Source: Lachnospiraceae bacterium (GTDB lineage Bacteria; Bacillota; Clostridia; Lachnospirales; Lachnospiraceae). From it: 64,000 nt of DNA. Shown here one piece after another: positions 1-64,000 of this stretch. Numbering within the stretch: the first letter of the stretch is position 1; each line of letters opens with the position of its first letter. Under the pieces are notes generated by a model. The model made no database searches. It was given only the letters and a program-made list of their open reading frames with translations, and was not told where the DNA came from. The DNA lies in NCBI GenBank assembly GCA_014804615.1, contig JAAUZL010000024.1, positions 288,809 to 352,808 of the forward strand. The letters are read 5' to 3'. The translations under genes and the position numbers were made by a program.

Positions 1-100
1 CCACAGACAAAACCACCCACTGCCGGTTTTTCGGCACCAGGTAGTAGAGGGCAAAGGAAAGCACCCACAATATCACAAAAGCATTTGAAAGAAACTGCAT
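1..100 (-). CDS. MBOAT-family O-acyltransferase, N-terminal fragment (runs off window)
   Basis: The first 33 codons read MQFLSNAFVILWVLSFALYY and then LVPKNRQWVVLSV. This is the hydrophobic start followed by a Y-x-L-x-P-K/R-x-R-x-W block that is usual for DltB/AlgI-type membrane-bound O-acyltransferases. The ATG directly follows the stop codon of the carrier-protein gene, and a GGAGGAATAA ribosome site lies inside the end of that gene, so the two are translationally coupled. The role inferred from the neighbours is to move an acyl group from the carrier protein across the membrane onto a glycan. The rest of the protein, including its catalytic His, lies outside the window, so the family call rests on the N-terminus and context only. 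Confidence 0.6.
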   Translation of the reverse strand, partial: MQFLSNAFVILWVLSFALYYLVPKNRQWVVLSV

Positions 101-331
101 TTATTCCTCCACCAGGCGTCTTACCAGATCTATGATCGCCTCTTTGTTCCTGAAATTCTCTGCCACCACATACTTGGCATCCACCTCAATATCGAACGCA
201 TCCTCCAACTCGCTCACGATATTGATGACGGTAAAGGAGTCTATAATCCCCTCCTCCATCATATTGTCGCCCGTGTAGCTGATGGCCTCCTCACAGTACT
301 CTTCCAGAATCTCTAACACCTTTTCTTCCAT
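101..331 (-). CDS. Acyl/aminoacyl carrier protein (DltC-like)
   Basis: This 76-residue protein has the size of a stand-alone phosphopantetheine carrier. The attachment site is seen as GIIDSFTVINIV, with Ser32 as the expected phosphopantetheine acceptor, followed by the acidic helix SELEDAFDIEV typical of carrier proteins. It lies between a formyltransferase/adenylation pair upstream and an MBOAT gene downstream, the same logic as dltA-dltB-dltC. The inferred role is to hold an activated amino or other acyl acid as a thioester before transfer to the MBOAT protein. The start is supported by AAAGGAT 7-8 bases upstream. It is unlikely to be the fatty-acid AcpP because no fab genes are nearby. Confidence 0.85.
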   Translation of the reverse strand: MEEKVLEILEEYCEEAISYTGDNMMEEGIIDSFTVINIVSELEDAFDIEVDAKYVVAENFRNKEAIIDLVRRLVEE

Positions 332-338
332 AATACAG

Positions 339-1199
339 TTATCCTTTCAGTCGATACTTAATTTTCAGTAAATCCCCGTCCACGAAAGGCAGATACAGCA
401 TATTTTCCTCTTCCTTCTGCTTTTCCGGCGAAATTTTGCGGTACCGCAGCACCTCCGCCTGCACCCCGTCCACCTGAGTCTGCAGCGGCGGAAAAATATC
501 GCTTTTCCCGTAATCCACACTGCGCAGCAAACGGTACAGCTCCTCCGGCTTCTTTTCTAAATCCAGAAAGCCGTCCCCCGGTATCTGGGTAGAACGATAC
601 ATCCTCCTATCCGACGAGAATTCCTGAGGTCTTGCCTGGGCGCTTTTTGCAAGCACCGCTGCAAAGCACTCATAAAATCCCTCACAGGCCAGATCCATCA
701 ACCGCTCCGTCAGCTCGTATGCCTTCATATCCGGGCCGATCTCACAGGTTTTCTGTATGATAATGCTCCCCTCATCCACGCCCGCCGTCACATAATGCCA
801 GGTGATGCCTGTCTGTGTCTCTCCCTGATAGATCACCCAGCTTGGAGCATTTCTTCCGGGATAGTCCGGCAGAAGGGCATTGTGAAAATTAATGATGGTG
901 ATATTCTCCCGCTCCACCAAAGAAGCCGGAAACAGGAAATTATTGCTGGCGGAGAGGATCAGGGTTTCTTCCGCGATCCCGCCAAGATAATCGCCAAGCT
1001 CCTTTTTATCAGGAATACTTGCATAGGGAATTCCCCGCTCTTTGCATATCTGTTCGGTGACACTTAAGGCGTGGGGCTCATGCTCTATGAACTCCAGCGC
1101 GTAGCCATAGTCCGCCTTTTTGTCATCCACATATTTCAGTATATTTCCGGTCGCTTTGCCATAACCGATCACCACGACCCTGCGAAAATCTGTCTCCAT
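339..1199 (-). CDS. Formyltransferase-fold protein (methionyl-tRNA formyltransferase-like)
   Basis: The 286-residue product has an N-terminal nucleotide-binding-like strand (VVVIGYGKATGNI) and the formyl_trans_N core. The segment INFHNALLPDYPGR gives Asn104 and His106, and GVDEGSI gives Asp142; together these form the N-H-D triad expected of N10-formyl-THF-dependent transferases. The ATG at 1199 is chosen over the longer GTG start because GGGAAGG precedes it at good spacing. It sits between the carrier protein and the adenylation enzyme, so the substrate may be an aminoacyl carrier; an amino-sugar nucleotide is the other option. It lacks the length and context of the housekeeping Fmt. The substrate is inference. 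Confidence 0.75.
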   Translation of the reverse strand: METDFRRVVVIGYGKATGNILKYVDDKKADYGYALEFIEHEPHALSVTEQICKERGIPYASIPDKKELGDYLGGIAEETLILSASNNFLFPASLVERENITIINFHNALLPDYPGRNAPSWVIYQGETQTGITWHYVTAGVDEGSIIIQKTCEIGPDMKAYELTERLMDLACEGFYECFAAVLAKSAQARPQEFSSDRRMYRSTQIPGDGFLDLEKKPEELYRLLRSVDYGKSDIFPPLQTQVDGVQAEVLRYRKISPEKQKEEENMLYLPFVDGDLLKIKYRLKG

Positions 1200-1278
1200 A
1201 TAACCTTCCCACAATTCAGCACACACCCATTCGCAAAATCGCGTTTACAACGCTTTCCGCAGTTTCACAGCTGAATTG

Positions 1279-2799
1279 TTACACTATGTATTCCTTCAAT
1301 TTCACCCGGTCGATCTTGCCATTGGCATTGATCGGCATTTTTTCTACCGTGATCACCTTGTCCGGCAGCATATACTCCGGCACCAGACGGGATATCTTTT
1401 CATTGATGTATGCTTTCTCCAGCGCCTCCTCGATAAAAAGCACGATCTTATGGCGCTTCTCGTCATATAAGCAACAGCACAGCGTGATCTCCTCCAGAGA
1501 GGAAACTGCCGTCTCGATCTCTCCCAGTTCGATCCGATGTCCCATGTGCTTGATCTGGAAATCCTTCCGGGAAAGGTAGATGATCTCACCGTACTCATTG
1601 TATTTGACGATGTCTCCCGTCCGGTAGATCTGCTCCGGCACCGCTTGATTCAGCGGATTCTGCACAAAAGCTTCCCTGGTCTTTTCCGGATTTTTATAAT
1701 AGCCCATGGACAGGGACGTCCCTCTGACGCAGAGCTCTCCCGGCTCCTCTCCCGTCACCGGCTCATCCTTCTCATTCAAGATCAGAATGTCCGTGTTCGG
1801 CATCGGTATACCGATGGGGAGCGGTTCTTCATCCGCAAACTCACGGTCTACTATATAATAGGTACAGGCATCGGTGATCTCCGTGGGGCCGTAGAGATTC
1901 GCATATTGCACATCCGGCAAGAACTTACGCCACACGTTGAGCTGCTTGTTGGGCATCACTTCGCCGCAGAAAAGCACCCGCCGCAGGGTATCCGACAGAT
2001 CCACGTTGCGGAATGCCTTGAGCTTCGCTACCACGATCAGCGCCGAGGGCACCCAGAAAATCGTGTTGATCTTCTTCTCCCGCAGGTACTCAAGCAAAGG
2101 CACCGGCTGGGCAAAAAGATTTTTCGGAATGATATAGGTAGTCGCCCCCGTTTTCAGGGTGCTGTATATATCCAAAATCGAATTGTCAAAATAAAAGGGC
2201 GCCTGATTGCCGAAGCTGTCCTTCTCCGTGATCTCAAAGGTTTCCGTCACCCAGTCGATATAGTCGATCACAGCCCGGTGGTTGATCGTCACGCCTTTGG
2301 GCACCCCTGTGGACCCGGAAGTAAAGAGCACATACAGAAGATCCGTATCAATGCCCCGCTTTCTGGCCGCTTCCAGCGCCGCCTCCTTTTCAGTATCCTG
2401 TTCTTCGGATGCTAAAACCTCTTCCAACAGAAGAAATTCGCCCTGATACTCATACTGTGAAAAAACCTCTCGAAGAGATGCCGTGGTGATGACCACCGCC
2501 GGTTCCAGAACCTCCAGAATCTTATTGACACGGCTTCCCGGCATGTCCACATCAATGGGAGAATAAAAATTACAGCTGTAGGCCGCCCCCATAAAGGAGG
2601 TGAGCACGTCCACTCCCTTTTCCAGAAAAACAGCCACAGGCTTTTTAAACAGACCTTTCTCTGTCAGTTCACAGGCGATGATCCGCGCCTGCCGTCTGAG
2701 TTCCCCAAAGGTGATCTCTTTCTTTGCATCCGCATAGGCCGTCTTATCGGGAAAACGCTTCGCCGTTTCATCCAGCCAGTAGGTAACGTTCGCTTTCAT
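1279..2799 (-). CDS. Amino acid adenylation enzyme (DltA-like AMP-forming ligase)
   Basis: The 506-residue protein has the length of DltA-type stand-alone adenylation enzymes. Core motifs are visible in order: LFTSGSTGVPKG (A3 P-loop-like), NLYGPTEITDACTYY (A5), YRTGDIVKYNEYGE (A7/A8 region) and NANGKIDR near the C-terminus (A10, catalytic Lys). It should activate a carboxylic acid, most likely an amino acid, with ATP and load it on the neighbouring carrier protein. The start at 2799 has GGAGG eight bases upstream; the longer ORF-track start would overlap the upstream gene. The four genes around it look like a dlt operon with an added formyltransferase. Whether the substrate is D-alanine cannot be decided by eye. 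Confidence 0.85.
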   Translation of the reverse strand: MKANVTYWLDETAKRFPDKTAYADAKKEITFGELRRQARIIACELTEKGLFKKPVAVFLEKGVDVLTSFMGAAYSCNFYSPIDVDMPGSRVNKILEVLEPAVVITTASLREVFSQYEYQGEFLLLEEVLASEEQDTEKEAALEAARKRGIDTDLLYVLFTSGSTGVPKGVTINHRAVIDYIDWVTETFEITEKDSFGNQAPFYFDNSILDIYSTLKTGATTYIIPKNLFAQPVPLLEYLREKKINTIFWVPSALIVVAKLKAFRNVDLSDTLRRVLFCGEVMPNKQLNVWRKFLPDVQYANLYGPTEITDACTYYIVDREFADEEPLPIGIPMPNTDILILNEKDEPVTGEEPGELCVRGTSLSMGYYKNPEKTREAFVQNPLNQAVPEQIYRTGDIVKYNEYGEIIYLSRKDFQIKHMGHRIELGEIETAVSSLEEITLCCCLYDEKRHKIVLFIEEALEKAYINEKISRLVPEYMLPDKVITVEKMPINANGKIDRVKLKEYIV

Positions 2800-2846
2800 G
2801 TCTTTCCTCCATGTCACGGCAGTTTGCTGCAATGACACGCCTCGCA

Positions 2847-3923
2847 TTACGGCGCCGCAATCACGGGATAGTAAGTATCCGCCGTTTTCTCTGTCTTTAC
2901 ATGGTACACATCATACAAATCTGTCATCTCAAGGCCGCATCCCGCCGGATCGTAGGAACCATAGAGCGCAATTCCTCTCTTTTCCACCAGTTCTTTCAAC
3001 TCTTCCTCCACCTCCAGCGTAATCTGAAAGGCCTCCTCAGATTCTATGTAATTATACATCATGGGCGAATAGGGTGGCAAGTATAAAATGACCTCCACAC
3101 CCGCCTCCTGCAGATGGTCGATCAACGCGGAAAGCCGCCAGAAATGATCCTCATCTATCTCATGATAGTCTGTCATGCGGTAGACCACGTGCTCCTCCAT
3201 GGCCTGCTTGGTCATCTCCTCCACTTCCTCCGCTCTCACCTCGCGAAGCTCCCGCTGATAACTGACACTGCCGTCAGAATGTTTGAGATAGCCGTCCGTC
3301 TCCCAGTCCTCCGTATAAGAAACAGAAAACCGTTTGCTTTCGGGGAGCAGGGTGACATTGTAGCGGAAATAGTCCAGCGAAAGCGTTTTGGGGATATCCC
3401 TCCCCGTATCCTTTGACGGACGCGCAAAATCCTCGCTGAACTTTCCGTCAATGATAAGTCCCATATAGTTGGCATAAGATTGCAGTTCTTTCCATTTTTC
3501 ATTGTCATGGCTTGTGTTAAAAAGAAAAGGGTCCACCCCGATCACCATGGTCTCCGGCAGCTTATCCTGCTGAAACAAAATCCCCGCTACCGCCATCAAG
3601 TCATAAATCGTGGCCTCCGACAGTCCCGCATTATAAAAGGAATCCGTCTCAAACATGGTATGATCGAAGGTATACACCCTGCTGGATCCCAGAATCATTG
3701 TCTGAAACGGCTCCTCCTGACTGCTCAGACGGGCTGCCACCAGATTTCTGTCGTTATAATCGGATTCTTCGAGACCCTCAACGTTCCTTCCCGCCGCCAT
3801 CTGTGCCGCAATATCATCATAAGTGACCCGCAGCAGCGCGTAAGAGTCCACATACCAGTTCACGATCCCTATAAAAAGAAGCACCGGCAAAAGAAAGAGC
3901 ACCGGCTTGTACCATTTTTTCAT
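2847..3923 (-). CDS. Membrane-anchored SGNH-type protein (DltD/AlgJ-like)
   Basis: This 358-residue protein has one N-terminal membrane segment (about residues 5-22) and then an extracellular domain. A Ser block MILGSSRVYTF around residue 77 matches the GxSR-type nucleophile region of AlgJ/DltD-like SGNH proteins, which partner MBOAT acyltransferases. Family members take part in the final acyl transfer to polysaccharide or teichoic acid outside the membrane. Its stop overlaps the region upstream of the adenylation gene and its start overlaps the upstream membrane protein by 4 bases, so it is part of the same transcript. A clear C-terminal D-x-x-H could not be fixed, so activity is not certain. 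Confidence 0.6.
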   Translation of the reverse strand: MKKWYKPVLFLLPVLLFIGIVNWYVDSYALLRVTYDDIAAQMAAGRNVEGLEESDYNDRNLVAARLSSQEEPFQTMILGSSRVYTFDHTMFETDSFYNAGLSEATIYDLMAVAGILFQQDKLPETMVIGVDPFLFNTSHDNEKWKELQSYANYMGLIIDGKFSEDFARPSKDTGRDIPKTLSLDYFRYNVTLLPESKRFSVSYTEDWETDGYLKHSDGSVSYQRELREVRAEEVEEMTKQAMEEHVVYRMTDYHEIDEDHFWRLSALIDHLQEAGVEVILYLPPYSPMMYNYIESEEAFQITLEVEEELKELVEKRGIALYGSYDPAGCGLEMTDLYDVYHVKTEKTADTYYPVIAAP

Positions 3924-5578
3924 CCTTGTGTCCCTTCCTCCCTCTCAATCTTTTCATCTGCCCTCTCACCGAAACTGTAAGCAAGCAAAAGCGGCAGCGC
4001 AGCAAACACCCCATAGGCGTAACGAAATTCATTGTAAACAGGCGTTGCCAGTAAAAGACTTCCCAAAAGCATCAGACAGGGCACATAGACAAGTGCATTC
4101 TGCCTGCGATACAGGGAGTACGCCAGGCCCAGCAGCAAAAGCCAGGTGTTGGCTCCCAGGCTCCACACCCGGTTATAGAGTGCCTGAAACCCCTGCAAAA
4201 ATTTGCCCATGGCAAGGCTGTCATCATAGGAAAAAACTTTCCTCTCCGTCTCGATTCCAAAGGGATTGTCTACCATATAATACTCTGTGTAAAGATACTG
4301 GTCATGGGGCGTATGCAGAGCGTAATAGCCCGCAGTCTGCCGGATCTCCGCCTCCAGATACTGCATGGGATTGCGAAGTCCTACCCGGAACCAGAGCTTA
4401 GCGTAAGCTCCCCGGTTTTTCGCAATAACCTCCTGATCCCCATACTCCCGTATGTAATTCTTAGTCACATCAAACAGATAGGGGTTGTAATACTCTTCGA
4501 TCTCCGCAAGCGGCACCACCGCCTCCAGCATCGCCACTTCCTCCTCTGTAAGACTTCCTCCTCTGACGTAAGCACACAGCAGATGCTGGGTCGGCATGGC
4601 AAGACTCTCGATGGTATCCGGCTGTTCTACCTGCAGGCCATGTAAAATCGGACCCTGCCAGAGAAAATAGGAGCCCAGCACCATCGCCACACTGAAAAAC
4701 AGCCGCTGTCTGCCCAAATGCATCTGCTCCCGGGAAATGCCGTTCACCTTCCGACACCATATGGACATGATCAGAAAAAAAGCCGTCCCCAGAAACACAA
4801 AAATGCCATTGCTGCGCAGCAGGCAGACCGCTACTCCGGCCACATAAAATAACACCCATTGTCTTTTCCTTGCCACTTCCGCTGTACCACAACCTAAAAC
4901 CGCCCACACAAAAAGCAGAAAGGCCGCCGTAAACCAGGCATCCTTCCCCATGCAGATACTCAGCATGCCGTTAACCGGAAGAAAGGCATAAAAAACTACC
5001 GCAAGGGCAAGCCACAAAATCCGAGTGCCCCTTCGGTACAAAAGATACAGATAAAGCCCAAACACCGCCGCCACAAGCGCCATCTGAAAGAAGGTATAAA
5101 GCGCCACCGCCGCCGTGTAGGTGCCAAACAAGCCATATCCCACCGTCAAAAACACCTTCATGAGCAGTGTGTGAAAATAGGGATGATGATTCGACCGGGC
5201 CGCAAGCCCCAGCGCCTGTTCCATCTGCCACACCGCATCGTTATTAAACCAGGTAGGAAAATACATCAGATAATAGGGCAGATAGCACAGCAGACAGAGC
5301 AGGAAGAAAATAAGCCAGATCCACCAATGGCCTTGTCTCTCTGCTCCCTTAAAAAGACATTTCCGATTATCAAGAAAAAAACAAAACAGAAGTAAAATAC
5401 CATAGCTCGCGAGCATCCAGAGAAAAAGCCGTCCCACGTTTAACAGATTGCTGTAGGAGGCCGATTTCTGCCAGTCTCCCAGCACAATAAAAAAGGCATA
5501 GGAGAACGCAAAAGGAAGCAGGAGCAGGAGCTCCCGCCATGTGGGCCGTCTTATCCCTTTATCTCTCTGTACTTCCAT
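3920..5578 (-). CDS. Polytopic membrane protein, DUF6020-like (paralogue of the 24.9 kb gene)
   Basis: The protein has 552 residues with about ten or more hydrophobic segments. It shares several motifs with the gene at 24.9-26.6 kb: an acidic patch after an early membrane segment (WFNNDAVWQME), an HHP-x2-H block (SNHHPYFHTLL), a C-x2-KDA block (SICMGKDAWF) and RVGLRNPMQYLEA. These fit the DUF6020 family, whose layout resembles GT-C glycosyltransferases. A lipid-linked sugar transfer or polymer-handling role is inferred from the locus only. It overlaps the SGNH gene by 4 bases. I do not recognise a specific function. Confidence 0.65.
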   Translation of the reverse strand: MEVQRDKGIRRPTWRELLLLLPFAFSYAFFIVLGDWQKSASYSNLLNVGRLFLWMLASYGILLLFCFFLDNRKCLFKGAERQGHWWIWLIFFLLCLLCYLPYYLMYFPTWFNNDAVWQMEQALGLAARSNHHPYFHTLLMKVFLTVGYGLFGTYTAAVALYTFFQMALVAAVFGLYLYLLYRRGTRILWLALAVVFYAFLPVNGMLSICMGKDAWFTAAFLLFVWAVLGCGTAEVARKRQWVLFYVAGVAVCLLRSNGIFVFLGTAFFLIMSIWCRKVNGISREQMHLGRQRLFFSVAMVLGSYFLWQGPILHGLQVEQPDTIESLAMPTQHLLCAYVRGGSLTEEEVAMLEAVVPLAEIEEYYNPYLFDVTKNYIREYGDQEVIAKNRGAYAKLWFRVGLRNPMQYLEAEIRQTAGYYALHTPHDQYLYTEYYMVDNPFGIETERKVFSYDDSLAMGKFLQGFQALYNRVWSLGANTWLLLLGLAYSLYRRQNALVYVPCLMLLGSLLLATPVYNEFRYAYGVFAALPLLLAYSFGERADEKIEREEGTQG

Positions 5579-5590
5579 CGCGTCTCCTTT

Positions 5591-6703
5591 TTACTTTCTC
5601 TGATATTTCCCGCACAGTTCTTCGATATAATCCTGCCACTGTTCATAAATTGCCGCACCATTAGCTCTTTCGGCGATTTTTCTGGCATTTCTGCCGAGTT
5701 TCTCCGCAAATGCGGGATCCTCGATCAGCCGATTGATACCATTCTCCATAGCCTTTGCATCCTTGATGGGAATGAGGAGACCGTCCTCTTCATTCGTCAT
5801 GATCGTGCGCGGACCGCCGCAGGGACAATCCGTCGCCACAATGGGGAGTCCCAGCGCCATAGCCTCCATGAGGGCATTGGGCAGTCCCTCCCAATCTGAA
5901 GAGAAGGCAAACAACGCCGCATCCGCCATATCCTGTTCCAAACTGTCGCTGGCTCCCATCAGATGTATATACTCTCCTGCATGATTCTCCTCAATGATCC
6001 TCTCCAGAATCTCCTTCGTACCGTCCAGAGAATCGCCGCCATAAATCTTTAAATCATAGTCCGGGTGCTTCTTGTGCACCTCGAAGAACGCCTGCAGCAG
6101 CATCGGCTGGTTCTTGAAATCCACCAGCCTGCCCGACTGCACTACCGTCTTTGTCCTCGACGCAGGCTCCGGCACGCCGATATATTTCGGATTGATCGGA
6201 TTCAGAATGATCCGGGAATTGTTCTGCAGCCTCGGTGCGAAGAACTCCTTCGCGCCCTCCGTCTGAAAAACGCATCCGTCGGCACGGGGAAACAGGATCG
6301 GTATCTGTATTTTGTCCGATAACTCCTCATAGTGCCCCACCGGATCAGTACGGATGGAGATCAGTACCGGTATCTTGATGAAATATGCAGCCATAAGCCC
6401 TCTGTAAAGCGCCCGCCTGGCAAAGGGAATCAAAATGTCCGGCTTCTCCTTTTTCAGAAAATCCCGCAGATACTTCACACGCAGATAAAACTGAATAAGA
6501 CGATGCTTTTTCTCATCGCCTTCCCGCAGTCCTACATGCACACGCCTCACTCGCTCGTCCGTCTGAAATTCGTTCTCTCCGTACCATTCCGTAGCGATCA
6601 GAACCTCATAACCATTCCCGGCAAACTGATTCGCCAGATTCGTGACAACGCGCTCCGCGCCACCCTGCTCTAAACAGTTTAAATGAAACGCTATCTTCTT
6701 CAT
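5591..6703 (-). CDS. Glycosyltransferase family 4
   Basis: The 370-residue GT-B enzyme begins with MKKIAFHLNCLEQGGAERVV, the usual GG-AE acceptor-side start of family 4. The C-terminal half carries SDWEGLPNALMEAMALGLP and VATDCPCGG, the E-x7-E nucleotide-sugar motif region. It is expected to act at the inner membrane face, adding one sugar from a nucleotide donor to the lipid-linked glycan. It is the first of three adjacent family-4 enzymes, all within the same short-spaced transcript. Donor and linkage cannot be read from sequence. The start is the ATG of the track; no competing in-frame start has better support. Confidence 0.88.
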   Translation of the reverse strand: MKKIAFHLNCLEQGGAERVVTNLANQFAGNGYEVLIATEWYGENEFQTDERVRRVHVGLREGDEKKHRLIQFYLRVKYLRDFLKKEKPDILIPFARRALYRGLMAAYFIKIPVLISIRTDPVGHYEELSDKIQIPILFPRADGCVFQTEGAKEFFAPRLQNNSRIILNPINPKYIGVPEPASRTKTVVQSGRLVDFKNQPMLLQAFFEVHKKHPDYDLKIYGGDSLDGTKEILERIIEENHAGEYIHLMGASDSLEQDMADAALFAFSSDWEGLPNALMEAMALGLPIVATDCPCGGPRTIMTNEEDGLLIPIKDAKAMENGINRLIEDPAFAEKLGRNARKIAERANGAAIYEQWQDYIEELCGKYQRK

Positions 6704-6721
6704 TGAATTATACCATCTTTT

Positions 6722-7855
6722 CTATAATATTTCATCCGCCCAGCCACAGATTTTCTCCACATACGCCTCCGTCGTATAATTTCCGGCACATGCAAGCGCC
6801 ATCCGGCTGTAATGCTCCATCTTCTCCGGATTTTCCAACAGAGATATGATTTCCCCGGCGAGCGCTCTCTCCTCAGCCGTAATATGCGTCGGATCGTAAT
6901 CTTCCTCCGGGCTCATATTCGGGATCAGTATTCCATAGCGGTCCTGCAATATTTCCCTCGGTCCCGTCATACAGTCGGTCGCTATCGCGGGAACACCTAG
7001 CGCCATCGCCTCCACCAGCGCATTGGGAAAGCCCTCGTAATAGGAAGTCAGTACATACAAACATGCTTTTTTCAGATAAGGGTAGGGATTTTTCTGCACT
7101 CCGGTGAAAAAGACATCACCCTCAACCCCCAGCTTCCTGGCAAGCTCCCTGTAAACCGTAAATTCCCCTTCTCCAATAATCATCAGCTTCGTATCCGGCA
7201 GCTTTCCATGCACCAGCGCAAAGCTCTTGAACAGATGCCAGAAGCCCTTGACCACATCCTCCCGGCTCATCGAGACGATCACGCGCCCTTCCCTCCAGGG
7301 AAGCGTTATCTCTTCCCGCTCGGACAGGATTTTTACTTGTGCCAGATCAAAGGGATTGCTCAGAATGACCGCCTTGTCACACCGGTATTTCTCCTGTATT
7401 TCACGACAGATTGCCTCTGAGCAGCAGATCACCCGATCCGCATGCCTGCAAAACATCCGTATCTGTCTCGGATTCCCCATATCCATATAGCTTCTGATGC
7501 CCATCCACTTCACATCTCTACATCCCGATGCGATATTGGCAAGATTCGCCGTGGGACCGAAGCTGTAGGTGATATCGATATGTTCCTTCTTCTTGATCCG
7601 CCGAAGCTTCCATCCGCGCCGCAGCACATTCAAAACCTTGCCGAGTTTGCCGGAACGAGGCGGCAGCTGAAGATCGTCCACCGGAATGCCCTCGGTATCG
7701 TATACGATGCTGCGAGAATCAAAAATTGCGATCCGAACATCAAAATGCGGCTGCAAGAGTTTTGCAGTCGCCGCGCACACCTTTTCCATTCCGCCCTGAT
7801 GCAGAGCGGGCACGATCAATAAAATCTTTTTCATACACGCCCCATACTCTCTCAC
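6722..7855 (-). CDS. Glycosyltransferase family 4
   Basis: This 377-residue GT-B protein has the N-terminal block KKILLIVPALHQGGMEKVC and the C-terminal donor motif SYYEGFPNALVEAMALGVP followed by ATDCMTGPREIL. That is the classic family-4 E-x7-E arrangement. It lies 18 bases after the next upstream gene's end and before another GT4, so these are probably successive steps in one repeat unit. The track start is a GTG with GGAAG seven bases upstream; an ATG 21 bases in (7834) is the alternative. The sugar donor is unknown. Confidence 0.88.
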   Translation of the reverse strand: MREYGACMKKILLIVPALHQGGMEKVCAATAKLLQPHFDVRIAIFDSRSIVYDTEGIPVDDLQLPPRSGKLGKVLNVLRRGWKLRRIKKKEHIDITYSFGPTANLANIASGCRDVKWMGIRSYMDMGNPRQIRMFCRHADRVICCSEAICREIQEKYRCDKAVILSNPFDLAQVKILSEREEITLPWREGRVIVSMSREDVVKGFWHLFKSFALVHGKLPDTKLMIIGEGEFTVYRELARKLGVEGDVFFTGVQKNPYPYLKKACLYVLTSYYEGFPNALVEAMALGVPAIATDCMTGPREILQDRYGILIPNMSPEEDYDPTHITAEERALAGEIISLLENPEKMEHYSRMALACAGNYTTEAYVEKICGWADEIL

Positions 7856-7875
7856 GCTATTCTTCCAACCATTTT

Positions 7876-9000
7876 CTACAATATCCCATACCGATAAAAG
7901 TTATCATACCATACCGCCTGCCCGCTGACGTCAAATCCGGCTGCCGCAATCTGTTCATACCGGTCTTTTCTTTCATACATCTCATGTTCTAACACATACT
8001 CTGCCCATTTCTCCGGTTTCTCTTCAATACGCAGACTGTCGACTAACTCGGTAATCTTCACTTCGTTCGCTATCGTATCGGAAATCAGGCAACGCAGTCC
8101 TGCTGCCTGCGCCTCCACGACCGTACCCGGAAGCCCTTCAAAGCGGGAAGGAAATACAAAAAAGTCCATTGCCTGATAATAATTCCACGTCTCTTTCTGA
8201 TTGCCGCAGAAAATAACTTGATCTGCCACGCCGAGTGCCGATGCACGCTCCTTCATCTCCTCCATACGGCTGCCTTCCCCTAAAAGAAGCAGCACCGCGT
8301 TACTTTTACGCGAGACGATTTTTTGAAATACCGCAAGCAGATACTCATGATTTTTGGCATAATGAAATCTTCCGACATGCCCGATCACAAATTTATCTTC
8401 CAAAGAAAGCGCGCGTCTCATACGAATACGCGTCTCTTTCCGATAGATAAACTGCTTCACATCAATGGCATTCGGCACAATTTTCACTCTGCCCGCATGT
8501 GCATTCTCCGTTCCGAATACCGACTCTGCGGCGAGCATGGAGCAGGCAAACATATGATCACATTTTTTCTTGAGCGGCATTCTGAGCAGACGGGTTGCCA
8601 CTCCTTTGATACCCTTATCCACTCCTGCACTTCTGGCATGAGCAATCGTCACAGAAACGCCGCACTTTTTGGCAATCGGCAGATATAGTGCGGCCGTGCT
8701 TGTCATATGCCCGTGTACGGCCTTAAATTCATGATGATCGGCAAAAAAGACCCGAAGCGCCTTTTTATAAGCGGCAATATTATATAATCGAAAACGGGGA
8801 ACACGGTAGATCCGTCCTCCCAGCGCTTCTATCTCCTCTTCATAATATCCTTTTTCGGTTTGATGTATCAAAAAATCGAACTGAAGCTTGTCCCTGTCAA
8901 TATGCCGATATAAATCCATTATGCGGCTTTCCGCCCCGCCCAGGCTGATGCCGCCAAGGACATGTAATATCCGTATCGGTTCTGTCATCGTAGCGACCAT
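7876..9000 (-). CDS. Glycosyltransferase family 4 (EpsF-like)
   Basis: The 374-residue protein opens with IRILHVLGGISLGGAESRIM, a pattern seen in EpsF/CapM-type family-4 enzymes of Firmicutes exopolysaccharide loci. The donor side shows FPSRFEGLPGTVVEAQAAGL and then CLISDTIANEV. It should add one residue of the repeat unit on the cytoplasmic side. It is followed by the DUF2334 gene upstream in transcription and by the GT4 pair downstream. Two in-frame ATGs exist near the start (9000 and 8988); the first has AAAGG very close upstream, so the true start may be either. Confidence 0.87.
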   Translation of the reverse strand: MVATMTEPIRILHVLGGISLGGAESRIMDLYRHIDRDKLQFDFLIHQTEKGYYEEEIEALGGRIYRVPRFRLYNIAAYKKALRVFFADHHEFKAVHGHMTSTAALYLPIAKKCGVSVTIAHARSAGVDKGIKGVATRLLRMPLKKKCDHMFACSMLAAESVFGTENAHAGRVKIVPNAIDVKQFIYRKETRIRMRRALSLEDKFVIGHVGRFHYAKNHEYLLAVFQKIVSRKSNAVLLLLGEGSRMEEMKERASALGVADQVIFCGNQKETWNYYQAMDFFVFPSRFEGLPGTVVEAQAAGLRCLISDTIANEVKITELVDSLRIEEKPEKWAEYVLEHEMYERKDRYEQIAAAGFDVSGQAVWYDNFYRYGIL

Positions 9001-9030
9001 ACCTTTCTCATATCCGGATTTCTCACAAAA

Positions 9031-9777
9031 CTAACTGCTTCGCGCCCTGACTAGCAAAAACTTCGCCTTTGCCAGCAGATATTCTGAAACTCTGCCAAAA
9101 GCGCTTCTGGTAACAGGTGTTATTTTCAAATATTCCGCGTAGGAGATCATATTATCCCCATACTCCTCAAATATCTTCTCATACCGCTTCTTATCCGCTT
9201 CTGTGAGCGTATTTGCGTGAATGACCATCGTGGTAATTCCCTTTTTTTGTTTTAAGCTTCTGCTTAACAAAAAGGAAATCGGATAGAAAGTAACTCCCCT
9301 GTCCGTGTAAGGAGCATTCCCGAATCCATCAGTTATTTTTGTAAATCCAAGTTCTTTTAGCGCTTTCAATGTGTTTTTATCATAAGAATGCGCGGGCGCC
9401 ATGAAAATATCTGTCTCTATTCCATGTTCCTTTAACTTGTTCTTCCCATAGTCCAGCATCTCTTTCTGCCGATCATACGGAAGCCCTGCAAATTCGGAAT
9501 AATCATTCAAAGGGAAAACGCCGCCGCTTTTCGTCGTATAAACATGATAGCAGCCGTGCATGGCAAGGCAGCAGCCATGCTTTTTCAGCTCCCTCATCAC
9601 TTCATAAAAATCCCGGCGAGGCTCGCCACAGCATAACTTCTCATCCCGGTTTTCCGGAACAATACCGAGCAGCGGTGTTATCCCTGCTTTCTCAAACAGC
9701 TTCTGAAAAAAGGTAAAGTTGTCCCAATTCATATCCGGCGTAATGTCATCCATTCTCACCGCTATTTTCACGCTCAT
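9031..9777 (-). CDS. DUF2334 polysaccharide-deacetylase-like protein
   Basis: The 248-residue protein shows the DUF2334 variant of the NodB/carbohydrate-esterase-4 fold. The metal-binding acidic start is VRMDDITPDM, the His pair is in MHGCYHVYTT, and FMAPAHSYDK forms a later active-site loop. No signal peptide is present, so it probably acts in the cytoplasm, perhaps removing an N-acyl group from a lipid-linked sugar. It directly follows the second formyltransferase gene in the transcript, so acyl exchange (deacetylation then formylation) is a possible pair of reactions; that is inference. GGAGAAAG precedes the ATG. Confidence 0.75.
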   Translation of the reverse strand: MSVKIAVRMDDITPDMNWDNFTFFQKLFEKAGITPLLGIVPENRDEKLCCGEPRRDFYEVMRELKKHGCCLAMHGCYHVYTTKSGGVFPLNDYSEFAGLPYDRQKEMLDYGKNKLKEHGIETDIFMAPAHSYDKNTLKALKELGFTKITDGFGNAPYTDRGVTFYPISFLLSRSLKQKKGITTMVIHANTLTEADKKRYEKIFEEYGDNMISYAEYLKITPVTRSAFGRVSEYLLAKAKFLLVRARSS

Positions 9778-9790
9778 TTTACTTTCTCCT

Positions 9791-10711
9791 CTATTCCAGC
9801 GTATCTCCGGGAGCCAGTGTCAGATCACTCTCATAGCGGTCGATCAGAAGCGATCCGTCCACCGTACGCACCACAGGCTTGCCGTCAAAGACATCGATCA
9901 CCTCGCCCGGCGCATATTCCGAAAAATCGATCATCTCATCGAAAGGATGCGCCTCCCAGATCCTCACCTCCGTCTCCTGACACAGAGCAAAGGCTCCCGG
10001 AAAGGGTGCCGCCACCCCTCGGATCAGGTTATAAATATCACGTGTTCTTTTATGAAAGTCTATTTTTCCGTCCGCTGCCGTCCGCTTCTCATACCAGGAA
10101 TCAAAATCCTTAGAATCCGTCCTGATCTCAACGTGTCCGCTCTCATAAGCAGCCAAAAGCTTACGGATCAGGCGTTTTGAGCAGATCATATTCTTATACT
10201 GGGCCGTGCGGATATCATCGTGGGGCGTGATAGAGAACATTTCTGTAGCAAACACATTCGGACTGTCCGCCTTTTCATCATAGCGGAACAGATTCAGATT
10301 GAACCGGGTATCTCCCAAAATGACAGACCAGTTTAAAGGAGAACGCCCTCTCCCGAAGGGCAGATAGCCGCTGTTGCCGTGAAAACCGTAAACACCGTAC
10401 TGAAAGCAGTCAAGAACGGATTTTGGCATTAGCCGCTGCCAGCCCATGGAAATCCCGATGTCAAACTCATTTTCCCGCATGAGCTTCTGCGTCTTTTCAT
10501 CCGTCAGGAAATAGCTGTCCGCCTCATGCACGGGAATGCCGTATTTTTCTGTCAGGATGGACAGTCCCTTATAGCCTGATACCTGATTTTTCTTCGTCAC
10601 CTCCGGACTGATCGTGATGACCAGATCCACGGGGCAGATCTCCTCCCTGATAAAATTGATAATATTCTCGGAGGTATCCTTCACTCCGAACACGACCACC
10701 TTATATCTCAT
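9791..10711 (-). CDS. Formyltransferase-fold protein, second copy
   Basis: The 306-residue product has a Rossmann-like start (YKVVVFGVKDTSENI) and a formyltransferase core with GFHGNSGYLPFGRGRSPLNW, where the His and Asn match the N10-formyl-THF site region. The C-terminal part resembles the formyl_trans_C barrel (FPGAFALCQETEVRIWEA). The start at 10711 has GGGAA upstream; the longer track start lacks such support. It adjoins a UDP-HexNAc epimerase and a deacetylase-like gene, which favours N-formylation of a 4-amino sugar nucleotide over a tRNA substrate. It is distinct in sequence from the formyltransferase at 0.3 kb. Confidence 0.72.
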   Translation of the reverse strand: MRYKVVVFGVKDTSENIINFIREEICPVDLVITISPEVTKKNQVSGYKGLSILTEKYGIPVHEADSYFLTDEKTQKLMRENEFDIGISMGWQRLMPKSVLDCFQYGVYGFHGNSGYLPFGRGRSPLNWSVILGDTRFNLNLFRYDEKADSPNVFATEMFSITPHDDIRTAQYKNMICSKRLIRKLLAAYESGHVEIRTDSKDFDSWYEKRTAADGKIDFHKRTRDIYNLIRGVAAPFPGAFALCQETEVRIWEAHPFDEMIDFSEYAPGEVIDVFDGKPVVRTVDGSLLIDRYESDLTLAPGDTLE

Positions 10712-10767
10712 TGATTCCCGCTCTCCGACTCTGTTTTTCACATTTCCGTATCTTTATCAGTATTCTC

Positions 10768-11745
10768 TTATTTGAGGTACTCTCTGTACCAGTCGATGGC
10801 AAGGGTGATTCCCTTCTCAAAATCGTACTCCGGATCGTATCCCAAAAGCGATCTCGCCTTGCTGATATCCGCATTGGAATCCCGCACATCACCCGCTCTC
10901 GGCGGCCCGAAATTGGGCTCCACCTCCACGCCCAGCGCCTTACAGAGATTCTCATACACGTCGATCAAGTAGAGCCGTCCGCCCGCACCGATATTGAAAG
11001 CCTCTCCCGCCGCCGCAGAGTCCGCCTTGCAGGCGCGCAGATTCGCCTCGATCACATTGTCGATGTAGGTAAAATCTCTGGACTGTCTGCCGTCACCGTT
11101 GATGGTGGGCGTCTCCCCGTGCAGAAGCTGCTTTAAAAACTTCGGGATCACCGCCGCGTACATACCGTTCGGATCCTGTCTGCGGCCGAACACATTAAAG
11201 TAACGGAGCCCATATGTGTCAAGCCCGTACAGCTGCTTGTAAAGCCGCCCGTACTCCTCGTCCGTTTTCTTTGTCAGGGCGTAGGGAGAGAGCACCTTAC
11301 CCTCCTGTCCTTCTTTCTTCGGCAGGATCGTGGAATCTCCGTAAACAGAAGAGCTGGAAGCGTAGACAAACTTTTTAACGCTATTTACCCGCGCCGCCTC
11401 CATCATGTTGATCGTCCCGCGAATGTTGATCTCCTCGTAGAGAAGCGGCATCTCGATACTTCTGGGCACGCTGCCCCAGGCCGCCTGATTGAGCACATAA
11501 TCTACACCCTTACAGGCCTCCATGCAGGTATCCAGATCCCGGATATCTCCCTTGATAAAGGTAAACCTGTCGTTCTTCTCCAGAGGCTCGATATTCTCGT
11601 ACTTTCCGGTGGACAGATCGTCCAGACACCGCACGGTATAGCCCATGCCGACCAGCGCCTCACAGAGATTTGAGCCGATAAAACCCGCTCCTCCTGTCAC
11701 CAAAAAAATGCTGTCCTTGTCAAATGTGATCTCCTGATAGCCCAT
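10768..11745 (-). CDS. tviC: UDP-N-acetylhexosamine(uronate) 4-epimerase (WbpP/TviC-like)
   Basis: The 325-residue extended short-chain dehydrogenase has the NAD motif TGGAGFIGSNL at residues 17-27, the Tyr-Lys pair in SPYALTKKTDEEYG, and YFNVFGRRQDPNGMYAAVIP. That last block is characteristic of the WbpP/TviC group of UDP-GlcNAc(A) 4-epimerases. With the TviB-like dehydrogenase two genes away it would give UDP-GalNAcA from UDP-GlcNAc, the Vi-antigen pathway. Its 5' end overlaps the upstream membrane-protein gene by 26 bases, and GAGGAAAG precedes the ATG. GalE-type activity on non-acetylated UDP-hexose is less likely. Confidence 0.82.
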   Translation of the reverse strand: MGYQEITFDKDSIFLVTGGAGFIGSNLCEALVGMGYTVRCLDDLSTGKYENIEPLEKNDRFTFIKGDIRDLDTCMEACKGVDYVLNQAAWGSVPRSIEMPLLYEEINIRGTINMMEAARVNSVKKFVYASSSSVYGDSTILPKKEGQEGKVLSPYALTKKTDEEYGRLYKQLYGLDTYGLRYFNVFGRRQDPNGMYAAVIPKFLKQLLHGETPTINGDGRQSRDFTYIDNVIEANLRACKADSAAAGEAFNIGAGGRLYLIDVYENLCKALGVEVEPNFGPPRAGDVRDSNADISKARSLLGYDPEYDFEKGITLAIDWYREYLK

Positions 11746-13087
11746 CTTTCCTCAGTACCTCCCTAATCAATAAATAAAATGCAATATAAAACATCGAAAA
11801 ACCGTATATCATATAACGCGACAGACACATGATCGTGATGGATGTGGCACAAACATTCGCTGCAATAAACAGAAGCGCCACGCTCATGACCACTACAGCC
11901 CGAAATCGCTTTTTAACGTATGCCAGCCACAGGGAAAGCCCCCCTGCCGCCAGATAAAGAAAGAGCGCGGCAAAATTAACGATCGGATGCACCACCGCGA
12001 TACTCCTGACAAAGCCGTTGCGGCAAAGCAGGATATAGTCGTAAAGCCACTGTCCGAAACAGACCGGCAAAAGCTTTTTGATCATCTGACCGGCCATCTC
12101 ATCGGACATACTGCTCTGTTCATAGTAGTCCACCTCTCCCAGACTGAAATAATAAGCCGACAGCTCCGCCTCCAAAATCTGAAATTTCAGTATGTCATGG
12201 TTAGCTTCCAGATAGGCGGCCCGCTCTCCAAAGCCGTCCCCGGCGAAACGATAGTTCAGCCCCTGTTCCTGTGCTTTCTTATAAAAGCTGTCAAAAAATG
12301 CCTGCGCCATATCTCCTTCCGCAAAGACCTCTCTGTCCTCCTCGTCACAAGCGTAGATCACATTGGTCAGCGTATTGACCTGCCCATAAGTATTGCCCAT
12401 AAAATAGCTGGTGACAAAGTAGTTATACACATGCACTGTCAGATTTCGCAGAAGAAAAACGAGAATCACCATCGACGCCGCAATCAATAACATGCGGTAT
12501 TTTTTATCCACCAAAATCTTTATGCCATAGAGAAGTGCCCAGAGAAGGATCGTGGTCATCATCTGCCCCCTGGTCATGGAGAGCAGATAAGCGAGGAGAA
12601 GCGCAAACACCGCATCCCGCCCCCTATCCTCAAAAAGCATACGCAGCAGGAAATACATAAAAAAAGTAAACAGCGGAATGCACAACGCTTCGCTCATCAC
12701 CGAATTTTCCAGAAAAATATGCAATGCCGACACATACCGCGTAATCAGATGGGGCGCAAGCTGTATCGCCACCACCAGAAGCTCCTCCCACAGGCGTAGC
12801 CCGAACCGGCCTGTCAGGTATTCGCTGAGCACTGTGATCCCCAGAGCCGTAAGCATCCCCTGCACTGCCATAGCCGTGGTGAGATAGTTCTCACCGAGAA
12901 GCCGTCTGAAAACCGCCAGATACAACGGATAGAGCGGTTCTCTATGAATATGCATGGTAATATACTGTTGGGAATCATTATAGACCCCGACTCCACAGAC
13001 TGCAAGCAGTCCCAGAAAAAAGACGAGAAGCCCTGCGAAAAGGCACAGAGCTCTCCTTCGTTCTCTATTCAATCCTACAATCTCCAA
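11720..13087 (-). CDS. Polytopic membrane protein, GT-C-like, unknown function
   Basis: This protein of about 455 residues has ten or so predicted membrane helices. After the first helix it carries an acidic external loop (GVYNDSQQYITMHIH) followed by REPLYPLYLAVFR, the layout of GT-C/GT39-type transferases where an Asp lies in the first outer loop. It overlaps the genes on both sides (26 and 13 bases). It could be a polymer or glycan transferase using a lipid-linked donor; no family could be named. The start is a TTG; a second TTG at 13072 preceded by GGAG is equally possible. Confidence 0.55.
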   Translation of the reverse strand: MEIVGLNRERRRALCLFAGLLVFFLGLLAVCGVGVYNDSQQYITMHIHREPLYPLYLAVFRRLLGENYLTTAMAVQGMLTALGITVLSEYLTGRFGLRLWEELLVVAIQLAPHLITRYVSALHIFLENSVMSEALCIPLFTFFMYFLLRMLFEDRGRDAVFALLLAYLLSMTRGQMMTTILLWALLYGIKILVDKKYRMLLIAASMVILVFLLRNLTVHVYNYFVTSYFMGNTYGQVNTLTNVIYACDEEDREVFAEGDMAQAFFDSFYKKAQEQGLNYRFAGDGFGERAAYLEANHDILKFQILEAELSAYYFSLGEVDYYEQSSMSDEMAGQMIKKLLPVCFGQWLYDYILLCRNGFVRSIAVVHPIVNFAALFLYLAAGGLSLWLAYVKKRFRAVVVMSVALLFIAANVCATSITIMCLSRYMIYGFSMFYIAFYLLIREVLRKDGLSGDHI

Positions 13088-14391
13088 TACAGATAATCCT
13101 CTGTCATATACTCCTTACGATTCAAAATACCCTTCAGATCCATCAGCACCTTACGGCTGTGTCCCGGATGGAAGAAAGAAGAGATTTTCTCCCTGTCAAG
13201 CGCAAGGAACTGTTCATGTGCCACAGCTATGATCACGGCATCTACATCCTTCACATCCTCCATGGTCTGGAAATCAATGCCATAGAGACGCTTGGCTTCC
13301 CCTGCGTCAGCCGCCGGATCCACCACAATAGGCTTGATCCCATACTCACCAAGTTCTCTGTAGATATCGATCACCTTTGTGTTTCTGGTATCCGGGCAAT
13401 TCTCTTTAAAAGTAAATCCAAGGATCGCCACTTTCGCATGCTTCACCGGAATGTCCGCCCTGATCAGATCCTTGACCAGACTCTCCGCCACATATTTTCC
13501 CATATCGTCATTGATCCGTCTGCCGGAAAGAATGATCTGAGAATGATACCCAAGCTCCTCCGCCTTATAGGTCAGATAATAGGGATCTACGCCGATACAG
13601 TGACCGCCCACAAGTCCCGGCATAAAGGGCAGAAAGTTCCACTTCGTCCCCGCCGCTTCCAACACGGCCTTGGTATCGATCCCCATTTTATGGAAAATAA
13701 TGGAAAGTTCATTCATAAACGCAATATTGATATCTCTCTGGCTGTTCTCAATGACCTTGGCCGCCTCCGCCACCTTGATGGATTCCGCCCGGTAAACGCC
13801 TACCTCCACCACCAGCTCATAGATCTTCGCGATCGTGTCCAGAGTCTCCTCATCCATACCCGATACGATCTTCGTGATGGTTTCCAGCCTATGTACCTTG
13901 TCACCCGGATTGATTCGCTCGGGAGAATACCCGATCTTAAAGTCCACGCCGCACTTTAACCCGGATTCCCGCTCCAGGATCGGCACACAGATATCCTCCG
14001 TGACACCGGGATACACGGTAGATTCAAACACCACCACAGAGCCCTTTGTCAGATTCTGCCCCAAAATGCGGCTGGCTCCCTCCACCGGAGAAAGATCCGG
14101 CGTGTGATCATCATTGACAGGCGTCGGCACCGCCACGATGTGGAATTTTGCCTCTTTCAGTCTGCTCGGATCCGCTGTAAAATCTACCTTCGTGTTCTTT
14201 ATTACTTCATCTCCGACCTCGTTTGTGGGGTCAATCCCGTTCTTATACAGGTCGATCTTCGCTTCGTTTAAGTCAAAGCCCACCACCTTGATCTTTTTCG
14301 CAAAAGCCACTGCGATCGGCATACCCACATAGCCAAGGCCCACCAGTGAAAGCTTCTCCTCTCCACTAACAATTTTTTCATATAAGCCCAT
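13075..14391 (-). CDS. tviB: UDP-N-acetylhexosamine 6-dehydrogenase (TviB/WbpO-like)
   Basis: The 438-residue UDP-sugar dehydrogenase has the NAD-binding start LSLVGLGYVGMPIAVAFAKK, the central dimer region with EAAKVIENSQRDINIAFMNE, and the catalytic Cys in GLVGGHCIGVDPYYL near residue 263. The C-terminal nucleotide-binding block is ILGFTFKENCPDTRNTKV. These match the TviB/WbpO branch, which oxidises UDP-GlcNAc or UDP-GalNAc at C6 in two NAD steps. Together with the epimerase downstream it should supply an acidic GalNAcA-type sugar. AAAGGAG lies upstream of the ATG. A 142-base spacer with a strong hairpin separates it from the next downstream-coordinate gene. Confidence 0.88.
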   Translation of the reverse strand: MGLYEKIVSGEEKLSLVGLGYVGMPIAVAFAKKIKVVGFDLNEAKIDLYKNGIDPTNEVGDEVIKNTKVDFTADPSRLKEAKFHIVAVPTPVNDDHTPDLSPVEGASRILGQNLTKGSVVVFESTVYPGVTEDICVPILERESGLKCGVDFKIGYSPERINPGDKVHRLETITKIVSGMDEETLDTIAKIYELVVEVGVYRAESIKVAEAAKVIENSQRDINIAFMNELSIIFHKMGIDTKAVLEAAGTKWNFLPFMPGLVGGHCIGVDPYYLTYKAEELGYHSQIILSGRRINDDMGKYVAESLVKDLIRADIPVKHAKVAILGFTFKENCPDTRNTKVIDIYRELGEYGIKPIVVDPAADAGEAKRLYGIDFQTMEDVKDVDAVIIAVAHEQFLALDREKISSFFHPGHSRKVLMDLKGILNRKEYMTEDYLYWRL

Positions 14392-14438
14392 CTTTCACCC
14401 ATTCTCCTTTCTGACTGTTCATTTCATTCACAGCCATA

Positions 14439-14483
14439 ATGCAAAATCCATCCTAAATTGTCTACGACAATGGGATTTTGCAT
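14439..14483. repeat. Nested inverted repeat (hairpin) between the GT4 and tviB genes
   Basis: An 11-base perfect outer stem (ATGCAAAATCC paired with GGATTTTGCAT) encloses a second 5-base stem (ATTGT/ACAAT). It lies in the only sizeable spacer (14392-14533) of this stretch. There is no U-run on either side that would make it a normal intrinsic terminator. It may be a processing or attenuation element setting expression of tviB and following genes against the GT4, or a small mobile repeat. Nothing else is seen in the spacer. Confidence 0.6.
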
Positions 14484-14533
14484 TTCTGTATCATATACTT
14501 ACGATCTCAGCAGTAAATGCTTCGATCTGTATT

Positions 14534-15613
14534 TTACATTAGCTGCGACACTTCATCCATATAGGCCGCTGTCACAAGCTTCCTGTCAAACTCCCGCTCC
14601 ATCTTCTCTCTGCCGCGCCGTCCCATGGCTGCCCGTTCCTGTGTCGAGAGCGCCAAGAACTTTTCCATCGCTGCAATCAGCTCCTCCGCTTTTCCAGGAG
14701 TGAATCCGAAGCCCGTCACCCCTTCCTCGAATGCCTCAAGACAGCCGCTGATATTTGAAGCGATCACCGGCCTGCCCGTTGCCGCACCCTCGATCAGCGC
14801 ATTGGACATCCCCTCATGGAAGGAGGCAACCACAATGGCATCGGCTGCCGCCAGATACTCATGCACCTGGGTCTGGAATCCGATCTGCCTGATAACGCCT
14901 TCTTTTTCCAGTGTATCCAAAAGTTCCTGATAATCCTCATCACAGTAACCCATGATGTCAAAAAATACGGTGTCGCTGTGCAGGCGTTTCGCCGCCTCGA
15001 TAAACTCCAGGATGCCCCGCTCCTTCATGACCCGGCCAACGAAGAGGAAATGGGTATCCTCTCTCTCCGGGTAGGCCTCATAAGTGTGTCTGTCAAGACT
15101 GACCCCGGAGCCCATGACCATGCGCGTTTTTTTTGGCACGATTCCCATCCTCCGAAAGATGTCCCGGTTCTCCTCGTTCTGAAAAAACACACAGGCTGCC
15201 CGCTTTAGGCCTGTCCGATACATGGTCACGACCAGCTTCAACAGAAGTCCTGTCCTGTCAAAAGCGCCCCCCAGCCCCGTGATCGTAGCAAGATAAGGAA
15301 TCTTTCTCCTACCCGCAGCAAAACCGCCGTAAATGTTGGGCTTGATCGTGTAAGTCACCACAAGCGAAGGTTTTAACTCTCTCATTATCTTACCATATGC
15401 GCAATATAACTTCAAATCCTCTAAAGGATTGATCCCTCTGCGATTGATGGGCGTCTTGATAATATGGCAACCCTGCGATACGAGTTCTTTCTCCTTCACA
15501 TCATCCGGCATACTCACGTACACCTCGTATTTCTTGCATAACTCCCCCACAAATTCGCCCCGGAAATCATACAGACCGCCGGAAGAATTGGTCAGCACCA
15601 AAATCTTATTCAT
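14534..15613 (-). CDS. Glycosyltransferase family 4 (CapM/PglA-like)
   Basis: The 359-residue protein has the YTIKPNIYGGFAAGRRKIPY and ATITGLGGAF blocks, which mark the subgroup of family 4 that includes capsule CapM and PglA-type enzymes acting on N-acetylated amino sugars. The donor-site block is SFHEGMSNALIEGAATGRP followed by IASNISGC. It probably adds the second sugar next to the priming residue on the lipid carrier. The start at 15613 has GGAGAAAAG just upstream; the longer track start would run into the ATP-grasp gene. Acceptor and donor are not known. Confidence 0.88.
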   Translation of the reverse strand: MNKILVLTNSSGGLYDFRGEFVGELCKKYEVYVSMPDDVKEKELVSQGCHIIKTPINRRGINPLEDLKLYCAYGKIMRELKPSLVVTYTIKPNIYGGFAAGRRKIPYLATITGLGGAFDRTGLLLKLVVTMYRTGLKRAACVFFQNEENRDIFRRMGIVPKKTRMVMGSGVSLDRHTYEAYPEREDTHFLFVGRVMKERGILEFIEAAKRLHSDTVFFDIMGYCDEDYQELLDTLEKEGVIRQIGFQTQVHEYLAAADAIVVASFHEGMSNALIEGAATGRPVIASNISGCLEAFEEGVTGFGFTPGKAEELIAAMEKFLALSTQERAAMGRRGREKMEREFDRKLVTAAYMDEVSQLM

Positions 15614-15638
15614 CTTTTCTCCATCCCTCTTCCGTATC

Positions 15639-16622
15639 TCATGGAACAATCTCCTCTCCCCGCATATCCCGTATCATCACCTCGTTGAACTTCATCATGC
15701 AGATTCCTTCTTCATAATTCCCGATCCGCACCTCATTCTCCTGCCCGGCAAGGTTCTGTACCACTGCAGCCGGCATATTCACGCCGCAGCCGTAAGCATG
15801 GGGGTAGCCCCCGCCGAACCGGGGATTCACCTCAGAAATATAATAAGTACCGTCGATCTGGAAAATATCAATATCTATCATGCCGCGGAAACCGCAGTCC
15901 TCCGCAAATTTCCGGATGATCTCAAAAAGCTTGCCATCCTTATAGGACACAGATTTATCCGTCTCTCCCGCCCGCATCTTGATCTTCTTTTTGACGAAGA
16001 TATCTGTGCATTTTCCGGAAATCATGTCCACATACACATCCGCGCCAAATTCCTGCCCGTCCATGTACTCCTGGATCATCAGATCATCATAGATATCACA
16101 CAGCACCTCTATCTCCTTTTTACTCTCCACTTTATTGATGTGAATGCTGGCGCTGCCCCGCACAGGCTTCACAAAGACAGGATAGGATATCTCTCCCTGC
16201 TCCTGCGCACGGTAAAAAGACTCCTTGTCCGCATAGCATTTTGCAGTCGGTATCTGCATTTTACAAAGCATCTCAAACATTCTGTACTTGTCAAAACAGG
16301 TCTCTACTATATCATAATCGGAAACAATGGGAGTAGTCCCCACCGCAAGGAACTTCTCACTCTCCTTTGCCAGAAGAGACAGCTCCGGATCGATCAAGGA
16401 AAAAACGCCTGTTATTTTTTCTTTCTTACAAATGTCCAATATCACGTCCAGATAATCCGGCGCCGTGATCCGCGGCACCAGATAAAAGGCATCCGCCTCG
16501 TACACTGCAGGAGCCAGATTAGAGCAGTCCGTGGCAATGACTCGTCCCCTTCCCGCAAGCTCCTTCTTAAAATACTGCACCACCTTGTCGCGGGTGCCCG
16601 CGCTTAAAATCAGGATATTCAT
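15639..16622 (-). CDS. ATP-grasp ligase (carbamoyl-phosphate-synthase-like)
   Basis: The 327-residue protein starts with NILILSAGTRDKVVQYFKKE and has a central ATP-grasp fold: YPVFVKPVRGSASIHINKV (nucleotide-binding Lys and loop) and YYISEVNPRFGGGYPHAYG (metal-binding Glu-x-Asn). Such enzymes join a carboxylate to an amine or thiol through an acyl phosphate, and they occur in capsule loci with no assigned substrate. It is cotranscribed with the PLP enzyme upstream, so the pair might make or attach an unusual amino acid, for example to a uronic acid such as GalNAcA. That role is inference. The ATG at 16622 has AAAGGTG upstream. Confidence 0.75.
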   Translation of the reverse strand: MNILILSAGTRDKVVQYFKKELAGRGRVIATDCSNLAPAVYEADAFYLVPRITAPDYLDVILDICKKEKITGVFSLIDPELSLLAKESEKFLAVGTTPIVSDYDIVETCFDKYRMFEMLCKMQIPTAKCYADKESFYRAQEQGEISYPVFVKPVRGSASIHINKVESKKEIEVLCDIYDDLMIQEYMDGQEFGADVYVDMISGKCTDIFVKKKIKMRAGETDKSVSYKDGKLFEIIRKFAEDCGFRGMIDIDIFQIDGTYYISEVNPRFGGGYPHAYGCGVNMPAAVVQNLAGQENEVRIGNYEEGICMMKFNEVMIRDMRGEEIVP

Positions 16623-16635
16623 GTCTGTCACCTTT

Positions 16636-17625
16636 CTATCTGCTTCCCATCTTGTCCATCAAATCAAAAAACAAAGGCGTCCCACCTGTATGAAGAAATA
16701 GAATATTTCTTCCCACGATCTGGTGTTCTTCCACATAACACTTCATGCCGTAAAACGCCTTCCCCACATAAGTGCTGTCCATGGGAATACCGTCCTTATT
16801 CATCACTTCTTCTATGGTCTTTCTGACATCCTGTGTATATTTCCCGTATCCCCCCATACAGTAGGCATCCGTAAAAATTAATTCTTCCTCCCTGTAAAGA
16901 CTTTCGTACTGTTCCCCCAGATAGTCCTCTATACTTTGTCTGACTACTTCCCGTCCGCGTTCCTCGTTTCTGGCAATACTGATGCCGATGATTTTCTGCT
17001 CTTTCACGGGTTGATCGTTCTCTCCCCTGCGCGCCTCCACAAGCAATTTGCCGCTGACCAACCCCGCCTGCGTTGCCCCCGTCCCAGAAGCATGGAAGAT
17101 ATAATCAAAATGTATCCCGAATCGTTCCTCATAAACCGCAATTTCTCTGTAAGTATTCGCACAGGCATGAGTTCCCGGATTGCCGTGCCCACCGCCGAGA
17201 ATAAAGTAAGGGTTCCTTCCGGCCTGTTTATAGGCCTCAACCCGTCTATCGATGGTTTCAGATACCTGCGTCACCGGACAGGTCTCAACCACTGCCCCAA
17301 AATCCTCAACCAACTTCGTATTATAAAGCATCTCCCGATTTTCCTCGGGTGATATGATGTGACAATCCAACCCCATCGCACGGGTCATATTGGCGATGAT
17401 CCGGCAATGGTTGGAACTGTGGCTGCCGTAAGTCATCACTACATCTGCCCCACAGGCTTTGATTTCTTTATAAAATTCTGCTGCCTTGCGCGCTTTATTG
17501 CCGCCAAAGCTGAAGGGAATCATGTCTTCTCTCTTGATAAAATATCGGTTCTGCCCATAATCGCCGGACATTTCCACGATCGGCGTAGGATCGATTCCCC
17601 GTTCAAACAGTGCAATCTGCCTCAT
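16636..17625 (-). CDS. PLP-dependent ACC deaminase/D-cysteine desulfhydrase family enzyme
   Basis: The 329-residue fold-type II PLP enzyme shows KREDMIPFSFGGNKARKAA, where the Lys of GGNKARK is the Schiff-base residue. It also shows YGSHSSNHCR (substrate loop) and HASGTGATQAG (phosphate-binding loop). The family covers ACC deaminase, D-cysteine desulfhydrase and related D-amino acid lyases or racemase-like enzymes. The start at 17625 is preceded by GGGGAG at good spacing and overlaps the sugar-transferase gene end by 23 bases. In a glycan locus it may supply or remove a D-amino acid used by the neighbouring ATP-grasp enzyme; this is inference. Confidence 0.8.
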   Translation of the reverse strand: MRQIALFERGIDPTPIVEMSGDYGQNRYFIKREDMIPFSFGGNKARKAAEFYKEIKACGADVVMTYGSHSSNHCRIIANMTRAMGLDCHIISPEENREMLYNTKLVEDFGAVVETCPVTQVSETIDRRVEAYKQAGRNPYFILGGGHGNPGTHACANTYREIAVYEERFGIHFDYIFHASGTGATQAGLVSGKLLVEARRGENDQPVKEQKIIGISIARNEERGREVVRQSIEDYLGEQYESLYREEELIFTDAYCMGGYGKYTQDVRKTIEEVMNKDGIPMDSTYVGKAFYGMKCYVEEHQIVGRNILFLHTGGTPLFFDLMDKMGSR

Positions 17626-18271
17626 TCTTTGTCTCCCCTGCCTCAACAGCCGGTTTTCCCTGCTCTCTGCGATACACATCAAAATCCGCCACCGTCTGGT
17701 CAGCGCCGGAAAGAGTGCCGGAACGTTTCAGCACCTTCCCTACTGTCATGCCGATAATCTTGATATCGAGTAGAAGATTCAAATGTTCCACATAATACAG
17801 ATCATAGCGAAAACGATCTTCCCAGCCGAGCGCATTTCGTCCGTTCACCTGCGCCAAACCTGTGAGTCCCGGTCTGACATCATGACGGTGTCTTTCTTCT
17901 TCCGTATAATAGGGAAGATAACGGACTAACAGCGGTCTGGGACCGATCAGACTCATATCCCCCATTAAGATATTAAACAGCTCCGGCAGTTCATCCAGAC
18001 TGGTAGACCGCAGAATCCTGCCAAAACGTGGCAGCCTCTCCTCATCCGGCAGAAGATTCCCCTGCGCATCTTTTTCATCTGTCATAGAGCGGAACTTATA
18101 GAGTTTAAAAACTTTCTCATTTTTCCCCGGCCTCTCCTGATGAAACAGAATCGGACTTCCCAGCTTCACCCGCACCAGCACTGCCAGAATGACAAGCACA
18201 GGGCTGAGCACGATGATTCCACACAGGGAAAGTATAAAATCAAGACATCTTTTCATGTATCGTTTATACAT
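17603..18271 (-). CDS. pglC: Undecaprenyl-phosphate sugar phosphotransferase (PglC-like, initiating enzyme)
   Basis: The 222-residue protein is the short form of the bacterial sugar transferase family. It has one N-terminal re-entrant helix (FILSLCGIIVLSPVLVIL), then YKFRSMTDEKD with the catalytic acidic pair nearby, STSLDELPELFNILMGDMS and LIGPRPLL. Short members (PglC type) place a phosphosugar, often UDP-diNAcBac or a related amino sugar, on undecaprenyl phosphate at the inner face. PglE- and PglF-like genes just upstream fit that. The tail after about residue 195 is low in conservation. The ATG at 18271 with GGGGAA upstream is chosen over a TTG one codon before. Confidence 0.85.
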   Translation of the reverse strand: MYKRYMKRCLDFILSLCGIIVLSPVLVILAVLVRVKLGSPILFHQERPGKNEKVFKLYKFRSMTDEKDAQGNLLPDEERLPRFGRILRSTSLDELPELFNILMGDMSLIGPRPLLVRYLPYYTEEERHRHDVRPGLTGLAQVNGRNALGWEDRFRYDLYYVEHLNLLLDIKIIGMTVGKVLKRSGTLSGADQTVADFDVYRREQGKPAVEAGETKNEADCTV

Positions 18272-18284
18272 CAATAATTCCCCT

Positions 18285-18524
18285 TTACCTTATCTCTTTA
18301 TACAGGGCATAATAATCCGTCTCCATGTTATCGGCATACTTTTTATAAAACTTTTTTGCATCGTCCAGAGCCTTATTATAGATCCTGTCTCCCAGCATTT
18401 CCTGAAAAAAGTCGAATATTTTTCCCGTGCCGATAATTCCCAGCTCCAGGTCATACTCTTCCCCGAAAAAATGGGCTATCTCATCGCACATCTGCGACTT
18501 TTCTTTTTCTTCAAATGCGTACAT
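18285..18524 (-). CDS. DUF2164 family small protein
   Basis: The 79-residue acidic protein fits DUF2164: a first helix (EKSQMCDEIAHFFGEEY), the D-L-E-L-G turn, then IFDFFQEMLGDRIYNKALDDA. The family's conserved DFF and YN-x2-DA positions are all present. The biochemical role is unknown. It lies between the initiating transferase and the HD protein in the same direction. The start is the ATG of the track; no strong ribosome site is seen. It is probably a bystander rather than a glycan enzyme. Confidence 0.7.
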   Translation of the reverse strand: MYAFEEKEKSQMCDEIAHFFGEEYDLELGIIGTGKIFDFFQEMLGDRIYNKALDDAKKFYKKYADNMETDYYALYKEIR

Positions 18525-18584
18525 TTCTACCTCGTTTCCATCTGCATCATGCTTAATAGTAAATATCGCAGCAGGCTGATCCTA

Positions 18585-19262
18585 TTATTCGACAACTCTG
18601 TCCAACTCTATTTTCCCGTTCTGGTACGCTGAAGTTACCTCCTGATACAGACAACTGTAAAACTCAGCCGCAGTCCGCCGTCTTTCCTCCGCAAGTTCTT
18701 TCGCTTTTACTGTATAAAATTTTGAATATATATTTTCTAATTTGAGCTTATATTCCTGAAAAAACGATGGCGCTGTATCGTTTTCACCGGTGGAAACGTC
18801 TCCACTTGGCAGCATAGAATACAGGGGTTCCGAAACAATACCTTTGTAAATCAGCGTCCTAGCGATTCCTATTGCTCCGGCTGCATCCAGTTTGTCTGCG
18901 TCAAATAAAATTTTCGCCTCCAGACTTTGTGCCGGATTATTTTTTCTATAGCTATGCGTCTGAATGCACTGTCTCACCTGTTCTGCATAGCACTTCTCAA
19001 ATCCCTGTTCTAAAAGATACCGATATGCCTTGTCGGCCCCTGCCACTGCATGACTTACCCCAGGATTTTCAAATTGCTCTTTTCGTCCAATGTCATGCAG
19101 CAGACATGCCGCAATCAGAACGTCATAATCCACACTGCTTTCATCCTTCGCAATTTCCAAGGCATTGTATAACACACGATAAATGTGCTCTTTATCATGG
19201 GCACTGTCATCCATACATTCAAGCATATAGTTTTCCAGTAAACAATACGTTTCTCTATTCAT
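18585..19262 (-). CDS. HD-domain phosphohydrolase
   Basis: The 225-residue protein has an HD metal-binding set: DSAHDKEHIYRVL (first His), ACLLHDIGRKEQ (the HD pair) and a later Asp in KILFDADKLDA. It is of the YedJ-like kind, which hydrolyses nucleotides or phosphate esters of unknown identity. The true start is the ATG at 19262, which overlaps the aminotransferase stop codon by one base (TGATG). The ORF-track N-terminus is read-through of that gene. No direct role in glycan synthesis can be shown; a nucleotide housekeeping or signalling role is possible. Confidence 0.75.
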   Translation of the reverse strand: MNRETYCLLENYMLECMDDSAHDKEHIYRVLYNALEIAKDESSVDYDVLIAACLLHDIGRKEQFENPGVSHAVAGADKAYRYLLEQGFEKCYAEQVRQCIQTHSYRKNNPAQSLEAKILFDADKLDAAGAIGIARTLIYKGIVSEPLYSMLPSGDVSTGENDTAPSFFQEYKLKLENIYSKFYTVKAKELAEERRRTAAEFYSCLYQEVTSAYQNGKIELDRVVE

Positions 19263-20392
19263 CAAAACAGCCCCTTTACTGTCCGGATAATATCCTCCAT
19301 ATCCACCTGCGTATTCTTGATATCGCTGGGCAGACACAGCCCTCTCGCGAAGATATCCTCGCCTACGCTCTTTCTGTCCGTGTAATGAGGCCAAAAATCA
19401 TACTCGGCGAAGACCGGCTGCATATGCATGGGCTTCCAGATAGGCCTGGTCTCCGCATTGCACTTTTCGTCCAGCGCATCCATCACCTGATCCGGGGTCA
19501 CATCACATCCCTCTGAAATAGTCATACAGGAAAGCCAGTTATTGGCATCTCCTTCCGGATTCATAGGATTCATCTGAATCTCCGGAATATCCGCAAAAGC
19601 CTGCTTGTACTGCTCATAGATAGCCTTCTTCTTCGCCTTATGCTCCTCCAGATGCAGAAGCTGCCCTCTTCCGATACCCGCCGTGACATTGCTCATACGG
19701 TAGTTATAGCCGATCTGAGAATGCTGATAATGTCTGGCCGGATCTCTGGCCTGGGTAGCCAGAAAGGTGGCGCGCTTGGTCGCCTCCTCATCCGCCGACA
19801 CCAACATACCGCCCCCCGAAGTGGTGATGATCTTATTGCCGTTAAAGGAATAAATACCATATCTGCCGAAAGTTCCCGTATGTTTCCCCTGATAGGTGCT
19901 GCTCAGAGATTCTGCCGCATCCTCAATCATCGGCGTACCATGAGCATCACAGAGCTCCATGATCTCTTTCAGCTTAGCCGGTGTGCCATAGAGATGTACG
20001 CAGATCAACGCTTTGGGATTCGGATATTTTTCATAAGCCCGTTTCAAAGCCTCCGGGGACATATTCCAGGTATCCGGTTCCGCATCGATAAACACCGGTG
20101 TGGCATTTTCGTATAAGATTGGATTACAGGATGCAGAAAAGGTCAGATCCGAAACAAACACCACATCTCCCTGCTTTACTCCCAGAAGCTTTAACGCCAG
20201 ATGGATCGCCGCTGTTCCGGAATCCAACGCCGCCGCATGACCACAGCCCGTATACTCTGCTATCTCCCTCTCGAAAGCGTTCACGTTAGGACCGAGGGGC
20301 GCCACCCAGTTCGTGTCAAAAGCCTCCTGCACAAACGCCTGCTCCTCGCCGTGCATCGTAGGAGAAGACATATAAATCCGTTTTTTTTCCAT
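19262..20392 (-). CDS. pglE: UDP-4-keto-6-deoxy-GlcNAc aminotransferase (PglE-like, DegT/DnrJ/EryC1)
   Basis: The 376-residue sugar aminotransferase has DSGTAAIHLALKLLGVKQGD (PLP phosphate cup), IEDAAESLSSTYQGKHTGTFG and YSFNGNKIITTSGGGMLV, where the Lys of GNK forms the Schiff base. The F-N-G-N-K-I-I-T-T-S-G-G-G block is characteristic of PglE/PerA-type enzymes that aminate C4. The upstream gene, 4 bases away, encodes the matching 4,6-dehydratase, so the pair makes UDP-4-amino-4,6-dideoxy-GlcNAc. A strong AGGAGGG site precedes the ATG. A PglD-type acetyltransferase is not seen next to it. Confidence 0.88.
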   Translation of the reverse strand: MEKKRIYMSSPTMHGEEQAFVQEAFDTNWVAPLGPNVNAFEREIAEYTGCGHAAALDSGTAAIHLALKLLGVKQGDVVFVSDLTFSASCNPILYENATPVFIDAEPDTWNMSPEALKRAYEKYPNPKALICVHLYGTPAKLKEIMELCDAHGTPMIEDAAESLSSTYQGKHTGTFGRYGIYSFNGNKIITTSGGGMLVSADEEATKRATFLATQARDPARHYQHSQIGYNYRMSNVTAGIGRGQLLHLEEHKAKKKAIYEQYKQAFADIPEIQMNPMNPEGDANNWLSCMTISEGCDVTPDQVMDALDEKCNAETRPIWKPMHMQPVFAEYDFWPHYTDRKSVGEDIFARGLCLPSDIKNTQVDMEDIIRTVKGLF

Positions 20393-20396
20393 GATT

Positions 20397-22268
20397 TTAA
20401 CCCTCCTGATAATGATAAGTCGGCACGATCTTTTGAATCAGCGGCCTGATATCTGAATTCTCGATCTGACACTCATCCTTCAGTTCCTTGAGTTGTCCAA
20501 AGAACTCATGCTCATCCAGTTCGATCGGTCTCCCGATATGGATCATCTTATTCGCGGTATCCCGCATGCCTTCCTCGTCCATCAAAAGCTCCTCATAGAG
20601 CTTTTCTCCCGGACGCAGGCCCGTAAATTCTATTTTGATGTCCTCTCCCACGCGGTATCCCGAAAGCTTGATCAGATTTTCCGCCAAGGAAAGGATTTTC
20701 ACCGGTTCCCCCATATCCAGAACAAAGATCTCGCCGCCCTTCGCGTAAGCGCCTGCCTGCAGTACCAGAGATACCGCCTCCGGTATGGTCATAAAATAAC
20801 GGATGATATCTGGATGAGTGACCGTAACCGGTCCGCCCGCCGCGATCTGTCTGCGGAACAGCGGGATCACACTGCCGTTGCTGCCCAGCACGTTGCCGAA
20901 GCGCACTGCCACAAATTCCGTCTCATAGTGCTTGTCAAAGGTCTGGATGATCATTTCACAGATCCGCTTGCTGGCTCCCATAATGTTCGTGGGATTCACC
21001 GCCTTGTCCGTGGAGATCATGACAAACCGCTTCACACCGCACATAGCCGCTGCCTGGGCCGTTTTAAAGGTGCCGAACACATTATTTTTAATAGCCTCCG
21101 TTGGGCTGTCCTCCATCAGCGGCACATGTTTGTGCGCCGCTGCGTGATAAACGATATTCGGATTATATTTTGCGAAAATATAGTTCATTCTGTTGGTGTT
21201 TCGCACAGAGGCGATCAACACCACCAGATTCAGTTCCGGATGCTTTTGCAGAAGCTCCTGCTGCACATCGTAGACAGAGTTTTCGTAAATATCTACGATC
21301 ACCAGCTGCTTCGGCTTATGTGTTGCGATCTGTCTGCACAGCTCGCTTCCGATAGAACCGCCTCCGCCGGTAACTAGCACCACTTTATCCTGCACATATC
21401 CCAGGATGGAATCCATATCCACGCTGATCGGATCTCTGCCAAGCAGATCCTCCACTTCCACATCACGCAGCTTGCTGACATTCACCTCACCGTTTACCAG
21501 CTGATACATGCCCGGCAGGGAACGGAGTTTACAGTTCGTGTCCTTACAGATCTCTAATATCTCACGGATATGGGCTCTGCTGGCGGAAGGAAGCGCCACA
21601 ATGATCTCGTCCACCTCATAGAGATCCGCGCATTCCACGATCTTGTCCCGACCGCCAACCACTTTAATGCCCTGAATATATCTGCCCCATTTCCCTTTGT
21701 CGTCATCGATGATACACTTGATGATCATGGTAGAAAAGTTACTGTTCACAATCTCCTTGATAATCACATTACCCGCTTCTCCCGCACCGATGACCATAAC
21801 GGAAATTCGATTGTTTTTATTCTGTTTCTTATGCTTTAAACTGCGAAAAAAGCGATAGGAAAAACGGCTGGCAAAAATACAGACCCCAAGCATGGCCAGA
21901 TAGGCAGGATAATAGCTTCTTGGAACCGCGCGGTTCGTTATCTTGAAAAACTGAAGACCAATGGCGTTCACCACCATGGAAAGCACACAGGCTACCACGA
22001 TATTCTGCAATTCTGTCTCACCCGCAAAAGCCCACAGGCTGCTATAAAGACGCATAATATAAAAGATCCCCAGCGTCAAAAGAATATTGAGAGGCAGAAA
22101 GAGCTCTATGGGACGCATAAAGTGCTCCGGAATGGTATCCAGATGAAAATCATAACGCCACAAAATAGCCACATAGCTTGCAAGGGCAATGCTGATCACA
22201 TCATATATGATCAAGCATGTCCGTCTGTAAAACAGTTTTGCATTAAAAGGTCTTCTTGTCTTTTCCAT
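20397..22268 (-). CDS. pglF: UDP-GlcNAc 4,6-dehydratase, membrane-bound (PglF/CapD-like)
   Basis: The 623-residue protein has four N-terminal membrane helices, a first Rossmann-like CoA-binding-type domain (VMVIGAGEAGNVIIKEI) and a catalytic SDR domain with VVLVTGGGGSIGSELCRQI and the downstream block DKAVNPTNIMGASKR. The usual Tyr of the YxxxK motif is Met here (MGASK), as in the retaining PglF/WbpM/FlaA1-type dehydratases. It converts UDP-GlcNAc to the 4-keto-6-deoxy sugar used by the next gene. Its N-terminus overlaps the polymerase-like gene region; the ATG at 22268 is taken because longer forms begin at TTG. Confidence 0.9.
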   Translation of the reverse strand: MEKTRRPFNAKLFYRRTCLIIYDVISIALASYVAILWRYDFHLDTIPEHFMRPIELFLPLNILLTLGIFYIMRLYSSLWAFAGETELQNIVVACVLSMVVNAIGLQFFKITNRAVPRSYYPAYLAMLGVCIFASRFSYRFFRSLKHKKQNKNNRISVMVIGAGEAGNVIIKEIVNSNFSTMIIKCIIDDDKGKWGRYIQGIKVVGGRDKIVECADLYEVDEIIVALPSASRAHIREILEICKDTNCKLRSLPGMYQLVNGEVNVSKLRDVEVEDLLGRDPISVDMDSILGYVQDKVVLVTGGGGSIGSELCRQIATHKPKQLVIVDIYENSVYDVQQELLQKHPELNLVVLIASVRNTNRMNYIFAKYNPNIVYHAAAHKHVPLMEDSPTEAIKNNVFGTFKTAQAAAMCGVKRFVMISTDKAVNPTNIMGASKRICEMIIQTFDKHYETEFVAVRFGNVLGSNGSVIPLFRRQIAAGGPVTVTHPDIIRYFMTIPEAVSLVLQAGAYAKGGEIFVLDMGEPVKILSLAENLIKLSGYRVGEDIKIEFTGLRPGEKLYEELLMDEEGMRDTANKMIHIGRPIELDEHEFFGQLKELKDECQIENSDIRPLIQKIVPTYHYQEG

Positions 22269-22284
22269 ATCAGTATCCGTTCTC

Positions 22285-24813
22285 TTAAGCTTCGTCCTTT
22301 CGTATATCCACAAGTAAGGGCCCTATCGTTAAAAGCAGACAGTGCGCGATCGGACAGCAGGGATGGAAGATCCACTCTGTAAGTCCCGCCACCATAAACA
22401 AAAGCAGAAGCGCTAAGGGAAACAGAGCGCACTCCCTGTCTTGTCTGTGCCTGCGGTAGTAGAAAATCGCCTGCACCATAGTCCCCACACCCAGTAAAAG
22501 GAACACGCATCCCACCGGAATGCCATGGTCATAAGCTACCTGCAGATAGATATTGTGCGCGTGGGCCAGATAGTTGCCGTCGGGTTCCATAACGCCCATA
22601 TCATCGTGTCCCGCCTTGTTCAGGCGCTCATAATACCGGCTGAATATATAAATTCTTCCGTTGGTGTAGGATTCTTCCTCCTCCGCCGCCTCTATACCCA
22701 TATCCTCTGCGGAAGCCAACAACAGTTTTTTCCCTTGCTCCAGATAGGGACTTCTGTATTCCGATTCCCCATCCCGCCTGGAAAAAAAGAGGAAAGCATC
22801 CAGACACCGATCCTCAGGAATGCCCAGCACCTTCATCTGGAAAGTCTGGATAAAACGCTCTATCGTAATATAGTAGTAAGAATCCATGTTTCTGCCGTGC
22901 ACAAGTTCTTCGGGAAATTCCTCTATCTCATGAGCCCTGATATCCGCTGCCGCAGCCGGAATCATCCTCTGTGCCGTAAACACGATGGGGAAACTCACGA
23001 CCACTGCCATCGCCATCAGCGCAATGCCCTGCCCAAAGCGCCTCCACTTTATCTTTAAGGAAAGCTCCTTCCCCGAAAAAAATGCGGTCGGAATCACAAT
23101 CAATGCGGTCACAAAAATCGCCAGATAACCTGTTCTCGACAGCGTGAACAGCAGGTACATTGCAGAGAGTCCCAGTACTGCCAGTTCCTTATAAGTGCCC
23201 GCAAGGGAAGGCCGTCTCCCATAGGCATCTAAAAATTTTATCAACGCCGCGCACACCACCAGAGCCAGGTACACGGCGGAGATCGTCACCGTATGAAAAT
23301 GAAAAGGATAGCGGTAATACCGAAAATACATAAAGGGTCTGTGCAGCAGACAATACCCCACCGTCACAAGAAAATGCAGCAAAATACCATTTACAATATT
23401 GTGCAGCAGTACCGCTTTTTTCTCCCATGCCGCCATTCTGAGATAATAGATTGTGAAAATGCAGACCAGAAAGATCGGCCATCCCCTTGTGTTCCGGTAA
23501 AGGAGGAGAAGTACAAAAAATCCTCCCACTAAAATACCGTAAATCGGAGAAACTCTGCGAATCTCCCGCTTCCAAAAAAGCTTCAGGGTATTGAGCAGTA
23601 CATATCCCGACAAAACCGCCGCCCATACAGTCAGCTTCAGCACAAGAAGTTCCTGCTCTCCGGGACCTTCCTTTCCTGCCGCCACGCTGGCATCCATCAA
23701 TGCCGTCAAGCCATTTTTATAGTACACAAGCCCCGCCACAGCAGCAGCCACGCCATAGAGCAGTGTGAACGGATGAATGATCTCTCTCCTCCGACAGGTC
23801 AGAATGAGCGCCAACGCAAAGAAAATGAGCACCTGTCTGTAAGCCACCGTATGGTGGATCTCATACAGGGCATTCATATAATTACAGCATCCCCAGATCG
23901 CTCCTGCAAACATGGCCGCCTGCAGATCGCCCTGCCATCTCTCCCGCACTACCGCGAAAAAAGTTCTGTCTGTGGCCAATCCTGTCCGGTCATGATTCAC
24001 CCCGTAAAGCGCTGCAAGCACCGCCAAAAGCACGCCCGCCTCGTAGAACAAGATCGAATAAATATCATTCGTAAAAAGCCGGCAGGGGCCGATCGCCACA
24101 GCCGCCGCAAGACCTGCTGCCACGATCAGCGGATTCAGACAAAAGCGCATCGCCCGCTCCACTGTAAGCAGAGTATTTCGCTCGGGATACCGTTTGTAAT
24201 AAAGACCGGAAAGCCCGATGGCAAGAACGCCTGTAAGCAGAAAGATCACGTCAAGTACAAGGGTCTTCATCTTGCGCAGCGGCACCTCATAGACGTAATC
24301 CGCGATCATACAGCGCTCTGTATCCTCCACATCGCCATAGTAGAGGGTGCTGATATAAATGTTATTGTCTTCACCGGTATTATCTGCATAAGCCACATGG
24401 AACTCTGATTCCACACCCTGAAGCAGATAATAGTAATCCCTGCCCACTTCCGTATCAATGTTTACCTGTATTCTGCAATATCCGGGGATCTGTTCCATCT
24501 CTCCGGTATCTATGACCTGCTGCATCAACTGCTGCATGGACGCGTCCCGGAGTACAAAATTAAACTTGTCCCCCGGTGTTCCTTCCGCCAAATAAATATC
24601 AATACTCTTTAATCTGTCGTACTGCGCGATAAATCTCTGCTGTACCACATAGCTCCCATCCACTGTCTCAGAAAGCCTGTCCTGCGTCTTACCGCTTGCA
24701 GACCGCACTTCTTCGTGAATCAGGCGAAGCGGCCAGAGAATCAGCGCCGCACACACCACCAGGATCCAGACGACTCCGCAGATGGCCTGTCTTTTATTTA
24801 AAATCCGATTCAT
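22285..24813 (-). CDS. O-antigen ligase/polymerase-like membrane protein (Wzy_C type)
   Basis: The 842-residue protein has a first helix, a roughly 150-residue external domain, and then many membrane helices. It carries the diagnostic outer-loop block AHAHNIYLQVAYDHGIPVG close to the C-terminus, as in O-antigen ligase/Wzy polymerases, and RTGYLAIFVTALIVIP earlier. It is the best candidate in the window for the polymerase of the repeat unit, or for the ligase that moves the finished glycan to its anchor. GAGGAAGAGT precedes the ATG. The large N-terminal outer domain is unusual for simple Wzy proteins. Confidence 0.75.
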   Translation of the reverse strand: MNRILNKRQAICGVVWILVVCAALILWPLRLIHEEVRSASGKTQDRLSETVDGSYVVQQRFIAQYDRLKSIDIYLAEGTPGDKFNFVLRDASMQQLMQQVIDTGEMEQIPGYCRIQVNIDTEVGRDYYYLLQGVESEFHVAYADNTGEDNNIYISTLYYGDVEDTERCMIADYVYEVPLRKMKTLVLDVIFLLTGVLAIGLSGLYYKRYPERNTLLTVERAMRFCLNPLIVAAGLAAAVAIGPCRLFTNDIYSILFYEAGVLLAVLAALYGVNHDRTGLATDRTFFAVVRERWQGDLQAAMFAGAIWGCCNYMNALYEIHHTVAYRQVLIFFALALILTCRRREIIHPFTLLYGVAAAVAGLVYYKNGLTALMDASVAAGKEGPGEQELLVLKLTVWAAVLSGYVLLNTLKLFWKREIRRVSPIYGILVGGFFVLLLLYRNTRGWPIFLVCIFTIYYLRMAAWEKKAVLLHNIVNGILLHFLVTVGYCLLHRPFMYFRYYRYPFHFHTVTISAVYLALVVCAALIKFLDAYGRRPSLAGTYKELAVLGLSAMYLLFTLSRTGYLAIFVTALIVIPTAFFSGKELSLKIKWRRFGQGIALMAMAVVVSFPIVFTAQRMIPAAAADIRAHEIEEFPEELVHGRNMDSYYYITIERFIQTFQMKVLGIPEDRCLDAFLFFSRRDGESEYRSPYLEQGKKLLLASAEDMGIEAAEEEESYTNGRIYIFSRYYERLNKAGHDDMGVMEPDGNYLAHAHNIYLQVAYDHGIPVGCVFLLLGVGTMVQAIFYYRRHRQDRECALFPLALLLLFMVAGLTEWIFHPCCPIAHCLLLTIGPLLVDIRKDEA

Positions 24814-24878
24814 ACTCTTCCTCTAATGTACCTTTTATTGATTGCCATTACCCTTTAGTATATCACAAATCCGGCGCC

Positions 24879-26567
24879 TTAACATCTAATTCTTTCAGAA
24901 AGAATTCCATCGTCGTTCATCGCCAGAAATAAAGGCAGGGCATACCAGAAAAACAACACATATCTGGGCAGATAGGTCGGCCCCAGAAGCACTGTCAGCC
25001 ACAGCAGGAAAACCGGCAGATACGGATAGAGAATTTCATATCTTCTGTTATTTAATAATTTCGTAAACAGGAATGCATAGAGCCAGAACATAGCTCCCGG
25101 AGAGAACAGCCAGGCAACCACGGGCACCTTCTCCTTCCAGACCTCCAGAGACAGCCTGCGATACACCTCGTCCAGCCAGGGAATCTTGCTCTCCCTGACG
25201 CCCGGCTCCTCCACCTCATAGCCAAAATAAGAATTATCCCGATAGGTGAAGGTAAAAACGCTGTTGCCCCCGTACACATTGATCACCATGTCGGGATACC
25301 AGAAGCCGTAGGAGGTCATCCACCAGGCATTGAGATAGATCAGCGGTTTTTTCATCCCCACACGCAGCCAGAGCCCGACATACCTCGCCTTGTCTTCCGC
25401 AAAGTTCCCATTGTCAAAGCGGTACTTGACCGGATCGGAAAGTCTGGGAGTATACAGTCGAAGCGCTTCCTCAGATAAAATCTCATGAAGGATTTCCTCG
25501 TCCTCCGGCGAAAAAGCCTCCGGCGCATACTTGTAAGTTCTGGCAAGCTGCTGGATCGGCACCGTCAAAAGCTCCTGATACTCGCCGGACTGTGCCTGCA
25601 GAGCCGCTTTCAGACCGCCGTTTATGAGAAGACACCCTGCCACCGCACACGCCGTCAGCACAAGAAGGCGCCTCCAGTGCTTTCTCTGTAAAAAAAGCAG
25701 GATCGGAATCATGACCAGAAAGGCATAAAAGCCGTTGTTTCGGAGAAGCATCATTGCCATACCGCTCAGGACAAAAAGGATCTGCCATCCTCCTGAGGCA
25801 TAGAAAGCTTTCTCCTGCGTCCCCATTTCCAGAAGACAGATCAAAAGCAGCAGAAGCGCCAGCGTAAACAGCGCATCCTTGGCAGAACACAGGGTAAACA
25901 TCACCACCGTTGGAAACAGGCCCAGGTAAAGAAGGCTTACAAGACGCAGAACCGGAGATACCTTTTTCCGGCGAAGATAAGACAGCAGAAAAGTAAAGCC
26001 TCCCGCTGCAAGGAGCATCTGAAAGATCATATAACAGGCAATGCCCAGATTATAGGAACCCGTCAGCTTATGAACACCGCAGATGATGCCGCCCAAAAGA
26101 AGCACATGCACCAGCGGATGGTGCGTGGAAAACACCCGGGTCGCCACCTGCACATATTCATCCTGCGCATCGTAGACAAAAAATCCGGGATACACCGCCA
26201 GAAAGACGGGCAGCCAACAGAGAAACAGAAAGAAAAAGGTGCCGGGAACTGCAAATCTGTCCCCCTTTTCAAATACGTATGTTATTTTATTTTTCGCTTC
26301 ACCTTCTCTGTTTCTCTCCCGAAGCCGATCCAGGCACAGCCACAAAAGCCGAGTCAACACCGCAAAAAGCAGAGTGAGCACAGGCCAGAACGCCCACAGT
26401 CTAAAATCTCTGACATCCACATTCTCCACGCTGTCCAGCCGCGCGCCGAAAAGCAGCGCCGCCGAAAACAGAAGAGAAAAGACGCCTGCGATCGTCCAGG
26501 CTCTGAAATCCCTCAGAAAAGAAACGATCTTCTGTTTTCTGCTTTCGTCAATCCGCATCTCTCTCAT
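24879..26567 (-). CDS. Polytopic membrane protein, DUF6020-like (paralogue of the 3.9 kb gene)
   Basis: The protein of about 562 residues has many helices. It shares with the gene at 3.9 kb the blocks FSTHHPLVHVLL, TLCSAKDALFTLALLL and WLRVGMKKPLIYLNA, so the two are paralogues. An acidic patch (FVYDAQDEYVQ) follows an early helix, as in GT-C enzymes. Its 5' end overlaps the GT2 gene. Three start codons lie close together (GTG 26573, ATG 26567, ATG 26558), none with a convincing ribosome site, so the exact start is open. Function is unknown; a lipid-linked sugar transferase is the best guess. Confidence 0.62.
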   Translation of the reverse strand: MREMRIDESRKQKIVSFLRDFRAWTIAGVFSLLFSAALLFGARLDSVENVDVRDFRLWAFWPVLTLLFAVLTRLLWLCLDRLRERNREGEAKNKITYVFEKGDRFAVPGTFFFLFLCWLPVFLAVYPGFFVYDAQDEYVQVATRVFSTHHPLVHVLLLGGIICGVHKLTGSYNLGIACYMIFQMLLAAGGFTFLLSYLRRKKVSPVLRLVSLLYLGLFPTVVMFTLCSAKDALFTLALLLLLICLLEMGTQEKAFYASGGWQILFVLSGMAMMLLRNNGFYAFLVMIPILLFLQRKHWRRLLVLTACAVAGCLLINGGLKAALQAQSGEYQELLTVPIQQLARTYKYAPEAFSPEDEEILHEILSEEALRLYTPRLSDPVKYRFDNGNFAEDKARYVGLWLRVGMKKPLIYLNAWWMTSYGFWYPDMVINVYGGNSVFTFTYRDNSYFGYEVEEPGVRESKIPWLDEVYRRLSLEVWKEKVPVVAWLFSPGAMFWLYAFLFTKLLNNRRYEILYPYLPVFLLWLTVLLGPTYLPRYVLFFWYALPLFLAMNDDGILSERIRC

Positions 26568-27489
26568 CCACACATTCTCTGATCACATACTGTGGGGAAT
26601 TGTTCAGGGAAATATAGATCCGCCCGAGGTATTCGCCGATGATCCCCAGCATTAGCAGGATCAGTCCACAGAAAAATACCAGAGCCGCCATCAATGCGCT
26701 GAATCCCACCACCACATTGGGATTCAAAAATTTCTTAATGATCGTAAAAATTCCATAGGCAAAACCCATGCAGGCAGAAAGCACGCCCGCCACAGTCGCG
26801 ATCCGCAGCGGCTTTACACTGAAGGCTGTGAACCCGTTAAACCACAGCCCCAGAAGCTTCCCTATGGTATAGCCGGAGGTGCCGATCTCCCGCTCTCTGT
26901 GGGTCACCTCCACGTTTGTGATCTTTTTCGTCGTGCGGAGCACCAGGCCGATCACATAGGGATAGGGATTCTGATAGCGCAGCATCTCCTCTATCACGAA
27001 CCGCTTCGCTGCAAAATAGCTGGAAATGTAGAGTTCCTTCGGTTTGCCCAGCATAACACGGGTCATAAGCTCGTTGATCTTGCTGCCAAAATTGCGAAAG
27101 CCCGAATGTTGTTTATGAACATACTTCGCGTAGACCACATCGGATCCCGCCTCGATTCCCGCGAGGAGTTTGCCCACCTCGTTTGCCGGTGTCTGCCCGT
27201 CATCATCCAGACAGACTACAATATCCCCCCGCACATAGGCAAACCCGGCCATTAAGGCCGCATGCTGTCCGAAATTTCTGGCCAGATTCACACCACAGAT
27301 ATGCCTGTTTGCGCTACACAGCGTCTTGATCACCTCATAGGTATCGTCCGGTGAGGCGTCATTGACCAGAATGATCTCATGACGATAAGCGGGCAGTCCC
27401 TTCATCGCCTCCTCGATCTCCTCCACTACGCCGCCGATGCTCTGCGCCGACCGATAGCAGGGTATTACAAAACTGATTAACTGACTCAT
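26548..27489 (-). CDS. Polyprenyl-phosphate glycosyltransferase (GtrB/DPM1-like GT2)
   Basis: The 313-residue protein has a GT-A domain with ISFVIPCYRSAQSIGGVV, ILVNDASPDDT and VVCLDDDGQTPAN (metal-binding Asp motif), then NFGQHAALMAGF. Two C-terminal membrane helices follow, ending in IIGEYLGRIYISLNNSPQYV. This is the GtrB/Yfdh layout, which moves a sugar from UDP- or GDP-sugar to polyprenyl phosphate. A GtrA flippase and a GtrII-type transferase lie 12-16 kb away in the same locus and would complete a three-part side-chain glucosylation system. The start at 27489 has AAAGGAT upstream. Confidence 0.87.
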   Translation of the reverse strand: MSQLISFVIPCYRSAQSIGGVVEEIEEAMKGLPAYRHEIILVNDASPDDTYEVIKTLCSANRHICGVNLARNFGQHAALMAGFAYVRGDIVVCLDDDGQTPANEVGKLLAGIEAGSDVVYAKYVHKQHSGFRNFGSKINELMTRVMLGKPKELYISSYFAAKRFVIEEMLRYQNPYPYVIGLVLRTTKKITNVEVTHREREIGTSGYTIGKLLGLWFNGFTAFSVKPLRIATVAGVLSACMGFAYGIFTIIKKFLNPNVVVGFSALMAALVFFCGLILLMLGIIGEYLGRIYISLNNSPQYVIRECVDERDAD

Positions 27490-27526
27490 ATATAATCCTT
27501 TCCGCAGCCTGCAGGTTCGGGCGCTG

Positions 27527-28072
27527 TCAGCGCTGGCGCAAGCCACGACTGTTCTCTATTTCATAAAAGACAACTGTTCTTGCAATACCGCCTATCGTCA
27601 CTTCTTCCTGCCTGTTCTCTATCAGACAAAAACCCGCATTCTCATAACTTTTTCTCGCCGCCGCATTGTCTGCAAAAACCCGCAAAAATACCGTTTGAAG
27701 CTGCAGTTCCTCAAAAGCGTAAGCAAGCGCAAGCTTCGCTGCCTGCGTTCCGTATCCTTTGCCGAGTACATCATCTTCCCCGATAAAAATCCCATACTCA
27801 GCAATGCTTTTCTCCCGGTCGATATCACGAAAATAAACGCTGCCGACCGGCCTGTCCGAACCCGTCTCGCATATAATGAACTGAACCACATGCCCCGGTT
27901 CCACCTGCGTGCGAAGCCAGTTCAAATGCCCCTCTCTCGTAAACGGCTTCTGGTATATGAAATTATGCCTGACCCTCTCTTTGTTGCGCCACGGGATGAC
28001 CAGTTCTGTATCCGCTTCCCGTATCGGCCGCAGATAAACCCATTCTGCCAATGGCTGTGATAAAGCATCCAT
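27527..28072 (-). CDS. GNAT N-acetyltransferase (RimJ/RimL type; PseH or WecD candidate)
   Basis: The 181-residue GNAT has the N-terminal WRNKERVRHNFIYQ block, VGSVYFRDIDREKSIAEYGI and the acetyl-CoA loop DVLGKGYGTQAAKLALAYAF. It ends with DNAAARKSYENAGF. The WRN start with a following loop resembles PseH, which acetylates the 4-amino group of the pseudaminic acid precursor; WecD/RffC-type acetylation of dTDP-Fuc4N is the other choice because wecE lies near. No other acetyltransferase of this kind is in the window, so it may fill the gap in one of these routes. Which one is inference. Confidence 0.75.
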   Translation of the reverse strand: MDALSQPLAEWVYLRPIREADTELVIPWRNKERVRHNFIYQKPFTREGHLNWLRTQVEPGHVVQFIICETGSDRPVGSVYFRDIDREKSIAEYGIFIGEDDVLGKGYGTQAAKLALAYAFEELQLQTVFLRVFADNAAARKSYENAGFCLIENRQEEVTIGGIARTVVFYEIENSRGLRQR

Positions 28073-28075
28073 CCG

Positions 28076-29896
28076 TTAATCCCTCATTATCATTTCCGGC
28101 TCCGTGTTCTCCGCCGATTCAGAAAGGTTCCTCACCCGATAGACCATATAAATTTCTTCAATCGAATCCACTTCCTCCACGCTGACTGTGAACCCCTTTC
28201 CGGCGTAATACGTTGAAAGCCAGCCGGTATCGCTGTCCTTTGCGGTAATAAAATAAACATTGTCCCGACAGAGCAGTCCTTCCTCCATCGTTGTGATGCC
28301 AAATTCCGCCAGTTTTTTATCATAAAGAGGACTCTTGCACAGCCAGCCGCCCATAATGTCATGATTTGCCAGAGAATTATCCACATCCTGAAAAATCTTC
28401 TGGGAATAACCCACCGTGGAATAAACGTCCTTAAAATAAAAATTATCCGGATGCGCCTTACAGTACCATGCAATTTTCATGCAGTTCACATGAGATATTT
28501 CCCTGCTCTCTTCATCCGCCATTACTTTTCTAATGCTATGCGGAACATGATACAAGCACAAAAATCCCAATAGCACAAAAATGACCACCGCCGCTTTTCG
28601 CCCAGTTCCCGACTGCTTCCCGTCCGCTTTCCAAATCCACAGCCCGTCCGACTTCATGAACTGCATACAGAGTATTCCCAAAAGCAGCGTCGCTTCTGCG
28701 ACATAAAGGGAATGGGTAATTCTTTCCGGATATCTCCCCCGAATCAAAATGAACATCCAAAGAGATGTCCTGACCACTCCAGTCAATAATAGTTGCCATA
28801 GAAAAATCCATCTTCCCGTGCCCGCGAATACGGTATACAGCCCAACCAATACAATACAGAAATAAAGCGCAATGACGAGTCTGTTATAGGGAACATCTTC
28901 CGAATGCAGTGTGCGATAAATATAACCACAGACTATTTCAGGTATATTCTCAAAATAATCGATATCCGCCGATGCATATACGGCGATCTCGCTCATCAAT
29001 TCCTCGTTAATATCCTCATCCAGGCCGAAATTATAATTGGAAAGTAATTCCTGCTGCGCATTATTCAGACCAATGGAATGCAGATATTCCCTATGCTCTC
29101 CGCTTGTGAGGATCTCCAGATGATAGTCGTAGACTTCCGTCCTTTTATTAAAAAAAGTGAGAAACCGCTCCCATTCACTGCTTCCGTATGCCACAAGATC
29201 GATCGATCTGCTGACAAGCATACCGCATATAATACAGCCCAGAACAACGCCATACTTCACATAATTTTCCTTCTGAAAAAACTTCTCTTCTTCCATCCAT
29301 CGGAACAATCCTGCAAGGCCGATAAACGGAAAAAGAAGGAGCAGCATCTCCGTTCTTAGCTGATATGCCAGGATAACAAGCAGAACCGAAGGAATATTCC
29401 TCACAATAAACTGCCTCACCGAAAGGCCTCCCGGCGTCGTTATAAAAAGAAACATTGCTGAAGCCGCCAGCATCGCGCTGATAAAAGTATAATGCAGCGC
29501 CATCATATGCGGCAGTATGATTCCCCATACGAACAAAGTAAAAAGGGCCATGCATCCCGCTTTTGCGAGCAAGCTCCTGCAAAACCGCAAAAGACGCGTT
29601 CCCACGGCATACAAACTGCCCATCTGGCAGAAAAGCAGAAAGAGACCGTACCACGGAAGCGTGCCGCACAGCTTATAGAACAGGCTGATAAAAGCGCCCA
29701 AAACATATAAAGTCTGCACATTATGTCCATCCGGTGCGCCCGTATAAGCCCCTGACATAATATCCCGCATAAAAAAATCGTCATTCAGGTCGTAGTAGAA
29801 GTCAAAGAAAAAACTCAGCGCGGTGATATTGACCAATATAGTCACTATCATAAAAATATAATTTCCGTACTTCGTCCAAACGTCCTTCTTATTCAT
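28076..29896 (-). CDS. Polytopic membrane protein, GT-C-like
   Basis: The 606-residue protein starts at the ATG at 29896, 8 bases inside the end of wecE. The track N-terminus before it is read-through. The first helix is followed by DLNDDFFMRDIMSGAYTG, an acidic N-D-D loop typical of GT-C glycosyltransferases of the DUF6056/GtrII-like kind. About ten further helices and a C-terminal outer domain follow. It probably transfers a sugar from a polyprenyl donor outside the membrane. The family cannot be named with certainty, and the substrate is unknown. Confidence 0.6.
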   Translation of the reverse strand: MNKKDVWTKYGNYIFMIVTILVNITALSFFFDFYYDLNDDFFMRDIMSGAYTGAPDGHNVQTLYVLGAFISLFYKLCGTLPWYGLFLLFCQMGSLYAVGTRLLRFCRSLLAKAGCMALFTLFVWGIILPHMMALHYTFISAMLAASAMFLFITTPGGLSVRQFIVRNIPSVLLVILAYQLRTEMLLLLFPFIGLAGLFRWMEEEKFFQKENYVKYGVVLGCIICGMLVSRSIDLVAYGSSEWERFLTFFNKRTEVYDYHLEILTSGEHREYLHSIGLNNAQQELLSNYNFGLDEDINEELMSEIAVYASADIDYFENIPEIVCGYIYRTLHSEDVPYNRLVIALYFCIVLVGLYTVFAGTGRWIFLWQLLLTGVVRTSLWMFILIRGRYPERITHSLYVAEATLLLGILCMQFMKSDGLWIWKADGKQSGTGRKAAVVIFVLLGFLCLYHVPHSIRKVMADEESREISHVNCMKIAWYCKAHPDNFYFKDVYSTVGYSQKIFQDVDNSLANHDIMGGWLCKSPLYDKKLAEFGITTMEEGLLCRDNVYFITAKDSDTGWLSTYYAGKGFTVSVEEVDSIEEIYMVYRVRNLSESAENTEPEMIMRD

Positions 29897-31016
29897 AAAA
29901 TACCCTGACCTGTTCCGCAATGTACTCCACCTGCTCCGCCTGCAGCGAATAGAACATCGGAAGCCGGAGAAGCCGCTCGCTCTCCTTTGTGGTATAACGA
30001 TCCTCCCCGTGGAACCTGCCATACTTTTGCCCCGCAGGCGCGGAGTGAAGCGGCACATAATGTGATGCCGGAAGTATCTGCTTCTCCTTCAAAAAGGAAT
30101 CCAGTCTGCTTCTCTCTTCCAGATCCTTTGTTTTAATATAGAACATGTGCGCATTGTGACTGCAATGCTCCGGAATATAGGGGAGTTCAATTTTCCCTTT
30201 CTCTGCAAGCGGCAAAAGCAGCTCACGATACTGCTCCCATCTGTCCATCCTTGCCTGCGTGATCTCTTCTGTCAACTCCAGCTGTGCATAGAGATAAGCG
30301 GCGTTCATATCGCTTGGTAAATAGGAGGAACCGTAATTCTGCCAACGATACTTGTCTACCTGTCCTCTAAAATACTTACTTCTATCCGTTCCCTTTTCCC
30401 GGAAAATTTCCGCATCTTCGATATATTTCTCATCCCGGATCAATAGTGCGCCGCCCTCGCCCATGCTTAAGTTTTTCGTCTCATGAAAGCTGAAACAGCC
30501 AAACTCGCCGAAAGTGCCCAGCGGCTTCCCTTTATAGGAAGCCATGATCCCTTGCGCGGCGTCCTCTATCACCATGAGATGATGACGTTTCGCGATATCC
30601 ATAATGACATCCATCTCACAACCCACCCCGGCATAGTGCACTGGTGCGATCGCCCTCGTGCGCTCTGTCACCGCATCTTCAATCAGTTTTTCATCTATAT
30701 TCATGGTATCCGGCCGCACATCTACAAACACCACCGCAGCTCCCCGCAGAACGAAAGCATTCGCCGTAGACACAAAGGTGTAGGAGGGCATGATGACCTC
30801 ATCCCCCGGCTTAATGTCCGCAAGCAGCGCCGCCAGTTCCGTGGCGTGAGTACAGGAAGTGGTGAGCAGACACTTTGCCGTCCCTGTCATAGCCTCGATC
30901 TTCTCGCTGCACTTCTTCGTAAAAGGGCCGTCGCCGCAGATTTTCTCCTGCTCCACAGCCTGTCTCATATATTCAAATTCCTTCCCCGTAAAGGGGGGTA
31001 CGTTAAAGTTTATCAT
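29889..31016 (-). CDS. rffA: dTDP-4-amino-4,6-dideoxygalactose transaminase (WecE/RffA)
   Basis: The 375-residue DegT-family enzyme carries FSFHETKNLSMGEGGAL (Schiff-base Lys in TKN) and KGTDRSKYFRGQVDKYRWQN. This pair of blocks is specific to the WecE/RffA group that makes dTDP-Fuc4N from dTDP-4-keto-6-deoxyglucose. The start at 31016 has a strong GGAGGAA site. The dTDP-glucose synthase and dehydratase (rmlA/rmlB) are not in the window and must be supplied from elsewhere. A GNAT two genes away could N-acetylate the product. Confidence 0.92.
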   Translation of the reverse strand: MINFNVPPFTGKEFEYMRQAVEQEKICGDGPFTKKCSEKIEAMTGTAKCLLTTSCTHATELAALLADIKPGDEVIMPSYTFVSTANAFVLRGAAVVFVDVRPDTMNIDEKLIEDAVTERTRAIAPVHYAGVGCEMDVIMDIAKRHHLMVIEDAAQGIMASYKGKPLGTFGEFGCFSFHETKNLSMGEGGALLIRDEKYIEDAEIFREKGTDRSKYFRGQVDKYRWQNYGSSYLPSDMNAAYLYAQLELTEEITQARMDRWEQYRELLLPLAEKGKIELPYIPEHCSHNAHMFYIKTKDLEERSRLDSFLKEKQILPASHYVPLHSAPAGQKYGRFHGEDRYTTKESERLLRLPMFYSLQAEQVEYIAEQVRVFYE

Positions 31017-31072
31017 AAGGGTTCCTCCATTGGATTCGCAGTGCACTCAATTCCGCGTATAGTATATCATAT

Positions 31073-32929
31073 TTATTTCTGTGACGCCAGATACACCACA
31101 TACCGGGCATTGCCGAAGCTTTCCGCATAGCCATACTCCCACATCATTTGCGAAAGCATCTGCAGCTTCTCATCCGCCGCCATGGCTTCTATATCCACAT
31201 CAAACCAGTTGATCGCCTCACCGTCATCGCTCAGATAGGCCGCAACATCCGCCGAGAGTATCATCACCGGGGGCTCCTCCCCCGCTTGAATCCCCTCTTC
31301 CACCGCCGAAAGATCCCGCCAGTATTCCATCATGCGGTAGGAGTCCAGATCAGGCCATGTCGTAGACAGAGCAGGGGGCATATCCAGCAGATAATGCAGA
31401 CCGGCCAGCTCCCCATAAACGATTGTCTCCCTGCCGCTCAGGCTTTCCTCCTGCATATACAGAGCCAATTCCTCTATAAGCGTTCCATTCTCCAGATTCG
31501 TGTAGACACCCGCCGCCTTCTCCGGTGTCTCTACTTTCATACTGCGCGGTTCTCCCCATATACCGTCCTGAAAAGCAAACTCTTTGTGGAGACCGATACT
31601 CTGCCACAGTACAAACACAGTAAGAAGCACCACCGGCGCGCGCCACAGAAACCGGTCGCTAACTGCATCCGCCGCCGTCCACAGCAGAAAAGGCGCCGCC
31701 AGAAAAAGATTATTAATGATCGGATACAGAGAATTGTTACTGCCAAGAGGCGTTAAAAAAATCTCCAAAAGCACCAGAACCGCCAGTATTTTCTGCTCTG
31801 TGCGCACTTTTTTTCGTACCAGACAGAGCACCGCCGTAAAAATCGTTATCAGCAAAAACAGCACCGTCGGGTAATAAACACTGCCATTCCCATGCTCATA
31901 ATAGCGAAAATGGAACATCCCCTTACCCCAGTAAAAGCGCAGAAGCACCAAAAAGAGCAGGCAGTATATCGCTTTTATAATTACATCTGTTATTTTATTC
32001 TTGTGTTTCACCAGCAAAGCAAGGATTCCCGGTGCCAGACATAGCACCGCAAAAACCAGCCAATACATCCCCCGCAGATAATCACCGAACATGCCCGTCA
32101 GCATGGAGGTCGGTTTATAATCTGCAGCCTGCTCGGTCATGGCAAACATGGTGCGCACCATGTCTGGGTAGGCCGAAAAGCCGTAGCGCACACAGATCGC
32201 TACAAGAGGAATCCCGAAGCCCAGAAGATAACCGAGCATACACCATGAAGTGACCTGCGCAAGCCGCCCCCAGGGAATCTCCGTCTGAGGCTCCACTACA
32301 TCACCCCGGCTTGCCACCGCACCCTGCTGCCTTCTATTCATAAGCACAGTGCCATACCACACCGCCAGAATGAAAGCCGCCTGCACCACGTTGGGCATCC
32401 GCACCGCCACATTGGCGCCCAGACACAGACCCGCCGCCACAAAATACAAGCGTTCAGAAGCCTCCCCCGGCACCGCTGTAAGCCCGCGGTATAGGAGCAG
32501 CATTCCCGCCGTCATCAGAAAATAAGTCAGATAATTATACAAAACCGTAGATGGACACCAACACAGTCCAAGCGCCAGCATCTCACCCACAAACAAAAGC
32601 GGTGCCGGAATCCTTTTTCGCAGCGCCAGATAGACCATAAGTGCTGTCACTGACTGTACAAGCGATGTATAAAAATACATGCCAAGCAGCGTCCCACCGA
32701 AGGGCAGCCGCATCAACAGACTTCCCGCCACGTTGGACAAAAAGGTGGCCACCATCCAGGTCCCTTTCATCTGCCCAAAATACTGAAAATTTGCCAGGGA
32801 GTAGGTGGTGTCCGCCACATTCAAACCTTGATTAACCCCAACCAGCGGATATATCATAATCAAAACCGGAAAAAGACCATTTTCTATGAAGTTTCGGTAT
32901 CTTCCGTAACATTTCGACACACGTTCCAT
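31073..32929 (-). CDS. Polytopic membrane protein, unknown (GT-C-like)
   Basis: The 618-residue protein has around ten helices and a C-terminal outer domain. Its first outer loop contains NQGLNVADTTYSLANFQYFG, an acidic loop after helix 1, again the GT-C plan. No family name is certain. The start codon and its GGAGG site lie inside one copy of a 27-bp direct repeat whose second copy is at 34221-34247. The upstream sequence has therefore been rearranged: the DUF1016 cassette now lies where the older promoter region used to be. Confidence 0.58.
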   Translation of the reverse strand: MERVSKCYGRYRNFIENGLFPVLIMIYPLVGVNQGLNVADTTYSLANFQYFGQMKGTWMVATFLSNVAGSLLMRLPFGGTLLGMYFYTSLVQSVTALMVYLALRKRIPAPLLFVGEMLALGLCWCPSTVLYNYLTYFLMTAGMLLLYRGLTAVPGEASERLYFVAAGLCLGANVAVRMPNVVQAAFILAVWYGTVLMNRRQQGAVASRGDVVEPQTEIPWGRLAQVTSWCMLGYLLGFGIPLVAICVRYGFSAYPDMVRTMFAMTEQAADYKPTSMLTGMFGDYLRGMYWLVFAVLCLAPGILALLVKHKNKITDVIIKAIYCLLFLVLLRFYWGKGMFHFRYYEHGNGSVYYPTVLFLLITIFTAVLCLVRKKVRTEQKILAVLVLLEIFLTPLGSNNSLYPIINNLFLAAPFLLWTAADAVSDRFLWRAPVVLLTVFVLWQSIGLHKEFAFQDGIWGEPRSMKVETPEKAAGVYTNLENGTLIEELALYMQEESLSGRETIVYGELAGLHYLLDMPPALSTTWPDLDSYRMMEYWRDLSAVEEGIQAGEEPPVMILSADVAAYLSDDGEAINWFDVDIEAMAADEKLQMLSQMMWEYGYAESFGNARYVVYLASQK

Positions 32930-32944
32930 ACGCGGCCTCCGTTT
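32918..32944. repeat. 27-bp direct repeat, copy 1
   Basis: An exact 27-base repeat (core GTTCCATACGCGGCCTCCG on the plus strand) covers the ribosome site and first codons of the membrane-protein gene. The identical copy at 34221-34247 lies on the other side of the DUF1016 gene. The arrangement looks like a long target-site duplication or a recombination scar. Confidence 0.85.
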
Positions 32945-32968
32945 TTTCCTAATTTCTTACGAGCCCTG

Positions 32969-33034
32969 CTAAAGCTATTTCAAAGCTGAAACGGAGCTTT
33001 AGAACCGCTTTAGAGAGTCTACGGCTTGTAGACT
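32969..33034. repeat. Two inverted repeats downstream of the DUF1016 gene
   Basis: An 8-base pair CTAAAGCT/AGCTTTAG (32969-32976 and 32995-33002) encloses the small palindrome TTTCAAAGCTGAAA. A 7-base perfect stem AGTCTAC/GTAGACT (33016-33022 and 33028-33034, 5-base loop) overlaps the DUF1016 stop codon. There is no T-tract on the minus strand, so a standard terminator is not clear; these may be cassette-end structures. Confidence 0.5.
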
Positions 33035-34124
33035 ATTTTGTATCCGTCATTTTTGCGACCTCGGATTCCAATGTTTCTATTGTAGGAAGACTGCGCTGAT
33101 ATTCTTTGCTGAGAGCGTTGCTTAATTCGTACTCTGCAATACCAATCGGCTGTGAAACTTCTTCCAAAGAATATTCTGCTACCACATTATCCTTATCCTT
33201 GCAAATGAGCAAACCTATAGCCGGATTATCACCATCTCCTGTTAATTGTTTATTTACTGCTGTAACGTAAAAATTTAATTTTCCAATATATTCCGGTTCA
33301 AATCTTTTTGTTTTAAGCTCTATGACAACATAACAGTGCAGCTTAATATGATAAAACAACAAATCAATATAAAATTCACGCTCCCCGACCTGTAAATGAA
33401 CCTGCCGCCCCACATAGGAAAAACCCGTTCCCAGTTCCAGCAAAAACTGCGTAATCTGATTTACCAGAGCATCTTCCAATTCTTTTTCATCATAGTCATC
33501 CCGCATCGTTAAAAAATCGAAACTATATGGATCTTTTAATGTCTGTATTGCCAAATCTGAGGCGTTGGCAGGAAGTTTATCCTTAAAATTCGTAATGGCT
33601 TTTCCCTTACGCTCATATAATCCGCTTTCAATCTGATGTTCCAATACATCTCGGCTCCAATTATTTTCCAAGACATACTGTGCATAGAAAATAGCTTCAC
33701 GTACATCTTTACATTTAAAAATAATGCGCTGATTATGCCCCCACGGAATTGTTGTTATCAGCTGAAAAATATCATCAGACCTCAATTCGTCTACAACTTG
33801 TTGACCATTTATAACTTCTGCATAAAAGCGATACCAAAGCCGCATTGTTTTCAGGTTTGTTTCTGAAAATCCTGACATATCAGGAAAGGTCTTTTTCAAG
33901 TCAATGCTCATCTGCCGTAAAAGACCTTCTCCCCACTTTGAATGATTCTGCCGGTTTACAATGTCTGCACCAATGTGCCAATAAAGCTCTAGTAGTTCTC
34001 TATTTACTTTGATAGATGCTTTAATCTGACTGCTTTTAATCTTGTCTTTGATCAAAGCAATCCATTCCCTGTATTCATCAGTCACAATAAATCCTACCTC
34101 TTGCTTTTTCAGGTCTGATTTCAT
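33033..34124 (-). CDS. DUF1016 (YhcG-type) PD-(D/E)XK nuclease family protein
   Basis: The 363-residue protein matches YhcG. It has a DUF1016 N-terminal helical domain (LLELYWHIGADIVNRQ; RQMSIDLKKTFPDMSGFSET), then a PD-(D/E)XK nuclease core with EFYIDLLFYHIKLHCYVVIE followed by LK, containing the catalytic Asp and the E-x-K pair. DUF1016 proteins often travel alone or beside restriction and defence genes. The start at 34124 has an ideal GGAGGAAAAG. The gene has an AT-rich sequence unlike the glycan genes and is flanked by 27-bp direct repeats, which suggests recent gain. Confidence 0.85.
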   Translation of the reverse strand: MKSDLKKQEVGFIVTDEYREWIALIKDKIKSSQIKASIKVNRELLELYWHIGADIVNRQNHSKWGEGLLRQMSIDLKKTFPDMSGFSETNLKTMRLWYRFYAEVINGQQVVDELRSDDIFQLITTIPWGHNQRIIFKCKDVREAIFYAQYVLENNWSRDVLEHQIESGLYERKGKAITNFKDKLPANASDLAIQTLKDPYSFDFLTMRDDYDEKELEDALVNQITQFLLELGTGFSYVGRQVHLQVGEREFYIDLLFYHIKLHCYVVIELKTKRFEPEYIGKLNFYVTAVNKQLTGDGDNPAIGLLICKDKDNVVAEYSLEEVSQPIGIAEYELSNALSKEYQRSLPTIETLESEVAKMTDTK

Positions 34125-34220
34125 CTTTTCCTCCATAGCATTTATCAGTTCATCATTAAATCATTCATTGTTTTATTCATATCATTACTTATTCTACCAG
34201 AAGGCTAAATACATTTGTGT

Positions 34221-34247
34221 CACACGTTCCATACGCGGCCTCCGTTT
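34221..34247. repeat. 27-bp direct repeat, copy 2
   Basis: This is identical to 32918-32944. Here the ATG-GAACGTGTG start of the membrane protein is followed by unrelated codons and a stop, so this copy is a relic of that gene's start. Upstream of it (minus strand) is the sequence that probably once preceded the intact gene. Confidence 0.85.
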
Positions 34248-34321
34248 CCATAGATATTGTCCAACTCTCCGCTTCATCATATAAAAAGGAAACCGGAGGA
34301 AGCAAAATAATATAAAATATT

Positions 34322-34539
34322 ATAGCACAAATCTCAATGCACTTTTTACACAGATCCAGACAATTACTTTTTACTATTCTTTGTCCATATGTAAATTGTT
34401 TATCTATCAAAACTGCAGACAGCCTTACTCTTGGTCCATATTTTTCTGTAATGGCAACATCATTTTTCCCGATCCATCCCAATCCGGCATTGAACGCAGC
34501 ATATTTAAATGAAAATGGAGCAGCTAAGATGCCTACCAT
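34322..34539 (-). pseudogene. Internal fragment of an iron-sulfur reductase (epoxyqueuosine reductase/DUF1730-like)
   Basis: About 70 residues read AAFNAGLGWIGKNDVAITEK, YGPRVRLSAVLID and CLDLCKKCIEIC. These are the G-W-I-G-K and 4Fe-4S cysteine regions of QueG-like double-cluster proteins. The family is normally 250-380 residues; here the N-terminal part and the end of the ferredoxin domain are missing, and the reading frame runs into unrelated sequence. The fragment begins inside the LRR-like gene's end. It is a remnant, probably left by the rearrangements that built this patch. Confidence 0.7.
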
Positions 34540-36017
34540 TCATCTCTAATTTCATCCAAAACATCTAAAATCTCATTTAAATCAATTAGTTTTTTATCTT
34601 TTAGAAATTGTTCATATAACTGTTCCAATACACAAAAAAGATCCTCTCGTTCGTCAGTTTCAATAAACTGGTCATATTGTCTGTTCAACCGATTAAAGTT
34701 CAGTCCATATTCCTGTACAGCTGCGACAGCTTCCTCTTTGGTATTAGCCTGTTCTAACTGTTTTTTTGTCTTTTTATATTGCCGTATTGTCTTTTTATAT
34801 GCCGCCACGGGAACAAATTCACTGCCGTCCCAATCACGGAAAGGATTCTCTAAATTTTCCTTTAACCAATCATCTGACCGCAGTCTTTTTACTTCCAGAT
34901 AATCCAGTTTTCTTTTCCATGTCTTTTTTACTGCCATTCCCGCCTCCTTGGGAATACTATATAAATCAAGTCCTCTCAGATCCGGTATTCGCTCCAAAAC
35001 CTTCATATCCTCAGCCGAAAACCCAAATAAATCCGAGATTATTAATTCTCTCAAATAAGGCAGTTTCTCTAAGGCTTCCATATTATTTATAATCCCCGGT
35101 TTCCCCCACAGCGAAAGCGAACGCAACTCTGGAAAAAGACAAGGGACTTCCCTCATGTCTAACTCTTTGATTTTAAAAACAAGCAGATTACGCACATCAG
35201 AAAGTCCATAATTACACAAGTCTGCATCTTCCATAGACAAATTCAGACCTATCGTTTTGCCTATTATCTGAAGCTCCGGCTGCAACTTACCTGTTAATTT
35301 CAAATATCTGACGTCATCTGGAAGGTATATTCTTTTCACTCCCGTTCCATCCAGTTCAAAAGAGTGAATCTGTTGTAGATTACGAAAATCCAGTACCTCT
35401 GTCTGAGGTGATGTCCAGCGAAACGAGTGGATAAGTGACGCTCCGGCAATACAATCCAAAATCTCCTGATTCGGTCCCTCTATCTCCACCCTCGTAACAC
35501 ACGGAAATAATTCCACAGAAAAATTGTGTTCCGCTGCCGAATAAAGTTCAGTTGTCAATACAGGTTCTCCTTTACGGAAAGAGCCTTTTGCAAGATTAAC
35601 CCATTCCCCACTGTTAATATATTTCTTGTAATTTTCTTTCTGCTTTGCCTCTCCCTGCCTCCAGTCCATCTCAAACAGATATTCCATTCCGTATCCCCAT
35701 TTATCTCCGCCGTAGACATCACAAGATTTATTGGTAACAGGCGGACATACCCCGCAAAAAATGTAATCACCTGGTATCCTGTCATTAGAAATATACTCCA
35801 TCGCCAATGCATGGTGGTAACGGAATCTTTCCCGATAAAATGGCCTCAGGTCCGGTAATATCTCTTCTTTCGGTGGTTCCGGTTCGAGATAATCCAGCGC
35901 AATATAACATATACTTCCCTTGAGCACCTCTAAAATCTGATAGGCTCCATACTTCCTTAGTTCCTCAACATAAACACCATAGACAGCTCCCACTATCGGT
36001 TTATTGTCCTGCTCCAT
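34533..36017 (-). CDS. Leucine-rich-repeat-like protein, unknown function
   Basis: The 494-residue protein has a mixed N-terminal domain (to about 190) and then irregular leucine-rich repeats of about 22-25 residues (LRSLSLWGKPGIINNMEALE, KLPYLRELIISDLFGFSAED, RIPDLRGLDLYSIPKEAG). A charged helical C-terminus follows. No signal peptide or anchor is seen, so it is probably cytoplasmic. The ATG at 36017 has AAAGGAG 8 bases upstream and is preferred to the longer forms. It lies in the AT-richer accessory patch and not in the glycan operon proper. I do not recognise a function; a protein-binding role is implied by the repeats. Confidence 0.6.
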   Translation of the reverse strand: MEQDNKPIVGAVYGVYVEELRKYGAYQILEVLKGSICYIALDYLEPEPPKEEILPDLRPFYRERFRYHHALAMEYISNDRIPGDYIFCGVCPPVTNKSCDVYGGDKWGYGMEYLFEMDWRQGEAKQKENYKKYINSGEWVNLAKGSFRKGEPVLTTELYSAAEHNFSVELFPCVTRVEIEGPNQEILDCIAGASLIHSFRWTSPQTEVLDFRNLQQIHSFELDGTGVKRIYLPDDVRYLKLTGKLQPELQIIGKTIGLNLSMEDADLCNYGLSDVRNLLVFKIKELDMREVPCLFPELRSLSLWGKPGIINNMEALEKLPYLRELIISDLFGFSAEDMKVLERIPDLRGLDLYSIPKEAGMAVKKTWKRKLDYLEVKRLRSDDWLKENLENPFRDWDGSEFVPVAAYKKTIRQYKKTKKQLEQANTKEEAVAAVQEYGLNFNRLNRQYDQFIETDEREDLFCVLEQLYEQFLKDKKLIDLNEILDVLDEIRDEW

Positions 36018-36093
36018 ATCTGCCATCTCCTTTATGGTACATCCTATCACATCGCGCTCTTAATATCAATTTTGCCCCTATATTATTGCAGTC

Positions 36094-37908
36094 TTATTCA
36101 AATTTTCTATCATAAAGCAAGGCAGCGATCAGAACCACAAAACAAGCCCCTGCGTTATGCACCAAAGCACCCGTAGTTGGATTTAAAATCCCCAATACAG
36201 AACAGGTCACCGCTATAAAATTGATACACATAGAAAGCGTAATACTTAATTTGATTGTTTTTACAGTAGCATTTGACAATTCTTTAAGATAAGGGATTTT
36301 GGATATATCATCGCTCATTAGGGCAATATCCGCAGCCTCCACTGCAATGTCGCTTCCCATGCTCCCCATTGCCACACCAACATCAGCTGTTTTGAGCGCG
36401 GGCGCGTCATTTACACCATCGCCTATCATACATACCCTGCTGCCCTGTTCCTGTATTTCAGAGATACTCCGCACTTTTTCTTCCGGCAACAAATCAGCCT
36501 TCACTTTTGTAATTCCTGCCTGCGCTGCAAAATAGGCAGCCGTTTTCGGGTTATCACCTGTCAGCAATACGGTATCTGTGTTCATATTCGACAGCTTTGA
36601 AACCATTTCCCCTGCTTCCGGCCTTAATACATCAGACAATGCAAGAATACCAAAACAGGAATCTTTATCAGCGACGATAATAGACGCCTTTCCCTGAATA
36701 CGCAGTTCTTCCAATTTGTTTTCCACATCTTGCGGTATCATTATGCCGCTTTGCAGAATATATTTTTCATTTCCGAGATACAGTTTCCTGCCGGACACTT
36801 CTGCACAGATGCCTTTCCCGCTCTGCATCTGAAAAGAATCGAACTCCGTAAGTGCCATGCCTTTTTCTTTTGCATAAGCCACAATCGCCTTTCCTAACGG
36901 GTGTTCACTCTTGGCCTCCGCAGAAGCGGCCAAAATCAGCAGCTCGCTTTCACCTATGCTTTTATCAAAAGAAACAATATCACTCACTTCCAGTCTTCCA
37001 TAGGTCAGCGTACCTGTCTTATCAAAAACTATGGTATTCACTTTCCCCATTTTTTCAAGCGCTTCTCCCGATTTAATGATCACGCCATGTTTCGTTGCCT
37101 GCCCTATGGCTGCCATGATAGCAGTTGGTGTGGCAAGCACTAACGCACATGGGCAGAATACAACCAGAACAGTTACAGCCCTCACAATATCCTGTGTTGC
37201 AAACCCTGTAATAATGGCAATCATCATGGCAACAGGTACAAGCCAGCTGGCACATTTATCCGCGATTCTCTGCATTGGCGCCTGCCTGTTCTCAGCATCC
37301 TGCACCATTCGTATCAACTTCTGCAAAGAGCTGTCTTCACCCACTTTTGTTGCCCTGATATCGATAGAGCCAAAACGATTGTTCGTCCCGCAAAAAACAT
37401 CTTCTCCGATGCCTTTATCGACCGGAAGTGATTCACCTGTCATAATGGACTGGTCAACCGAAGTTTCCCCCTGAATGATCATACCATCTACAGGTATTGT
37501 CTCTCCCGGCAGCACCCGAAGAATATCATTTTGAAGAATTTTGTCGGCTGAAATGATTTCCTCTCTGTCATTTGTGATTCGCCGCCCCTGTGTCGGGGCA
37601 AGGCTGATCAGCTTTTTCAGTCCCTTTTTAGCCCTGTCTGTCGTCATATCTTCTAAGATAGCGCCGATTTCCATAATAAAAACCACTTCACCGGCAGCAA
37701 ATAAATCTCCTATGGCAAGCGCAGCGATCATGGCAATGCTTATCAGCAGGGCAGAAGATATTTTACTGATTCCCTTATTATAAATAATCCGCCATACTGC
37801 AAGATACAGTAACGGAATTCCGCAGATCATAACGGTCACCCATGCAGGATCAAAAGGCAATCCATTGCCCGGTAAGACAATGCCCGTTCTTGGAAATACA
37901 AAACTCAT
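36094..37908 (-). CDS. Heavy-metal-translocating P1B-type ATPase
   Basis: The 604-residue protein has all P-type ATPase marks: TGES in the actuator domain, a CPC membrane motif (FCPCALVLATPTA, about residue 252), the phosphorylated Asp296 in FDKTGTLT, the HP pair in SEHPLGKAI, and GDGVNDAPAL. There is no N-terminal metal-binding HMA domain. CPC-type pumps export Cu, Zn, Cd or Pb ions. A divergent TetR-family gene starts about 100 bases away and a repeat operator lies between, so the pump is probably induced by release of that regulator. No good ribosome site precedes the ATG, which lies about ten bases after the predicted transcription start. Start confidence is moderate. Confidence 0.88.
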   Translation of the reverse strand: MSFVFPRTGIVLPGNGLPFDPAWVTVMICGIPLLYLAVWRIIYNKGISKISSALLISIAMIAALAIGDLFAAGEVVFIMEIGAILEDMTTDRAKKGLKKLISLAPTQGRRITNDREEIISADKILQNDILRVLPGETIPVDGMIIQGETSVDQSIMTGESLPVDKGIGEDVFCGTNNRFGSIDIRATKVGEDSSLQKLIRMVQDAENRQAPMQRIADKCASWLVPVAMMIAIITGFATQDIVRAVTVLVVFCPCALVLATPTAIMAAIGQATKHGVIIKSGEALEKMGKVNTIVFDKTGTLTYGRLEVSDIVSFDKSIGESELLILAASAEAKSEHPLGKAIVAYAKEKGMALTEFDSFQMQSGKGICAEVSGRKLYLGNEKYILQSGIMIPQDVENKLEELRIQGKASIIVADKDSCFGILALSDVLRPEAGEMVSKLSNMNTDTVLLTGDNPKTAAYFAAQAGITKVKADLLPEEKVRSISEIQEQGSRVCMIGDGVNDAPALKTADVGVAMGSMGSDIAVEAADIALMSDDISKIPYLKELSNATVKTIKLSITLSMCINFIAVTCSVLGILNPTTGALVHNAGACFVVLIAALLYDRKFE

Positions 37909-37924
37909 ATTTTGTTTTGTATTT

Positions 37925-37952
37925 ATTGTAACAATTTCAAAAATCAAATCAA
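37925..37952 (-). promoter_or_regulatory. Probable promoter of the P1B-ATPase gene
   Basis: On the minus strand a TTGATT -35 (37947-37952), 16-base spacer and TACAAT -10 (37925-37930) are present. The predicted start of transcription is some ten bases before the ATG at 37908, so the leader would be very short. The nearest operator half-site lies just upstream of the -35. Confidence 0.5.
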
Positions 37953-37957
37953 CAACC

Positions 37958-38001
37958 AAAATGTTCTTTGTGTACGATACTGAACATTTTCCTTAAAATG
38001 T
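37958..38001. promoter_or_regulatory. Candidate TetR-family operator in the divergent spacer
   Basis: The half-site AAAATGTTC (37958-37966) is matched by its exact reverse complement GAACATTTT (37982-37990) across 15 bases. A third half-site AAAATGT (37995-38001) forms a 7-base inverted pair with the second across 4 bases. Three half-sites between a TetR gene and a divergent pump gene are the usual autoregulation layout. Confidence 0.6.
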
Positions 38002-38012
38002 ACGGAGATTTT

Positions 38013-38555
38013 ATGGACAGACGACAGCAGAAAACAAGGCAGGCTATTTTTAACGCATTCAGCAGCCTGCTTGAAAAGAAAAGTTTTGGCAACATTACGG
38101 TACAGGAAATCATAGACGAAGCAAACGTGGGAAGAAGTACTTTTTATGCCCATTTTGAAACAAAGGAAAGCCTGTTGGAAACAATGTGTAAGGATATTTT
38201 TCAGCACGTTTTTTCTGATGATTTAAGACAGGAAAACGGTCACGACTTTTCCCATGCCGGACATGATTTTGAAAAGGAAATCACACACATCTTGTACCAT
38301 TTACAGGACAACAGAAAGAACTTAAAAGGACTTCTTTCCTGTGAAAGCGGGGAAATTTTCATGGGATATTTTAAAGAGTATCTGCGGGAAATGTTTTCGG
38401 ATTCAGTGAAAAAGCTGCATTACACATCACCGCCGGAATATGTTCTGCATATGACAGTATGCAGCTTTGCGGAAACACTGCGGTGGTGGATCACGGAGCA
38501 TAATGATTATACACCAGAGCAGATTGCATCATATTTTATGGAATTTATATGCTAG
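38013..38555 (+). CDS. TetR/AcrR-family transcriptional regulator
   Basis: The 180-residue protein is the only clear plus-strand gene. The N-terminal helix-turn-helix reads RQAIFNAFSSLLEKKSFGNI followed by TVQEIIDEANVGRSTFYAHF, which fits TetR closely. The C-terminal ligand domain (about 60-180) resembles the TetR_C_7 type of Firmicutes. The ATG at 38013 has ACGGAGA upstream; an upstream in-frame ATG has weaker support. It probably represses itself and the divergent P1B ATPase through the half-sites between them. Its 3' end overlaps the convergent acyltransferase gene by 4 bases, the right edge of this accessory patch. Confidence 0.88.
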   Translation: MDRRQQKTRQAIFNAFSSLLEKKSFGNITVQEIIDEANVGRSTFYAHFETKESLLETMCKDIFQHVFSDDLRQENGHDFSHAGHDFEKEITHILYHLQDNRKNLKGLLSCESGEIFMGYFKEYLREMFSDSVKKLHYTSPPEYVLHMTVCSFAETLRWWITEHNDYTPEQIASYFMEFIC

Positions 38556-39625
38556 AGATCTGATGATAATTTAGCTGTCACCCGTCCAAACACCCAGGCC
38601 CTCACCGCATCCACCACTGTCCCGATCACATACACGAGCAGAACACATCCGATCAAATGCGGCAGGAAAAGAAAGCTCTTCGCCACCTTCTCTACGCCCA
38701 GCCACTTCATCCATTCATAGCGCACCAAAATATGCTCATGCAAAAGATACACGCCAAAGGTATAAGGAGCCAGTTTCCTCACCATTTCAGCGAAACGTCC
38801 CTCCTTGATCCGCATATTCTTAAACACATAGAAAAGAGATACCGAGCCCGCGAGACAGAGCAGATGATTGTAAGTGTAAAGCATATTTGCATAGTGAACA
38901 AACGTCTCCATTTCACTTCCGAGCGTATTGGACGCCAGCGCCAACAGCCATATCAACAAGGCGGAAAGCGCATAAGCTCCCACCGCATTGGACTTCTTCT
39001 CCAACCAGGAAATACCATACAGCCTGATATAGCCCGCCACCACGAACAGACATAAAAACCACCCGAAATCATAGCCGTACCGATCCGTCGCCAGATACAG
39101 GGGAAGAATCGTCTTTTCCAGCACAAAAAATGTAAGCAGCAATGCTAAGAGTATCTGCAGATCCCTCTTTTTCATCTTTTCTATGCCCGCCGACAAAAAA
39201 GGCGCAAACAGATACATGACAAGATAGGCCGTGGCAAACCAATAATGCTCTGTCCCAAAAGGAAATAGAAAACCAATCCATTTATAAATATCAAGCTCTC
39301 CCCCGGAAACCAAGCCGGCCAAAAGAAGGAAGACCGGAACCAACAGAGAATAAAAAAGAACCTGAGAAAGCAGGGACACCACCCGCCCCGGCTTCCACGC
39401 AGATTCCACAAGAAAATATCCGCTGATAAGAACATAGCAGTTTACCGCCACAATACAAAACGCCTCGATCAGCCATGCCAAAACGCCGACCGGATCATTC
39501 TTTACGACAAAGGGAAATGACGTGGCAACTCCACCCTTCACCAGATAGTGGAGAGAAATGATCATGAGCATCGCCACAATGCGCAGCAACTCGAAATTAG
39601 CCTGTCTCTTGCTTCCCGTTTCCAT
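38552..39625 (-). CDS. Acyltransferase family 3 membrane protein (O-acetyltransferase-like)
   Basis: The 357-residue protein has about ten helices. The family-3 start is NFELLRIVAMLMIISLHYLV, where the His is the conserved catalytic one. Later blocks include HYWFATAYLVMYLFAPFL and YTFGVYLLHEHILVRYEWM. It would acylate, most likely O-acetylate, a sugar of the glycan on the membrane. The start at 39625 has GAGGAAGGG upstream; a longer form starting at 39661 or at the GtrA stop is possible. It lies directly downstream of the gtrA-like gene in transcription. Confidence 0.8.
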   Translation of the reverse strand: METGSKRQANFELLRIVAMLMIISLHYLVKGGVATSFPFVVKNDPVGVLAWLIEAFCIVAVNCYVLISGYFLVESAWKPGRVVSLLSQVLFYSLLVPVFLLLAGLVSGGELDIYKWIGFLFPFGTEHYWFATAYLVMYLFAPFLSAGIEKMKKRDLQILLALLLTFFVLEKTILPLYLATDRYGYDFGWFLCLFVVAGYIRLYGISWLEKKSNAVGAYALSALLIWLLALASNTLGSEMETFVHYANMLYTYNHLLCLAGSVSLFYVFKNMRIKEGRFAEMVRKLAPYTFGVYLLHEHILVRYEWMKWLGVEKVAKSFLFLPHLIGCVLLVYVIGTVVDAVRAWVFGRVTAKLSSDL

Positions 39626-39693
39626 GCGTTTCCCTTCCTCTGCATCGTCATCCGATGACATACTCCTTTTCAAAAATGCCACAGTCCCTATCA

Positions 39694-40137
39694 TTAATTG
39701 TCGCCGTCGGACGAGGATTTTTTGAAGATCCAGATCTTGCTGAGCACATAGTTTGCCAGGATCACCAGCACTTGGCAGACAAGCTTGGAAATCTTGTCGT
39801 TGATGGACAACAGATCCACCATCACATACATCAGTACCAGTTCCAGCACCTCCGTGGCGATCCGCGCCCCGATAAAGGAGACAAACTCTTTTACGACAGA
39901 TCCGGTATCCTTATTCTGACTCTTAAATACAAAGGTTCTGTTCGTCCAGTAGGCAAATACCACTGTGAGCACCCAGGACAATACCGTGGCTGCCATATAG
40001 TGCAGCTGCATTGCATCCGCGAACAGAAAATACAGAATATAATTCAAAACAAAGGCAAGGAACCCGAAGATCAGATAATTGATCCCCTCCTCATGCTTTT
40101 TATACAATCCCCAGCCGAAATCCCATAGCTTTTTCAT
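39694..40137 (-). CDS. GtrA-family membrane protein
   Basis: The 147-residue protein has four helices and fits GtrA: INYLIFGFLAFVLNYILYFL, then VLSWVLTVVFAYWTNRTFVF with the family's W-x-x-NR-x-F-F/V signature, and LVILANYVLSKIWIFKK at the end. GtrA proteins are thought to flip polyprenyl-linked glucose for side-chain addition. A GtrB-like GT2 (26.5 kb) and a GtrII-like transferase (42-43.5 kb) are in the same locus. GAGGAGAAAAG precedes the ATG. Confidence 0.88.
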   Translation of the reverse strand: MKKLWDFGWGLYKKHEEGINYLIFGFLAFVLNYILYFLFADAMQLHYMAATVLSWVLTVVFAYWTNRTFVFKSQNKDTGSVVKEFVSFIGARIATEVLELVLMYVMVDLLSINDKISKLVCQVLVILANYVLSKIWIFKKSSSDGDN

Positions 40138-40151
40138 TCTTTTCTCCTCTT

Positions 40152-41906
40152 TTATCTCTCACGGGAAATTTTCCCCGCATCGACACGATAGACCATATCA
40201 CATTTTTCAATTGTCTGCAGTCTGTGCGCGATGATAACGAGCGTCTTTCTGCCGTGCAGCCTGTTGATGGAATCCATGATGGCCGCCTCTGTCTCATTGT
40301 CGAGAGCCGAGGTGGCTTCATCCAACACAAGCACTTCCGGATCCTCATAGAGCGCTCTGGCAATACTGATACGCTGTCTTTGACCGCCGGATATGCGGAT
40401 ACCCCGCTCGCCGATCCCGGTCTCGATCCCTTCCGGCAGACTTCTCACGAAATCATCAAGAGCCGCCTCCTCCAGAGCACGCCAGACCTTCTCCTCGTCA
40501 ATCTCCTCCTCCGGCACGCCGAAGGCCACATTCTTGCGGATAGAATCGTCTATCATGAAGATGGTCTGCGGAATATAGCCAATGTTTTTAAGCCATCCCT
40601 CGTAGTGCCCGCTGACATCCACACCGTCCGCCAGGATTCGTCCGCTCTCCATCTGCAAAAGCCCCAGCAGGATATCCACGATCGTCGTCTTTCCCGCTCC
40701 CGTGGTGCCCACGATCCCCACCGAAGAGCCGATCGGAATCTGCATCTCCGCATGATCAAAGATCCATTTTTCCGTGTTCGGATACTTGTAGGTGATATTC
40801 TCCAGCCGGATCTCTTTTTGTACCGGCAGTCTCTCTACGCTCTGCTTCTGTCTGTACGCCTCCGCATCATAAATCACTTTGCCGTCGTGGATCTCCTCCT
40901 GCAGATTATCGCTGACACCCATAAAGAAAGGCTCAAAATAGGAGATAGATGTCTGATAATTGTTAATCCGGTTTACACTGGGGAGAAGCCGCATAGCTGC
41001 CGCTGCCAACGCGGAAAGCTGGGGCACCAGATCCTTCACCTGTGTCCCCTGCCCGATGGAGAGAACAAAATACCCCACCATACCCGCGATACATACAGTC
41101 TCTATCAAAAGTCTCGGCGTTGCATTAAACAGATTATACTTCTGCACGGAGTTGACATAGCCCGCCCCGCATTTGGCATATTCGTTGATAAAATAATTTT
41201 CCTTGCAGCCGATCTTGATCTCCTTAATGCCCATCACCGACTGCTCGATCCACTTGTACAGACCGCTGTAATAGTCCTGATTGTCCTGCCCGGCCTTGAT
41301 CATAATAGGCTTCAAGATCTTTTTGATCACCAGAAGCAGGATCACCATAAGCGCCGCCACCGTGACAATCATCATGGCGTCCGAGTAGAGAAACAACGCT
41401 ACTACCAGACAGACAAAAACAATACACTCACTGAACAGCTGCAGACAGCTCAGGATCAGTCCGTACATATTGTTTACGTCAGATGTGATATTTCGCTGAA
41501 TCACAGACGTATCTGCGTTCAGATAATACTCGTAAGGTCTCTGCATGAAATTGATCATCATGCGTCTGGAAGTGGCAAACTGATTCGTGTATACGAATCG
41601 GAGCTGCACCTTCTGCTGGAAGAAGAGATAGACATTTTTGATCACCGTCATCCCCACAAAAGCCAAGAGCAGAAACATGGCAAATTCCGCATTGCTGCGC
41701 ATCCCGAGCAGCTCATATACTGAAGATAGCAAATCGCTATCCTGCACTGCCTCCGGATCCATCACTACCGTCACAATAGGCACAAGCATGGAAACACCCA
41801 GACTCTCCAGCACACCGCCGATGAGCATCATAATGATGAGCGCTATCATGGCACGTTTCTGCTTCCCGTCCAGCAGAACATTCATTTTCTTTAAAATTCT
41901 AAGCAT
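40152..41906 (-). CDS. pglK: PglK-like ABC transporter (fused permease-ATPase, lipid-linked glycan flippase)
   Basis: The 584-residue protein joins six membrane helices to one ATPase domain. The Walker A is VGTTGAGKTTIVD, the signature is RISGGQRQRISIARAL and the Walker B VLVLDEATSALD; a switch His (IIAHRLQTI) is present. The size, the T-T-G-A-G-K-T form and the glycan context match PglK/WlaB-type flippases that move undecaprenyl-linked oligosaccharides outward. No Wzx flippase is seen in the window, so this is the best candidate for export of the repeat unit. The ATG at 41906 is preferred, with AAGGAAACGG upstream. Confidence 0.85.
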   Translation of the reverse strand: MLRILKKMNVLLDGKQKRAMIALIIMMLIGGVLESLGVSMLVPIVTVVMDPEAVQDSDLLSSVYELLGMRSNAEFAMFLLLAFVGMTVIKNVYLFFQQKVQLRFVYTNQFATSRRMMINFMQRPYEYYLNADTSVIQRNITSDVNNMYGLILSCLQLFSECIVFVCLVVALFLYSDAMMIVTVAALMVILLLVIKKILKPIMIKAGQDNQDYYSGLYKWIEQSVMGIKEIKIGCKENYFINEYAKCGAGYVNSVQKYNLFNATPRLLIETVCIAGMVGYFVLSIGQGTQVKDLVPQLSALAAAAMRLLPSVNRINNYQTSISYFEPFFMGVSDNLQEEIHDGKVIYDAEAYRQKQSVERLPVQKEIRLENITYKYPNTEKWIFDHAEMQIPIGSSVGIVGTTGAGKTTIVDILLGLLQMESGRILADGVDVSGHYEGWLKNIGYIPQTIFMIDDSIRKNVAFGVPEEEIDEEKVWRALEEAALDDFVRSLPEGIETGIGERGIRISGGQRQRISIARALYEDPEVLVLDEATSALDNETEAAIMDSINRLHGRKTLVIIAHRLQTIEKCDMVYRVDAGKISRER

Positions 41907-41993
41907 GATCCGTTTCCTTCTCATTCCCTATCCGCATAACAGGAATATCTTACCACAAGTGTGTATTTCACGCAAATAATGAACATCTTTCAA

Positions 41994-43488
41994 TCAGTAA
42001 AAATATATGATGATTTTGCCGCCATTCACATAGCAAGAATAGACAGAGTTCTTCATTATCGGCTCCGCGGACTCGACAATCTGATTATCCGTTTCATTGT
42101 CTGATTCTATTGTCAGATCACCCTGCATATAGTGCAGCACCCAAGCTCCCCCCATCCAGGAATCATTTGTAAAATATTTCGACATTATACTCTCATAAAT
42201 AGGGTATTTGTCATACAACATCTGCATACGCTTAGTCCTTGGCATCTGCCCGATAAAGGAAACGGTAGAAAATTCATTTTCTACATTGATTGTTTCTATA
42301 TCATGTACGATATTGTATACCAGATATGACGCATACTCTTTTTGGTTATTGAGTGCATTTCCGTAGGAGTACATATAAGTATAATGATAGAGAATACACA
42401 AAATCAGCAGTACGGGCAAAAAAATTTTATGTTTTTTAGCATAATATAGTATAAATATACCTATATAAAGAAGAAAGCCGCCTAATGCAATAAATATTCT
42501 GGTTTTTAACATTAATGTTCTGAGAAGCATTATTGGCAAAAAAGCTGCAATAAACACAAATATCGGAGAAAGAATAAGAAAAACAATATCGAAACCCTTG
42601 CGCCATCCTGTTCTGTTGCTTTCCTTGCAATATAGGAAGAGTATGGCTGCGATAGCCAGTACAATCATCAGTCCTAAAGCGATCTGATACCATAAGCCAG
42701 TTTTGGAGAAAAAATCTTTTATGTAGATACAGGATTCCCAAGTGTTTTGTATAATAGTTTTGATGGAACTGAACTTTAAATCAACTGTTTGTGATGCTTC
42801 ATAGCGCCAATCGCTTTGGCTGACATAGTGGTTTGCAATGACAATTTTGTAAGCAATGGATCCTGCTCCAATGCCGGCGACTCGTACCCCCCCCCCGTAT
42901 AAAATCTAACTTCTTATCGTTGATAACATAGAAAAAAACACTGATAATTAGTAATATAAGACACATACCGAGTGCCGGTTGATACAAAGACATAATTGCC
43001 ATACTCAAAACCGATGAATAAATAAACAAGGCTATCTTAGATATAGTATCAGGTATGGAAAATATAATAAACGAAAGAGCAAGCGCAGTAAACATAACAA
43101 TGGCACCGTATCTATAAGATAAACATTCTATTGCCAACGGATTGGTAATGACAAGCAGTAATACCGGAATCAGCATATACTTATTAAAAACGGAGTCCAG
43201 ATTTATTTGGGCATACAAGATGAGCGTATAAGACAGCAACAGTACCAATAAAATCAACGGAAGCGGTGCGGTATCCGTGACCGGTTCTCCACCGCATAAC
43301 ATGAGAACTAAATATTCACCAAGCGGTCTTCCATCGCTTTTCAGCCCTATGGTTCCGCTTAACGACCATCCTAAATCGTCTTTATAATATAAATTTACTA
43401 AAATAATTGGAAAAACATATAATAAACTCAGAAGTGATAGTACAAAGAACTGAACCATATATTTTTTATCCAGTTTTAGCCATTTCAT
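41994..43488 (-). pseudogene. GtrII-type glucosyltransferase, split by a G10 tract (possibly phase-variable, OFF as written)
   Basis: Two ORFs, an N-terminal part ending at 42799 and a C-terminal part in another frame, join into one protein of about 497 residues if one G is removed from the ten-G run at 42887-42896. The joined frame is open throughout (…GGVRVAGIGAGSIAYKI…NTWESCIYIKDFF…). The length and the outer loop YYKDDLGWSLSGTIGLKSDG plus GRPLGEYLVL fit GtrII/glucosyl transferase II proteins, GT-C enzymes that add a sugar to a surface polymer. As written, translation from 43488 stops after about 229 residues. A GGAG site is well placed before the ATG and a strong promoter lies upstream. 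A sequencing error in the homopolymer is the main alternative. Confidence 0.8.
42887..42896 (-). repeat. G10 homopolymer (C10 on plus strand) inside the GtrII gene
   Basis: Ten consecutive G on the coding strand, followed by TACGAGTC. With nine G the two halves of the gene are in one frame; with ten they are not. Tracts of this length slip during replication and are known contingency switches in surface-glycan genes of other bacteria. Confidence 0.9.
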
Positions 43489-43525
43489 TTTGGGTTTCTC
43501 CTTTTTTAAGCATATTTTATTGTAG

Positions 43526-43554
43526 ATTCTATAGTATATTGAGGACAGTGTCAA
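43526..43554 (-). promoter_or_regulatory. Strong sigma-70/A-type promoter before the GtrII gene
   Basis: On the minus strand TTGACA (43549-43554), a 17-base spacer and TAGAAT (43526-43531) are seen, one mismatch from full consensus. The start of transcription would be about 30 bases before the ATG at 43488, leaving room for the AAAGGAG ribosome site. It is the clearest promoter in the window and could drive GtrII, the flippase, gtrA and the acyltransferase. Confidence 0.7.
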
Positions 43555-43593
43555 CTAACCGGTCACCATGCGTTCAACCCGCATCCAGCCAAA

Positions 43594-44664
43594 CTAGATT
43601 TCCTCATTCTGTCGATGCAGCTTAGGGTCCTCGTAGTGATCCATAAAGTCTTCCCCCAGATAGACGATCTCCTCGGCAAAACGAATCGCATGCACCACCG
43701 TAAAGACAGAGATCACCCGGCGGAAAGTAAGCCCTTCGATATAATTGAGGACCTCCATGGGAAATTTTTTATCCAATATGATATGCTCCGGAAAAATTTT
43801 TTCGTAATCCAGCACATCTCTGGGATGGGGCTTGATCAGGATCACCGACTCCGTCCCTGCTATTTTCCCATACTGTTCGATGCAGTCCCGGAAGATCTGC
43901 TCCCGCACATCCAGCTCACACAGCGGCTCCGTCAACAGCAGCACCTTATCTTTATCCGCTGCCAGGTTCCTTTTGATCTCCTCAATATTTGCAATAAACA
44001 GCCGCACCAAGAGGGCCTTGTCCTCCCCGGAAAGATTCTCAGTCAGTTCCTTCCTGGGCTTCTCAATATATTTCGGACAAGGGTATGGCAGGACGGAAAT
44101 GTCATTGACCTCCATATCCAAACAGTATTTCGCCCAGCCATTCTGAATAAAGATCAGATTTTTTGATGCCAGATACGCCTTCAGCTTAAAATGTCCCCTG
44201 TTGTCATAGCGGGCCGTATCATAGGTGCTGATACAGTCAAGCCCATCCTCCAGCGCATGGTAGGGAATCCTGCGCCAGCTTAGATAATAACCTATGGGGT
44301 CTGAATCGCAGAATACATAGACATCCCCATACTCCTTAAAATCCACCGGCACATAAGGCTGCTGCGCTTTCCCCAGCAGCTTGGTGTAACGGATGCGGGC
44401 CAGCAGATTCAGAAACAGATTGCCTCTGTCGGTGTGATACTTCATGATTTCCGGAAAAGTAACATCCTCCTTCTCCTCAAACATATACACCGCCTCAAAA
44501 AGGCCACAGTCCTCGGCGCGCTTTTGCAGATCGCCAAAGTCATTGGACATAGTACTCAGCACCAGAGTCGCATTCCCCCGCTTACTCTGCTCCAGATTCA
44601 GTTCCTTTAAACACGCCACATATACATGATAGTAGGTGTGGCAAACGTAAATTCTATCCTTCAT
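43594..44664 (-). CDS. Sialyltransferase-like glycosyltransferase (GT52/GT38 type)
   Basis: The 356-residue protein carries the two marks of several bacterial sialyltransferase families: a D/E-D/E-G motif in HALEDGLDCIST (catalytic acid) and an HP motif in ILIKPHPRDVLDY (CMP binding). The start KDRIYVCHTYYHVYVACLKE also fits GT52-type enzymes. With PseI, PseF and other Pse enzymes in the same locus, the likely donor is CMP-pseudaminic acid and not sialic acid. It acts in the cytoplasm on a lipid-linked or protein acceptor. It is 1 base from the ATP-grasp gene end, so cotranscribed with it and pseI. Confidence 0.75.
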   Translation of the reverse strand: MKDRIYVCHTYYHVYVACLKELNLEQSKRGNATLVLSTMSNDFGDLQKRAEDCGLFEAVYMFEEKEDVTFPEIMKYHTDRGNLFLNLLARIRYTKLLGKAQQPYVPVDFKEYGDVYVFCDSDPIGYYLSWRRIPYHALEDGLDCISTYDTARYDNRGHFKLKAYLASKNLIFIQNGWAKYCLDMEVNDISVLPYPCPKYIEKPRKELTENLSGEDKALLVRLFIANIEEIKRNLAADKDKVLLLTEPLCELDVREQIFRDCIEQYGKIAGTESVILIKPHPRDVLDYEKIFPEHIILDKKFPMEVLNYIEGLTFRRVISVFTVVHAIRFAEEIVYLGEDFMDHYEDPKLHRQNEEI

Positions 44665-44665
44665 C

Positions 44666-45979
44666 TTATTTTTCTTTCTCTGTCTTTTCCTCGACCAGAG
44701 TAATCTCCACCCTGATCTGCGAAAGTATTTGTTTTCCCCGCTTCATGGCTTCCTCCGCCGCCTCTCCCACCGTGATCACATGACCCAGTCTGTCGTTGCT
44801 GGAATGGGTGCCGCACACCGTATCTCCCGTTTTTTTGTAGATCACGATTTCCTCTACGCCTTCTTCCCCGTAAAGAGACTCAGGCACGGTGATCCCAGCA
44901 AGCACACCCTGCGCCTCCTCCGGTGCATGAATGAAATGAATGGCCGCGCCGCGCTGCCGCTTGGGTGTAAGATCCGGCTTTTCTCCTGTCGCCAAGAGGA
45001 CAGAAGCTCCCACCATATCGATTCCTGTAGAAAGAGGCACCAGTTTTGAAGTGATAAAATCGCCCCCCAAACGGGCAGCCAACTCCACGACCTTAGGACC
45101 CTCTTCGGTTACCTTGATCTCCACATGGGCGGGCGCATTCCCAATACCGATGGCTTTGATTGCCTGCACTGCCACTTGTCGTATCTGCTCCTGCGTTTCT
45201 CCATCCAACTGACTTGGCTCGCAGTGGGCCAGCTCTACGAAATAAGGGAGCGGCGTGATATACTTGTCCGTGATCGAGAGGATATGGGGTTCGCCCTCCA
45301 CCACAATAGCCTCCACACTCACCTCCGGACCCTGCATATATTCTTCCACCAACACAGTGCCGTTTCTGGAGTTGCTCTTGCTGTACTCATATGTCTTTTG
45401 TTTCAATTGAAGAAGCTGCTCAGCGTATGCAGAAAGTCGTCTCTTCTGCTCCTGCTTGCTCATCTTCAATGCCTCGCACTCAAGAAGCATTACGCCCCGG
45501 CTCCCCGCATTGTCCGCCGGCTTCACGATACAATGGCCATCCAGTCTGTCCACCGCATCCGAAAACGCCTCAAAATCAACCGTCACATAATAGTCAGGTA
45601 TCGGTACGCCGCATTTTTTTAAACGCTCCCGCATCTTGTCTTTAATGGTGGCGCAGAGGGAATTCTCATAGGACAGGTCCGGCCGTTTTCCCAGCTTTTC
45701 ATTGACATAGGCCGCTGTCCGCACCGGACCGTCACTGGTGGAGGTGATTACCACATCAGGCTCATAAATCAGCGCCTGCCTGTAGACCTCCTCCTGATCC
45801 AATGTGCTCACCACCAGCTTTTCATCCGCCAGGGCAAACCCCACCGCATTCTCATCATAATCCACCAGGATCACCCGATAGCCCAATTCTTTTGCCTTCT
45901 CGATGGCGGGTACCTGCAGGGCGCTGGCCCCTAGGATCATCATTTTTTTCTGTTTCTCACTCACTTCGGTTTTTTCCAT
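44666..45979 (-). CDS. ATP-grasp domain ligase
   Basis: The protein of about 437 residues has a PurK/CarB-like preATP-grasp start (KMMILGASALQVPAIEKAKE), the ATP-grasp loop HCIVKPADNAGSRGVMLL, an EEYMQGPEVSVEAIVVEGE block and the C-terminal Glu/Asn-type metal site in VVELAARLGGDFI. It joins a carboxylate to an amine or similar nucleophile using ATP. It lies between pseI and the sialyltransferase-like gene, so it may modify the nonulosonic acid, which has a carboxyl group and amino groups, for example by adding an amino acid; this is inference. The ATG at 45979 has GAGGAAGCGG; 46000 is an alternative. Confidence 0.78.
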   Translation of the reverse strand: MEKTEVSEKQKKMMILGASALQVPAIEKAKELGYRVILVDYDENAVGFALADEKLVVSTLDQEEVYRQALIYEPDVVITSTSDGPVRTAAYVNEKLGKRPDLSYENSLCATIKDKMRERLKKCGVPIPDYYVTVDFEAFSDAVDRLDGHCIVKPADNAGSRGVMLLECEALKMSKQEQKRRLSAYAEQLLQLKQKTYEYSKSNSRNGTVLVEEYMQGPEVSVEAIVVEGEPHILSITDKYITPLPYFVELAHCEPSQLDGETQEQIRQVAVQAIKAIGIGNAPAHVEIKVTEEGPKVVELAARLGGDFITSKLVPLSTGIDMVGASVLLATGEKPDLTPKRQRGAAIHFIHAPEEAQGVLAGITVPESLYGEEGVEEIVIYKKTGDTVCGTHSSNDRLGHVITVGEAAEEAMKRGKQILSQIRVEITLVEEKTEKEK

Positions 45980-46006
45980 CAAATCCGCTTCCTCAGCCAT
46001 CAGAGT

Positions 46007-47062
46007 TTATTCCACATACTTCCAGTCCATCGGCGTTCCACGGGAAATGTCGCACCGTGCCCGCTTCCCCAATATCTCCTCATAATACCTCGGCGCCATA
46101 CCGAAGGCGGGTCTGATCGACCGCATATTTTCAGCCGTGAAAACGTCTCCCTTTTTCATGTCTGCTGTCACAAACAGGGAGCGGCCCTCCTCCCGGCTTC
46201 TCTCCTGCTTCTCGGTCAGACAGTAGGTGACTTTCCCCAAAGCTTTCTCCACGATGCGGATCTCATCCACCATACGCTTAAACTCCGCAAGTTCCATGGA
46301 AAACGCCCCATCCGGGCCGCCGTCCGCCCGTGCCAGCGTAAGATGTTTCTCCACCATCACGGCGCCCAGCGCCACACCGGCCACCGCCACAGCGCTTCCC
46401 ATGCTGTGATCGGAAAGCCCCGTCAGACAGTCAAAGGTCTCCGCCATATGGGGGATCACCCTGAGATTCATATCCTCATAGGGCGTGGGATATGTGGACG
46501 TACACTTCAAAAGTATGATCTGTTCGTTTCCTTCCTCCCGGCAGGTTCTGACCGCCCTCTCAATATCCTCCAGATAAGCGATCCCCGTTGCCATGATGAC
46601 AGGCTTTCCAAGTCCCGCTATCTTACGGATCAGCGGAATATCCTGTATCTCAAAGGATGCGATCTTATAGGCGGGCATCTTCATCTTCTCCATAAAGTCC
46701 ACCGCCGTGAAATCAAAGGGCGAGGAAAAACACTCCATCCCCAGATCGTTGGCAAGCTTCATAAGATCCGGCTGCCACTCCCAGGGCGTGTACGCCTCTT
46801 TAAATAAATCATAACAGGTTCTGCCGTCCCAGATCGTTCCCTGGGTAATCTGAAAATATTCATTGTCACAGTCCATGGTAATGGTATCCGCCGTGTAGGT
46901 CTGCAGCTTCACCGCATCGGCTCCCGCCTCATGAGCTGCCCTGATGATCTCTTCGGCCCTCTTTTTATCCTGCAGATGATTGGCCGATACCTCCGCCACG
47001 ATGAAGGTCTGCTCTCCCTCTCCCACATATCGATTCCCGATTTTAATTTTCTGCTGATCCAT
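46007..47062 (-). CDS. pseI: Pseudaminic acid synthase (PseI, NeuB family)
   Basis: The 351-residue enzyme begins with FIVAEVSANHLQDKKRAEEI and continues AGADAVKLQTYTADTITMDC, typical of PseI within the NeuB family. It also has KIASFEIQDIPLIRKIA and TGLSDHSMGSAVAVAGVALG, followed by VEKHLTLAR. A C-terminal SAF antifreeze-like domain (about 285-351; GRSLFVTADMKKGDVFTAEN) closes the active site of the partner subunit. It condenses the 6-deoxy-2,4-diacetamido altrose product with phosphoenolpyruvate. The start at 47062 has AGAAAGGG upstream. Its usual partner pseF is separated from it by the 9 kb AT-rich island. Confidence 0.93.
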   Translation of the reverse strand: MDQQKIKIGNRYVGEGEQTFIVAEVSANHLQDKKRAEEIIRAAHEAGADAVKLQTYTADTITMDCDNEYFQITQGTIWDGRTCYDLFKEAYTPWEWQPDLMKLANDLGMECFSSPFDFTAVDFMEKMKMPAYKIASFEIQDIPLIRKIAGLGKPVIMATGIAYLEDIERAVRTCREEGNEQIILLKCTSTYPTPYEDMNLRVIPHMAETFDCLTGLSDHSMGSAVAVAGVALGAVMVEKHLTLARADGGPDGAFSMELAEFKRMVDEIRIVEKALGKVTYCLTEKQERSREEGRSLFVTADMKKGDVFTAENMRSIRPAFGMAPRYYEEILGKRARCDISRGTPMDWKYVE

Positions 47063-47491
47063 ACATTTCCCTTTCTGATGATTCGCCGCCTTCATACAAT
47101 ACAGGCATAAGGTCTAACCGTCTGCTCTCTCACACGTTGCTACGGAGCATTTGTCTATATCACAAGCCATGATAAAATGAGGATTTTTATTCATATTATC
47201 CTCAATATCAGCTTATTTTTCTGGTTATTAAAATTTTAGAAGCATTTTAGAAACACGATCTTGGATACTCTTGAGTAAATCTTGTTTAATTTGAAACAAA
47301 TTTATTCAAACTATTGTTTCAATACCCAATATGAATCTTGCTGATTAGTTGAGTATCAAACCAACCCTTAAACCAATTGTTAAACCAATTGTTATTTTAT
47401 TAATATTGGTTTAATCCCGAAAAAGGCTAATTACAAGCCTCTCAACATTTTTAAGATATCATTATCAAACCAATTCTTAAACCAATTTTAC
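47063..47491. other. AT-rich spacer at the left edge of the inserted island
   Basis: No gene is seen in these 429 bases. Two loose inverted repeats occur: TGAGGAT/ATCCTCA (47178-47184 and 47198-47204) and a 9-base perfect pair TTGAAACAA/TTGTTTCAA (47291-47299 and 47314-47322). A regular repeat array follows at 47358-47485. The pseI ribosome site and probably its promoter lie at the left side. Base composition changes here from the mixed glycan genes to the AT-rich island. Confidence 0.7.
47358..47485. repeat. Array of AAACCAA motifs at 12-bp spacing
   Basis: AAACCAA occurs at 47358, 47370, 47382, 47467 and 47479 (exact 12-base steps within each group), with one inverted copy TTGGTTT at 47406, which is 24 bases after 47382. 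The flanks are similar (TTAAACCAATTGT). Such phased repeats look like protein-binding iterons or a recombination site. They lie directly downstream of the AlbA_2/GHKL gene. Confidence 0.75.
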
Positions 47492-49207
47492 TTAATCATT
47501 CTGCTTGTCTTTGACTAAAACCCAATGGGAAATTTGTTTGTTATCAGAATCCGTGGTTATAATCCCCTTTCTCTTAAGCGCTGTAAGCAATGTTAAAACT
47601 TTTCGCTCCTTCTGACTGGAAGAAAGCGTATCTGGAAACTTGCCAACCAGCAAATCACGTATTGCAGCCTTATTTGCTTTTCCGAATTCTTCAAGATAAT
47701 TAACAATCATATCTTGATAGTATTTGTTGTCAAACGCCTTATTTTTTATATACTGTGCTTTATCCTCCGCCGTTTTTGCCAGAGGAGCTGCCAAATACAA
47801 GTTATTTACTCGCCCCTCCACCAACTTGTGCTTCCTTAAATGTGCTGTTGCTTCCCTAGAAATTGGTTTTCCTTTTTGCACCTGATCCAGCAAATAGACA
47901 GTCATCAAATTAAGATCCTCATTATCATGGAGCAAGTAAGTAAACTTCTCGTTTATCTCTTTCCCATAAATTGACACCTTAACTCTGTCATTTGACGTAA
48001 TGTCATAGTCTGGCAACGGAAAGAACTTCTCCCGCTGAATGTGAAATACTCGCCGGATTCCCGTTGTCTCTGTATCTATCATCTTAAACATCACCATCGC
48101 TTCTGCCAAAAGCTGATTACGATAGAACGGAGATGTATATCCGGGGTTCAAAATAGGTTCTATACTTTCTGGAATGAAGCTCCCCGGATTTGTAAGAATC
48201 AATTCATCTTCAAATTCATTGACATAGATTCGCCCACCTAAATTATAATTAGAATGAGCAATACAATTATTGAGCAATTCCCTCAATACCCATGTATCAT
48301 ATTGCTTGGTTTCCATTGGGAATAATGTCATTTGATCCGGCATATACCTATATGTGAGGTTTCGGATATTTCCCAGAATCCTGTCACTAAGTGTAATAAA
48401 AGGTATCTTGAATATCTTATAATCTTTTACCATCTCCTTTGAATCATAAATACGCCATGAAGCCTCCGGCACGCTCTCAAACAGATAATCATATGCGGAA
48501 TTCCCCAGTAGCAGCATTGCTGCATTTGTAACCTTGCCATTGACAACCAGCTTCCTTCTCTCCAGAAACTCCTCGTCCGTCATTTGATCCACTTCATCAG
48601 AAATATGCTGTTCATCCATCTTTTCCTTATACTTATTTCTTGCAATAGCAATGGCATCTGCATCCAAATGCTCAATTGTGGCATTAGGTATAAATCTCTT
48701 CGACCAATCCAACCTTACCTGCCGCCGAATGCGTTCTCGTTTTTCTTCCGATAATGGTACAAGCGATTCTCCGTCACGACCATATTCCTGATTATGCCAT
48801 CCTGTTGGAATAGCAGTTATAGCTGCTGGTATTTGAAACATTATCACTCGTTTTTCATTTCCATCTACTATCGGGAAAATCTCGTAAATATCAATAAACG
48901 AAATACCACCTGTAGTAGCAGAACCAATTTCATGTTTTAAAGTGTCCAGACCATTACTGTTTCTATACTCAGTCCCCACAATCTTTCGTTTCTTATTATT
49001 TACTCCAAATACAAGCCAGCCATATTGCAGACCACGTAAATTGGCTTCATTACTTAACGCAGAGAAATAACGTCCAATCTTGTCCCTGTCATAATCCTTT
49101 CCGGCTTCCTTGAACTCAACCACTTCATCTTCCCAATTATCAATCAAGCTATAAAGCGTGAGGATCATCTCTTCATTTTTTGATTTCTTTAATGACTTAA
49201 TATCCAT
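47492..49207 (-). CDS. AlbA_2 (Schlafen-type) plus GHKL ATPase-like regulator protein
   Basis: The 571-residue protein has an N-terminal AlbA_2 domain (about 25-120; EVVEFKEAGKDYDRDKIGRY, GWLVFGVNNKKRKIVGTEYR), a middle region, and a HATPase_c_4-type segment with RELLNNCIAHSNYNLGGRIY and ELILTNPGSFIPESI. A winged-helix-like C-terminus with RKVLTLLTALKRKGIITT follows. Proteins of this build are usually DNA- or RNA-binding regulators and often sit in mobile or defence regions. It is last in the island, 53 bases after the radical SAM gene, so it may belong to the same transcript. The ATG at 49207 has AGG nine bases upstream. Confidence 0.8.
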   Translation of the reverse strand: MDIKSLKKSKNEEMILTLYSLIDNWEDEVVEFKEAGKDYDRDKIGRYFSALSNEANLRGLQYGWLVFGVNNKKRKIVGTEYRNSNGLDTLKHEIGSATTGGISFIDIYEIFPIVDGNEKRVIMFQIPAAITAIPTGWHNQEYGRDGESLVPLSEEKRERIRRQVRLDWSKRFIPNATIEHLDADAIAIARNKYKEKMDEQHISDEVDQMTDEEFLERRKLVVNGKVTNAAMLLLGNSAYDYLFESVPEASWRIYDSKEMVKDYKIFKIPFITLSDRILGNIRNLTYRYMPDQMTLFPMETKQYDTWVLRELLNNCIAHSNYNLGGRIYVNEFEDELILTNPGSFIPESIEPILNPGYTSPFYRNQLLAEAMVMFKMIDTETTGIRRVFHIQREKFFPLPDYDITSNDRVKVSIYGKEINEKFTYLLHDNEDLNLMTVYLLDQVQKGKPISREATAHLRKHKLVEGRVNNLYLAAPLAKTAEDKAQYIKNKAFDNKYYQDMIVNYLEEFGKANKAAIRDLLVGKFPDTLSSSQKERKVLTLLTALKRKGIITTDSDNKQISHWVLVKDKQND

Positions 49208-49260
49208 AATCAAAACCTCATTTTGATCTTCCTGTCATACCTACCTAAATAGTTTCCCAA

Positions 49261-51123
49261 TTACCCCTCTTTACCCATAGCTCGTTCTGCATCCTCCCGC
49301 TTTATACGATAGTAGGATAAAACCTTTAAAATCTCTAAATCATCTGTTAGATTTTCATAATCAGAAAAATCATTTGTTTCTATAATCGGCTTAGCTATTG
49401 CCAGTTGCGCATCTGTTAAATTTTGAAAACTATTCCACCATTCATCTGTCAAACCAATGCCCTCAAAGTAAAAACGGTATATTATCATAGCCTCCGGCAT
49501 ATAAAGCAATTTCATAAACTCATCTTCATCACTTCCAAACGCTTTACAAAAAAAAGAATATCCCTTTCCCACTTTACCTTTTGTCGAATTAAGTACCGCT
49601 TGGATTGTGCGAATAAACTTTCTGTTCCATTTCTCGCCAATATAATCTCTGTTGCTAAAATAATCAGGATCTTCAATTGGATGATACTTCATTGGAAATG
49701 AGTATATACTAACATTCAATTCCTCACACAAATCCACATTTAGCTTTAACCGCCTATATAGATCCACTGGTTCATCCTTATAATTATATAAAACATAATT
49801 TGATAAACTTGTATGACCAGCCTCTACCGCAGTTCGCACAGCCTTCTTATAAATATCATGCAGTTCCCAATGGTCAAATGCAATTCGCACTGGTCTAATA
49901 GGAATTTCAAACAGTTTTCTCATATTTGTATCAATAATTAATCTAGCATCAATCCCTTGATTAAAATCAACAAAACGTCTTCTCGGTCGCTTTTTACTAT
50001 ACATTTCTTCAAAATATGGTTTAACAACTTCATATGTTTCTAAAATAGCTTCTTTTTTCGCCGTATAATCCTTTAACAAATGCTTTTTTTCCAACAAATC
50101 ATATACATCTTGCAACTTAGAACCATATTTCGAAATCAGTATCTGATACTGCCGCACTACTGTTTTTATATAAGCTTTTTCATTGTAGCCATTTTTAATA
50201 TTTTCTACTGCAACTTCAAACATATTTGGCTCTACAAAAACACTATCATTTGTAAATCCTGCTTTTTTAATCTCATCAATGATTTTGTCAAATTGACATG
50301 AAGCAAGGACATTATTATCCAATAGCAATAAATCCTTTTTCCCGCCAAATTGCTTACTTGCCCAGTCTACTTGCTCCGCAATTGGTAAATAGTTTTTATA
50401 TTCCGGTTCAAGTTTAGGAACAGCACAAAAAGCACAATGATTGACACACCCTCTGGTCATATATGCCAAATATCCATCATGAGCGGGATATACATAATCA
50501 ATTTCTTCCAAAATCGAATAATCCAACGGCAACGTATCGATTATTATATCATTATCGTCTAAAACCCCTGCATAACTTAATGTTCCAGCAAACGGCTTGA
50601 TTCCCGTAGCTTCATAAACTCTATCTTGAAGAATGGTTGCCATAACCCCGCCAACCATAACATCCTTTTGATCCTTGCACAATTTTTTTACAAAATTAAT
50701 TGTATCAATCGTAATATCCCAATAGAATGTAAATAATGTTGTAATTCCTACACGATCATAAATCCTGTTTTCAGGCAAAAAATACTCTTCATTATGAAAA
50801 TACCTTCGATAATATTTAAATAATTCCAAAATAATAATATTCTCATTCACTAAAGGAATCTCTAATAAAACAGCTTTTGTTCCTCTTTTTAAATATTGAC
50901 AAATCTGAGGTTTATATTGCTCCCAAAAAACACTATCATCATTAGAATACAATTGCTTCAATAACGCCTCATATGTATCGTTTAAAACCAATTCTTTAAG
51001 ATTACCCTTAAAAAAAGTTACATCATCTCCAAGTTCTCGATAATATGTTGCAATCTTCATAAGTCCCATTGGCGGATACTTATTTTTATAATTTGGTTCA
51101 ACAAGCAAAACCTTTCTACTCAT
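49261..51123 (-). CDS. Radical SAM protein of an uncharacterised group
   Basis: The 620-residue protein has the cluster motif RGCVNHCAFCAVP, with Cys226, Cys230 and Cys233 (C-x3-C-x2-C). The N-terminal 200 residues begin KVLLVEPNYKNKYPPMGLMK, as in B12-binding-type radical SAM proteins, though a cobalamin DxHxxG signature is not seen. Later blocks RRRFVDFNQGIDARLIIDTN and IRPVRIAFDHWELHDIYKKA fit the TIM-barrel part. The ATG directly follows the stop of the Hsp90-like gene with no gap, so the two are translationally coupled. The substrate is unknown; a radical SAM enzyme beside HerA/NurA-type genes is unusual. Confidence 0.85.
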   Translation of the reverse strand: MSRKVLLVEPNYKNKYPPMGLMKIATYYRELGDDVTFFKGNLKELVLNDTYEALLKQLYSNDDSVFWEQYKPQICQYLKRGTKAVLLEIPLVNENIIILELFKYYRRYFHNEEYFLPENRIYDRVGITTLFTFYWDITIDTINFVKKLCKDQKDVMVGGVMATILQDRVYEATGIKPFAGTLSYAGVLDDNDIIIDTLPLDYSILEEIDYVYPAHDGYLAYMTRGCVNHCAFCAVPKLEPEYKNYLPIAEQVDWASKQFGGKKDLLLLDNNVLASCQFDKIIDEIKKAGFTNDSVFVEPNMFEVAVENIKNGYNEKAYIKTVVRQYQILISKYGSKLQDVYDLLEKKHLLKDYTAKKEAILETYEVVKPYFEEMYSKKRPRRRFVDFNQGIDARLIIDTNMRKLFEIPIRPVRIAFDHWELHDIYKKAVRTAVEAGHTSLSNYVLYNYKDEPVDLYRRLKLNVDLCEELNVSIYSFPMKYHPIEDPDYFSNRDYIGEKWNRKFIRTIQAVLNSTKGKVGKGYSFFCKAFGSDEDEFMKLLYMPEAMIIYRFYFEGIGLTDEWWNSFQNLTDAQLAIAKPIIETNDFSDYENLTDDLEILKVLSYYRIKREDAERAMGKEG

Positions 51124-52692
51124 TTATTTACTCAACTCTTCCTGTATTTTCTTTATAACCATTTCTGCCATATCTTTGGGAAGTATTGATTTAATAATCG
51201 CATAAATACGAGCAATCAATTTCTGCTCTTTCTTTCCATACTTAGATAATGACTGAGTTAAATACTTATTATTTTTTTCAGGGGATTCGTTTTCTTCTTT
51301 TTTTATTTCTTCCTGTTTTTCCGTTTCATCTTTACTTTTATATGTCTTTTCTATTTCAGTAAACACTCTGGCATACACTTCATTAGAATCAGCATCTTTT
51401 TTACGATTTTCAATCTCTCGCTTTGCTTTTTCTGCTTTTTCGCGTTCTTGTTCAATCTCTTTTTTTACATTTTCTTTCTCATTGTTGTCAATAAATCCTG
51501 CATTATTTACTTTCTCTTGATATTCTTTCTCTTTTTCCGTAAAATTAGCAATCGACTTCTGTGCACTCCGAACCTTACTTGCATAATGATAAAGATCATA
51601 TAACTCTAAATAGAAGAAATTATGTACTATGTCCTCAAACTCTTTAAGCGCAGGTGTCGGATTAAAATAATCTCTCCTTGCATTCGGAATCAACCGATTA
51701 TCCAGCACAAATAATTCCCCTATAAAATAGCCGTTTCCACGTGATTCCTTAAAATATTTGGGATATCCAAGTGTATTCTCATCCCCAATTTGTATATTTT
51801 CTTTACGCAACCGAATACACCTCATGTCATTAATTACTGGAATATATTTTTCATATTTCGCAATCCCATACCACAACCATGCAACGGGAGTACCATCACT
51901 TGCCAAAAATTTTTTAAATTCTACATCATATATTTCATCATACTGCTTTTTGTTCTCAGCAGTTCCTTCACATAATCCCATTCTATATGGTTTAAATAGC
52001 TGATTTCCATTTACCAAAACTGTATATTCATCTATTTTAAAGCCTTCGTTCTTCGCAAACTCATATATTTTCTCATAAAAACTGAAATAATTAGCATATG
52101 GCACTGGCGCAACTGACTGAAGATAATTAATAACCTGTTCTGCATCAAGAAGATCATCACTTTCAAAAATAACATCTTCCATAACCACTTCAAAAAAATG
52201 GTCTTCTTTCTTGGCATCAATATACGAAACATCTGTAATCATATCTATTAATTCATCTGATGATGGATGCAACCTCGGATCTGCGACTATCTCTTTCAAA
52301 CGAACTCCATCCCATTTAATAATTGATTCTTTATCTTCTCCTTTTACAGAGGTTCTGAAAACCAAAGTATCACAGTATCCCAAACCTGCCAGTCTACCAA
52401 TTCCTCGAAAGCCTTTATCTGTATTTCTATCTTTTTCAGAATCAGCCACATCCGTCATTTTTTTCTTAAAATCTCTCATAGGAATTCCCATAGCATTATC
52501 GTGAACGGATATTTTTCTTTTATTATACTCAATAGCTATGTCTATACTAGCTTCTTCTTTATCCAACAATCCTTTTTCAATGGCTTTATCTATAGAATCG
52601 GCAGCATTTTGAACAAACTCGCGATAAACAGTAAAGCTATTTTCATACATTGCAACTGTTAAATTTTCTAAAAAATTTTTTCCTACTGCCAT
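51124..52692 (-). CDS. Hsp90-like GHKL ATPase
   Basis: The 522-residue protein has a Bergerat ATP fold at its N-terminus: the N-box YREFVQNAADSIDKA (about 23-37), the HDNAMGIP loop (about 64-71) and the glycine-rich lid GFRGIGRLAGLG (about 95-106). The overall layout is Hsp90/MutL-like with a middle domain. A long charged coiled coil (about 395-475; EQEREKAEKAKREIENRKK) precedes a short C-terminal helical domain. It has GAGGTGC before the ATG and follows the HerA gene by 15 bases. A chaperone-like or clamp role with HerA and NurA is inference. It is not the housekeeping HtpG or MutL by length and sequence. Confidence 0.85.
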   Translation of the reverse strand: MAVGKNFLENLTVAMYENSFTVYREFVQNAADSIDKAIEKGLLDKEEASIDIAIEYNKRKISVHDNAMGIPMRDFKKKMTDVADSEKDRNTDKGFRGIGRLAGLGYCDTLVFRTSVKGEDKESIIKWDGVRLKEIVADPRLHPSSDELIDMITDVSYIDAKKEDHFFEVVMEDVIFESDDLLDAEQVINYLQSVAPVPYANYFSFYEKIYEFAKNEGFKIDEYTVLVNGNQLFKPYRMGLCEGTAENKKQYDEIYDVEFKKFLASDGTPVAWLWYGIAKYEKYIPVINDMRCIRLRKENIQIGDENTLGYPKYFKESRGNGYFIGELFVLDNRLIPNARRDYFNPTPALKEFEDIVHNFFYLELYDLYHYASKVRSAQKSIANFTEKEKEYQEKVNNAGFIDNNEKENVKKEIEQEREKAEKAKREIENRKKDADSNEVYARVFTEIEKTYKSKDETEKQEEIKKEENESPEKNNKYLTQSLSKYGKKEQKLIARIYAIIKSILPKDMAEMVIKKIQEELSK

Positions 52693-52707
52693 ATAGCACC
52701 TCGTTTA

Positions 52708-54378
52708 CTATTTATATTGTTTATATATTGGTTTTGGAAATTTGATATTCAACAATGACCGAAACACGGGATTCTGAACAATGTATTCACCCTGTTTCAG
52801 TCTTGTCATCATATTTTTATACACTTGCGGAACATATTTGTAATCCGCTTTTGCAATTTCTATTGCATTAGTCCTTCCATATGCATGTGTTGAACAATTA
52901 CCCGTTACTCTGTTATGAATTGCACTCCTAAACTGCTCCGCTGAAAAAAGTATGATTCCAAGAGAACGCCCTCTTTCAGCAATATCTAATATTTGGCGTA
53001 ATATAGGCGAACTCTTTGGTGTATCTGTTGATGCATACTTATTTAACTCATCAATGAAAATAACAATCTTCTTTGGCGGATTCAGCGTATCATCATCGCT
53101 AAATTGTCCTAACTGCAAATCATAGATTGTACGAATAGCATCACCAAATACAAAGCCTTGCATATCTTCATTCAATTTAGCAATGTCAATTACATGGACT
53201 TCGTTCTTTTTAATATGTTTTAAAGCCTCCCCTATGCGCACTTCTTCTTTAGTATTATGGATATTACCAAATATTTCATTTCGGTAAATTGACTTACGAA
53301 TAATTCTATTAAACTTTCTCCAGCTTGCGACCGTTATTTCTTTATCCCCACTAGATCCTGCTTTGCAATTATTTTGTACCTCATCAAGAAAATCCTCCCA
53401 GTCTTCCAAACCGCCAAATTTCCCTTGATTTGTAATAATATAGTTAATTATAGAATCCATAGTCTGCTGCGGATCATCCATACTTGCAAACATTAAATCC
53501 AAATTGTCCTTGTCATCTTCGTATGTATATTTATAAAGATGTGCTTTCCCTAACTTCTTTTGATTGTCATATGCTTCTTTACTCAAGTATGTATTTCCAA
53601 CTTTGTTTGATGAATATGGATAATAATATTGAACATTTCTAAACGGTTCTGTACTCATTCCAAGCTTCTTATATAAATCAAATGTGTCCTTTCTTTCACT
53701 CGCTGTTTCAAAATCACCCTCCTCGTCAAGAGCTAACAAATCACTCCCTTTCACATTAAACAGCACAAAAGCGACCTCTTCATCTTCTTCATTCCCATTT
53801 ATTAAACACTTATCCTGAATAGCTTTCAACAGAAACATCGCATAAGAAGTTTTTGCAGCCAATCCTGATATCCCCGATATATTTAAATGCGCTCCCTCTG
53901 GTCCAATTAGAAATCTTGAATCCATTTGAACAGGTAATGTGATTTTATCTTCATCTCCTGTATACATTTCAAGATATCCACATGTAACAGGATTTTTGAC
54001 ATTATTCAATCCTAATGCCTCAGAAACCTCATTTTCATCAGCCAGCTCAACTTTTGAGTTGTTTGCTAGTGGTATGTATATATTTCCTGTATTTCCAATC
54101 ACTCTTGCCTTTACATAATTCATTCCTATTCGATGTGTATTCTCGTCTGCCTCAACGTTTCCAAAATCATTAGAAACATAATCTGCCAAAAAATTAGCAG
54201 TATCCGTAATATGTGATATTTCTTCAATAACTCCATATGAAACACTTTTTTGAAGATGACTCACCTTCACAACATCAAACGGATTTAAAATCAGATCCTG
54301 CCTTGTCCAAAAATAAAAATCATCAATTGTAGATGGATTTTTTTCTGTTGCGATAACCTTACCTATTACTCTACCCAT
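52708..54378 (-). CDS. HerA-like ATPase with an unusual P-loop
   Basis: The 556-residue protein has an N-terminal HAS-barrel-like region (GRVIGKVIATEKN; VVKVSHLQKSVSYGVIEEI) and an ATPase core. The Walker A is NISGISGLAAKTSYAM (about 167-181), where an Ala replaces the Gly before the Lys. The Walker B is KIVIFIDELNKYA with Asp443-Glu444, and RGRSLGIILFSAEQFRSAI gives the sensor/Arg-finger region, as in HerA-FtsK proteins. HerA forms hexamers that translocate on DNA and work with NurA nucleases in archaea. It lies between the NurA-like and Hsp90-like genes with 15-17 base gaps. The altered P-loop may be functional, as other bacterial HerA relatives also differ there. Confidence 0.82.
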   Translation of the reverse strand: MGRVIGKVIATEKNPSTIDDFYFWTRQDLILNPFDVVKVSHLQKSVSYGVIEEISHITDTANFLADYVSNDFGNVEADENTHRIGMNYVKARVIGNTGNIYIPLANNSKVELADENEVSEALGLNNVKNPVTCGYLEMYTGDEDKITLPVQMDSRFLIGPEGAHLNISGISGLAAKTSYAMFLLKAIQDKCLINGNEEDEEVAFVLFNVKGSDLLALDEEGDFETASERKDTFDLYKKLGMSTEPFRNVQYYYPYSSNKVGNTYLSKEAYDNQKKLGKAHLYKYTYEDDKDNLDLMFASMDDPQQTMDSIINYIITNQGKFGGLEDWEDFLDEVQNNCKAGSSGDKEITVASWRKFNRIIRKSIYRNEIFGNIHNTKEEVRIGEALKHIKKNEVHVIDIAKLNEDMQGFVFGDAIRTIYDLQLGQFSDDDTLNPPKKIVIFIDELNKYASTDTPKSSPILRQILDIAERGRSLGIILFSAEQFRSAIHNRVTGNCSTHAYGRTNAIEIAKADYKYVPQVYKNMMTRLKQGEYIVQNPVFRSLLNIKFPKPIYKQYK

Positions 54379-54395
54379 ATATAACAGCCTTTCTG

Positions 54396-55541
54396 TTAAA
54401 ATAAATTTAAAAACATTGTATCACTAAAATATTTACTTTTTGCATAACACTCTGTAACATATACTGGATATAAATGGTTTGCCCATCTTGAATCCGCTCC
54501 ATAACAAACCGGATTACGTTCATTAATAATATTTGCAGAAATTAAATCTACTTCTTCCGTATCCAACCCCTTATTCATTTGTTCTTCAGTAACCAAGATT
54601 TTCTCAATCTTTAAAATACCATCAAATGCATTAGCCGTATACTTTTTATCTCTAATTCGCAAATACCATACTGCATATTTCATTCCTTCAAGTCTCGGTG
54701 AAGAATACAAACTTACTGGTGTTCTATGATATAATTTCAAATCAGCTATCATATCTGAGTTGTTCTTTTTCTTTTTATCTTTACAATTCTCAGGATTAAA
54801 CGATTTTGATACGCCAACCACATAGCTAAAATTCTTTTGAAATTTGCGTTTTTCCCTCTCATTTTTTATATGGTCAACACGATATTCCAATGAACCATCT
54901 TTCATAAGATAATGTGTTGAATTAATTCTATTCTCTGAGACCAGCTTTGTTACCATGTCAATTTCACGTTGAATCATCAAATCCTGTATTACTGCAATTC
55001 CTTTGCTTTCAATTCTTTCAAATTCATCAACTTTTGTGTTGTAAGGTAAAATTTCTGTAAACTGTATATTATGATGTTTTAATCTGGAATTTTCATTTAA
55101 TTTGCTGCACAAATTTGAAAAATACACTGTTTTATTCCAATCACTTTGACTCGCTACTTTGGGTAGGGCAATTGCCAATCTTCTATCAAAATCATATTTC
55201 TGCATTTCTTTATTAACACGTTTGCAGCAACTTACTCCAACTTGTCCAGCAATTACAGGATATACCTTATTTTTATAAGCAATATCGTCTACTTTATATG
55301 TATGGCGTGAGCCATCCAAGAAATATGTAAACAATGGGTTCCCATTCCGACACTGGTCTGCCTTTCTCAACATACTAATCGCTTTATCTGGAGGAAGTGT
55401 TTCACCATATTTTTCCCATGTAATTTCCTGATGGTCATCATAGTCAAAAGAAAGTATTTCAGAACCTTCACATATATATTTATATGTTCTATAGCTCTTT
55501 CCTCCTGTTTCATGAGCAATAATATCCATTATACTATCCAA
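54396..55541 (-). CDS. NurA-like nuclease-domain protein
   Basis: The 381-residue protein shows TYFLDGSRHTYKVDDI (Asp76-Gly-Ser), the conserved first acidic motif of NurA nucleases. Later it has YRVDHIKNEREKRKFQKNF, VVGVSKSFNPENC and a C-terminal KYAVWYLRIRD ... LYPVYVTECYAKSK block that also fits the fold. NurA pairs with HerA to resect DNA ends, and here a HerA-like gene follows by 17 bases. The start at 55541 is a TTG preceded by AAGGAGAGG; an ATG at 55529 is the alternative. It is the first intact gene of the island operon and its leader overlaps the remains of an XRE regulator. Confidence 0.7.
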   Translation of the reverse strand: MDSIMDIIAHETGGKSYRTYKYICEGSEILSFDYDDHQEITWEKYGETLPPDKAISMLRKADQCRNGNPLFTYFLDGSRHTYKVDDIAYKNKVYPVIAGQVGVSCCKRVNKEMQKYDFDRRLAIALPKVASQSDWNKTVYFSNLCSKLNENSRLKHHNIQFTEILPYNTKVDEFERIESKGIAVIQDLMIQREIDMVTKLVSENRINSTHYLMKDGSLEYRVDHIKNEREKRKFQKNFSYVVGVSKSFNPENCKDKKKKNNSDMIADLKLYHRTPVSLYSSPRLEGMKYAVWYLRIRDKKYTANAFDGILKIEKILVTEEQMNKGLDTEEVDLISANIINERNPVCYGADSRWANHLYPVYVTECYAKSKYFSDTMFLNLF

Positions 55542-55544
55542 TAG

Positions 55545-55752
55545 CTACACCCTCTCCTTAAAATCTATCGTACATATATCACTCAATTGACATGCAAGCA
55601 CCCTGCACAACCGAACCAATACATCAAGTGATGCCATTTCATTTTTTGTAAGTTTTGCAAATATACTCGTACTAAGCCTTGCTGCTATCCTTAATTACGT
55701 TTTTGTTAATTTTTTTCTTTCATCATTTTCCATAAGCAATCGAATTTATCAT
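55545..55752 (-). pseudogene. Decayed XRE-type helix-turn-helix regulator
   Basis: Too short and broken for the ORF track. The frame reads ERKKLTKT, a TAA stop, then LRIAARLSTSIFAKLTKNEM and ASLDVLVRLCRVLACQLSDI. That is the small XRE/HTH_26 type of regulator common before mobile and toxin or restriction genes. An ATG with an AGGAGAA site lies at 55752 but is in another frame, so at least one frameshift (probably in an A7 run) and one nonsense change are present. It ends 3 bases before the NurA-like start, so it was probably the first gene of the same operon. Confidence 0.65.
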
Positions 55753-55904
55753 GTACACTATTCTCCTAACCAAATATATACATGAATATTTTACCATCAG
55801 AATATACCATTTTCAACAAACGCTTTCGTTTTCTCGAAACATTAAACCATAAAATTGCATAAAACCCACAAATGGGACAGATACCCTCTGCCCCATTCTA
55901 ATCC
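55753..55904. other. AT-rich spacer, probable promoter region of the island operon
   Basis: About 150 bases with no gene. It lies between the broken XRE gene and the TnpV remnant. It is very AT-rich, and several -10-like TAT-rich boxes occur on the minus strand, none clearly better than the rest. Confidence 0.45.
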
Positions 55905-56180
55905 TCATAATGTATATATAATTTCCTCCCTCACAATCTCCTCCGCTCTCGCCCAAATATTATTCATTTTCCTAAAAATCCCAAAGTTTGGATTTTATAC
56001 CCAAAGCATCTGATCCTATTCCTTTAACTGTTCTGTCTCTTTCTCCTACATTGCCATCTGCTCTATAAGCAAATCAAATCTTTCCTCTGCTTGTTCCTGT
56101 ATCAAAAGCAGATGTTTCTTTAATTCCCTTGATAGCAGCAATCCCGAATAAATACCTCTCCTGTGATTTTCCAAATATGA
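55905..56180 (-). pseudogene. TnpV transposon protein remnant
   Basis: Read on the minus strand straight after the pseF stop codon, the same frame gives SYLENHRRGIYSGLLLSREL, IQEQAEERFDLLIEQMA, ETEQLKE, DQMLWV and then MNNIWARAEEIVREEIIYTL before a final stop. These blocks in this order match the small TnpV proteins of clostridial Tn4451-type elements. Three in-frame stop codons break it, and about nine odd codons forming a small palindrome are inserted before MNNI. The N-terminal part is missing. It marks a past mobile-element event at the right edge of the island. Confidence 0.75.
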
Positions 56181-56921
56181 TTACTTGATGATAGTAGCGG
56201 CCCTGCCAGATTCAACTGTTCTACCACCCTCACACGCTTTCCGCATCATTCGGTATTTTATCTCCGCCAGTTCCCAGTCCGACGGATTGTCGATATCCTG
56301 CACCTCCGTCTCCGGCACAATGATGGGCAGATACCCGTCCGGCAGATCCCCTCTGCAGGCGCGGTAACGCGTCACGTGATAACAGTAAAACTGTCCGCTG
56401 TCGTGATACATGGGCTCCAGATCCTGAGACCGTTTCATGGCATTTTCGGGATAGCAGTACGCAAGTTTTCCCTCGCGGATTGCCATACCCCGCTGGGGCG
56501 GAAAGGAGAACCGCACCACGGGCATTACTCCTGAAGCATCCTTCTCTATCAGAAGGGACATAGCCTCCTGCAGTTTCCCCGCTGTCACAAAGGGCGCGGT
56601 GGGATAGATACAGGCCATATAGTCAAAAAGCTCACCACGTTTTTCGTAGGTTTCCAGCACTTCCATCAGCACATCGTCCGTGGTGGCAAAGTCTCCCGAC
56701 GTGGCCTCACTTCTCATAAAGGGCACCACCGCCCCTGCCTCACGCGCGATCCGCGCGATCCCCTCATCATCGGTGGACACCATGACCTCCCGGAAAATGC
56801 CCGCCTCCAGTGCCGCCTCGATGGCATAAGTAAGCATGGGCTTTCCCATAAACTCTTTCACATTCTTTCCCGGGATACGCTTACTACCGCCCCGCGCCGT
56901 AATAATCGCTATTGCATTCAT
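56181..56921 (-). CDS. pseF: Pseudaminic acid cytidylyltransferase (PseF)
   Basis: The 246-residue enzyme has the CTP-binding start AIITARGGSKRIPGKNVKEF, then MVSTDDEGIARIAREAGA, YPTAPFVTAGKLQEAM and VQDIDNPSDWELAEIKYRMM, as in PseF/NeuA-type CMP-sugar synthetases. It activates pseudaminic acid with CTP for the transferases. The start at 56921 has GGAGGGAACG. After the usual end near YRMMRK there is a tail of about 17 residues that runs straight into the TnpV remnant in the same frame, so the C-terminus may have been altered by the insertion. A sialic or legionaminic acid substrate is less likely given PseI, PseC and PseB. Confidence 0.9.
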   Translation of the reverse strand: MNAIAIITARGGSKRIPGKNVKEFMGKPMLTYAIEAALEAGIFREVMVSTDDEGIARIAREAGAVVPFMRSEATSGDFATTDDVLMEVLETYEKRGELFDYMACIYPTAPFVTAGKLQEAMSLLIEKDASGVMPVVRFSFPPQRGMAIREGKLAYCYPENAMKRSQDLEPMYHDSGQFYCYHVTRYRACRGDLPDGYLPIIVPETEVQDIDNPSDWELAEIKYRMMRKACEGGRTVESGRAATIIK

Positions 56922-56948
56922 CGTTCCCTCCAAAATTGACTGATATAG

Positions 56949-59093
56949 TCAATCTTTCATACACATATAAATTTCATCCGCGATCCGCTCTGCACCTCGT
57001 CCATCCGTGACCTCGGAAAGTTTTTCCTTCATGCACTCCCGCAGCGATACATCCGTGATCATTTTCCTGATCCCGTCACACACCGCTTCGACGCACGCCT
57101 CCCTGTCCTGCCGGATATCACCCGCATAGAGCATACGCCCCTGCTCTGCGAAGAAATCTTTGTCGTACCGCTGGTTATCCGCCGTCACAAAGAATACCGT
57201 GGGCACCTGCATGGCGCTCAGCTCAAACAACATCGTTCCCGCTGCGGATACCGCTCCGTCGCACTCTGCCATCAAACCCGCCATATCCCGGCAGGGCCGA
57301 TAAAGCTTTACATTCGGATGCTCCTCTGCAAAGGAGACAAGCTCCCGCTCTCTGGGGTGCCTGCCGCCGACTACCGTGTGGAAAACAACCTTTTCCAGTC
57401 CCTCTGTCTCCACGGCTCTCTGTAAAATCCCCAGAAGCGCATCCTGAGCATCACCGCCGCCACTGGAAAGAAGCACAGAAAATGTTCCATCCTCTGGTCG
57501 AGAGGCTGAACGCGTTTCTCTTCCAAACTCCTCCCGCAAAGGCACATAGTCCGGCCCCAGAAGAAGCTTTGTTTTATCGCCGTAGGTCTCCTTATAGGGG
57601 AACCGCGCATGATATGCATTGTAATTGATCAAAACATCCACCGGGCAGACCACATCAAAACAATCGTCGATCCATATAAGCTTTGCCACATCCCGCAGTT
57701 CCTCGAAATAGGCGGGCGTCACCTGATAGGAATCCACCAGAAGCGTCTGAATCCCTGCCAAAGACAGCATTCTCTTCAATCTGGGAATCTCTTTCTCCAT
57801 CTGGTTCCACTGCGTATGCAGACAAACCTGCTCCATTCCTGCCTCGGACAGCATCTTCTGTGCCCCTTCGTCCGCCGTAAAAAACAAGACCCGGCATCCC
57901 TTCTTTCGCAGCTGCCTGGCGATGGTGATACAGCGCATGATATGCCCTGTGGCAACTGTGTCATTCGCATCCGCTCGTATTCCGATCACAGTCTGCTCTT
58001 CATATGCAGAAAGCACCTGTGCGATCCGTTCCATCTCCCGGATGCCATATCGCTGGTCAATGGGCAGCGCCAGCAAATGCTCGTAGATATAGTCCTCATC
58101 CCCCTCAAAAAAATCAGGAGCATCCTCACTAAAAGGCCAGAGCACCGGAGCGTAAATATCATGTTCCGTCAAAAATCTCTGCAGATCCTCCCGCTCCTTC
58201 GCGTAGATGGGCAGATAGAGCGGCGCCTCCACTCCCTGCATGACCAGAACCGGCCGCAGTCTTTTCATGCCTATCATCTTTTCATATAAAAAGCTCTGAT
58301 TCTCCGCTCTTTTATGTCTGGCCGCCTCCTCATCCGTCTCAGACAGGATTGCCGCAGACACGCCGGACATTCGGCGCACCCCTTCATACCGATCCAGCGC
58401 CTCCTCCAGAGAGCGGTTCTTACGCAAAAAAAGCTCCTTTTTCTCTGGCAGAACTTCCGCACCCTGTAAATATTCCCATTTTTGAACCAGGGGTTCCAGC
58501 CTCTCCTCTGCGTAAGCTTCCCCGTCCTGCAGAACATCCTCTGCCAACGGCAAATCAGAGACCACAAATCCGCCATCGGGAACCGGATACCATTTACGCA
58601 GACTTCCCACTACAAAATCCGCTTCCTGCCCCGCCGCTTCCAGATAGTAGGACTGGGTCACATCCTCCATCACCAAAATACCGCTCTTTCTGAACACCGG
58701 AAGCTGCGCCCGCAGATCGCTGAAAGTGTCTTCTCCGTAGTAAGGGTGAACAAAAACAAGTCCCGGATTCGTTTCCAGAATCATCTGAAAAAGTGTTTCT
58801 CCGGTCGATTCGAGTCCACTGTCCACCGCATAGAAGATAAGCTCCCATCCTCTGTGACGAAAAGGTGCAAACACTGAATCGCACATATAAGCCGGCATCA
58901 GACACCGCTTCGGGACATCCGGTCTCTCCCGTTCCAGACTGATCAGGGCAAGCTCAATAGCCTCTCTGCCGGAAGCCGTATAAGATTTATGCTTTTTCCC
59001 ATACTTCTCCACATGATTCAGGCACAATGTTTCTGCTTCCACACGCTTCCCGGTCACAGCGGGAGCCACTTCATAGATACTTCCGATCTCCAT
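56949..59093 (-). CDS. Fusion: DegT-like aminotransferase domain plus PseG UDP-sugar hydrolase domain
   Basis: The 714-residue protein joins two units. Residues 1 to about 360 form a PLP aminotransferase-like domain: SYTASGREAIELALISL (phosphate cup), LVMEDVTQSYYLEAAGQEAD and VVGSLRKWYPVPDGG, where Lys167 is the expected Schiff-base residue. From about residue 370 a GT-B-type PseG unit begins: IGIRADANDTVATGHIMRC, LLVDSYQVTPAYFEELRD and VLLSSGGGDAQDA. PseG removes UDP from the diacetamido altrose before PseI acts. A separate PseC aminotransferase exists in the locus, so the N-terminal unit is probably for another sugar or a further modification. The start at 59093 lies 2 bases after the GT2 stop and has a GGGAAG site. 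Confidence 0.85.
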   Translation of the reverse strand: MEIGSIYEVAPAVTGKRVEAETLCLNHVEKYGKKHKSYTASGREAIELALISLERERPDVPKRCLMPAYMCDSVFAPFRHRGWELIFYAVDSGLESTGETLFQMILETNPGLVFVHPYYGEDTFSDLRAQLPVFRKSGILVMEDVTQSYYLEAAGQEADFVVGSLRKWYPVPDGGFVVSDLPLAEDVLQDGEAYAEERLEPLVQKWEYLQGAEVLPEKKELFLRKNRSLEEALDRYEGVRRMSGVSAAILSETDEEAARHKRAENQSFLYEKMIGMKRLRPVLVMQGVEAPLYLPIYAKEREDLQRFLTEHDIYAPVLWPFSEDAPDFFEGDEDYIYEHLLALPIDQRYGIREMERIAQVLSAYEEQTVIGIRADANDTVATGHIMRCITIARQLRKKGCRVLFFTADEGAQKMLSEAGMEQVCLHTQWNQMEKEIPRLKRMLSLAGIQTLLVDSYQVTPAYFEELRDVAKLIWIDDCFDVVCPVDVLINYNAYHARFPYKETYGDKTKLLLGPDYVPLREEFGRETRSASRPEDGTFSVLLSSGGGDAQDALLGILQRAVETEGLEKVVFHTVVGGRHPRERELVSFAEEHPNVKLYRPCRDMAGLMAECDGAVSAAGTMLFELSAMQVPTVFFVTADNQRYDKDFFAEQGRMLYAGDIRQDREACVEAVCDGIRKMITDVSLRECMKEKLSEVTDGRGAERIADEIYMCMKD

Positions 59094-59095
59094 GC

Positions 59096-60133
59096 CTACT
59101 TCCCTTTCCTGCTCCATTTCTTTCTCAGATTGCGATAGGTCCACAACAGTTTATAATATCCCACGAACAAAAGCGTAGATCTCATCTGCATGCGGATCAG
59201 CTTTTTTTCCTCCTCATGGGTTCGTTCACAATAATAGGGATTGCTTTGAAAATCAGGAAAGCGCCATCTAAGCTCCTGCCCCAGCTCTTTTACAAAACGG
59301 CAGCTCGTCCACTTTACTCCCGCCATATAGGTAAACAGCGTATTCACATAAAAAAGAAGGGTAAAGCTGTACTCTAATTCGGGACGATATCTGTCTAAAA
59401 AATCATGCCGTTCAGCCTCCGCAATCATCAGCCTTCCGGCCTCCATACGGTCCTCGCAGCGTTTCCTTGAAATAGTATGCACGGTAGAGGATTCGTGTTG
59501 ATAATAATAATACAACGGCTCCTCAATATACTCAAAATGCCTGGCCAGCACGAGATAAGAATTACCCAAAGCATTGTCCTCATAAAAAATATGCTCCGGA
59601 AACCACAATTCGTTATTCAGAATCATCTCACGGCGAAAGATCTTCACCACCAGACTTCCCCCGTCCAGGATCAGGCTCCGTCTTTTCTCATCGTCCAGCA
59701 CACCCGTCTGGCTCATTTTATTGTTGTGCACCACCTGTCCCACTTTCATCGAATGTTCTGAAGTGAGGCAATAATCGCAGCCCACCAGATCGGCTCCCGT
59801 CTCTTCTGCTCTTGTAAGCAGACGCTCATACATATCCGGCGTGATCCAGTCGTCACTGTCAATAAAGCCAATCCAATCTCCCTGCGCCATTTTCAGCCCT
59901 ATATTCTTAGCGCCTCCCTGATGCCTGTTTTCCTCCGAGTGCACCGCGCGAAACTTCTCGGAAAACCGCTTTTCATATTCTTGCAATATCGTCCACGATT
60001 CGTCGGTAGAGCAATCATCCACCGCAATGATCTCATAATCTGTGACAGTCTGTCCCACCAGAGAGTCCAGACAATATTCCAGTTTATGATCCGCCGCCAT
60101 ATTGAAGACCGGCACTATGATACTAAGCTTCAT
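59096..60133 (-). CDS. Glycosyltransferase family 2
   Basis: The 345-residue GT-A enzyme has the start KLSIIVPVFNMA, the UDP-binding block IIAVDDCSTDESW and the metal site GDWIGFIDSDDWITPDMY, then EHIFYEDNALG (a catalytic-base type E-D). The C-terminal 120 residues are basic and may bind the membrane surface. It overlaps the YfhO-like gene end by 11 bases, with GGAGAAT upstream. It lies among the Pse enzymes and adds an unknown residue of the same glycan. Confidence 0.9.
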   Translation of the reverse strand: MKLSIIVPVFNMAADHKLEYCLDSLVGQTVTDYEIIAVDDCSTDESWTILQEYEKRFSEKFRAVHSEENRHQGGAKNIGLKMAQGDWIGFIDSDDWITPDMYERLLTRAEETGADLVGCDYCLTSEHSMKVGQVVHNNKMSQTGVLDDEKRRSLILDGGSLVVKIFRREMILNNELWFPEHIFYEDNALGNSYLVLARHFEYIEEPLYYYYQHESSTVHTISRKRCEDRMEAGRLMIAEAERHDFLDRYRPELEYSFTLLFYVNTLFTYMAGVKWTSCRFVKELGQELRWRFPDFQSNPYYCERTHEEEKKLIRMQMRSTLLFVGYYKLLWTYRNLRKKWSRKGK

Positions 60134-62408
60134 CCGAATTCTCCATCTCCTCTGTTTCCAATTCCCGGCGCGGACGAATCATACGGCCAAGTTCTCCGCA
60201 CCAAAGCGCCGGCAGAAACCGCCGCACCGCAAGCAGAATAATCGTCAGCGCGGATACTATGTCTGCCGCCACAAACCCGGCCACCGGTCCGTATCGTACA
60301 TAGATCCTGTGCTCTCCACCGTCTCCTTTTAGGGAAAAGCGCATACGACCGCCCTCTCCCTTCTCTATCTTCACGGACTCTCCGTTTTCATCTTTGGCAC
60401 GATACCCCAGATAATTCTGCATCGGCAGTTCCAGATAAGCCGTATCAGAATCAGAAACATAGGAAACCGCCGCCTTTGTCCCTTTCTTCTGGTAATCACG
60501 TACCACTACCGACGCGATATCCGATATCACTACGCTTGTGGTTAATTTGTTGTCATCCGCACCATATAACCGCCACTCATGAGGATAAAACAACCCCACG
60601 CTAGTGCCCAGCTTCGTCTCATGTCCCTTGGATGCTGCAGCCTCCGCATTTTTATAGGGCATATGGCTGTTGTCCGTAGGCACCGTGACGACAATCAACA
60701 GATTCAGACCTACCAGCAGTGCAAAAATCGCATTACGGCAGGGCTTTAAGATTTCTGAGCGTTCCAATCCTGCCGCCCCCACAAAGAGAATACAGGCGGA
60801 CGCAGGCCCTAAAAACCGCCAGGGAAATTGCAGCATGGTGGCAATGTTTTCAAATAAGCCATTCGCCATAAGCGCCCTGCTGGGAAAATATCCCGTCGTC
60901 ATAAAGACCAGCGTGATGCCCAGCACCAAAAGATAAAGCAGATACCCATCCTCCCTTGTCATCTTGTCGCGCCGTTCACACAGCAGATAGATCACACCGA
61001 TTCCCAGACATCCAAGCAGTGCAAGCCCCAGTGAAAAATACTGTTTATTATAAAGACTGAGGGACTGTGCCATATTGGAAAGGTTGATCGACTGCTCAAA
61101 ATAGCCGCTCCAGCGCAGCACATCCTTGTTGAGATCCTCATTAAAATAGTAATATAAAAAGGGTGCCAGATACCAGGCGTTTAGCAAAACAGAAAGCCCT
61201 GCTGCCTTGAAAAGCCCTGCATATCTTTTCTCCTGTACAATGCGCACGCAGTAAAACAACACGGTAACCACACAAAATGCCGCCACAAACGCCGCGCTCA
61301 GAATATGACTCTGCAATATCCCGGTAAAGCCAATCACCAGATAATACCATTTTTTCTGATCACCCATGATCACATGATAGATTCCGGCGATCACCAACGG
61401 CCAGAAGATCAGCGCCAGCGTTTCCCCCAAATCTCCTCTTGAAAGAATATTGGTAAAACGATAGGGCATGAGCGTATAGAGCACTACCGCCAGCAGTACA
61501 CTGCGTCTGGACTTTACCATAGATCTCACCGCCGTATAGGCACAGACCGCCGATCCCAGATTCGCCAGAAAAACAAGCGTCTTATAGGAAAAACCCAGAG
61601 AAACTCTACAGATTCTTAGGAATGCTCCTATATACAAAAACAGATAAGGATACATGGCATTCATATAGCCATTATTCTGCAGGCCGTCCGGCAGAATATT
61701 GACCGGTATCTGCCCGTCCAGGATCCCGTCTTTGAGTCCTTCCAGTCTTGCCAGATGGTAACACAGATCATCCCCATTATAGAGATAAGTCTGCATCAGG
61801 GGGGTCGTAGCCAGAAGCGCTGCGCCTAAAATAACACAGATATCTATCAGCCTCTCCTGGGTAAGCCACGCACTGCCACTTCTGCAATACAGCCAGCCCA
61901 AAAGGTTCAACAACAAAAAGACTGCAATGATAAAATAGGTATCCGTATAAAAAAACGTATGCGGTGCAAGCGACAGCTTCTTCACTGTAAGGCCACCGTT
62001 CCCGCTGTAATTAATGCGCAGCTGCAGCTGCTTGCTATCCTTGGACAGCGTAAAATCAGCCGTCAGTTCATTCTCCCAGGAATTGATGGGCCAGGCCGCG
62101 ATCTTGTCACCCTGCTCCCAGAGCTCCAGCACGCTGTCCTTTTGCTCCGCGCTGTAGTACATCTGCACCCTGTAGCTGCCCTTGTTCATGACATAGGACG
62201 GCGTATTTGCCACCACGCCGTATCTGGCCACGGAATCCTGCAGCACAAGCGCATTTTCCGAATCGATCAATCCTACGGTATGCTGCAGTTCAATCCCATT
62301 ATAGACGATCGGCTGTCTGCCCTCATCTCCCAGCCACAAAAGCACCACAAACAGCACTGCCAGCACACCATATATGATTTTACTCTTAATCGATATCGTT
62401 TTTGTCAT
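60123..62408 (-). CDS. Large GT-C-like membrane protein (YfhO-type)
   Basis: The 761-residue protein has an N-terminal helix, an outer beta domain (about 35-150), then a dozen helices and a second outer domain near the C-terminus. The loop TYLYNGDDLCYHLARLEGLK is an acidic N-D-D site with a nearby His, and FTNILSRGDLGETLALIFWP follows. This layout matches YfhO/6-pyruvoyl-tetrahydropterin-synthase-related membrane proteins, GT-C proteins some of which glycosylate lipoteichoic acid. Its substrate here is unknown. GAGGAACC precedes the ATG. Confidence 0.65.
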   Translation of the reverse strand: MTKTISIKSKIIYGVLAVLFVVLLWLGDEGRQPIVYNGIELQHTVGLIDSENALVLQDSVARYGVVANTPSYVMNKGSYRVQMYYSAEQKDSVLELWEQGDKIAAWPINSWENELTADFTLSKDSKQLQLRINYSGNGGLTVKKLSLAPHTFFYTDTYFIIAVFLLLNLLGWLYCRSGSAWLTQERLIDICVILGAALLATTPLMQTYLYNGDDLCYHLARLEGLKDGILDGQIPVNILPDGLQNNGYMNAMYPYLFLYIGAFLRICRVSLGFSYKTLVFLANLGSAVCAYTAVRSMVKSRRSVLLAVVLYTLMPYRFTNILSRGDLGETLALIFWPLVIAGIYHVIMGDQKKWYYLVIGFTGILQSHILSAAFVAAFCVVTVLFYCVRIVQEKRYAGLFKAAGLSVLLNAWYLAPFLYYYFNEDLNKDVLRWSGYFEQSINLSNMAQSLSLYNKQYFSLGLALLGCLGIGVIYLLCERRDKMTREDGYLLYLLVLGITLVFMTTGYFPSRALMANGLFENIATMLQFPWRFLGPASACILFVGAAGLERSEILKPCRNAIFALLVGLNLLIVVTVPTDNSHMPYKNAEAAASKGHETKLGTSVGLFYPHEWRLYGADDNKLTTSVVISDIASVVVRDYQKKGTKAAVSYVSDSDTAYLELPMQNYLGYRAKDENGESVKIEKGEGGRMRFSLKGDGGEHRIYVRYGPVAGFVAADIVSALTIILLAVRRFLPALWCGELGRMIRPRRELETEEMENSDEA

Positions 62409-62440
62409 TTTGGTTCCTCAGGTGCCGTCTATCATATCAG

Positions 62441-63634
62441 CTACATCCGATAGTAGGTTACGATCTTTTTTACTGCCTCGATCACGCTCTCCACATCCTC
62501 ATCGCTCATCGCATAATAGAGCGGCAGAGAAATGATCTCCTCATAAAGTTTCTCCGCATTAGGGCACAGTCCCCGCCGATATCCCAGCTTTTCATAGTAA
62601 GGAAAATAGTAGGTCGGTATATAATGTACGTTGCAGCACACCTTCTCCGCCTTCAGTGCCTCAAAAAACTGTTTTCTGTCGATCCGCAGTTTTTCCGGAA
62701 CGATCCGCAGGATATACAGATGCCTTGTCGTATCCGACTCCGGAATCTCCCGCTGCACAAACAGCTCCGGCAATTCGGAAAACGCCTCGTCATATCTCTT
62801 TACGATCTCTTTTCTGCGGCTGCTGAACATGGGCAGCTTATCCAGCTGGCTGATGATCAACGCCGCCTGCATATCCGTGATGCGGTAATTATAGCCCAGC
62901 GCGATCTGTTCGTAATACCAGGGGCCGTCCGATTCGTTCTCCATCTGCGACTCATCTTTTGTAATACCATGAGCGCGGTACAATACCAGCTTTTTATATA
63001 GCGCCTCATCGTTTGTCAAAACAGCGCCGCCCTCACCGCCTGTCACGGTCTTGACAGGGTGAAAACTAAATGTAGTCATATCCGCAATAGAACCGTTGGT
63101 CCGTCCTTTGTATTTTGTGCCGATCACATGAGCGCCATCCTCGATCAGCGTAAGTCCATGCTTTTTACATATTGCCAGAAGAGGATCCAGATCTACCGAT
63201 TGTCCTGTAAAGTCCACCGCCACCACTGCCTTTGTCCGGGGCGTGATTGCTTCCTCCACCTTCCCTGGATCGATATTGTAGGTCTCCGGATCAATGTCCG
63301 CAAAAACGGGCCTTGCCCCACAGTAAAGCGCACAGTTTGCCGATGCCGCAAAAGTGATAGGAGTCGTGATCACCTCATCTCCCTCACCCACGCCTGCTGC
63401 AAGAGCCGCCATGTGCAGCGCCGCTGTGCCGTTTGCGCAGACCACAGCGTATTTTGCTCCCGTCAGCGCACACAGTTTCTGCTCCAGCTCCCCGATCTTC
63501 GGCCCACAAGTCAGAAAGTCGCTTCGAAGCACCTCCGTCACCGCCTGAATGTCCGCCTCGTCTATATATTGATGCCCGTAAAATATGGGGGTCTCCCTCA
63601 CCGGCTTTCCGCCTTCTATTGCTGGTTTTTCCAT
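62441..63634 (-). CDS. pseC: UDP-4-amino-4,6-dideoxy-L-AltNAc transaminase (PseC)
   Basis: The 397-residue DegT-family enzyme shows YGHQYIDEADIQAVTEVLRS and DFLTCGPKIGELE, ANGTAALHMAALAAGVGEGD, IEDGAHVIGTKYKGRTNGSI and FSFHPVKTVTGGEGGAVLTN, with the Schiff-base Lys in HPVKT. The blocks, including F-H-P-V-K-T-V-T-G-G-E-G-G, are typical of PseC. It aminates the C4 keto group made by PseB. The start at 63634 has a strong GGGAGGAATT. It lies 63 bases after pseB, in the normal pathway order. Confidence 0.92.
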   Translation of the reverse strand: MEKPAIEGGKPVRETPIFYGHQYIDEADIQAVTEVLRSDFLTCGPKIGELEQKLCALTGAKYAVVCANGTAALHMAALAAGVGEGDEVITTPITFAASANCALYCGARPVFADIDPETYNIDPGKVEEAITPRTKAVVAVDFTGQSVDLDPLLAICKKHGLTLIEDGAHVIGTKYKGRTNGSIADMTTFSFHPVKTVTGGEGGAVLTNDEALYKKLVLYRAHGITKDESQMENESDGPWYYEQIALGYNYRITDMQAALIISQLDKLPMFSSRRKEIVKRYDEAFSELPELFVQREIPESDTTRHLYILRIVPEKLRIDRKQFFEALKAEKVCCNVHYIPTYYFPYYEKLGYRRGLCPNAEKLYEEIISLPLYYAMSDEDVESVIEAVKKIVTYYRM

Positions 63635-63697
63635 AATTCCTCCCGTACCAGAGAGAGGACACGCATTTCCACACATGTCCTCCTTGTATTCATTCTT

Positions 63698-64000
63698 CTA
63701 TTTTTCCAGTTCTACTTCTTTTAAAAGCGCTCTGATATCCTCCACACTAAGCCACTCTGTATTGTTGTCAGAGCTGTAAGAAAAGCCTTCCGCTACCTTA
63801 GTACCGGAGAGATCCGGCTGTTGTCTGTTATTCCAGGTCATCTGCGGATAGACGATAAAATGCTTGTCATATTCATAGGTGGTCGCAGAGTCCTCTGTGG
63901 TCACCATGATCTCATGCAGCTTCTCTCCCGGCCGGATTCCCGTCTCTTTTATTTTACATCCCGGCAGCATGGCTTCCGCCAGATCCGTAATCTTAAAAGA
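63698..64000 (-). CDS. pseB: UDP-GlcNAc 4,6-dehydratase (inverting), C-terminal part (PseB)
   Basis: Only the last 100 or so residues are in the window; the frame stays open to the end (FKITDLAEAMLPGCKIKETG). IRPGEKLHEIM and the acidic D-S-x-T-T-Y-E-Y-D-K-H-F block fit PseB/FlaA1-type dehydratases. It makes the first intermediate of the pseudaminic acid pathway by 4,6-dehydration with C5 inversion. The ORF-track start at 63970 is an internal Met, not the true start. Confidence 0.88.
   Translation of the reverse strand, partial: SFKITDLAEAMLPGCKIKETGIRPGEKLHEIMVTTEDSATTYEYDKHFIVYPQMTWNNRQQPDLSGTKVAEGFSYSSDNNTEWLSVEDIRALLKEVELEK

Follow-up and report, generated by a model that had tools for sequence, protein, structure and literature searches.

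The length of a poly-G tract sets the reading frame of an otherwise intact GtrII-type glycosyltransferase gene in the gut Lachnospiraceae bacterium studied here, as judged from the frames, the conservation of residues and the Pfam match of the read-through protein. The tract, the offset between the frames and the intact remainder of the gene are all directly observed. So is the existence of a genus-wide class of such tracts, which are abundant, have a peak length of ten, are frequent in surface-glycan genes and occur in both in-frame and broken states. The best explanation, and in our view a likely one, is that the GtrII gene is a phase-variable contingency gene. Slippage at this particular tract, its reversibility and a glycan phenotype remain inferences, and neither a second strain nor sequencing reads were available.

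Structure of the split GtrII gene

The gene lies on the minus strand of the window, by which we mean the whole 64,000-nucleotide stretch that was analysed. Its first part (42799..43488) starts at the ATG at 43488 and runs for 197 codons to a tract of exactly ten G, present on the plus strand as C10 at 42887-42896, beyond which an early stop gives an out-of-frame product of 229 aa. The second part (41994..42905), which ends at the stop at 41994, is open from 42905, that is, from upstream of the tract, and the two frames overlap across the G10 one nucleotide apart. Joining them gives a read-through of 497 codons and a protein of 497 aa, the same length as its orthologues. This protein matches PF14264 (GtrII) at model positions 4-316 of 317 with 70.2 bits (cut-off 30), which we regard as a full-length match, while the first part alone reaches only positions 4-171. 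Of the residues that are invariant in eight aligned orthologues, 61 of 64 are kept before the tract and 76 of 80 after it, a proportion like that in the orthologues themselves. Retention of these residues after the tract argues that this part has not decayed, and no second lesion was found in the gene besides the G10 frame break. Upstream are a sigma-70-like promoter, TTGACA-17-TAGAAT, with 11 of 12 matches (43526..43554, minus strand), and a ribosome site, AAAAAAGGAG (43498..43507, minus strand), 9 nt before the ATG.

The original prediction had described a GtrII-type gene split at a G10 run, joinable into a frame of about 497 codons of normal GtrII length, free of other lesions in either half and preceded by a near-consensus promoter and a good ribosome site. 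Each of these points held. An intact GtrII paralogue with 33% identity and without a tract is present elsewhere in the same genome (C24:192684-194171). No solved structure related to the GtrII protein was found when searched by sequence, and the structure model of an orthologue (mean pLDDT 46) was too poor for a fold search. The enzyme probably adds a side sugar to a surface polymer, but both glucosyl transfer and an effect on the glycan are inferred, and the sugar and the acceptor are unknown.

Genomic setting

The GtrII gene is set among genes for pseudaminic acid synthesis, PseI, PseF, PseG and PseC, all of which score above NCBIfam cut-offs, and every feature of the cluster given here is on the minus strand. 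On one side are a GT52 or polysialyltransferase-like protein (43594..44664; Pfam), an ATP-grasp protein (44666..46000; profile match) and the pseudaminic acid synthase PseI (46007..47095; TIGR03586, 480.7 bits, cut-off 340). On the other are an ABC transporter with membrane and ATPase domains (40152..41924; Pfam), for which a role in glycan export is likely but inferred, a GtrA-like membrane protein (39694..40137; Pfam) and an Acyl_transf_3 membrane acyltransferase (38552..39694; Pfam). Further away are the pseudaminic acid cytidylyltransferase PseF (56181..56933; TIGR03584), a protein with a PseG domain (56949..59144; TIGR03590) and the aminotransferase PseC (62441..63676; TIGR03588). From sequence alone, we infer that the Pse enzymes, together with the GT52-like protein, exporter, GtrA-like protein and acyltransferase, form a cluster for a pseudaminic-acid surface glycan. 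The arrangement does not meet that of a classical gtr operon (gtrA-gtrB-gtr), in that the ABC transporter separates the GtrA-like protein from the GtrII gene and there is no adjacent gtrB. The neighbours of the GtrII orthologues match those in the window only weakly (25-33% identity). Between PseI and PseF there is also a block (47492-55541) encoding SLFN/AlbA_2, radical-SAM, HATPase and HerA/mad8-like proteins, and it resembles an inserted defence island.

Orthologues and the age of the tract

Ten orthologues were found within the genus, with 54-65% identity, and all are intact and of the same length. A G run at the tract site, which was sought in these ten close orthologues as a sign of deep conservation, is absent from them; they carry an invariant Glu codon there, in place of the Gly that the run encodes in the window gene. 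Deep conservation of the tract in the GtrII gene was consequently dropped. The absence of the run from close orthologues, and their Glu codon, indicate instead that the tract is young, lineage-specific and no old feature of the gene, which qualifies the original prediction. In the G-rich context seen in relatives, a single A-to-G change could give a long run. A tract so young may be an accident, and this possibility weighs against the switch reading.

Long G runs in the same genome

Within the window, G/C runs become about 4-6-fold fewer with each extra base, and none is longer than six except the G10 of the GtrII gene. The genome as a whole contains two exact G7 runs, no G8 and ten runs of G9-G11 (three G9, six G10 and one G11). 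With so few runs of seven and eight and ten of nine or more, the long runs are a separate class and not the tail of a distribution. The genome therefore has several loci with a repeat tract longer than chance, as would be looked for in a phase-variable organism: four of the ten tracts are inside genes, those in a response regulator, an AraC-type regulator and a hexapeptide O-acetyltransferase being in frame and that in GtrII out of frame. One further tract is at the 3' end of another response-regulator gene, and others are close upstream of genes, for example a histidine kinase and a raffinose-synthase-like gene. The hexapeptide O-acetyltransferase gene with its in-frame G10 (G000:C24:61754-62719; L008, L139) is a second candidate switch in this genome, and its relatives in two other species also have an in-frame G10 (L143, L144). 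Loss of mismatch repair was checked as a cause of the runs, but mutS and mutL are both intact.

Poly-G tracts across the genus and family

Runs of at least nine G are present in 73 of the 77 genomes of the genus. Totals for the genus are 516 G7, 441 G8 and 2672 nine-G windows, against 57-150 such windows expected under geometric decay with a ratio of 0.25-0.35. The lengths of 69 unselected tracts peak at ten (11 G9, 41 G10, 12 G11, three G12 and two G13). When 299 genomes were sampled across the family, at close to one per genus, only 87 of them held an exact G10 at all; the genome studied here has six, and another member of the genus has 23.

An automatic and rough sorting of 101 tracts placed 37 in frame on the G strand, 15 splitting or just upstream of a frame, seven in frame on the C strand and 42 in intergenic or unclear positions. 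According to Pfam, the coding tracts are in acyltransferases, hexapeptide and MBOAT O-acetyltransferases, FkbM and other methyltransferases, and further in WcbI, TylF, sugar ATP-grasp, YfhO, DUF6020/DUF6056, AlgX-like and CotH proteins and two DNA methylases. In glycan clusters of two relatives, many successive genes carry a G10 (L039-L042). These loci were picked for their clustering of tracts and inflate the share of glycan genes; outside them, by our own count, surface-glycan genes still account for over half of the clear coding cases. In four other genes the tract interrupts the frame, and the parts that flank it match complementary stretches of a single Pfam model: two Acyl_transf_3 genes (L039, L100), a YfhO gene (L113) and a C5 DNA methylase gene with a G11 (L088; G002:C110). 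In an ornithine-cyclodeaminase-like gene, the tract, at the same site in both species, leaves the frame intact in one, with G9, and breaks it in the other, with G10 (L079, L122). A G11/G10 pair (L073, L105) was not counted as a length switch, the total length and frame being identical. The C5 methylase gene and an N6_N4_Mtase DNA methylase gene with an in-frame G10 (L099; G065:C4) raise the possibility of phase-variable methylomes.

Tracts also occur in leaders. The leader GGAAGCGGATTTCGTC-G10-TAAA(A)-ATG precedes flagellin-like genes, with exactly G10 in seven species and G7 in an eighth; the G10 is 4-5 nt before the ATG in L125, L127, L128, L129, L131, L132 and L135, and the G7 is that of L126. 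Such a leader could conceivably act as a switch of motility at the level of the Shine-Dalgarno sequence. In 70 of 100 genus tracts the run is followed directly by T, and the next base is often A (TAAAA), both inside and outside genes, for which we have no explanation. In two assemblies, scaffold gaps are flanked by two copies of one tract of unequal length (G11/G10 in L083, G002:C84; G11/G9 in L094, G004:C2). Assemblies break at the G runs, and mixed lengths are perhaps the cause.

A proposed switch and its known counterparts

In the mechanism that we propose, slipped-strand mispairing at replication would add or remove single Gs in the GtrII tract, and each gain or loss would bring the part beyond the tract into frame or put it out of frame. 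The recorded length, G10, would represent the OFF state with its truncated 229-aa protein, and cells with a tract length that joins the frames would make the 497-aa enzyme, which probably places a side sugar on the surface polymer. The locus would then be one of a poly-G phasome common to the whole genus. Several lines of evidence favour this reading: the excess of G9+ runs and their bimodality, in this genome as in its genus, and their much greater scarcity elsewhere in the family; the length peak at ten, as in Campylobacter jejuni (PMC4965091); the placement of coding tracts largely in surface-glycan and methyltransferase genes; the four other split genes and the pair of cyclodeaminase-like genes in and out of frame; and the undecayed remainder of GtrII, whose read-through covers the full Pfam model. 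That the gene is a candidate phase-variable switch, as originally predicted, is thus supported as the best reading and strengthened by the comparison across the genus, although switching itself has not been shown. The intact mutS and mutL count against it, since slippage should be partly repaired.

Slipped-strand phase variation at G runs is a textbook feature of a handful of Gram-negative pathogens, and the strategy is best known from Campylobacter. C. jejuni NCTC11168 has 29 loci with G runs of seven or more (PMC4965091), and its poly-G contingency genes resemble the present ones in having runs that span 8-12 and peak at ten in surface-glycan modification genes, at many loci per genome, turned on and off by frame (PMC4965091). 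They differ in that the genus studied here has intact mutS and mutL and several tracts in leaders near the start codon, and in that switching has not yet been measured. The phase-variable gtr glucosyltransferase operons of Salmonella (PMC3688519) likewise encode a phase-variable, GtrII-like membrane enzyme for modifying a surface glycan; for our gene this is only proposed. A GtrA-like protein is nearby here too. Switching of the Salmonella gtr operons is epigenetic (Dam/OxyR) and needs no repeat tract, whereas a repeat tract is present here and an adjacent gtrB is not. In gut Clostridia, phase variation has been described as DNA inversion (reviewed in PMC11868660). The invertible promoters of C. 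difficile share with the proposed switch heritable on/off switching in a gut Clostridium, but there recombinases invert the DNA (PMC11868660), and here slippage of a mononucleotide run is proposed.

No paper on poly-G phase variation in Lachnospiraceae or Clostridia was found in the open-access literature searched; subscription papers and preprints were outside its scope. The original remark that such tracts are less often reported in Clostridia was understated, as we met no report at all from Lachnospiraceae in that literature, though the genus is rich in them. The proposed mechanism is of a known kind, and its lineage and scale are, within the same limits, unreported. A bolder reading, on which the evidence seems to us evenly balanced, is that the genus evolved a two-level poly-G phasome independently of Campylobacter. 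This would combine frame switching of surface-glycan and DNA-methylase genes with tuning of translation start by a G10 in the Shine-Dalgarno position, as in flagellin, with mismatch repair kept and lengths held near ten.

Alternative explanations

A miscount in sequencing or assembly could have broken a gene whose true tract length leaves it in frame. Long G runs are difficult to count, the assemblies of relatives break at them (as at L083 and L094) and scattered N occur near some tracts of this genome. However, the three other in-gene tracts of this genome keep their frames, a sign that long runs were counted correctly in the assembly, and there is no N in the window. We consider a miscount unlikely and, even if it were right, the GtrII tract would remain a candidate switch. 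It is also unlikely that the gene is a young pseudogene, in which a long run arose through a chance A-to-G change and slipped once, without any selected switching. In favour of this are the absence of the tract from all close orthologues, where it replaces a conserved Glu, and the intact GtrII paralogue. Against it, GtrII has no further decay, and chance does not explain a large genus-wide class of tracts with a peak at ten, mainly in such genes. Least probable is recoding, in which slippage of RNA polymerase or the ribosome on the run lets a G10 allele yield some full-length protein while its DNA stays unchanged; transcriptional slippage can arise at homopolymer runs and the two GtrII frames overlap across this one, but the orthologues have no run, so any recoding here would not be conserved, and many in-gene runs of the genus are in frame and do not need recoding.

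Significance

If phase variation is the right reading, and many G10 switches are kept in glycan, flagellin and methylase loci, every population of these bacteria would be a mixture of surface types. This would have consequences for phage attack, antibody coating, the comparison of strains and the calling of genes, and the split genes in these genomes would be states and not pseudogenes.

Follow-up and report, generated by a model that had tools for sequence, protein, structure and literature searches.

A PseG fusion protein of Lachnospiraceae with a divergent DegT-fold domain, a candidate component of an N-acylation module in pseudaminic acid biosynthesis

Background

Among the closest described counterparts of the protein analysed here is the hydrolase PseG (TIGR03590; Campylobacter PseG, PDB 3hbm/3hbn). 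The C-terminal half of the present protein likewise exceeds the equivalog cut-off of that model and aligns across the catalytic region, whereas its N terminus bears an extra domain of 367 amino acids with a DegT fold, called ND below. The same fold, over 310–317 residues and with Z values of about 29, is found in the DegT/DnrJ/EryC1/StrS sugar aminotransferases (PseC 2fnu, ArnB, WlaRG and HCAN_0200), from which ND differs in its low identity (14–18%) and in a signature of its own (R..N, W319 and DQRY). Literature searches on PseG fusions and on ATP-grasp enzymes with pseudaminic acid (Pse) returned no description of this fusion.

The 4-amine that stands between PseC and PseG is the substrate of the N-acetyltransferases PseH and LegH, and the same step is proposed here for ND and its partner. 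PseH and LegH are GNAT enzymes that use acetyl-CoA; here, an ATP-grasp ligase and a PLP-type domain are found instead. In butirosin biosynthesis, BtrJ and BtrK form an ATP-grasp and PLP-enzyme pair that builds an amino acid side chain. In pairs of this type the ATP-grasp enzyme makes the bond and the PLP enzyme remodels the amino acid, and a like division of labour is proposed for the ligase and ND. Unlike BtrJ/BtrK and FslC, an N-citrylornithine decarboxylase, ND is of fold type I (DegT) and not a fold type III decarboxylase, and its acceptor would be a UDP-sugar; FslC is matched by an alternative, decarboxylase-type module described below and not by ND. Nonulosonic acids with amino acid groups are represented by Leg5Ac7AcAla of Vibrio vulnificus and Aliivibrio wodanis, a legionaminic acid with an N-acetyl-alanyl group, for which the related A. 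wodanis-type cluster is described as containing a "second aminotransferase" (PMC7371886), and by Leg5GluNMe7Ac (PMC13317340). The amino acid acyl group of Leg5Ac7AcAla resembles that of the product proposed here, but belongs to the legionaminic series.

The fusion protein and its two domains

The fusion and the gene directly upstream of it were read in the window, by which we mean the whole stretch of 64,000 nucleotides analysed:

56949–59093, minus strand: ND–PseG fusion, 714 amino acids, ATG at 59093
57993–59093, minus strand: ND, the N-terminal domain of the fusion (amino acids 1–367), a divergent DegT-fold PLP-type domain
56949–57992, minus strand: PseG half of the fusion (amino acids 368–714, 347 residues), TIGR03590
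59096–60133, minus strand: family 2 glycosyltransferase (GT2), directly upstream of the fusion; its segregation with the ND module is not clean

Open reading frame analysis gave one continuous frame of 714 codons without any internal stop. An alternative GTG at 59144, 5′ of the ATG, would run into the preceding GT2 gene, and the ATG was taken as the start because homologues of the fusion begin with the same N-terminal MEIGS. In a profile search with TIGR03590, the C-terminal half scored 189.3 bits and the whole protein 186.7 bits, above the cut-off of 153.55, and the TGHIMRC of this half aligned with FGHIKRD of PDB 3hbm (GH..R, the catalytic His region). The C-terminal half is predicted to be a PseG hydrolase.

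The N-terminal half alone scored 18.5 bits on PF01041, under the Pfam gathering cut-off of 19.8, and a PDB sequence search with it gave matches at chance level only. Because the PF01041 cut-off was not reached, the label "DegT-like" is based on comparisons of fold and of profiles. An AlphaFold model of ND (pLDDT 93.4, pTM 0.92) had as its best structural matches DegT-fold enzymes, nearly all of them sugar aminotransferases, including 7n63 (Z = 29.1) and the external-aldimine structure of PseC, 2fnu (Z = 29.0, 317 residues aligned at 14% identity), with alignments of 312–317 residues. Profile comparison with the DegT enzymes of the same loci gave a probability of 99.5 and an E value of 4e-22. 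The first-pass annotation had read the frame as a DegT-like domain fused to PseG, and the 714-amino acid frame, the fold and the TIGR03590 score bear this out.

The PLP-site lysine that the same annotation proposed corresponds to K167 in SLRKWYPVPDGG (amino acids 164–175), accompanied by D144 in MEDVTQS. In the profile alignment both fall in the columns of the catalytic Lys and the Asp of PseC-type enzymes, and Ser164 and Gln147 of the PLP site are likewise in register with DegT sugar aminotransferases. Loss of PLP-binding residues in homologues was looked for and did not occur: K167 and D144 were invariant in 51 homologues, down to 22% identity and including homologues not fused to PseG. Judged by its Lys, Asp, Ser and Gln, ND is predicted to be PLP-competent. 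Other conserved residues were R43, R262, N265, W319 and DQRY (346–349). The phosphate-binding motifs are altered, and since SGR replaces SGT and no equivalent of GYNYR is present, ND constitutes a separate, divergent family. It had also been noted that the N-terminal unit is unlike the separate PseC of the locus, and this proved correct; ND as a duplicate PseC could be ruled out, as the PseC gene scores 480.8 bits on TIGR03588 and the N-terminal half has no match to that model. Measured against the nearest relative, dN/dS was 0.099 for the N-terminal half and 0.121 for the PseG half. The N-terminal half is under purifying selection, with a constraint like that on PseG, and annotation of the gene as PseG conceals a probable second enzyme.

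Genes around the fusion

Further genes of the pathway lie on the same strand:

43594–44664, minus strand: GT52/polysialyltransferase-type glycosyltransferase, candidate nonulosonic acid transferase, found both in loci that have the ND module and in loci that lack it
44666–46000, minus strand: ATP-grasp ligase with an L-amino-acid-ligase C-terminal domain (PF13535 and PF18603 LAL_C2)
46007–47095, minus strand: PseI, pseudaminic acid synthase, whose tree divides cleanly into loci with and loci without the ND module
56181–56933, minus strand: PseF, pseudaminic acid cytidylyltransferase (TIGR03584, 265.2 bits, cut-off 205.7)
62441–63676, minus strand: PseC, UDP-4-amino-4,6-dideoxy-N-acetyl-beta-L-altrosamine transaminase (TIGR03588, cut-off 423.5)
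63698–63970, minus strand: PseB, 3′ part; the gene runs past the window, and the whole open reading frame is present in locus L186 of the same genome

The ATP-grasp protein, with an LAL_C2 match of 65.6 bits, is proposed as the functional partner of ND.

Several other genes were observed in this region, with names assigned partly by eye. Between PseF and PseI lies a block of about 8 kb (window positions 47492–55541) that holds a 573-amino acid gene with weak hits, a cobalamin-binding radical SAM-like gene, an HSP90-like ATPase, a HerA-like ATPase with weak mad8/HerA matches and a NurA-like gene. The block looks inserted, because PseF and PseI adjoin in L035 and others, and it is perhaps a defence-type island. 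Within the polysaccharide locus, PADLOC matched a PDC-S02 family nuclease-like gene at 33033–34136 (510.8 bits). The polysaccharide region also holds a gene read by eye as a heavy-metal P-type ATPase (36094–37959), with a divergent TetR-like regulator at 37968–38555. An MtnA-like gene (methylthioribose-1-phosphate isomerase, by eye) lies beside PseB in the same genome (L186:8530–9591) and in about 19 other loci.

Distribution of the fusion

Among 145 related genomes searched, fusion frames with 46–91% identity were found in more than 20 congeneric species and in one further genus, and near-full-length frames in more than 20 congeners. The same domain pair is present in dozens of Lachnospiraceae genomes, among them the named isolates Kineothrix alysoides KNHs209 and Lachnospiraceae bacterium 28-4, so that a restriction to this strain, which was also looked for, did not occur. 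Scanning of GTDB contigs yielded 79 loci with ND; of these and the earlier loci, 50 were fused and nine had the two parts as separate genes. One split version (L103) reads ND, a stop, 29 bases and then PseG, and in another locus (L129) the parts are on opposite strands. In a quick ND tree that took in 43 fused rows (that of the window and 42 from public contigs), the split versions nest inside the fused clade. A single frame of 716 amino acids with the reversed order PseG–ND (L108; PseG part 154.2 bits, just over the cut-off) branches outside the main clade of the quick tree, and its order and position suggest a second, separate fusion.

The fusion is old and widespread. The loci were read by simple ORF calls and many of the genomes are metagenome assemblies; an assembly or frameshift artefact was ruled out by the many near-full-length frames, the natural split versions and the dN/dS of about 0.1. 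One fusion (G021/L022/L063) does look frame-shifted.

Acylation genes in the genus

One acetyltransferase gene of the window bears on the step catalysed by PseH:

27527–28072, minus strand: GNAT acetyltransferase, PseH match of 77.5 bits, below the cut-off of 93.1

No PseH above this cut-off was found in the window's own genome or in 77 congeners, and sub-threshold GNATs of up to 81 bits were present in most. The GNAT of the window adjoins WecE (607.8 bits), and inspection of 16 congener loci, with or without ND, showed it in most cases within a cassette of WecE, a membrane gene, GNAT and GT2. This neighbour favours a role as dTDP-Fuc4N acetyltransferase over one as PseH; judged by its profile match, it could act as a true PseH.

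ND was present in 35 of the 77 congeners and a close orthologue of the ATP-grasp ligase also in 35, with both in 33 (Fisher, 5e-17, related genomes counted as independent); the mismatches were incomplete genomes or contig edges. A fold type III PLP decarboxylase-type gene, for which the nearest curated models are LysA and FslC, was likewise present in 35 of 77 and overlapped with ND in only two (2 with both genes, 33 with ND, 33 with the decarboxylase type and 9 with neither; Fisher, 3e-11, related genomes counted as independent). In most loci read it is accompanied by a PylC-like ATP-grasp. The decarboxylase-like gene followed by the PylC-like gene can be seen at L048:1551–3804 and L185:4749–6944, and in Pse loci from roughly half of the genus; one genome (G064) has both this module and the ND module. 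GNATs of the type found at 27527–28072 occur in genomes with either module.

Nine genomes lack both ND and the decarboxylase gene. Two of them have the ligase, at a contig edge or in an incomplete assembly. A visible acyl enzyme was present in only some of the other seven, with none clear nearby in L178 and L181. PseI is fused in one such genome to a GNAT domain (L176:6359–7855) and in two others to a domain whose nearest matches are sugar N-formyltransferases (L177:8993–10618 and L179:8936–10588). On account of these PseI fusions and of the ND/ligase and decarboxylase/PylC-like pairs, several acyl-forming modules appear to fill the place expected for PseH.

ND outside PseG loci

In 25 loci ND occurs without PseG. 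Its immediate neighbour is an ATP-grasp gene in 10 of them, mainly from Bacteroidales, and a gene of the FemAB type in seven, one of which is a NeuC/NeuB locus; these seven come from Planococcus, Cytobacillus, Mobilitalea and others. WbqC stands beside it in further loci, and a canonical DegT aminotransferase is encoded in 20 of the 25 as well. Relatives of ND without a visible ligase were found in a few loci (L037, L045, L121 and L131). A plasmid search gave distant relatives, including a WbqC–ND pair in Proteus mirabilis and a GNAT–ND–FemAB locus in Priestia, none with a known product. What the ND loci share would be a 4-amino sugar together with an amide-forming enzyme. A shorter ND subfamily of about 320 amino acids was repeatedly paired with WbqC, as in a Proteus mirabilis polysaccharide locus (L172:11281–12963) and in L040 and L044.

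Co-segregation of pathway genes with ND

Segregation was followed on quick trees of 40 congener loci. The ND label changed once on the PseI tree (support 100) and twice each on those of PseG and PseF; it changed six times on the PseC tree, five times on that of the upstream membrane gene, four times on that of GT2 and six times on that of GT52. In a close pair of genomes, one with ND (G047) and one of the decarboxylase type (G049), PseC was 97% identical, GT2 94% and PseF 92%, with PseI at 68%. PseG, PseF and PseI thus go with the ND module, unlike PseC and both flanks. As PseC acts before acylation, the exchanged block comprises those enzymes that would encounter the sugar in its acylated form. 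Linkage alone could contribute to this pattern, the block being contiguous, and the trees are no proof of function, because genes of one operon co-segregate by linkage and the last-acting enzyme, PseF, does so too.

Discussion

The fusion is predicted from its sequence to be a two-domain enzyme of a Pse-type pathway. An N-acylation step is favoured for ND because it pairs with an ATP-grasp of the amino-acid-ligase type, no PseH reaches its cut-off, and the module segregates with PseG and PseI and not with PseC. We infer, with good support, that the module stands at the PseH step, after PseC and before PseG. That ND acts in N-acylation is probable, and the chances are about even that it does so together with the ligase, whatever its exact PLP chemistry. 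Action of ND on the attached acyl group is a narrower proposal, plausible at somewhat less than even chances.

In the proposed pathway, PseC would make the 4-amine of UDP-4-amino-4,6-dideoxy-L-AltNAc (the future C7 position of Pse), to which the ATP-grasp enzyme would attach an amino acid in amide linkage. ND might then act by PLP chemistry on the attached amino acid group, most likely by transamination and possibly by racemization; alternatively, within the same step, it might supply the amino acid. The product would pass to the fused PseG domain, which would remove UDP after acylation, and then to PseI and PseF, giving CMP-Pse with an amino acid-derived 7-N-acyl group. A modified nonulosonic acid, the outcome that the first-pass annotation had anticipated, is accordingly retained as probable.

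That annotation had reached this outcome by a second amino group on the sugar. ND would then be a second sugar aminotransferase acting on the Pse precursor, with the ATP-grasp acylating the new amine, and its closest structures, which are sugar aminotransferases including PseC, as well as its intact PLP-site lysine, are in keeping with such a role. However, PseC is already present, no oxidoreductase that would make a second ketone is conserved among the frequent neighbours of ND, a canonical DegT aminotransferase is found in 64 of the 79 ND loci, and the G-Y-N-Y-R and SG-T phosphate motifs are altered. The proposed second amination was not upheld, and we consider this reading unlikely.

It is also rather unlikely that ND merely prepares a free amino acid for the ATP-grasp, as a transaminase, racemase or similar enzyme, with the fusion to PseG serving co-expression and not channelling. 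The partners of ND are of the amino-acid-ligase or FemAB type and need amino acids or aminoacyl-tRNA, and a carboxylate could be bound by R348 of DQRY, a conserved residue close to the domain's end. Against this role, FemAB-type enzymes generally use aminoacyl-tRNA and so need no dedicated amino acid supplier, and the existence of two separate PseG fusions points to a sugar nucleotide or an acyl-sugar as the substrate. Least probable, and in our judgement quite improbable, is a non-catalytic scaffold or regulator of PseG beside ordinary PseH activity from the GNAT at 27527–28072: the PF01041 score below cut-off and the 77-bit PseH match of a GNAT found in most genomes of the genus would fit, but the PLP-site Lys and Asp are invariant even in distant homologues not fused to PseG, the N-terminal half is under purifying selection, and the GNAT adjoins WecE and is shared by genomes of both module types.

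Returning to N-acylation, ND might, as a tentative and broader proposal, represent a new family of PLP enzymes that act on an amino acid amide-bonded to a UDP-4-amino sugar and not on a keto-sugar. It would do so within interchangeable N-acylation cassettes (acetyl, formyl, ligase with decarboxylase, ligase with ND) that diversify Pse in gut Lachnospiraceae and, elsewhere, bacillosamine- or legionaminic-type sugars. Because the set of ND–PseG and amino acid ligase appears to take the place of the usual acetylation, this gut bacterium probably carries an uncommon sugar on its surface. If the N-acylation reading is right, the nonulosonic acid pathway would have a modular acylation step, an unnamed PLP-fold family would be one acylation tool across Bacillota and Bacteroidota, and surface sugars with amino acid-derived groups would be predicted in common gut bacteria.
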